From the IMG/VR virus record IMGVR_UViG_3300025880_000084, positions 1 through 26,600 of that record: a stretch of 26,600 nucleotides of DNA; one strand, written 5' to 3'. The notes under the pieces are model-generated. The model was not told the origin of the DNA. It did no database searches and saw only the letters and a program-made list of their open reading frames with translations. The stretch is from a virus. The position numbers were made by a program, and so were the translations under genes. Positions 1-26,600 of the stretch are shown piece after piece (the first letter of the stretch is position 1; each line of letters opens with the position of its first letter).

Positions 1-2
1 CA

Positions 3-563
3 AACAACGCACCTGCGATTACGGCTGCTACTAAATTAGCACGCGGTGTTACTATAGCAAGATTTCTTGGTGGTGCAGGTGAATCGACTAACTTGAATCA
101 TATCACAAATGAAGCTGACAAACTACAGATCGCAAGACAACTATATCTGCAGGCAGAAGCAATCAATCTTGTATCTCAAAATTTTGGGGCGTTTAGGAAC
201 CATAGGCTTATCGTAATTGAAGGCTTATATCGTAAGGGCGAAAGTGAAACACTTGTGAGTGGTGGATTGAATGATCTTGCGACAAAAGGTCAAGTCGTAG
301 TCTATCAGCTCATTAACCAAAATGGCATTCCAGATCATGCAACTATGTTTGATTTAGCTGTGTACTGGAAGGATTCTTTGTTGTATGATAAACTAATACT
401 CGACTACGATTCGTTTAACCCGGACGGAAGTCTTGAGTGTCATATCATATTACAGATGCCTGTTGTATCAAGTACATTTACGGCTAAGTTCAAAAAACAA
501 TTAGAAACCCGGTACAATGGCAATCTCCAAACTTCTGGAGAGTTAGTAGAAATACTCGCTTAG
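3..563 (+). CDS. Partial baseplate-region protein, possible degenerate M15 peptidase-like domain
   Basis: The reading frame is open from the first codon in the window, so the gene starts upstream; the TTG at 93 is an internal codon, not a start. About 186 residues are visible. I do not recognise the protein firmly. Its C-terminal part has a pattern reminiscent of M15/DD-peptidase-fold domains: a KGQ segment (compare the kGeAaDf motif), then DLAVYWKDSLLYDKLILDYD, then a CHI with one histidine. The usual first zinc ligands (His and Asp before and after KG) are not present, so if the fold is right it may be catalytically dead. In T4-like phages the gene upstream of gp25 is often gp53 or a gp5-type hub protein, so a hub or wedge role is possible. 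A late promoter follows its stop immediately. Family assignment is a weak inference; the existence of the gene is certain. Confidence 0.75.
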   Translation, partial: NNAPAITAATKLARGVTIARFLGGAGESTNLNHITNEADKLQIARQLYLQAEAINLVSQNFGAFRNHRLIVIEGLYRKGESETLVSGGLNDLATKGQVVVYQLINQNGIPDHATMFDLAVYWKDSLLYDKLILDYDSFNPDGSLECHIILQMPVVSSTFTAKFKKQLETRYNGNLQTSGELVEILA

Positions 564-569
564 ATATTG

Positions 570-577
570 TATAAATA
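570..577 (+). promoter_or_regulatory. T4-type late promoter before gp25
   Basis: Exact TATAAATA octamer in the short gap after the stop at 563, 27 nt before the ATG at 605. This matches the T4 late-promoter element recognised by the gp55 sigma factor. Expected to drive the gp25-gp6-gp7-like unit. Confidence 0.75.
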
Positions 578-604
578 GTTTAAACAATCTAGAGTATTGA
601 TCAC

Positions 605-1051
605 ATGGCAACAAACAGAGCATTTGCAGCAGAAGATGGCCAGCTTGGCACCGTCTCGCTCATTACTGCACGAAGTAAAGATTACAAGGATATCGATCTT
701 TCTTTTGTGGCCAGACCTGACGGTGACGTCTATCGAAAGAACGATGCTGCTGCAGTAAAGCAATCAGTAAAAAATCTTGTACTCACTGGATTCCAAGAAA
801 AACCATTTAATCCATCTTTTGGTGGAGGTATGGGTAACATTTTATTTGAACCTATGGATGATCTAACTGCATTTAATGCAGAGATTAATATTAGAGCAGC
901 CATTAAGACGTTTGAACCAAGAGCAGTCGTTGCTGATATCAATGTGCAGGCAAGACCTGATGGTAATGCTCTTGATATACGTCTTAAATTTGGGGTAATA
1001 AATACATCAGAAGTTGTGACACTCGAAACTTCTCTATCAAGGCTAAGATAA
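605..1051 (+). CDS. 25: Baseplate wedge protein gp25 (sheath initiator)
   Basis: A 148-residue protein of the gp25/W family (T4 gp25 is about 132 residues). In T4 this lysozyme-like but non-enzymatic subunit sits on the inner baseplate, binds gp6 and gp53, and nucleates tail-sheath assembly. The family's diagnostic EPR motif is present at residues 104-106 within KTFEPRAVV. The central NPSFGGGMGNILFEP segment (about 69-83) corresponds to the conserved core before the helix carrying the motif. The start at 605 is the first ATG after the late promoter; the ribosome site is weak (AGAG at 591-594). The gene is followed after one base by gp6, its direct structural partner in the wedge, which strengthens the call. 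Confidence 0.93.
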   Translation: MATNRAFAAEDGQLGTVSLITARSKDYKDIDLSFVARPDGDVYRKNDAAAVKQSVKNLVLTGFQEKPFNPSFGGGMGNILFEPMDDLTAFNAEINIRAAIKTFEPRAVVADINVQARPDGNALDIRLKFGVINTSEVVTLETSLSRLR

Positions 1052-1052
1052 T

Positions 1053-2930
1053 ATGGCAGACGTAACAGTAACATCTACACAGCTTGACTTCACTGAGATC
1101 AAGAATAAGCTTAAAACTTATCTTGCTCAGGATACTCAATTTTCAGATTATAATTTTGAAGCATCAGGCCTTTCTAATATCCTGGACGTACTAGCATACA
1201 ATACACACTTTAATGCATTGACTGCCAACTTTGCATTAAATGAGTCGTTCCTCTCGACTGCGCAGTTGCGCTCCTCTGTTGTATCACATGCTGCGACTCT
1301 TGGTTATGCTCCTCGAAGTAGGACTGCGTCACGTGCAGAAGTGCAACTAAGCATCAATCTAAACGGTGTTGCAAATAGACCTTCGTCAGTAATAATTGGT
1401 GCAGGTACTTCGTTCACATCTTCTGTAGGTGATATTACATATACGTATCAGACTATCGAAGACTATGTTGCGACAGATAACGGATCTGGTTTGTACCAGT
1501 TCTTAAACACTGCCGGATCACTGACTATTCCTTTATTTGAAGGTACACTGAAAACTAAGACATTCTATGTTGGTGAAGTAGGTGAGCGTCAGCTATATGT
1601 TATTCCGGATGATACGATTGATACCTCTACTGCTGCGGTAAACGTATTTGATACCACGAACGGTGCATCATTCAGTGCATATACATCTATTAATACTGCG
1701 GTATCAGTTACATCAACTTCTCGTTACTATTCTATTAACGAAGCCCCTAACGGTTATTATGAACTAAACTTTGGTGATGGTATTTCGTTTGGTAAAGCAC
1801 CTGTTGCTGGCAATAAGATTGTTGTATCGTATCTATCATGCCTTGGTGCAGAAGCAAACGGCGGATCTACATTTACGCCTACTTCCCAAGTATCAGTACT
1901 CGGCAATGGATATAACTTATCGGTTACTACAATAACAAATTCTGTTACTGGTGCACCTAAGCAATCGATTGAATCAGTCAGGCAGAATGCCCCTATTGCA
2001 TTTGCGGCACAACAAAGACTCGTTACTGCAGATGATTATCGTGCTATTATTCAAAGTAACTTTAGTACAGTGACAGATGCTATTGCGTGGGGCGGGGAAG
2101 ACAATACTCCGGCAGAGTTTGGATCTGTGTTCGTTTCATTAGTATTTGAGGACAATACATCTGCTGCAGCCATTGCTTCTATTAAAGACCAAATTGTACA
2201 GCAAATTACAAACAACCTATCAATTATATCTATTGATACCAAGTTTACTGATCCTACCACAACATACCTAGAACTAGTTGCTTCGTTTAACTTTGATCCT
2301 AACCTTACTGGTGCAACAATTAAATCAACAGAAGCTAATGTGCTAGGCGTGATTAATGGATATGTTTCTAGTAATCTTAAGAAATTTAGTGGTGTGTTTA
2401 GACGTTCAGAATTACTTGCAGAGATAGATGATATCAGTGCTGCGATTCTTAACTCAAGAGTATCGGTTAAGCTTCAACAACGTTTTACGCCTACGCTTAA
2501 TGTTAAAACGTCATACGATATATACTTTCCAAATGAATTAGCGGCTCCTAGTGCTGTAGATTATACGGTCACGACGTCGACATTTAGATTCAATGGTAAA
2601 GTTTGTTCTATTAAGAATAAGCTAAATGATACGAAGCTTCAAGTTATTAACTCGGTTGGTGAAGTTGAGGTCGACAACATCGGATCATTTGATAACCTAC
2701 AAGGCAAGATTATTATCACAGGTTTTGCGCCTACAGAAATTACATCAGGCGTTACATATCTTAAAGTATCTGCAGTTCCGTCAAATCAATCTACTGTACG
2801 ACCGCTCAGATCATATATTCTAGATCTAGATGCGGGCCCAACATTTGCTACTGGTGTCGTAGATAGACAGCAAACTGATATTGCACTTGGTGATGGTGTG
2901 GGTGTAATCTCAACATTAGGTTCTTATTAA
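1053..2930 (+). CDS. 6: Baseplate wedge protein gp6 (baseplate J-like)
   Basis: A 625-residue protein, close to T4 gp6 (660). In T4, gp6 dimers link neighbouring wedges and form the iris ring that opens during sheath contraction; with gp7 they make the core heterotrimer of the wedge. Visible features: an N-terminal gp6-type region (residues about 10-90, with NILDVLAYNTHFNALTANFA), a middle beta-rich region ending in YYELNFGDGISFGKAP (about 236-251), and the baseplate-J signature RLVTADDYRAI at about residues 323-333. The C-terminal third is Ser/Thr/Val rich. One base separates it from gp25, and its stop overlaps the next ATG by one base (TAATG), indicating translational coupling through the inner-wedge genes. 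Confidence 0.93.
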   Translation: MADVTVTSTQLDFTEIKNKLKTYLAQDTQFSDYNFEASGLSNILDVLAYNTHFNALTANFALNESFLSTAQLRSSVVSHAATLGYAPRSRTASRAEVQLSINLNGVANRPSSVIIGAGTSFTSSVGDITYTYQTIEDYVATDNGSGLYQFLNTAGSLTIPLFEGTLKTKTFYVGEVGERQLYVIPDDTIDTSTAAVNVFDTTNGASFSAYTSINTAVSVTSTSRYYSINEAPNGYYELNFGDGISFGKAPVAGNKIVVSYLSCLGAEANGGSTFTPTSQVSVLGNGYNLSVTTITNSVTGAPKQSIESVRQNAPIAFAAQQRLVTADDYRAIIQSNFSTVTDAIAWGGEDNTPAEFGSVFVSLVFEDNTSAAAIASIKDQIVQQITNNLSIISIDTKFTDPTTTYLELVASFNFDPNLTGATIKSTEANVLGVINGYVSSNLKKFSGVFRRSELLAEIDDISAAILNSRVSVKLQQRFTPTLNVKTSYDIYFPNELAAPSAVDYTVTTSTFRFNGKVCSIKNKLNDTKLQVINSVGEVEVDNIGSFDNLQGKIIITGFAPTEITSGVTYLKVSAVPSNQSTVRPLRSYILDLDAGPTFATGVVDRQQTDIALGDGVGVISTLGSY

Positions 2931-3907
2931 TGTCGTTAATAAATTACGATAGGGTTGAAGCTAACCTTAGAAAATATCAGGTTAAGTCGGTATTACCACA
3001 GCACTTTACTGACGACTATCCTATGTTAGTTGCCTTTCTTGAAGGTTATTATGAGAATGCTGATGAAGATGAAGTGATATCCACTATTCGTGATCTATAT
3101 TCGGTATTTGATATCGAACGGACTTCGCTGGCTAACCTTGAAAAAATCTTTAACATGATTGCTGATGGCGCAAATGCCGAATACTTTAGTGATCCTCGTG
3201 AAGTGCTTCGTAACTTTGCTAACTTCTACCGTGTTAAAGGTACGACATATGCTGCCGAAGGTTTCTTTAGAGCGTTCTTTTCATCAGACATTGAAATAGA
3301 TCATCCAAAAGATAATTTGTTTATTGTGAGCGAATCACAAATTGGTACTGAATCATTGCGCTATATTCAAAATGGTGCACTATATCAGATCTTCAGTGTG
3401 TTAATTAAGTCTGCTATTCCTATTGCTCAGTGGCGTACGTTGTATAAGAAGTTTGTACATCCGGCCGGATTCTATCTTGGCGGTTCGGTTGTTCTTGAAC
3501 TTCCGTCCACAAACTCAAATATTCTTACTATGCCCGACAATATTCCGGCACCGCCACCTCCAATCACTGTTGTTGGTACTGCAGGGCTTGGTACTCCAAT
3601 TACATTTTCAGAGATTATCGGTAAATTACCAGATGATGAAGATGCAGATACACGCATTGAATATATCAGTCTATCAGCAACTGCAGCAAAGTTTGCAGAT
3701 ATGCCGGTATCTAGCTTTATCCTAAACTATAATCGTCTACATGGTGCTATGCATGTAAACTCGCCATTAATGTCAGATAGTACATATCTTGATTCCTTTG
3801 CCGGTCAAAGTATGACTGAAAATGCTTATTTGTACGGAATAAGACTAAGCAATAATGTTGAAACAATGGATCAGAATACTTACACGCATGCCGCTGATTC
3901 ATCATAA
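2930..3907 (+). CDS. Short gp7 / tail protein I-like wedge subunit
   Basis: A 325-residue protein starting on the last base of the gp6 stop codon. The N-terminal half (LPQHFTDDYPMLVAFLEGYYE, residues about 21-41, then IRDLYSVFDIE and the YRVKGTTYAAEGFFRAFF segment near 103-120) has the form of phage tail protein I / the first domain of T4 gp7. The segment LYKKFVHPAGFYLGGSV (about 171-187) is a common element in marine phage versions. A proline-rich linker (PAPPPP, about 206-211) precedes a C-terminal tail. T4 gp7 is 1032 residues, so this would be a minimal version, like P2 gpI, completing a (gp6)2-gp7 wedge core. Its place directly after gp6 fits. The gp7 equivalence is inference from order, length and these motifs. 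Confidence 0.6.
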   Translation: MSLINYDRVEANLRKYQVKSVLPQHFTDDYPMLVAFLEGYYENADEDEVISTIRDLYSVFDIERTSLANLEKIFNMIADGANAEYFSDPREVLRNFANFYRVKGTTYAAEGFFRAFFSSDIEIDHPKDNLFIVSESQIGTESLRYIQNGALYQIFSVLIKSAIPIAQWRTLYKKFVHPAGFYLGGSVVLELPSTNSNILTMPDNIPAPPPPITVVGTAGLGTPITFSEIIGKLPDDEDADTRIEYISLSATAAKFADMPVSSFILNYNRLHGAMHVNSPLMSDSTYLDSFAGQSMTENAYLYGIRLSNNVETMDQNTYTHAADSS

Positions 3908-3914
3908 AAAAGTA

Positions 3915-3922
3915 TATAAATA
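3915..3922 (+). promoter_or_regulatory. T4-type late promoter before the 335-residue structural gene
   Basis: Exact TATAAATA in the 42-base gap after the gp7-like gene, 27 nt before the ATG at 3950. A good Shine-Dalgarno (AAGAGGA, 3936-3942) follows. Spacing matches the promoter at 570. Confidence 0.75.
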
Positions 3923-3949
3923 CAGTTAATAAGAAAAGAGGACATTTGA

Positions 3950-4957
3950 ATGACTCGTCAGAATATTGGTGTCGGTACTACGGCCAACGATGGTAGTGGT
4001 GATACACTAAGACAGACAGGCACAAAGATTAATGCAAACTTCGTTGAGCTATATAATAAGCTTGGCGGAGATAGTGATGTTCTTTCTGGTAGAATTGCTG
4101 TAACCTCGGAAGGACTACAGTTTGAAGGTTCAGCAGTTGATGATTTTGAAACTAATCTAACAGCAGTAAATCCTACTGGTGATCGTGCTATTACATTACC
4201 TGATGCTTCTGGCGAAATTGTGTTATCAACTGCTTTGCAGACTGTAACTAACAAAACTTTGACCAACGCAGTATTGAATAACATTGGTTTTGGAAACCCA
4301 ACATTACAAATTAATGATTACTCAAATAACCACAAATATAATCTTATAACACCTGAGCTTGCGGCTGATTATAATATACGATTGCCTGTACTTACTGATA
4401 GTGATTCGTTTATATTTGCGGCCACTAACCAAACGCTCACAAATAAAACTTTGACATCAGCAACACTTGTTACACCAAAATTAACTAATAGAGTTGATGA
4501 TGTTAATGGTGCAGAAATTCTTGAAGTCGAAGCAACCGCTTCTGCGGTTAACCATATAAAAATTAAAAATTCTGTAGCTGGATCAGGTGCGCGACTTAGT
4601 GTTGCAGGTGATGATACTAACATCAACCTTCTAGTAAATGCAAAGGGTAATGGATCAGTCGTAGTTGCGAAAGGTGCTTATGGCACAAATACTCAGACAA
4701 CTTCTGGTACTGCTAGTCTGTTAGCTACATATATAATAGCTAACAGCGGTACTACTCTTGCTATAACTTTATCTAACGGTACTGTGGGTGGAGAGTATAA
4801 AATATTTACAAACAAGGGCGCAGGTATTACTACGATTACTCCTACGAACTTTGCACAAGGTACATCGATCGCACTTGATCAACATGACACAACAACCCTC
4901 ATATGGGACGGAGCTAACTGGAATCTGCTTGCCCAACATGGCGCGACAGTAGCTTAA
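3950..4957 (+). CDS. Tail structural protein with TLTNKTL motifs
   Basis: A 335-residue protein beginning MTRQNIGVGTTANDGSGDTL, an N-terminus I associate with T4-like marine phage virion proteins. Two copies of the fibre-type motif TNKTLT are visible (about residues 100-105 and 163-168), each after an ITLPD- or RLPVL-like beta strand; this motif recurs in phage tail-fibre shafts. The C-terminal 90 residues form a likely beta-sandwich (TLAITLSNGTVGGEYKIF ... TTLIWDGANWNLLAQHG) resembling the C-terminus of the protein at 25710. Preceded by a strong late promoter and ribosome site, and followed by gp8 after 12 bases. Probably a baseplate-attached fibre or decoration; exact role unknown. Confidence 0.6.
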   Translation: MTRQNIGVGTTANDGSGDTLRQTGTKINANFVELYNKLGGDSDVLSGRIAVTSEGLQFEGSAVDDFETNLTAVNPTGDRAITLPDASGEIVLSTALQTVTNKTLTNAVLNNIGFGNPTLQINDYSNNHKYNLITPELAADYNIRLPVLTDSDSFIFAATNQTLTNKTLTSATLVTPKLTNRVDDVNGAEILEVEATASAVNHIKIKNSVAGSGARLSVAGDDTNINLLVNAKGNGSVVVAKGAYGTNTQTTSGTASLLATYIIANSGTTLAITLSNGTVGGEYKIFTNKGAGITTITPTNFAQGTSIALDQHDTTTLIWDGANWNLLAQHGATVA

Positions 4958-4969
4958 TAGGAACAGACA

Positions 4970-6346
4970 ATGGTTGCAATTATTACAGACGCATTTAAAA
5001 GACAAGTACTAGATAACCTCTATACAAGTGTCAAAGACTCGGCGGCATCATACTATATCGCTATTGGTCGTTCAGAGGATTGGGATAGTTCGGATACGCC
5101 AACTATTCCATTGAATACTCTGAAAGATGTACGAGATTTTAGAAACTCTATGCAGGCTATGAAGTCCGGCGAAGATGTTTCATTTGTTATTCCTCGACAT
5201 AACTGGTCTTCAGGTACAATTTATTCTAGCTATGACGATGCTGTTCAAGGCTATCCTTCAAATGCGTACTATGTACTTACCGATGAGAATGCCATTTATA
5301 CATGTCTACAGCAAGGTAGAGATGCTAACGGCGCAATTGTTACTTCAACAGTTAAACCAACAGGAACAAGCATCTTGCCTCTTACGACTGGTGACGGTTA
5401 TGTATGGAAATATCTGTACACTATTGGTGCTCTCAGGGCTACAAAGTTTACTTCATCAAACTTTGTGCCGGTTGAGCTTATTGGCACGACAGATTCAAAC
5501 TCATCTGCACTTGAGATTGAACAAAAATCAATTCAAACTGGTGCTGTACCTGGAGAGATTACTGCGGTTAAACTTATTTCAGGCGGAAATGGTTACACAT
5601 CGGCTCCCACAATAACCTTTACTGGCAACGGAACTAAAATACCAAAAGCTACTGCGACAGTAAGTGGTGGTACTGTTGTTAAAATTGAGATGGATGATTC
5701 AGGTTCAGGTAAAGCCTTTGGTCGAGGCTATACACAAGCTAGTGCTAAACTAACTGGTGGCGGTGGAACCGGAGCGATTGCTCGTGTCGTAATGGCACCT
5801 GCTCTTGGTATGGGTGGAGATCCACGTGATGATCTTAGATCAACCGGTCTTATGTTCAATACTCAGATGATTGGTAACGAGACTAACTCTATTATAACTG
5901 GTAATGATTTTAGGCAAATTGGTCTTATTAGAGATCCTAAGGTCGGACCTCTTTCAACAGATTCTGACTGGGAACAATCATCTGCAAATGTACTAAATAG
6001 ATTGCATTTCGGTTCTATCAGTGCAAACTTTACTGAAGATAAAGCAATTCTTGGTTCAACCTCTGCTGCATCAGCCGTTGTTGACAAATCAGATTCAAAC
6101 TACGTTTGGTACCACCAGACAGAATTAACTGGCTTTACCCCATTTATCGAGGGCGAGACAATCACAGAAACAGATGGTAACGGTGAAGGCATTTTAGATG
6201 CCGTAGGCATCGATGGCGATGCTAATGCAGAGACACTACCGACGGTTAATAACATGTCTGGCACTCTTCTATACATAGATAATAGAGCGGCTATTGAGCG
6301 GTCCGATGACCAGACCGAAGACGTAAAAATTATTATTCAACTCTGA
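4970..6346 (+). CDS. 8: Baseplate wedge protein gp8 with Gly-rich insert
   Basis: A 458-residue protein; T4 gp8 is 334. In T4, gp8 dimers add to the wedge outside gp7/gp6 and bridge to gp10. The N-terminal region (ITDAFKRQVLDNLYTSV, then SYYIAIGRSEDW near 28-39) and VWKYLYTIGA near 145-154 match the gp8 family as I know it from T4-like phages. The extra length is mostly a Gly/Thr-rich segment at about residues 200-283 (GGNGYTSAPTITFTGNG, then a TATVSGGTVVKIE unit and GGGGTGA), a repeat type seen in many phage and bacterial surface proteins. AGGAA at 4959-4963 supports the ATG at 4970. Its place among the wedge genes supports the call. Confidence 0.85.
   Translation: MVAIITDAFKRQVLDNLYTSVKDSAASYYIAIGRSEDWDSSDTPTIPLNTLKDVRDFRNSMQAMKSGEDVSFVIPRHNWSSGTIYSSYDDAVQGYPSNAYYVLTDENAIYTCLQQGRDANGAIVTSTVKPTGTSILPLTTGDGYVWKYLYTIGALRATKFTSSNFVPVELIGTTDSNSSALEIEQKSIQTGAVPGEITAVKLISGGNGYTSAPTITFTGNGTKIPKATATVSGGTVVKIEMDDSGSGKAFGRGYTQASAKLTGGGGTGAIARVVMAPALGMGGDPRDDLRSTGLMFNTQMIGNETNSIITGNDFRQIGLIRDPKVGPLSTDSDWEQSSANVLNRLHFGSISANFTEDKAILGSTSAASAVVDKSDSNYVWYHQTELTGFTPFIEGETITETDGNGEGILDAVGIDGDANAETLPTVNNMSGTLLYIDNRAAIERSDDQTEDVKIIIQL
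5569..5820 (+). repeat. Gly-rich GYTSAPT/VSGG module inserted in gp8
   Basis: Approximate limits. Encodes GGNGYTSAPTITFTG followed by a TATVSGG strand and a second, diverged GRGYTQASAKLTGGGGTGA unit. Its amino-acid composition differs from the flanking gp8 sequence, suggesting a module inserted into the gp8 scaffold. Confidence 0.55.
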
Positions 6347-6360
6347 GAGTAGAAAACTAA

Positions 6361-9300
6361 ATGTCAATAAAATATACAGATACGCTTTTCGCGACAACAT
6401 ACAAAGATGATTTTAAGGATAGTGATCACTATCATAGAATTCTTTTTAATTCTGGTCGTGCTCTACAGGCAAGAGAATTAACGCAGTCGCAGACAATTAT
6501 TCAACGAGAAATCGAAAGATTTGGTCGTAATGTTTTTAAAGAAGGCGCATCCGTTAATCCAGGTGGCTTAACCATTAATACTCGTTATGAGTTTATAAAA
6601 CTTGATACGACTTCTAATTCATTGCCTACCGACACGTCAACTATGCTTGGCGACGAATTTACAGGACAGAATTCTACTGTTAAGTTTAAAGTTCTTCAGG
6701 TTGTTAATGCTACAGCATCAGATCCTGCAACGCTATATGTAAATTATACTGACACTCTTGGTGGTACTGCTGGCACAACTCCTATTCGAATTGATCCATC
6801 CGAAGATCTTGTTGGGGCGAGTTCAGGTGTTACTGTTACGGCACAGACTACTAACACCGTTGCAAACCCTGCTATCGGCCAAGGTTCTAAAATCTCTGTA
6901 CGTGGTGGTGATTACTTTACACAAGGCCACTTCGTGTTTGCTACAAAGCAAGAGCTTATTCTTTCTAAGTACGGAACATCTCCAAGTGCAGTTGTAGGAT
7001 TTATTGTATCACAAGACATTGTTGGTTCAGGCGACTTTGAAGCATTATTTGATAACCAAGGGGCAACGGCTAACCGTTCCGCACCAGGTGCAGATCGTTA
7101 TCGTATTAGATTACAACTTACTACAAAAGATTTAGTAGACTCTGATGAGAACTTCTTGTTCTTCTGTCGAGTTGTGAATGGTCTTGTTGTCGAAACGGTA
7201 TCTGGAAATAATAGCTATAATATTCTTGAAGATCGCTTGGCAAAAAGAACAAGTGAAACCAATGGTGACTTTACTGCTAAACAATTTAAGATTAAGTATG
7301 TCGAGCATGAGACTGATGACACTAAACTTAAGCTTACTATATCACCTGGTATTGCATATGTAAATGGCTTTAGGGTAGATGTTCCTACACCAAAATCATT
7401 TGATGTAAATAAAGCCCGAGAAACAATTTCAATTAATAACGATGTTGTTGCGGCAACATACGGTAATTATGTTATCTCAGACAACATGGTTGGCGTTCCT
7501 AACATCAACGTGTTTCAACAAAGAAACCTAAGATCAGCGGTTACCCACGGTGGTTCTACTATTGGTACTTGTCGTGTCCGTGCTGTCGAAGAAGATGGTG
7601 CTAACTATAGATTGTATCTATTTGATATCAAGATGAATAGTGGTCAATCATTTAGAAATGTAAAATCAGTCGGTGGTTCGATACTTGACTATGCAGATAT
7701 TCTTCTTGAAAATAATGTTGCAGTTATTAAAGAAGTATCTGACAACAGTTTGTTGTTTGCTCTACCTACTGCTCGACCTAAGATTATATCAGATATTTCT
7801 CTTGAAGTACAACGTAAGTTTAACGCCACACTCGATCCTTCAGGAAACGCATCGCTTACTTTGACTGCGGCTGGCGAAACATTTTCTAATACTAACGATT
7901 GGATTGTATCGGTTGATTCTGATGGTGCTATTATTAGTACATCAATATCAGGAGCAGGGACACAATCTGCTGCGATTAGTGGCGGACCTACAAGTTCTAA
8001 CATCGAAGTTATGGCCAAGGTTAATAAGTCTGCTGGTGCTGTTCGGGCCAAGACGCTTGTTGAAACTACACTTAGTGCTGCGATTGAATCTGACGGAACT
8101 GGTAACAAATTTGTTTCTCTTGATAAGCCTGATCTATATGAAGTTGTTAGATTAACTGACTCAGACTCAAATGGTTCAAGCTTAGCTAATCGTTTTATTA
8201 TTGACAACGGTCAACGTGATAACTGGTATGCACCAGCAAAATTAATTCTTAAGGGCGGCGTAACATCTCCAACAGGCAATGTGTTTGTACGATTTAAATA
8301 TTTTACACACGGCGCGTCTGGAGACTTTTTTGCGGTTAACTCTTATCAGGGCCAAGTTAACTATGAAAATATTCCTTCTCATACATTAAATGATGGCTCT
8401 GTTGTTCAGTTACGTAATGTACTTGACTTTAGACCACGTAAAACTGACAAAGATTCTGACTTTACATCTGCTACTGCTCGTATTAACGAACTACCAGATA
8501 ACACTGATTTGATTCAATTTGACACTCAATATTATCTACCACGTCAAGACAAGATTGTTGCTACACAAGAAGGCGACATTACTGTTATTGAAGGTCAATC
8601 GTCTCTTACTCCGAAATACCCAGAAACTCCAAATAACTCTCTTGAGATTTGGCGATCTGATCTAAATCCTTATACAATATCTACAACCGATATGGTTACT
8701 ACACCAATTGAGAATAAGCGTTATACAATGAAAGACATTGGTAAGCTTGAATCAAGAATTAACCAAGTAGAAGAGATTGCTACACTATCATTACTAGAAC
8801 TTGACCTTAAAAATCTTCTTGTTTTTGATGGCTCTGGTGTTGACAGAACAAAAGCCGGTTTCCTAGTAGATAACTTCTCAGATCAATTAGCAACAGACAC
8901 ATACAACGTTGAATACCGTGCATCAATAGATCCACGTGATAAAATTTTACGTCCGTCATTTATTGAAAACAATATTCTTCTTAAGTATGACTCAGATAAA
9001 TCATCTGGTGTTATTAAGAAGGGTGATAACATTTACCTGAAATACGGAGAAGGCGAATACATTGTACAGGATCAAGCATCTGGTACAATTAACATTAACC
9101 CGTTCTCTGCTATTACAAACCTTGGTGCGGTAACACTTTCTCCAGCTTCAGATAATTGGAAAGAAACTATACGTGCTGCAGATAGAATTATTGACGGTGG
9201 TCAAAGGTTAAATACAAGACAAGCAAATCTGTGGAATAATTGGGAATGGAACTGGGGCGGAACCGATATTAACAACCTGAGCGTTGGTCGCGTTGTAAAC

Positions 9301-11505
9301 ACAAGTACTAATTCATCCCGAGTAAGTTTTTCTCAAAACTGGGGAACAGGCGGTCAGTCAGGCACACAAACAAACACAGTCACTACAGTTAATAGAGTTG
9401 TGCTTAACGAGACTATTAGAGAAATCGTTGGTGATCGTGTAGTTGACGTTGCATTAATTCCATTCATGCGTTCACAAAAGGTTGCGTTTAAAGCCGAAGG
9501 TCTTAAGCCTAACAGTCGCATGTTTGCTTTCTTTGACGATATTGATGTTTCCGATTGGGTAAGAGACGAAGGCGGAGTATTCACACGCGTGTCTGATACC
9601 AACATAGACTATGGTACAAGATACAATACAGCGGTTGCTCACCCAGATGGTGCATCGAGCCTATTCACTGATGGTGAAGGTAAAATGACTGGCACATTCT
9701 TTATTCCTAACACAGATGCTATTAAGTTCAGGGCTGGTTCAAGAGAGCTTAAACTTCTTGATATTACAGCGCCTAACGAAGAAGATGCGTCTTCTGTAGG
9801 TATTGCATTATTTGTTGCTCAAGGTGTTATCGAAACGTTCCAAAGAGATGTTCTTTCAACTCGAATTCTTGGTGTATCTTCTGAAAGATCAACTGTAACA
9901 TCTAATAGAGTTGTTACAAGTAGTTGGTCAGCCCCACCTGTGCGAGTTCGCTGGTCAGATCCAGTAGCCGAATCATTCTTAGTAACAGAAACAGATGGTG
10001 TATTTGTAACAAAGATTGATGCATACTTTAAAACAAAAGATACTAGCATTCCAGTTCAAATGCAATTGCGTCCAATGGTTAACGGTAGCCCATCATCTGA
10101 TACAGTTATACCTGGATCGGTTGTGTTTGTGTCACCGTCTAATGTTAATATTTCTGACGATGCTACTTCTGCAACAACCTTTACATTTGAAGAACCAATA
10201 TTCTTAAATCCTTATACTGAATATGCTGTAGTGTTCCTTGCAGAATCTATTAACTACAATATGTACATCGCAAAAACAGGTGAGTTTATACTTAACTCTA
10301 CTGAGAAGCGTATTACATCTCAACCATATCTTGGTTCGTTCTTTAAATCTCAGAATGCATCAACATGGGAACCAGATCAAACTATGGATCTTATGTTTAA
10401 AATTCATAAGGCAACATTTAGTACTGCAGGTGGTTATGCTGTACTTGAAAATACTGGTACTGTAAGAAATGCATTACCGGAATTTCCTGTACAAGTTAAC
10501 TCAACTAATAATAAAGCAACTATTACACACCCAGGACATGGTTTCCAGGTAGGTGATGTTGCAGAGCTGTTTGGATTTGATTCCGCTCTTAAGTATGGTG
10601 GTATTCTTGGTACTGGTATCATGGGTCCAAGAACTATTACTGCATACGACGAAAACACTTATACGTTTGCTATGGACTCGAATGGTAATAACGATGCAGC
10701 AGTTGGCGGTACAGCTATTACTGCTAAATCTCAAATACCGTTTGAAACTCTTATCCCACAAATTGAAAATATTATTCCAGCCTCTACAAGTATAAATGTG
10801 ACCGGTAAATTCATGACAGGCAAATCTACTGCCGGTGAAGAAACTCCGTACTCGAAGGATCTAAATTACTCGGCACTTGCACTAAGACAAAATAACTTCT
10901 TTAACTCTCCTAGGCTTGTTGCTACTGAAACAAATGAGATATCAAATCTTGCGACTGGTACTAAGTCTGTTGAAGTTAAAATTGATATGAATACAGCAAC
11001 AACTTTTGTTTCTCCGGTTATTGATATGCAAAGAACATCGCTTTGGGCTATTCATAACATTATTGATAACCAGGTTGACTCTGCCGGTGCTGATACAACA
11101 TTAACAAACGTGCCTAATGTGTTCACTCCAGAAACTACTGCGACAGGTGGTAGTTCGGTTGCTAAGCATATTACTCGACCTATCACTTTGGCCGAAGATG
11201 CTGTTGGACTTAAAATCTTGTTAGCAGCTAACAGACCTTCTGTTTCAGATTTTCGAGTCTATTACAAAGCAATTTCAGATGATGCATTGTTTACTGAGAC
11301 GCCGTGGACAGAAACAACTAAGATCAATAATCTACCTACAGATGAAAATCCTTTGATCTACCGTGACTATGAATATTTGGTTGGTGGTAATGCCGGACTA
11401 TCAGCACCATTCACTAAGTTCCAAGTAAAAATTGTTATGACTTCTTCTAATAATGCTAAGGTTCCGACATTCAAAGATCTACGAATTATCGCCTTGGCAG
11501 TGTGA
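6361..11505 (+). CDS. Giant DUF4815-type baseplate/fibre structural protein
   Basis: A 1714-residue protein. The N-terminus carries the DUF4815-type signature (YHRILFNSGRALQARELTQ, residues about 24-42, then IIQREIERFGRNVFKEG), typical of large virion proteins in marine T4-like phages. A tryptophan cluster (WNNWEWNWGG, about 956-965) lies mid-protein. The segment DPVAESFLVTETDGVFVTKI (about 1200-1219) begins a beta-sandwich-like region found in the same group of proteins. A further beta-rich domain follows from about residue 1365. It sits directly after gp8, where T4 has gp9 and gp10, and no gp9, gp10, gp11 or gp12 homologue is recognisable here; it may replace that peripheral baseplate layer or connect fibres to it (inference). 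Its stop overlaps a GTG/ATG of the next frame. Confidence 0.7.
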   Translation: MSIKYTDTLFATTYKDDFKDSDHYHRILFNSGRALQARELTQSQTIIQREIERFGRNVFKEGASVNPGGLTINTRYEFIKLDTTSNSLPTDTSTMLGDEFTGQNSTVKFKVLQVVNATASDPATLYVNYTDTLGGTAGTTPIRIDPSEDLVGASSGVTVTAQTTNTVANPAIGQGSKISVRGGDYFTQGHFVFATKQELILSKYGTSPSAVVGFIVSQDIVGSGDFEALFDNQGATANRSAPGADRYRIRLQLTTKDLVDSDENFLFFCRVVNGLVVETVSGNNSYNILEDRLAKRTSETNGDFTAKQFKIKYVEHETDDTKLKLTISPGIAYVNGFRVDVPTPKSFDVNKARETISINNDVVAATYGNYVISDNMVGVPNINVFQQRNLRSAVTHGGSTIGTCRVRAVEEDGANYRLYLFDIKMNSGQSFRNVKSVGGSILDYADILLENNVAVIKEVSDNSLLFALPTARPKIISDISLEVQRKFNATLDPSGNASLTLTAAGETFSNTNDWIVSVDSDGAIISTSISGAGTQSAAISGGPTSSNIEVMAKVNKSAGAVRAKTLVETTLSAAIESDGTGNKFVSLDKPDLYEVVRLTDSDSNGSSLANRFIIDNGQRDNWYAPAKLILKGGVTSPTGNVFVRFKYFTHGASGDFFAVNSYQGQVNYENIPSHTLNDGSVVQLRNVLDFRPRKTDKDSDFTSATARINELPDNTDLIQFDTQYYLPRQDKIVATQEGDITVIEGQSSLTPKYPETPNNSLEIWRSDLNPYTISTTDMVTTPIENKRYTMKDIGKLESRINQVEEIATLSLLELDLKNLLVFDGSGVDRTKAGFLVDNFSDQLATDTYNVEYRASIDPRDKILRPSFIENNILLKYDSDKSSGVIKKGDNIYLKYGEGEYIVQDQASGTININPFSAITNLGAVTLSPASDNWKETIRAADRIIDGGQRLNTRQANLWNNWEWNWGGTDINNLSVGRVVNTSTNSSRVSFSQNWGTGGQSGTQTNTVTTVNRVVLNETIREIVGDRVVDVALIPFMRSQKVAFKAEGLKPNSRMFAFFDDIDVSDWVRDEGGVFTRVSDTNIDYGTRYNTAVAHPDGASSLFTDGEGKMTGTFFIPNTDAIKFRAGSRELKLLDITAPNEEDASSVGIALFVAQGVIETFQRDVLSTRILGVSSERSTVTSNRVVTSSWSAPPVRVRWSDPVAESFLVTETDGVFVTKIDAYFKTKDTSIPVQMQLRPMVNGSPSSDTVIPGSVVFVSPSNVNISDDATSATTFTFEEPIFLNPYTEYAVVFLAESINYNMYIAKTGEFILNSTEKRITSQPYLGSFFKSQNASTWEPDQTMDLMFKIHKATFSTAGGYAVLENTGTVRNALPEFPVQVNSTNNKATITHPGHGFQVGDVAELFGFDSALKYGGILGTGIMGPRTITAYDENTYTFAMDSNGNNDAAVGGTAITAKSQIPFETLIPQIENIIPASTSINVTGKFMTGKSTAGEETPYSKDLNYSALALRQNNFFNSPRLVATETNEISNLATGTKSVEVKIDMNTATTFVSPVIDMQRTSLWAIHNIIDNQVDSAGADTTLTNVPNVFTPETTATGGSSVAKHITRPITLAEDAVGLKILLAANRPSVSDFRVYYKAISDDALFTETPWTETTKINNLPTDENPLIYRDYEYLVGGNAGLSAPFTKFQVKIVMTSSNNAKVPTFKDLRIIALAV

Positions 11506-11543
11506 TGAATAATAGATATATAAAAATAGAAGGCTCCGCTAAT

Positions 11544-11732
11544 ATGGTCAAGGACCGAAATACTGGTGCTGTCATAAATACAAGTAGAGCTGATATAGAA
11601 AGAGCACGTGCGGCAAAGCGCAAAAGGCTTGAAGAAGAACAAGAGATTAATAATCTTAAAGATGACGTAAGTCACATGAAAAAAGACATGGCAGATATCA
11701 AGACTTTGCTAAAACAACTGGTGGACAAGTAA
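11544..11732 (+). CDS. Small charged coiled-coil protein
   Basis: A 62-residue protein from the ATG at 11544 (MVKDRNTGAVINTSRADIER...). The same frame is open upstream to a GTG at 11502 and an ATG at 11505 that overlap the previous stop, giving 76 or 75 residues. I prefer 11544 because AGAAGG (11528-11533) lies 10 bases before it and the MVKDRxTGAxINT beginning looks like a family N-terminus. The C-terminal half (EINNLKDDVSHMKKDMADIK) is a clear heptad-type coiled coil, so it probably oligomerises. Function unknown; possibly a virion or assembly helper. It abuts the next gene without a gap (TAAATG). Confidence 0.65.
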   Translation: MVKDRNTGAVINTSRADIERARAAKRKRLEEEQEINNLKDDVSHMKKDMADIKTLLKQLVDK

Positions 11733-12095
11733 ATGGCAGTAACTACAATTGACCTAAACGACTTAGTTAGTATTTGGCGGACCAAGACTAATACAATTAG
11801 TACACATCTAGGTGACATCGCAACTCTTACTACTACAGCAAACGGAAATGTTGTTGTCGCCATTAATGAATTAGAAGCTAACCACAATACTTTACAAACT
11901 GCATTTGATAATCGACAAGACGGTACAGATTCTGCGGCTGTTCAACAAATGATTGATACAAGCATTGCTACCATTAATGGTAATACACTTATTAATGGTA
12001 CTGTGGGTGGAGCCAAGTTAACATCAGCCACAACTTTAAATATAATTGACTCAAACGGAACGACAGTTAAAACGATTATTGGCGCAGGTGCTTAA
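11733..12095 (+). CDS. Small predicted structural protein
   Basis: A 120-residue protein starting immediately after the previous stop. The N-terminal 70 residues look helical (LVSIWRTKTNTISTHLGDIA, then VVVAINELEANHNTLQTAFD), with a coiled-coil-like pattern. The C-terminal 45 residues are Gly/Thr/Asn rich and beta-like, ending TVKTIIGAGA. This helix-then-strand form is common in short phage fibre or fibre-adaptor proteins. I do not recognise the family. The small neighbours and absence of gaps suggest it belongs to the same late virion operon. Confidence 0.55.
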   Translation: MAVTTIDLNDLVSIWRTKTNTISTHLGDIATLTTTANGNVVVAINELEANHNTLQTAFDNRQDGTDSAAVQQMIDTSIATINGNTLINGTVGGAKLTSATTLNIIDSNGTTVKTIIGAGA

Positions 12096-12097
12096 TA

Positions 12098-13084
12098 ATG
12101 GCCTTGCGCAAACCGCTCAAAAGGTTACCTAACGGTGACCTGAAGTCTATGAATGCTGCTGAAATTGCTTTAATAGTTGATGAAACTATTAGGCAGTATG
12201 GTAATAGTCCGTCCGTCGTATTAAATATAGATCAGGGTAATGGCACTTTAACTACTTTAGTTGATTATTATATGATAGCGGGTCCATTAGCGACGTCGTC
12301 TGGCCCAGAACCAACCGCTGATGCCGCAACTTACCAATCTGTTAACTACGATAATGTTAGAGATCAAAGCGCCGGTGATTATACTGATTATCTAAATAAT
12401 AATTTTGGTGGTACTAATCCTAAACGTGCTCCTACAATATACGCAAATTATTCATTTCCAGTTTATATGACTGCATCTGGAAATATTCAGGCTATGAACG
12501 CTACTGACTTTTTAGATACATTTATTGAACCAGCTATAACAAAACTTATTGAATCAGGAACAACTGAAAGGCAGGCTGGCACGTATTTTATATCAACCTC
12601 AACATCTGAAGCCGGAGCGACACTTGTAAATGCTGCTCCAGTATTTCAAGACAGTGTAGCTGATGTAAATGCGTTTAATCTTGGATCTTTACCCGAGGTA
12701 CAGGATCAGTCATTTATTGCCACTAGTTTCTATTTACATAGAGTTGATCCCGCGCCTTCTGTGGATTATGTTACGCCAGCATGTCTTAAGATTAATACCA
12801 ATGACGTGCAAGATACGCCGGCTACAGCGCTTGGTGAAATGTTACAGGATTGGGTACAATGGGCCGCGATTAATCATACCGGTTCACGCATTCGATATCA
12901 GATATACCCATCGACATATACAACTTATGGCGTAGCCCGTGGATCAGGTATAACTAACTCATATGTTGCACTTTATGTGACAAAGTTTGAACAACCAGAT
13001 GCTACAACTTACTATGCACAAAACGTGCCAACGGGTTCTCCGACTGTGCAAAGTACGCACTTTCTGCGTATTGGAGCCAGCTAA
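12098..13084 (+). CDS. Unrecognised 328-residue virion-region protein
   Basis: A 328-residue protein with no signal peptide or membrane segment. The N-terminus is basic (MALRKPLKRLPNGDLKSM) followed by a helix (AAEIALIVDETIRQYG). The rest is mixed alpha/beta and rich in Tyr, Thr and Ala, with several aromatic strands (IYANYSFPVYMTASGNIQAM; RIRYQIYPSTYTTYGVARG). I do not recognise a family and give no function; its position inside the tail block makes a tail or baseplate component likely. It starts two bases after the previous stop with only a weak ribosome site, consistent with coupling. Confidence 0.55.
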   Translation: MALRKPLKRLPNGDLKSMNAAEIALIVDETIRQYGNSPSVVLNIDQGNGTLTTLVDYYMIAGPLATSSGPEPTADAATYQSVNYDNVRDQSAGDYTDYLNNNFGGTNPKRAPTIYANYSFPVYMTASGNIQAMNATDFLDTFIEPAITKLIESGTTERQAGTYFISTSTSEAGATLVNAAPVFQDSVADVNAFNLGSLPEVQDQSFIATSFYLHRVDPAPSVDYVTPACLKINTNDVQDTPATALGEMLQDWVQWAAINHTGSRIRYQIYPSTYTTYGVARGSGITNSYVALYVTKFEQPDATTYYAQNVPTGSPTVQSTHFLRIGAS

Positions 13085-13102
13085 TATAATGAGAGGTTTA
13101 TT

Positions 13103-14266
13103 ATGGCAAAGTTTTCAGGTAAAATCAAATCTACTAAATTTGTAGATACATCTGAGAAAACTATTGAAGTTCTTTATGAAGAGGGAACCGATAATCTTAT
13201 GGTATTTTTTGTACCTATAGATTATACTAATCAAGACTTCTTAGATCTTATGGATGAGATCACTCTTGAAGATGTTCAAGACTACACAAGATTATATTTT
13301 GAATCTCAATCCCAAGCTAAACATAAAGCCATCGAACAAGCTGCAAAAGATATGCTTGCTGTGTGGCTCGTTGATATTCAGAAAGAAATTGACGAACAAG
13401 TAACTCGTCGGTTTGAAGAAGCTGATGAATATAAATCACAGCAAATGGCTTTACTTCAGAGCGAAATGTCTGATGAGATAGAAAAACGGTTTGCCGAAGT
13501 TGATGAGTACAAAATAAAACAGACTAGAATTCTCCAAACTGAAGTCGATGCACAGGTTGAATCTCGTTTTGCTGAAGTCGATGAGTACAAACTAGAGCAG
13601 ACTAAAAATCTTCAAACTGAACTTGATGAACAAGTAGAACGCCGTGTAGCTGAAGGATATATTAAAGTCGATGAGTACAAGGCAGAGCAGACTAGGATTC
13701 TTCAGGCTGAAGTTGATGCACAGATAGAATCTCGCTACGATGAAGTTGCTTTGTATAAAGAGCAACAGCTTAAAATACTTGAAGATGAAATCTCGTTACA
13801 AGTAGAATCTCGTTTTGGTGAAGTCGATGAATATAAGGAAGAGCAAATAAAGATTCTTCAGGCTGAGATAGATGAACAGGTTAAAGTTAGATATGAAGAA
13901 GCAGATCAGTATAAAATAGAACAATTAAAAGTTCTTCAAAGTGAAATTGATCAGCAGGTTGTTGCTAGATATGATGAGGCAGATCAATATCGCGATAGCC
14001 AGATTACTCAAGTAAAAGCTGAAATGTATAAGAAATTTAATATGTCAGTACCTACAGTCAATCCGGTTACACCAAAAAACGTTGCAGATTTTATTATAAA
14101 TAATTTCGAAGATGAAGATACTGTTTTTAAAACTAAGCTAGCTATTTTCGATTTGCCCGAAGTAAAAAATAGTCCGAGCCGTGAAATGAAAATGAAGGTA
14201 CGAAAGGCAAAATCGATACCACAATTATTTGCAGCGTATAATGAAATACAACATAGTAACAGTTAA
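13103..14266 (+). CDS. Coiled-coil protein with eight 26-residue repeats
   Basis: A 387-residue protein. Residues 1-100 form a small alpha/beta N-terminal domain (KFSGKIKSTKFVDTSEKTIE...) running into a helix. Residues 103-313 are eight consecutive repeats of 26 residues (one has a four-residue insert, the last is 25), each of the form RFAEVDEYK..Q...LQ.E.D.QV.., strongly charged and predicted to be one long helix. Residues 314-387 form a separate C-terminal domain starting after a proline-containing hinge (NMSVPTVNPVTPKNVADF). GAGAGG at 13091-13096 fixes the ATG at 13103. It has no recognised T4 counterpart; possibilities are a long fibre or whisker-like rod, a tape-like spacer, or a scaffold. 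It overlaps the glycosyltransferase gene by 26 bases. Confidence 0.7.
   Translation: MAKFSGKIKSTKFVDTSEKTIEVLYEEGTDNLMVFFVPIDYTNQDFLDLMDEITLEDVQDYTRLYFESQSQAKHKAIEQAAKDMLAVWLVDIQKEIDEQVTRRFEEADEYKSQQMALLQSEMSDEIEKRFAEVDEYKIKQTRILQTEVDAQVESRFAEVDEYKLEQTKNLQTELDEQVERRVAEGYIKVDEYKAEQTRILQAEVDAQIESRYDEVALYKEQQLKILEDEISLQVESRFGEVDEYKEEQIKILQAEIDEQVKVRYEEADQYKIEQLKVLQSEIDQQVVARYDEADQYRDSQITQVKAEMYKKFNMSVPTVNPVTPKNVADFIINNFEDEDTVFKTKLAIFDLPEVKNSPSREMKMKVRKAKSIPQLFAAYNEIQHSNS
13409..14041 (+). repeat. Tandem array of eight 78-bp coding repeats
   Basis: Imperfect in-frame repeats, each 78 bp (the fourth is 90 bp because of a four-codon GYIK insert, the last is 75 bp). Invariant or near-invariant positions are R1, E4, Y8, Q12 and E19, with hydrophobic residues mainly at 2, 5, 8, 16, 20 and 24. 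Protein identity between adjacent units is clearly higher than DNA identity, suggesting old duplications kept by selection on the helix. Confidence 0.85.
14095..14102 (+). promoter_or_regulatory. Possible intragenic late promoter for the glycosyltransferase cassette
   Basis: Exact TATAAATA inside the 3' part of the coiled-coil gene (codons for about residues 331-334), 138 bases before the glycosyltransferase ATG at 14241. Could give the cassette its own late transcript. One of two exact octamers buried well inside a coding region in this window, so chance is possible. Confidence 0.4.
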
Positions 14267-14912
14267 ATTTGGCACAAAGTATTCTTCTAATTTTGTGAAC
14301 AAATTATATAATGATATAAAGCTTAAATGCACAGATGCCTTTGAGTTCTATTGCTATACTGACGATCCTACAGATATAGATCCTAATATTACAATCATTA
14401 ATAATTTTAGTTCCCCTACACTTAAAGGTGTATGGAATAAGCTTAGGCTATTTGATGAAGCTATGCCTATGCAAGGAAAAACGATATTCCTAGATCTCGA
14501 TACATTAATTAATGATGATATTATAAATCGTTTGAATGGTGGGCATGATTGGTCAAAGTTGACTGTTATCAATGAATTACATAAAGTTAAGAAGCTGTAT
14601 GGCCGATTATCTAACTATGATGTTCATATCAACAGTTCTGTTATGACATGGGATGCCAGTAACCCTGATATACATAATGTATGGAAACATTTTAACACTG
14701 GCTTACGTGATTATTATATGCGGAAGTATCCGGGTATGGATAGGTTTTTAGCACACGAAGATTTTGAGTTGGCTTATATAATACCCGGATATTCGGCGTC
14801 ACGCTCACGGTTTGCTAAAAACGAAATTAGGCCAAGTTCTGCAGCTATTATAACATATGAAGGATTAGACATTGAATTCGAAGATCTTATATCGGACGCT
14901 CAAGCTTTGTGA
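14241..14912 (+). CDS. GT-A-type glycosyltransferase
   Basis: A 223-residue protein beginning MKYNIVTVKFGTKYSSNFVN. The DLD at residues 85-87 within TIFLDLDTLIND is the DxD metal/nucleotide-sugar motif of GT-A enzymes; it is followed by NSSVMTWD (131-138) and HEDFELAYI (172-180), which fit the acceptor/catalytic part of this type. Expected reaction: transfer of a sugar from a nucleotide donor to an unknown acceptor in the cytoplasm. An in-frame TTG at 14229 would add four residues, but ATG 14241 matches the usual start of this type. There is no good ribosome site; the gene overlaps the coiled-coil gene by 26 bases and probably depends on coupling. First gene of a four-gene cassette. Confidence 0.75.
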   Translation: MKYNIVTVKFGTKYSSNFVNKLYNDIKLKCTDAFEFYCYTDDPTDIDPNITIINNFSSPTLKGVWNKLRLFDEAMPMQGKTIFLDLDTLINDDIINRLNGGHDWSKLTVINELHKVKKLYGRLSNYDVHINSSVMTWDASNPDIHNVWKHFNTGLRDYYMRKYPGMDRFLAHEDFELAYIIPGYSASRSRFAKNEIRPSSAAIITYEGLDIEFEDLISDAQAL

Positions 14913-15492
14913 AGAGATATATGATGAATCAATGTATGGCGTTGAAGATCTATATCGAATTAAAGACTTATCACATGCGATAGATGAAAATCATTGGAAT
15001 GGTAAAAAGTGGTTAGCAGAAAAACTCTATGAATTATATGACCATGATGCCGGTAAAATTTTGGTTGTCGGAGGTTGGTATGGTATGATGGCTTATCAGC
15101 TAAGGCAGATGTGGCCTCAATCACAGATGAACATTGAATCTACAGACATGGATCCAATGTGTGAGGCGTATGGACATAAACTATTTCATGATTATGACAT
15201 AGCATTCTCTACCCTCAACATAACTGACTCTTTAATTATACCACAGTTTACTGCACTTGTAAACACCTCTTGTGAGCATATGGAGCAAAAAGATTTAATT
15301 AATTTAATTGAAGCTAAAGATCCTGATTGCTGGGTTGCATTTCAATCTAACAATTATACTGAATTAGACTCGCATATTAACTGTCACCCTACTGCCGAGA
15401 TGTTTGCTGATAGCTTAGATCTTGAATGGGTTGCACATGTTGAAACTTTAAACTTAGGGGACTTTGATCGGTTCATGGTTATTGGAAAATGA
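14872..15492 (+). CDS. SAM-dependent methyltransferase-like protein
   Basis: A 206-residue protein with a Rossmann-type nucleotide motif KILVVGGWYGMMAYQL (residues 62-77; GGxxG = motif I), an acidic strand end NIESTDMDP (87-95) where SAM hydroxyls are usually bound, and VNTSCEHME (130-138) at the motif IV position. The N-terminal RIKDLSHAIDENHWNGKKWL precedes the fold. It probably methylates a small molecule, sugar or protein; the substrate is unknown. I take the TTG at 14872 as start because AAGGA (14860-14864) is well spaced before it and the added 20 residues read as a sensible helix; the alternative is ATG 14932. Overlaps the glycosyltransferase by 41 bases and the DUF454 gene by 4. Confidence 0.7.
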   Translation: MNSKILYRTLKLCEEIYDESMYGVEDLYRIKDLSHAIDENHWNGKKWLAEKLYELYDHDAGKILVVGGWYGMMAYQLRQMWPQSQMNIESTDMDPMCEAYGHKLFHDYDIAFSTLNITDSLIIPQFTALVNTSCEHMEQKDLINLIEAKDPDCWVAFQSNNYTELDSHINCHPTAEMFADSLDLEWVAHVETLNLGDFDRFMVIGK

Positions 15493-15905
15493 ATATTAAA
15501 AAAACTGCATGGCTGGTGTTAGGATTTCTTAGTTTAGGAATGGCATATATTGGCGTCATTCTGCCTGGAATTCCATTTAGTATATTTCTAGTGTTAGCAG
15601 CATATTGTTTTAGTAAGTCTAGTAAACGTATGCATGATTGGATTTATAACCATAAATATTTTGGACCATTCCTTACAAACTGGATACAATATAAAGTGTT
15701 TCCGACCAAAGGTAAATATGCAATGGTAGTTGTAATGACATCAAGCGTATTGTTTCTTTGGTTTACGACCGAGAACATTAAAGCTGTTATGTGGTCTGGC
15801 GGATTCATGGCGCTCGTTGCAATATGGGCATGGCGTTATCCTGGTACGATAAATGAATATGACAGCCGAATTGAACAAGGTAAAAAGATTGCATGGCTAA
15901 AGTAG
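15489..15905 (+). CDS. DUF454 (YbaN-like) inner-membrane protein
   Basis: A 138-residue membrane protein. Residues 7-41 are hydrophobic and contain the DUF454 core GVILPGIPFSIFLVLAAYCF, followed by the conserved amphipathic stretch SKSSKRMHDWIYNHKYFGPF (about 42-61); two more membrane segments lie at about 77-92 and 99-115. Pattern and length match bacterial YbaN (about 125 residues), whose function is not established. It begins within the methyltransferase stop codon (ATGA overlap) and ends inside the next glycosyltransferase gene, so it is made together with them. A cellular-type membrane protein in a tail-gene block is unusual; it might anchor or assist the transferases at the host inner membrane, or act like a holin, but neither is shown. 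Confidence 0.8.
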   Translation: MNIKKTAWLVLGFLSLGMAYIGVILPGIPFSIFLVLAAYCFSKSSKRMHDWIYNHKYFGPFLTNWIQYKVFPTKGKYAMVVVMTSSVLFLWFTTENIKAVMWSGGFMALVAIWAWRYPGTINEYDSRIEQGKKIAWLK

Positions 15906-16783
15906 TATTTAGTATTTTCATTGACATACCAGAAGAAAGATTAGATAATCCTGGATGGTATGAAGATGGAAAACTAGTAACAACTGATAAAAGTCACCAG
16001 ACTAAAATGTCTTTGCTGTCTAATGCTGATCTAGTTACAGAACGTCAGCGCCAGTACGCCAATGATATTGGTGCTGACTATATACTATATCAATATGATA
16101 GTACATACAAAGAATTTTTTGATGACATAAAAAATAGGTTTACAGAGATCAGTGAGTATGATATAGTAAACTTCTATAAACACAGTCGTATGAGGGCTTT
16201 GGCCGATGAATATGATTACGTTGCATATATGGATTTTGACGTTGTACCTAATACAACGGAATCTATATTTGATGCTCATGATGTAGATAATAGATTTGCT
16301 GTAGCAAATTCTAATAGATTAGCTGCAAGAGGTAAATCTATGAAATCTGCTAACTATAATCTGTGTATTAGAAATCCGGCTTCAAAGTATTGGAACACAC
16401 ATGCTATGCTTTTTGAAGTGGGTTTAGAATGCGAAAATGATGTGTTTAATACTGGAATTATGGCCGGGTCAAGCGAAGTAATTAAGAGACTAGATTACTT
16501 CAGGGATTTTGATAATACCATTAATCTCATGACAAATATTAAACATGATGAGTTTTCAATATATCCAAAAAACATTCAGCGTATATTTAATTATGATAAT
16601 GAAACGGTTTTTAGTTATTATATTAAGTCGCGTGATGTTAAGGTACAGTACATGGATAATCTTTGGCACTACCTAGTTGATGAGTTGATAAGTCAACCAA
16701 ATCAAATGAATCCTAAGGCTAAACTTTATCACTTCATCAATAAAAAAATGCAGTGGATAAAAGGTATAAATAAGGGTAAGTAG
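15893..16783 (+). CDS. Second glycosyltransferase, GT-A type
   Basis: A 296-residue protein. The DFD of YMDFDVVP (residues 114-116) is the DxD motif; NTGIMAGSS (186-194) and HDEF (218-221) occupy the positions of the acceptor-loop and acidic catalytic elements in similar enzymes, and LYHFI (278-282) resembles the late His motif of many GT-A enzymes. It differs clearly in length and sequence from the first glycosyltransferase, so the two probably add different sugars or act in sequence. The ATG at 15893 overlaps the DUF454 gene by 13 bases. The late promoter for the following gene lies inside its last codons. Confidence 0.75.
   Translation: MAKVVFSIFIDIPEERLDNPGWYEDGKLVTTDKSHQTKMSLLSNADLVTERQRQYANDIGADYILYQYDSTYKEFFDDIKNRFTEISEYDIVNFYKHSRMRALADEYDYVAYMDFDVVPNTTESIFDAHDVDNRFAVANSNRLAARGKSMKSANYNLCIRNPASKYWNTHAMLFEVGLECENDVFNTGIMAGSSEVIKRLDYFRDFDNTINLMTNIKHDEFSIYPKNIQRIFNYDNETVFSYYIKSRDVKVQYMDNLWHYLVDELISQPNQMNPKAKLYHFINKKMQWIKGINKGK
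16765..16772 (+). promoter_or_regulatory. T4-type late promoter before the Ig-like/fibre unit
   Basis: Exact TATAAATA in the last codons of the second glycosyltransferase, 33 nt before the ATG at 16806, with AAGAG at 16791-16795 as ribosome site. Starts a new late unit after the cassette. Confidence 0.7.
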
Positions 16784-16805
16784 TTTAGCAAAGAGCATTT
16801 ATCCA

Positions 16806-17150
16806 ATGGCACAATATGAAGAACTTCAAATCGATAAAGGCACTGATGTAACAGTTCAATTGGAATTGGAAGACACTAGTGGTAACCCGAAGAATCTTAC
16901 GAACTACACTGTTGCGGGTAAAATTAAAAAAACCTACAGTTCAACAGATTCGACAGCATTTACGACTGAGATCCAAGCACCTTCAACAGCTGGTGTTGTA
17001 AATCTAAGCCTAACGAATGTGCAAACAAATGCTCTAAAAGCCAGTAGATACGTATACGATGTTGAGATTTCTTTTGTAGACAGTGATTCAAACACTGTTG
17101 TAGAAAGAGTCCTTGAAGGCACAATTGAAGTTACGCCGTCCGTAACATAA
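16806..17150 (+). CDS. Small Ig-like / BppU-N-like structural protein
   Basis: A 114-residue protein with alternating strands from LQIDKGTDVTVQLELED (residues 7-23) to VERVLEGTIEVTPSVT at the C-terminus. The form, a fixed-length beta sandwich with DKGTDxTVxLxLxD near the start and a final GxIxVxPxVT strand, is like the N-terminal domain of BppU-type upper baseplate proteins and similar small marine-phage proteins. Likely role: an adaptor or decoration that attaches the following fibre, whose gene starts 15 bases downstream. Family call is moderate; function is inferred from position and fold type. Confidence 0.6.
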   Translation: MAQYEELQIDKGTDVTVQLELEDTSGNPKNLTNYTVAGKIKKTYSSTDSTAFTTEIQAPSTAGVVNLSLTNVQTNALKASRYVYDVEISFVDSDSNTVVERVLEGTIEVTPSVT

Positions 17151-17165
17151 CTTTAAGGAATTCTC

Positions 17166-20100
17166 ATGAAGGTCGTTATCGGAACGAATACCATCGTAAA
17201 AAAAGTTACTGTCGGAACACCACTTAGAATTGGTTCTGCAGCAAACGGTAGTCTTACCGGATTAGATGATGTTAATGGCTCAATAAATCTAGCTGACGGT
17301 ACAATTCTTCAGTATGATTCGGCTTCTGCCAAATTTAATCACATATCATTATCTGCGGTTGTAGGTGGTGGACTTACTGTTTCTTCATCAGGCATGGGTT
17401 CAGTATCGGAGACTGGCGGAACACTAACATATGTTGGACCTAGCGTTGATAGCGTTCGATCACTATTTAATGTTACCTATGACAGTAGTGCTATTGGCAC
17501 ACTAATTACGACAGGTGGAACCACTAGACTAACAGGTCCTACACCTAATCAAATTCGTAGTCAATTTAGTGCCGGAAATGATTTACAATATAACGCTGCT
17601 ACAGGTGAATTCTCTGTTACGGTCCCAAGCGGATCAGCTGGGTTTGACAGTAACTTCAACACGAAGTCTACAACAAATCTACCAGAAGGTTCTAACCTAT
17701 ATTATACTGACTCTCGTGGGCGAGCATCTATTTCTGTTAATGATGCAGGCGGATATGGCTCACTTGCGTATAATGCTCCGACAGGTATATTAACCTATAC
17801 TGGCCCAAGTCTTGCTGATATAAGATCTGGAATTAATGTTGGTGCGAACTTAGCATACGATTCTGCTACAGGTAAAATTACATTTACTGGTTCGTTAGGC
17901 GGAACATTCGATTCTGACAATGCGCGTAAGTCAATTAGTGTTGTTGATGCCGGTGGACAAGGTTCGCTTTCATACAACAATAACACAGGTCAAATATCAT
18001 ACCAAGGAGCGAGCGACTCTGATACGCGCGGGTTGATTAGTGCAACTGGTGATATTGCTTATAATCAAAACACAGGCATCATTAGTTTTACTGAAAAAAC
18101 TGATGCACAAATACGAGGGTTGTTTAATGTCAGTGGGGACCTTGGTTACGATACTGGTACTGGTGTATTTTCTGTTGATCTCGGATCGGTGGATGTAACT
18201 GATTCTGCAGTTACTCGAGCACTATTTTCTGTTACAAACGATGCCGGTGATTACGGGTCACTTGCTTATAACGCCGCGTCTGGACAATTTGTATTTACAA
18301 AGGTTACTGACTCTGATATAAGAGGATCTTTATCTGCAGCCGGCGATTTGGCATACAATCAGACAACAGGCCAATTCAGTTATTCTAAACGAACCGATGC
18401 CGACATTCGCAGTTTGTTATCTGCATCAGGCGACCTATCATATAATTCTGGTACTGGTCAATTCAGTATTACAACAGGTGCACATTATCAAGACTCAGAT
18501 GCACGGCATGCCATTAGCTTTAGACACACTGCAGACTCAATTGCTAATGTCAATGAATATGGAACAGTAACGTACAACCAAACAACCGGTGACGTCGTAA
18601 TATACGGTACGCGTGATTCTGATATTCGTGGATCGATGAGTTTTGTTGATGCTGGTGGATTAGGTTCACTTGCATACAATGAAAATGAAGGTCGAGTTAC
18701 ATATACAGGACCAAGCAATACTGATATCGCCGGAACATTATCGGCTACGACAGATCCTCTCTCAATGGGTAAACTTACTCTTGATTCTAGCAAAGGCCAG
18801 TTTACACTTAAGCTAGAAGATGATAGTGTTAGAGCTTTATTCAGCGTTGTTTCTGATCAACAAGGTGGAGCGGATCTAACATATGATTCTGCGACAGGTC
18901 AATTTGTATTCAGTGGTCCAAGCGATCTCGATCTTAGAAGCAAAATAAGCGTTATCGATGCTGGCGGTGACGGTTCCCTTACATACTTTGAATCGGGTGG
19001 TGTGTTTACATACACCGGTCCAAGTCCTGCCGAAGCACGTGCGCACTTTAGCGGCGGCCTTGGAGTAAATTATAACGAAGCAACCGGCACATTTAGACTT
19101 GACAGCTCTGCAAATATTGTAACTGGTAGCATTGTTACAGGTCAATTAACTTCGGGTATAGTTAATGCTAACGCCGAATTAAATGCCAATACAATAAACG
19201 CGCTGACGGACTCAAGTAATATTACTATTACTGGTAATGCTATTACTCTTAAAGGTACATCAGATCGCATCTTGCTCGACACTCAGTTTCTTCATACAAC
19301 AGACAATAGAATTATTTTCGCGGTTGATGATAGTAATACTGCTAACTACCAAGGTGGTGGTTTTCAGATTGGTGGCGGGTCAAATTCAAAATATTTTGCC
19401 TATAGCGTAGCTAATGATTTCTTTGCTACAAATACTGGTTTGTATATTCCGGGTGATATGTCTGGTAAGACAATTGACTCGTTAAACAAACGTATAGATG
19501 AGCTTCCTGACTCTGCGCAAATGAAAGGTATCCTTTCTGCTGGTCCTGGATTATCCTACGATAATACTAACGGCATATATCGGATTATCTCCTCAGGCGT
19601 CACAGCAGCCACGTATGGCAACGCCACAAACGTATCTCAGCTTACTGTTGACTCTCTAGGCATTATAACTGGTGCAGTTAATACTCCTATATCAGTTGTA
19701 ACCGGAAATACTTTTGATTCTGTAACCGGTCAGTTAACTATTACGACTGCAACAGACAGTTTTAATTCTACCATAACGCTAGATCCATTTAGTACAACAA
19801 ACTTGGCCGAAGGCAATAAACTATATTACACAAGAGCTAGGTTTGACTCGGCACTTGGAGATGCGGCTTCTACTGCTACTGTTAGATCATATATCAGTGC
19901 TGGACAAAGTTTAAACTACAATCCTACAACAGGCGTAGTTTCAACTAATCAGGCACTTGATTCAACCAGTAATGTTACTTTTAATAATATAGTACAGACC
20001 GGCACATTACAAGGACCTGCAGATTTTATTATTGATCCGGCTGCGCACGGCGATGCAACTGGTACGGTAAGAATTCTTGGTAATCTTCAGGTTGAAGGTG

Positions 20101-20993
20101 TACAAACAACTATTAATTCTACTGCAATAAGTCTTAATGATAAGAATATTGTATTAGCTGATAGTGCAGCAGATTCATCTGCTCTTAACGGTGCTGGTTT
20201 AACTATCGGCGGAACAAACATTGTAGACAAGCCTACGTTTACATATGCTCATGCTACTCAAAGATTTGTATTCAACCGTAATATCCAAGCAGATAGTTTT
20301 TATGGTGATGTAACAGGTAACGTGACTGGCAACGTGACTGGTCAAGTATCTGATATATCAAATCATAGTACAACTGATTTATCTGAAGGTAATAATAAAT
20401 ATTATACTGTTGCCAGAGCTAGAAATGCAATACAGGCCGTAGATGCTGGTGGTGACGGATCATTCGTATATGATTCTGCTATAGGCACGATGACATACAC
20501 AGGCCCTAGTCCTACCGAAGTTCGGGCACATATCTCTGTTACTGATAATGGTGGTGACGGTTCCATGTCATATAATGCCGCAACAGGCGTTATATCATAT
20601 ACAGGACCTTCTGCATTAGAAACTCGAACTCACCTATCATTGACTGATGCTGGCGGTGACGGATCGATGACCTACGATTCTTCGACTGGCGTGTTTGTAT
20701 ACACGGGGCCGTCAGAAACTGAATGGTATCAGCACTTCAAAGACAATGCCGATAGCCTTGGTGATATGATATGGGATTCTGCTTATGGAACAAAGGGCGG
20801 ACTTAGATTACACCCAAGGCATATTACTGGATTAGACGAAGTAGGTGTTGACTCATTCGTTGCTGCACAAGAACACTTGATGATATACAGTGGAACTACC
20901 GGAAGACTGAGAAAAATTGGTCTTAACACATTAGGATCTGTTGTCGGTGGTGGCGGCGGATCAGGCACATTACTTGGTTATATTAATCTGTAG
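17166..20993 (+). CDS. 1275-residue repeat-rich tail fibre protein
   Basis: A long beta-repeat protein. Residues 1-45 form a distinct head (MKVVIGTNTIVKKVTVGTPL...), probably the virion attachment end. The body consists of about 18 modules, eight of them full-length, of the type VDAGGxGSLxYNxxTGxxxYTGPSxxxxRxxIS, mixed with shorter SAxGDLxYNxxTGxFS units. Three TTxLxEGxxLYYTxxR elements occur (about residues 165-185, 878-895 and 1060-1080). The end is Gly rich (GGGGGSGTLLGYINL). I see no cysteine in the whole chain. The composition is typical of trimeric fibre shafts in T4-like marine phages. AAGGAA at 17155-17160 supports the ATG. Probably a host-recognition or connecting fibre made from the promoter at 16765. 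Confidence 0.75.
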   Translation: MKVVIGTNTIVKKVTVGTPLRIGSAANGSLTGLDDVNGSINLADGTILQYDSASAKFNHISLSAVVGGGLTVSSSGMGSVSETGGTLTYVGPSVDSVRSLFNVTYDSSAIGTLITTGGTTRLTGPTPNQIRSQFSAGNDLQYNAATGEFSVTVPSGSAGFDSNFNTKSTTNLPEGSNLYYTDSRGRASISVNDAGGYGSLAYNAPTGILTYTGPSLADIRSGINVGANLAYDSATGKITFTGSLGGTFDSDNARKSISVVDAGGQGSLSYNNNTGQISYQGASDSDTRGLISATGDIAYNQNTGIISFTEKTDAQIRGLFNVSGDLGYDTGTGVFSVDLGSVDVTDSAVTRALFSVTNDAGDYGSLAYNAASGQFVFTKVTDSDIRGSLSAAGDLAYNQTTGQFSYSKRTDADIRSLLSASGDLSYNSGTGQFSITTGAHYQDSDARHAISFRHTADSIANVNEYGTVTYNQTTGDVVIYGTRDSDIRGSMSFVDAGGLGSLAYNENEGRVTYTGPSNTDIAGTLSATTDPLSMGKLTLDSSKGQFTLKLEDDSVRALFSVVSDQQGGADLTYDSATGQFVFSGPSDLDLRSKISVIDAGGDGSLTYFESGGVFTYTGPSPAEARAHFSGGLGVNYNEATGTFRLDSSANIVTGSIVTGQLTSGIVNANAELNANTINALTDSSNITITGNAITLKGTSDRILLDTQFLHTTDNRIIFAVDDSNTANYQGGGFQIGGGSNSKYFAYSVANDFFATNTGLYIPGDMSGKTIDSLNKRIDELPDSAQMKGILSAGPGLSYDNTNGIYRIISSGVTAATYGNATNVSQLTVDSLGIITGAVNTPISVVTGNTFDSVTGQLTITTATDSFNSTITLDPFSTTNLAEGNKLYYTRARFDSALGDAASTATVRSYISAGQSLNYNPTTGVVSTNQALDSTSNVTFNNIVQTGTLQGPADFIIDPAAHGDATGTVRILGNLQVEGVQTTINSTAISLNDKNIVLADSAADSSALNGAGLTIGGTNIVDKPTFTYAHATQRFVFNRNIQADSFYGDVTGNVTGNVTGQVSDISNHSTTDLSEGNNKYYTVARARNAIQAVDAGGDGSFVYDSAIGTMTYTGPSPTEVRAHISVTDNGGDGSMSYNAATGVISYTGPSALETRTHLSLTDAGGDGSMTYDSSTGVFVYTGPSETEWYQHFKDNADSLGDMIWDSAYGTKGGLRLHPRHITGLDEVGVDSFVAAQEHLMIYSGTTGRLRKIGLNTLGSVVGGGGGSGTLLGYINL
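17380..20735 (+). repeat. Diverged tandem GSLxYNxxTG/YTGPS coding modules
   Basis: Approximate limits. Around 18 in-frame modules of about 19-37 residues, each pairing a Y(N/D)xxTG turn with a following (Y/F)(T/S) strand and often GPSxxxxR. Clear full copies begin near residues 189, 257, 356, 497, 595, 1085, 1122 and 1159. The region between about residues 640 and 1075 is mostly non-repeat, so the repeats form two blocks. Confidence 0.7.
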
Positions 20994-21006
20994 TGCGTTT
21001 TAAAGA

Positions 21007-21014
21007 TATAAATA
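21007..21014 (+). promoter_or_regulatory. T4-type late promoter before the second fibre unit
   Basis: Exact TATAAATA in the 57-base gap after the fibre gene, 36 nt before the ATG at 21051. This gap is the longest intergenic space in the window and holds nothing else I can recognise. Confidence 0.75.
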
Positions 21015-21050
21015 AACATAAATAAGAACAAGAAGTAGATCAGGTAGAAC

Positions 21051-21383
21051 ATGGCAGCAACATTCGAAAATGGTTTTGCGACAGTTGGAAGCACAGAGGC
21101 AACTTTGTACACTGCGCCATCTGGTTTATCTGGAATACATTTAGTTGTAGGCTTCATTGCAACTAATATATTTGGCTCAGCCTTGCCAATTACTGTGAAA
21201 TTGGTTAGGGGTGGTAACACATACTACCTCGCTTATAACAGACGAGTACTACCAAATGATACTATAGACCTTTTGATGGATACTAAAATTTCACTTAAGG
21301 TTGGAGACCTTATTAAAGTCTCTGCTCCGTTGGATAATGCATTCAGCGCGATGATTACCGTAACCGAGGAAATATTAACATGA
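21051..21383 (+). CDS. Small beta-sandwich virion protein
   Basis: A 110-residue protein of alternating strands: VGSTEATLYTAPSGLSGIHL (residues 12-31), ITVKLVRGGNTYYLAYNR, and a closing AMITVTEEIL. The pattern of a TLYTAP start, VxL ligand-like strands and an ITVTEE end is one I associate with short phage head/tail decoration or fibre-adaptor proteins, but I cannot name a family. First gene of the unit driven by the promoter at 21007; its stop codon overlaps the next gene (ATGA), so the two are coupled and probably act together at the base of the following fibre. Confidence 0.55.
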   Translation: MAATFENGFATVGSTEATLYTAPSGLSGIHLVVGFIATNIFGSALPITVKLVRGGNTYYLAYNRRVLPNDTIDLLMDTKISLKVGDLIKVSAPLDNAFSAMITVTEEILT

Positions 21384-21688
21384 GCGGTGAATATAGCAGA
21401 GATAATAGTGGTGGTATATACAATGGTACACAGTTCCACGACAAGACATTTTATGGATTTAAATTAGATAGCGTTGGTCATTTAAATGTTGAGATTATTC
21501 GATCAGATGACAGCGATACTATTAAACTACCATACACAACACAGGCCGCATATGTTGATTCAGCGGCTGATTCACTTAACGTAACTTTTGCCCATCCAGA
21601 TGACTACAGATCATACTTTTGGTCCATGGACGCAATTACATTTAGATTTAATAACACGACAGGCCATTTAGAAATGGTTGCGTATTAA
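21380..21688 (+). CDS. Small structural protein coupled to the preceding gene
   Basis: A 102-residue protein (MSGEYSRDNSGGIYNGTQFH...). It has a central beta-rich region with aromatic residues (FYGFKLDSVGHLNVEIIRSD, about 24-43) and ends FRFNNTTGHLEMVAY. Acidic and hydrophilic, with no membrane segment. GAGGA at 21366-21370 is well placed for the ATG at 21380, which overlaps the previous stop. I do not recognise the family; position between a beta-sandwich protein and a large fibre suggests a fibre adaptor or chaperone. Confidence 0.55.
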   Translation: MSGEYSRDNSGGIYNGTQFHDKTFYGFKLDSVGHLNVEIIRSDDSDTIKLPYTTQAAYVDSAADSLNVTFAHPDDYRSYFWSMDAITFRFNNTTGHLEMVAY

Positions 21689-21709
21689 TGAACCGGAGAT
21701 ACTAGTCCT

Positions 21710-24700
21710 ATGGCAACAATTATCGACTTAGGTAAAATTAGATTTGAATACAAAGGTGTTTACTCTGGTGCGACAACGTACGAAGTAAACGATGTAATCA
21801 AATATGGTGGCAACGTATATGTATATACATACGGATTAGCCACAGCAGGAAACGTTCCTACCAATACAACCTATTGGGATCTGATGATGGAGGGCTTCAA
21901 CTTTGAAGGCGTCTTCAACACAGGAACAACATATAACATTGGTGATGCATTCTCACATGGTGGTATTGTTTATATCGTTACAGCAAATACTGTTGTAGGC
22001 GAAACACCACCAAATGCTTCTTACTATTCAACATTCGTTGATGGTCTTCAATTTGAAGGCGTATGGGCAGTCGGTACGGCTTATCAAAAAGCGGACATTG
22101 TAACTTACGGTGGCAAATCTTATGTCGCCCTTCAAGATACAACGGGCAATATACCTTCTTCTTCTGGTGCACAATGGTCAGTATTTGCTGATGGTTTATC
22201 GGTCCTCGGAACTTATAGCGATGCAACTGCCTATAAGAAAGGTGATATCGTCACTTATGGCGGAACAACATACAATGCGTTACAAGACACTTCTGCCGGA
22301 ACTAAGCCTTCTGCCGGTGCTCCTAATTGGAACACATTCCTTGCAGGTCTAAATCTAAGAGATTCATTTGATTCTGCTAATGCTTATGTTAAAGATGACG
22401 TTGTACTTTTTGGTGCAAACCTATTTAAAGCTAAAGGCGATGTTACTGGAACGCACCCACTTAATACAATTTCTTGGGATCCATTCCTAAGTGGTTTCTC
22501 TTATGTTGGTACATGGAATACAACTCGTAAGTATTTTCCTGGTGAGCTAGTAACAAACGGTGGTAATCTTTACCAAGCTATTATTTCAAGCACAAACATT
22601 TCACCTTCATCTAACGCGGCCACATGGTCACACGTATCTTCTGGTATTACCAATCAAGGAACTTGGACAACAGCGACTGCTTATTATCCGGGTGATCTCG
22701 TTCAGCACGGTGGTTCAACTTATACAGTAGAACTTACTCATACTTCCGGAACATTTTCGGCCGATCTTGCTGCTAATAGATTGGCAGAGTTTGCTCAAGG
22801 TGTTCGTAATAGAGGTACTTGGACCAACTCGACATTATATCTTAAAGATGACCTTATTCAATCTGGCACATCAACATACATTGCAACACAAGATTATACA
22901 TCAACTAGTAACTTTGCAAATGATGAATCAGACGGTAAATGGTCAATATTCGCTTCGGGCGCGGCAGGCGTACTACCAACAATTAGTGGTGTTGATGTTG
23001 GTAAATCATTGGTTGTTAAAACTGATGCATCTGGCTTCGAATTAGGTTATACAGATAACTCTCCAAATACATACTACGTTGGTATTGATGGCGCAGTTGA
23101 TGACTCCTATGCAGGTAGATCACTTCAACGCCCATTCGCTTCAGTTGCATATTGTATGCAACGTATTGCTATAGAAAAAACTGCTGACTCTTCGGCTCAA
23201 GTCTTTATTAAAGATGGTGAGTATAGAGAAGCATTGCCAATGACAATCCCGGCAGATACAACAGTATTTGGTGATGGCCAGCGTAATACTACAATCTCAC
23301 CAATTGCGGGTGATTCAAATAAAACCATGTTCTTTGTGAATAGTGGCGTTCTTATTAAAGAGATTAAATTTACTGGTCTTACTGGTTTTGCTCTTGATAG
23401 CAATACCCCAGAAGACATTGAACAAGCAACAATTGGCGGTGTATTCTTTAGACTAGACCCAACAGCAGTTATTACTAAATCTCCGTACATTAAAGAATGT
23501 TCAGCATTCTCTGTTGGTGGTATTGGCTGTCTTATTGATGGTGGTTTGAATAATGATGTAAACAATGCTGGTTCGATGGTATTCCACACGTTTACTCAGA
23601 TTCACTCTGGTGGTGTTGGTTTTTGGGTAAGACGTAACGGTAAAGCTGAGATTGTATCTTGCTTTACTTATTACTGTGATATCGGTTATGCGTCTTCTGG
23701 CGGCGGTCAAATTAGATCACTTAATGGTAATAACTCTTACGGCGAATATGGTACAATTTCGACAGGTAATGATTCAAGCGAAGTTACGCTTAACGGATCT
23801 GTTCGTGGTTACAATCTTGATTATGTTGAAACAAGTATTAAAAACGGTGAGTTTACAAAAGGTGGAATCGTTAGAGCCCAGGATAGAGCCAAAGCCCTAA
23901 ATACAATCTCTAAGACCGATCCGGCTAGAGTTACAACAACCTTACCACACGGTGTTACAGACGGACATAGAGTTAACTTCTCGAACTTGCTGCCTATTAC
24001 TTGGAATTCTGGCTCACAGCCAAATGCTAGTGAATATTATGCAGACGTACAAGACTCATATTCCTTCAACCTTTATTCTAATGCAGGACTCAGTTCATCG
24101 GTATCAGGTGAAGCATGGGGTGGACGAGTAGTAACTAACACATCTATCTCAGACATTACACGTTCAAACCCAATGGCAGTTACGGTTGCTTCACACTCTT
24201 TGGATTCATACGACTTGATTCGTATCCAAGGTGTTGGCGGTATGACACAAGCTAATGATCGTTACTTCCTTGTAATGGACAATACTTCTTCTATTATTAA
24301 ACTTAAAGAAGCTGAGAATAACTATATTGGTGTTTCAACATCGGCCACTAACTATGTAATTACTGGTACAGCCGGTGGAGTTGCACACTCTGCGGCAGTA
24401 GAACCTGGACTGACACTTTATAAAGGATCACGTTATTACTTTGATGTAGACTCAACAAACACTCCTGGCTTCTATCTAACAACTGCTGATCCAGCCTCTA
24501 GTTGGGGAGCTCTTCAATACACCGGTGAATATACAACAGGTGTTACAGGATCAAGAGCCATTGGCGGTGGCAGACTAGCTATTACAATCGATAGTTCTGC
24601 TCCAAGCACATTGTACTATGCAAATGGTAATACTGCTTCAACATATGGTACAATTACAGTTGCCGATCCTAGTGATGTAGACGCTACTTCATACTCAGTA

Positions 24701-25681
24701 TATAGTTCTGGCGGACAGCTTAGAAAGACAGACTCTGGTGATGAATTAATCTCTGGAACAGGTACATTTCTAGGCACTAAAGCTACTATTATTGACCATC
24801 AGCCTGGTGCAAATAAGCTAACTATTACAGGTATTATTGGAACAGGCTTTGACGACGGAGATTCAATCATCGACTCTGGTAATGTTGCTGGTGTATATGC
24901 TATCTTGACTAATGATAATGCTGCGCACAATCAGTATGGTGCTACAATGTCATTCACCGGTCTTACAGGATCAAAACCAAAAACTGGTGGTTCGGTTGAA
25001 TTTATTGGTAACCTTGGCGATTCTGGTTATGACTCTATTGGTTCATATGTTATTCAATCAGTTGGTGATTATGATTCGGCTACTGGTAATGCGGTTTTAG
25101 TCTTTGCTCAGCAGAAAACAAGTCAACGTCCAGCACCTAACGGACAGCAAGTAAAAATTCGTTATAAATACTCACAAGCAAGACTAACAGGTCATGACTT
25201 CTTGAATATTGGTTTTGGTAATAAGACTGAAACTAACTATCCAGGAGATCCGTCACTTCCTGTTAAACAGGGCAATGAGGTTATTGAAAGAGAAACTGGC
25301 CGAGTATTCTATGTGTCAACCGACCAATCTGGTAACTTTAGAGTAGGTAACTACTTCAGGATCGATCAGGCGACAGGTCGAGCGACATTGGACGCTTCAG
25401 CGTTTGACCTTTCTGGTCTGACATCTCTGAGACTTGGTTCGATTGGTGCTCAACTTGGTGAGGCAATTAATGAATTCTCGGCAGATGGTACTTTGTCAGG
25501 TAATTCAAACTTGGCTGTTCCAACCGAACAGGCCGTAAAAACATATGTCGATTTAGCAATTGAAGGAGCATCTTCACAGTCGCTACCTAAAAACGCTAAA
25601 GCCGGGGGATTAGCAACTGAGTTATTCCTAGGATTTGACATTAAAGACTTAACGAAAAATGATGGTATAAATCTTAAATAA
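21710..25681 (+). CDS. 1323-residue tail fibre with CBM-like modules and beta-helix
   Basis: Residues about 12-418 are eight modules of roughly 50 residues of the form GxWxxxTAYxxGDxVxYGGxxYxAxxD...PSxxxxxWxxFxxGL, resembling family 5/12 carbohydrate-binding (chitin-binding type 3) modules. A linker (SGVDVGKSLVVKTDASGFEL) leads to a probable right-handed beta-helix starting YYVGIDGAVDDSYAGRSLQR (about 460-479), with VFIKDGEYREALP and a repeated short-strand pattern to about residue 710; this is pectate-lyase-like, possibly an enzyme, though I cannot point to catalytic residues. The C-terminal part (STDQSGNFRVGNYFRID, then LSGNSNLAVPTEQAVKTYV near 1265-1283) is a fibre element common in marine T4-like phages. 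Probably a receptor-binding or polysaccharide-binding fibre. Confidence 0.75.
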   Translation: MATIIDLGKIRFEYKGVYSGATTYEVNDVIKYGGNVYVYTYGLATAGNVPTNTTYWDLMMEGFNFEGVFNTGTTYNIGDAFSHGGIVYIVTANTVVGETPPNASYYSTFVDGLQFEGVWAVGTAYQKADIVTYGGKSYVALQDTTGNIPSSSGAQWSVFADGLSVLGTYSDATAYKKGDIVTYGGTTYNALQDTSAGTKPSAGAPNWNTFLAGLNLRDSFDSANAYVKDDVVLFGANLFKAKGDVTGTHPLNTISWDPFLSGFSYVGTWNTTRKYFPGELVTNGGNLYQAIISSTNISPSSNAATWSHVSSGITNQGTWTTATAYYPGDLVQHGGSTYTVELTHTSGTFSADLAANRLAEFAQGVRNRGTWTNSTLYLKDDLIQSGTSTYIATQDYTSTSNFANDESDGKWSIFASGAAGVLPTISGVDVGKSLVVKTDASGFELGYTDNSPNTYYVGIDGAVDDSYAGRSLQRPFASVAYCMQRIAIEKTADSSAQVFIKDGEYREALPMTIPADTTVFGDGQRNTTISPIAGDSNKTMFFVNSGVLIKEIKFTGLTGFALDSNTPEDIEQATIGGVFFRLDPTAVITKSPYIKECSAFSVGGIGCLIDGGLNNDVNNAGSMVFHTFTQIHSGGVGFWVRRNGKAEIVSCFTYYCDIGYASSGGGQIRSLNGNNSYGEYGTISTGNDSSEVTLNGSVRGYNLDYVETSIKNGEFTKGGIVRAQDRAKALNTISKTDPARVTTTLPHGVTDGHRVNFSNLLPITWNSGSQPNASEYYADVQDSYSFNLYSNAGLSSSVSGEAWGGRVVTNTSISDITRSNPMAVTVASHSLDSYDLIRIQGVGGMTQANDRYFLVMDNTSSIIKLKEAENNYIGVSTSATNYVITGTAGGVAHSAAVEPGLTLYKGSRYYFDVDSTNTPGFYLTTADPASSWGALQYTGEYTTGVTGSRAIGGGRLAITIDSSAPSTLYYANGNTASTYGTITVADPSDVDATSYSVYSSGGQLRKTDSGDELISGTGTFLGTKATIIDHQPGANKLTITGIIGTGFDDGDSIIDSGNVAGVYAILTNDNAAHNQYGATMSFTGLTGSKPKTGGSVEFIGNLGDSGYDSIGSYVIQSVGDYDSATGNAVLVFAQQKTSQRPAPNGQQVKIRYKYSQARLTGHDFLNIGFGNKTETNYPGDPSLPVKQGNEVIERETGRVFYVSTDQSGNFRVGNYFRIDQATGRATLDASAFDLSGLTSLRLGSIGAQLGEAINEFSADGTLSGNSNLAVPTEQAVKTYVDLAIEGASSQSLPKNAKAGGLATELFLGFDIKDLTKNDGINLK
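21743..22963 (+). repeat. Eight carbohydrate-binding-like modules
   Basis: Approximate limits. In-frame repeats of about 150 bp. Each encodes an aromatic first strand (G-V/T-W/Y/F), a TxY turn, a (G/D)D(I/V/L)V strand, YGGxxY and a closing W/Y. Module 2 and modules 5-8 are more diverged; modules 3 and 4 are the most alike (TAYxKxDIVTYGG in both). Confidence 0.7.
25666..25673 (+). promoter_or_regulatory. Variant late promoter (TATAAATC) before 25710
   Basis: Seven of eight bases match TATAAATA. It lies in the last codons of the fibre gene, 36 nt before the ATG at 25710, the same spacing as the exact octamers at 16765 and 21007. Confidence 0.45.
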
Positions 25682-25709
25682 AGATAACCACGGAAAAGGA
25701 TATTAAAAA

Positions 25710-26135
25710 ATGGCAAGCATTGATACTGTACGTAATGCACTCCTGGACAAAATCAATACTTCGATTGCGTCCGCAACACCAGAGCAACTAGCATACCTCA
25801 CGAAGGCAGCAAATGGCATTGAACAGTCAACCGTATGGTCGACTGATGCTGTTGATTTTACTGCTGATAGTTATGGTGGTCACTTTGTAAATACAACTGC
25901 AGCAGCAGTAACCGCAACGCTCCCTCCAATGGGTGGTAATGTTGCGGGTGATGGCAGAATCTCTTTTGTAGATCTTGCACAACAATTTCACACTAATAAC
26001 TTTACTATTTCGCCTGCTACTGGAAATAAAATTCTTGGACAAGATAGTGATATTCTTGTTAATACGCAAGGTATTGCTGTATCAATTGTTTGGTCTGGCG
26101 ACACTTATGGTTGGCAGTTCCTGGTTCAAGGTTAA
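25710..26135 (+). CDS. Small fibre-tip-like structural protein
   Basis: A 141-residue protein. Residues 1-38 are helical (SIDTVRNALLDKINTSIASA, then EQLAYLTKAANGIE), suggesting a trimerisation or docking helix. Residues 40-141 form a beta-rich domain (VTATLPPMGG, ISFVDLAQQF, FTISPATGNKILG, closing VSIVWSGDTYGWQFLVQG), which resembles the C-terminal domain of the protein encoded at 3950-4957. AAGGA at 25696-25700 supports the ATG. Its place after the large fibre suggests an accessory or tip subunit; function is inferred. Confidence 0.6.
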   Translation: MASIDTVRNALLDKINTSIASATPEQLAYLTKAANGIEQSTVWSTDAVDFTADSYGGHFVNTTAAAVTATLPPMGGNVAGDGRISFVDLAQQFHTNNFTISPATGNKILGQDSDILVNTQGIAVSIVWSGDTYGWQFLVQG

Positions 26136-26159
26136 TTTGGTAATAATAGGAACATCAGC

Positions 26160-26600
26160 ATGGCTAAAAAGTTAACAAACTATGTAAAATCATTAGGTGG
26201 TGGCAGTGGCTTAAAATACGACGATCACATCTTTGATATTGTAGGAGGTGGTGTCTGCGCAACCGCATGTGAAAATTTTGCACATATTACTATGTGGTGT
26301 GTTCCTGTAGGTATTAGTACCGCAAAATTTCAAATTTGGGGTGCTGGTGGATTTAGTGAAGGCGGAACATCTTGTGGATTTACCCCAGCCGGTGGATCTG
26401 GTGCATATGCCGAAAAAACAGTAAGCGTTACTCCTGGTACATGTTATAGAATACAAACTGGACATAGATTCTGTCGGGTCCCACACACATCCGCAGGCAA
26501 TCCTTCTACTTGGGGAATCACTAATCAGAGTACTGCATCAGGTACAACATCGGTTCAAGGTGCTGGGCTAACAAACTTTTGTGCAGAACCTGGCTACAAT
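26160..26600 (+). CDS. Cys/Gly-rich virion protein, cut by window end
   Basis: Frame open from the ATG at 26160 (AGGAA at 26148-26152, 7 bases before) to the last base; 147 residues visible, so the gene continues. It begins MAKKLTNYVKSLGGGSGLKY and has seven cysteines, including CATAC near residues 33-37, MWC, TSC, GTC, RFC and NFC, with many glycines (FQIWGAGGFSEGG, PAGGSGAYAEKTVSVTPG). The cysteine content stands out against the nearly Cys-free fibres upstream. Glycine-rich proteins of this type, with an IWGAGG strand, occur in marine T4-like phages near tail-fibre genes; a role as a fibre tip or adhesin is likely but not shown. Disulfides or metal sites are possible outside the cell. Confidence 0.75.
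   Translation, partial: MAKKLTNYVKSLGGGSGLKYDDHIFDIVGGGVCATACENFAHITMWCVPVGISTAKFQIWGAGGFSEGGTSCGFTPAGGSGAYAEKTVSVTPGTCYRIQTGHRFCRVPHTSAGNPSTWGITNQSTASGTTSVQGAGLTNFCAEPGYN

Follow-up and report, generated by a model that had tools for sequence, protein, structure and literature searches.

The window analysed here, a stretch of 26,600 nucleotides, derives from a marine T4-like virus of bacteria and carries, adjoining its tail-fibre genes, a cassette of overlapping genes for glycosyltransferases, a methyltransferase and a membrane protein. The questions that this locus raises are which of these genes belong together, and what such enzymes act upon at this position in the genome.

Composition of the cassette

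The cassette contains four genes, all on the plus strand. At its left end is GT1 (14241–14912; ATG start, with an alternative TTG possible at 14229), a small GT-A-type glycosyltransferase, followed by MT (14872–15492), a class I SAM-dependent methyltransferase with a TTG start preceded 7 nt upstream by an AGGA motif, a DUF454 membrane protein gene (15489–15905), and GT2 (15893–16783), a second GT-A glycosyltransferase. The overlaps of 41, 4 and 13 bases reported for these open reading frames in the earlier note are exact, and GT1 in turn overlaps the gene to its left by 26 bases. That left border gene (13103–14266, plus strand) encodes a conserved N-terminal domain of ~150 residues (coilN) together with coiled-coil repeats. 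To the right are a fibre-assembly chaperone-like gene (16806–17150, plus strand; phrog_1084 / phrog_3304, ‘L-shaped tail fiber protein assembly’) and, downstream, a gene for a large repetitive fibre-like protein of 1275 residues (17166–20993, plus strand) with a match to the phrog_697 structural protein (1.7e-14). GT1, MT, GT2 and DUF454 have dN/dS values of 0.03–0.16 in pairs with unsaturated dS, and we therefore regard them as real genes under purifying selection.

GT1 matches the phrog_1962 glycosyltransferase family (6.7e-8) and has a DxD motif at residues 85–87; D85, D87 and K67 are invariant across 32 relatives, and its own dN/dS is 0.04–0.16. There are weak profile matches to GT8 and glycogenin structures (E 0.013–0.4), and the GT8 profile leaves the GT1 of the window unmatched and matches a single one of the 32 aligned relatives (at 7.9e-4). 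Because the H-x-G-x-x-K-P-W-like motif of the GT8 C-terminus is absent from GT1 we refer to it as GT8-like only; GT3, a paralogue encoded by relatives, carries a related form of the motif (VHFTxSxNKPHEW). A tblastn search of a phage isolate collection with GT1 returned no matches.

Neither GT2 nor MT has a match in Pfam, PHROGs or NCBIfam, and profile searches of the PDB gave nothing usable for either protein, so both were identified from their folds. For the AlphaFold model of GT2 (pLDDT 87.5), Foldseek gives 141 matches with E≤0.001, and the best 50 are all GT-A enzymes; in a structural comparison with 999 chains, 432 score Z≥8. Its best structural match is domain 1 of PBCV-1 A064R (Z 14.5, rmsd 3.2, 187 aligned), followed by LARGE1, WbbM, LgtC and others, and since this match exceeds those to other GT-A enzymes by only ~2 Z units it says nothing as to a shared substrate. 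GT2 has a DFD motif of the DxD type, and D114 and D116 are invariant in 19 sequences. The MT model (pLDDT 92.6) is at Z≥8 with all 1000 chains compared (best Z 18.1) and shows strands at residues 61–66 and 86–92, with a glycine-rich loop (G67–G71) after strand 1 and D92 after strand 2; the GGWYG loop, D92xD94 and TSCEH motifs are present in 22 relatives. On this model MT is a class I Rossmann methyltransferase fold, with a sugar as its putative methyl acceptor. The enzyme identities given in the earlier note (two GT-A enzymes and a methyltransferase) hold on these grounds. When the GT1 profile is compared with that of GT2, or of the further GT-A protein X described below, no reliable relation emerges (probability 3–6%), and GT1, GT2 and X are therefore kept as separate families.

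Conservation and transcription of the core

Across 37 deduplicated viral contigs, MT is directly followed by GT2 in 35 and by DUF454 in one, and in 24 the sequence at the MT stop is ATGA. Protein distances correlate at 0.92 (GT1–MT), 0.87 (GT1–GT2) and 0.86 (MT–GT2), compared to 0.44–0.74 with the flanking genes. As judged from these comparisons the conserved unit is GT1-MT-GT2, not all four genes, and we refer to it as the core. The earlier note had treated the four coupled genes as one unit, had suggested a search for their order in relatives, and had held that scattered genes would count against it; GT1, MT and GT2 do stay together, but DUF454 is scattered and is missing from the junction outside the window lineage. 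Relatives of GT2 include 238 viral sequences, compared with 5 MAG contigs among cellular genomes (84,980 species searched), and on these counts the family is essentially virus-restricted. A cellular origin of GT2 was considered and rejected, the five matches being to short MAG contigs, with adjoining phage tail genes in L148, L150 and L151.

The DUF454 gene matches Pfam PF04304 (E 1.4e-29; 102.8 bits against a gathering score of 35.1), and among all mapped relatives it is located at the MT/GT2 junction only in the window’s own lineage. Elsewhere in marine phages DUF454 adjoins 5-aminolevulinate synthase, or heme oxygenase plus bilin reductase, and 5-ALA synthase (PDB match 9e-132) is its common neighbour in 14 of the contigs retrieved. 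In cells, DUF454 and haem oxygenase both co-occur with T11SS genes (PMC12282271). Because it is inserted in one lineage, and its usual neighbours are heme and bilin genes, DUF454 is probably a heme-linked passenger unrelated to the core; no heme genes were found in the window.

The late-promoter octamer TATAAATA occurs six times in the window, all on the plus strand, where 3.2 are expected and 10 of 100 shuffles reach six. The copies before and at the end of the cassette had been taken as cassette signals, an assignment that we do not uphold. The one at 16765–16772 (plus strand) falls inside GT2, at its 3’ end, and 41 nt ahead of the chaperone gene; 83 of 85 distinct loci have an octamer no more than 120 nt upstream of that gene, and this is the predicted promoter of the chaperone-fibre operon. 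The one at 14095–14102 (plus strand), within the coiled-coil gene and 146 nt upstream of GT1, is probably not a cassette promoter: an octamer is found upstream of GT1 in three of 72 distinct loci, two of which are the window’s own lineage, and a late promoter belonging to the cassette was rejected for this lack of conservation. The cassette forms the distal part of a tail-gene run (3950–16783) with no gap greater than 42 nt, and the octamer 35 nt upstream of its first gene (3915–3922, plus strand) is the likely source of the cassette transcript. Around the cassette, intrinsic terminators and sigma-70 sites are no more frequent than chance would predict.

The core is located in a slot extending from the coilN protein to the fibre-assembly chaperone. 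In a survey of this slot sampled by the chaperone rather than by the enzymes (70 loci), glycan-type enzymes are encoded upstream of the chaperone within 4.5 kb in 64 loci and within 8 kb in 69, and the coilN family stands before the enzyme set in nearly all of them. Many of these loci hold an alternative pair, another GT-A protein (X) and an oxygenase-like protein (Y); the motif pattern of Y suggests a putative 2OG oxygenase, and a profile search of the PDB with Y found nothing. Enlarged islands add a DegT aminotransferase, a carbamoyltransferase, radical SAM/SPASM proteins, an FkbM methyltransferase and an epimerase. Three of 695 island genes encode membrane proteins (with at least two hydrophobic segments), two of these being DUF454 and the third a fatty-acid desaturase.

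Possible targets of the core enzymes

The reading we favour, with a probability of about one half, is that the core works in the cytosol, late in infection, to place a short methylated glycan on a tail or fibre protein. GT1 and GT2 would add sugars in succession and MT would methylate a sugar to give the short methylated glycan; we infer the order of these steps and the transfer of the methyl group to a sugar, as well as the identity of the sugars. The acceptor in the virion would most likely be a tail or fibre protein encoded in the operon that holds the core or in the one after it, the coiled-coil left border protein being a possible acceptor or scaffold and the large fibre-like protein a candidate acceptor, and DUF454 would stand apart with its separate heme-related association. 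The absence from the islands of lipid-carrier or flippase-like membrane proteins is why we lean towards a cytosolic acceptor. The proposal in the earlier note of a methylated-glycan module in the tail block is favoured by the co-inheritance of the core, its invariant catalytic motifs and the enlarged islands, but the self-contained four-gene late system that it envisaged is not, with DUF454 an insert and the cassette having no conserved promoter of its own. Against a tail target, a position next to the fibre genes is no proof that a fibre is modified, the nucleotide-sugar genes of the enlarged islands would equally suit lipopolysaccharide work, and a cytosolic glycosyltransferase acting on a host-made lipid-linked or core acceptor needs no membrane gene.

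More tentatively, and at somewhat less than even odds, marine T4-like phages may share a ‘tail decoration slot’ between coilN and the chaperone, in which GT1-MT-GT2 or X and Y alternately modify tail fibres. GT1-MT-GT2 would install a methylated glycan and X and Y would carry out hydroxylation and then glycosylation, both being protein-linked, and this would constitute a general tail-fibre glycosylation system among abundant ocean myoviruses. If the tail is the target, ocean T4-like phages would encode their own fibre glycosylation, adsorption or protease protection could change as a result, and the accumulation of glycosyltransferases, radical SAM enzymes and sugar genes amid fibre genes would be accounted for.

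We consider it unlikely, while deserving of attention, that the target is the host surface, with the core enzymes altering LPS core or O-chain late in infection so as to block re-adsorption or superinfection. This has been proposed for GT8 enzymes in the same kind of pelagimyophage island (PMC7029224), and surface polysaccharide loci typically contain nucleotide-sugar, carbamoyl and FkbM genes like those of large islands; the structural matches of GT2 also include the LPS enzymes LgtC and WbbM. Against this reading, GT2 relatives are nearly missing from cellular genomes. Genes situated in the tail operon would be made during virion assembly, many relatives fill the same slot with X and Y, a pair better suited to protein modification, and the island genes include no GtrA/GtrB-like, flippase or other multi-pass partner barring DUF454 and the desaturase.

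Other targets, such as phage DNA, a host protein or a small sugar metabolite, appear improbable: there are no base-hypermodification genes beside islands with annotated genes, and the conserved feature is the tail-slot position, notwithstanding the wide variety of substrates used by enzymes with GT-A and class I methyltransferase folds and the glucosylation of DNA by phage glycosyltransferases established for T4. That all four genes form one pathway, with DUF454 anchoring or transporting a lipid-linked sugar, is very improbable given its absence from the MT/GT2 junction of other deduplicated core loci and its heme, bilin and T11SS associations, even though in the window overlaps of 4 and 13 bases couple its translation to that of both neighbours and DUF454 adjoins a GT2-GT2 fusion in L043. 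We give least credence to the genes being decaying or inactive morons with no present role; in L087/L154 GT1 and MT are missing and GT2 is alone, but the low dN/dS values and invariant catalytic residues argue otherwise.

Comparison with known systems

In Gtr-type O-antigen clusters, too, phages encode glycosyltransferases that may act on the host surface, and these clusters work with a membrane flippase and a polyprenyl-phosphate transferase; neither of the latter two was found in the 695 island genes. Phage tetrapyrrole cassettes (hemO-pcyX-alaS; PMC11480375) contain the same kind of genes that adjoin marine-phage relatives of DUF454, a likeness that concerns only this passenger, the window having no heme gene. 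The mycobacteriophages Che8 and Rita have glycans on their major capsid proteins (cited in PMC11256854), and their phage-encoded glycosyltransferases put glycans on virion proteins, as in the tail reading of the core; there the target is the major capsid, the glycosyltransferase genes are elsewhere in the genome, and the accessible portion of that report mentions no paired methyltransferase.

The ‘host recognition cluster’ of pelagimyophages is a variable tail-fibre region, from the VrlC gene to gp14, in which GT8-type glycosyltransferases occur alongside radical SAM genes (PMC7029224). The window gene at 6361–11505 matches the VrlC protein of Pelagibacter phage Mosig (32–33%), the gp14 side falls outside the window, and Mosig carries MT-GT2-GT1 in its host recognition cluster. 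In the part of that paper available to us the glycosyltransferases are read as host O-chain modifiers, and neither the conserved GT1-MT-GT2 core nor the coilN-chaperone slot is named; because Mosig, whose host is Pelagibacter ubique HTCC1062, is in culture and has a version of the core, this published reading becomes directly testable.

PBCV-1 A064R, which acts on the capsid N-glycan of a chlorovirus, has a GT-GT-MT architecture, and the glycan that it makes is methylated (PMC9614988). With A061L, its two glycosyltransferase domains and SAM methyltransferase finish a methylated virion-protein glycan, an enzyme set like that of the core, and its domain 1, the best structural match of GT2, is at ~12% identity. 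A064R comes from a eukaryotic virus, has its three domains fused in one protein and takes an N-glycan as its substrate, whereas the core consists of three separate phage ORFs in another order, and because these are separate ORFs we regard the core as analogous to an A064R-type system and not a member of it, with a virion protein as candidate acceptor only. By this analogy, our best reading is that the core functionally resembles A064R, with its combination of two glycosyltransferases and a methyltransferase.

Gene identities in the tail region

The 26.6-kb virus record is the tail region of a T4-like marine phage, with genes for gp53-like and gp6-like baseplate wedge proteins, a gp8-like protein, small virion proteins, a 1714-residue match to the VrlC protein of the Pelagibacter phage Mosig, and two large repetitive fibre-like proteins; among isolates the nearest relatives of gp6 are those of phage C48C1, Pelagibacter phage HTVC008M and others. 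We recover the same four forward-strand reading frames as the earlier note, overlapping by 41, 4 and 13 bases: GT1 (14241-14912), MT (14872-15492), DUF454 (15489-15905) and GT2 (15893-16783). Comparisons of the window lineage with close relatives and of other close pairs, at unsaturated dS, give dN/dS of 0.03-0.16 for all four genes and so mark them as real, the DUF454 value being rough as its pair has a dS of 2.8. Catalytic residues K67, D85 and D87 of GT1 and D114 and D116 of GT2 are invariant, as are motif residues G71, D92, D94 and T132-C134-E135 of MT.

The proposed products (two GT-A enzymes, a SAM-methyltransferase-like protein and a membrane protein) are likewise borne out. For GT1 there is a match to a glycosyltransferase family of PHROGs (6.7e-8) and a weak one to GT8 structures; the protein lacks the GT8 C-terminal motif and is therefore named GT8-like without assignment to GT8. 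Searches of Pfam, PHROGs and NCBIfam place GT2 in no family, and its model (pLDDT 87.5) has a GT-A fold closest to domain 1 of PBCV-1 A064R (Z 14.5, rmsd 3.2, 187 residues), slightly ahead of LARGE1, WbbM and LgtC. MT, also with no family match, is modelled (pLDDT 92.6) as a class I methyltransferase (best Z 18.1), the structural matches giving no specific substrate hint. The DUF454 gene is a clear member of PF04304.

The GT1-MT-GT2 core and the DUF454 gene

Related loci were fetched separately with each gene and with a GT2 profile (best 80 of 238 relatives kept), and their gene order was mapped computationally. Co-oriented loci read coiled-coil gene-GT1-MT-GT2, very often followed by GT3, a GT1 paralogue. 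Of the 37 deduplicated GT1-MT loci, 35 continue with GT2, and only the window lineage (1/37) with DUF454; the expected four-gene order is thus kept in its GT1-MT-GT2 part but not for DUF454. The sequence at the MT stop is ATGA in 24 of the 37, and across 24 loci pairwise distances correlate at 0.86-0.92 among the three core genes and at 0.44-0.74 with flanking genes. Loci of a Mosig-like form carry the core in an inverted, expanded arrangement (MT-GT2-GT3 ... GT1), together with genes for a DegT aminotransferase, a QueC-like protein, an FkbM methyltransferase, radical SAM proteins and a carbamoyltransferase.

The MT/GT2 junction tolerates insertions, DUF454 in the window and an FkbM-type methyltransferase in one of the 37 loci (contig L102, 1332-2072; Pfam 9.9e-12). 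Tandem GT2-GT2 fusions of about 570 residues occur in three contigs (L004:2905-4620, L017:5194-6903, L043:4237-5955), and two adjacent GT2 genes in others. In two further contigs (L095:7525-11990, L103:7481-11138), the interval from GT3 to the fibre chaperone contains an array of three to five radical SAM genes or partial genes, with SPASM/twitch domains at the N-terminus.

Membership of DUF454 in the cassette is not upheld: except in the window lineage and L043, its fetched relatives lie outside GT1-MT-GT2 cassettes. The neighbour common to 14 contigs is a ~400-residue 5-aminolevulinate synthase (PDB match 9e-132), others have heme oxygenase with a ferredoxin-dependent bilin reductase, and the rest have HSP20 and others; the synthase and the oxygenase-reductase arrangements of marine phages fall in contigs L044-L077 (for example L046:4770-6414, L062:2440-4122, L069:4768-6393). 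In cellular genomes, the genes found most often next to cluster 1 T11SS genes include both DUF454 and haem oxygenase (PMC12282271), and tetrapyrrole cassettes are already known in phages (PMC11480375). Judged by its neighbours, DUF454 more likely has a heme-related than a sugar-related role, and it may be an unrecognised component of phage tetrapyrrole cassettes.

Expression and the coilN-chaperone slot

Late-promoter-like octamers at 14095, inside the coiled-coil gene (13103-14266), and 16765, at the 3' end of GT2, had been read as the cassette's own signals. TATAAATA precedes the fibre-assembly chaperone-like gene (16806-17150) by no more than 120 nt in 83 of 85 distinct loci, most often at 31-50 nt from the gene's start, but a copy close to GT1 (within 300 nt) occurs in only 3/72. 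This makes the octamer at 16765 the promoter of the next operon, and transcription of the cassette probably comes from the tail operon starting after 3915. From this layout we infer that the enzymes are late products made together with tail proteins. A sixth TATAAATA (25163-25170), within a 1323-residue fibre gene and 547 nt ahead of the next gene, is probably a chance occurrence.

Loci were also sampled by the downstream chaperone, so as not to select on the enzymes (best 80 of at least 591, not deduplicated). Where at least 3 kb upstream is present, 64 of 70 carry GT1, GT2, GT3, MT or an alternative pair, X-Y, within 4.5 kb, and five of the other six carry GT/MT genes farther upstream. A protein of ~150 residues, coilN, almost always forms the left border; in the window this domain is the N-terminal part of the coiled-coil gene. 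The X family is GT-A-like, its DxD being invariant, and Y has the pattern GGxISWHNN...H...R; since Y matches nothing in family libraries or a PDB profile search, that it is an oxygenase is only inferred. Phage C48C1 has the order coilN-X-Y-chaperone, and both enzyme sets occur together in contigs L162 and L195. That one slot holds unrelated modification enzymes suggests a single common target near the fibre.

The X-Y pair lies between coilN and the chaperone in about 50 chaperone-sampled loci (such as L184:5807-7298 and L192:6523-7949) and in OQ984149.1 (151597-153029). Pfam, PHROG and NCBIfam give no significant match for either protein; the Y motif pattern resembles that of 2OG-oxygenases.

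Target and known systems

We rank highest, at a probability of about 0.5, the reading that the cassette acts on a cytosolic virion acceptor, with a predicted glycan product. It is favoured by the tail-operon position, by the near lack of membrane proteins in the islands (3/695 genes have two or more hydrophobic segments, two being DUF454 and one a fatty-acid desaturase, on a measure that flags 36/43 DUF454 proteins) and by GT2 being almost absent from cellular genomes. Against it, the authors of the pelagimyophage study put forward O-chain modification of the host for genes of this kind (PMC7029224); modification of the host surface is the less likely of the two readings. GT2 does occur on short MAG contigs (L148-L152; GTDB) binned as Flavobacteriaceae, Pelagibacter and Gammaproteobacteria, but phage tail genes are present as well on L148, L150 and L151, which look like phage contigs binned as bacteria.

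The general island is already published; in the literature searched we did not find the co-inherited GT1-MT-GT2 core, the coilN-chaperone slot, the X-Y exchange within it or the exclusion of DUF454 from the core. By analogy, two precedents show that such systems exist: in PBCV-1, A064R, with two glycosyltransferases and one methyltransferase, completes a methylated capsid glycan (PMC9614988), and capsid glycans are described for mycobacteriophages (PMC11256854).
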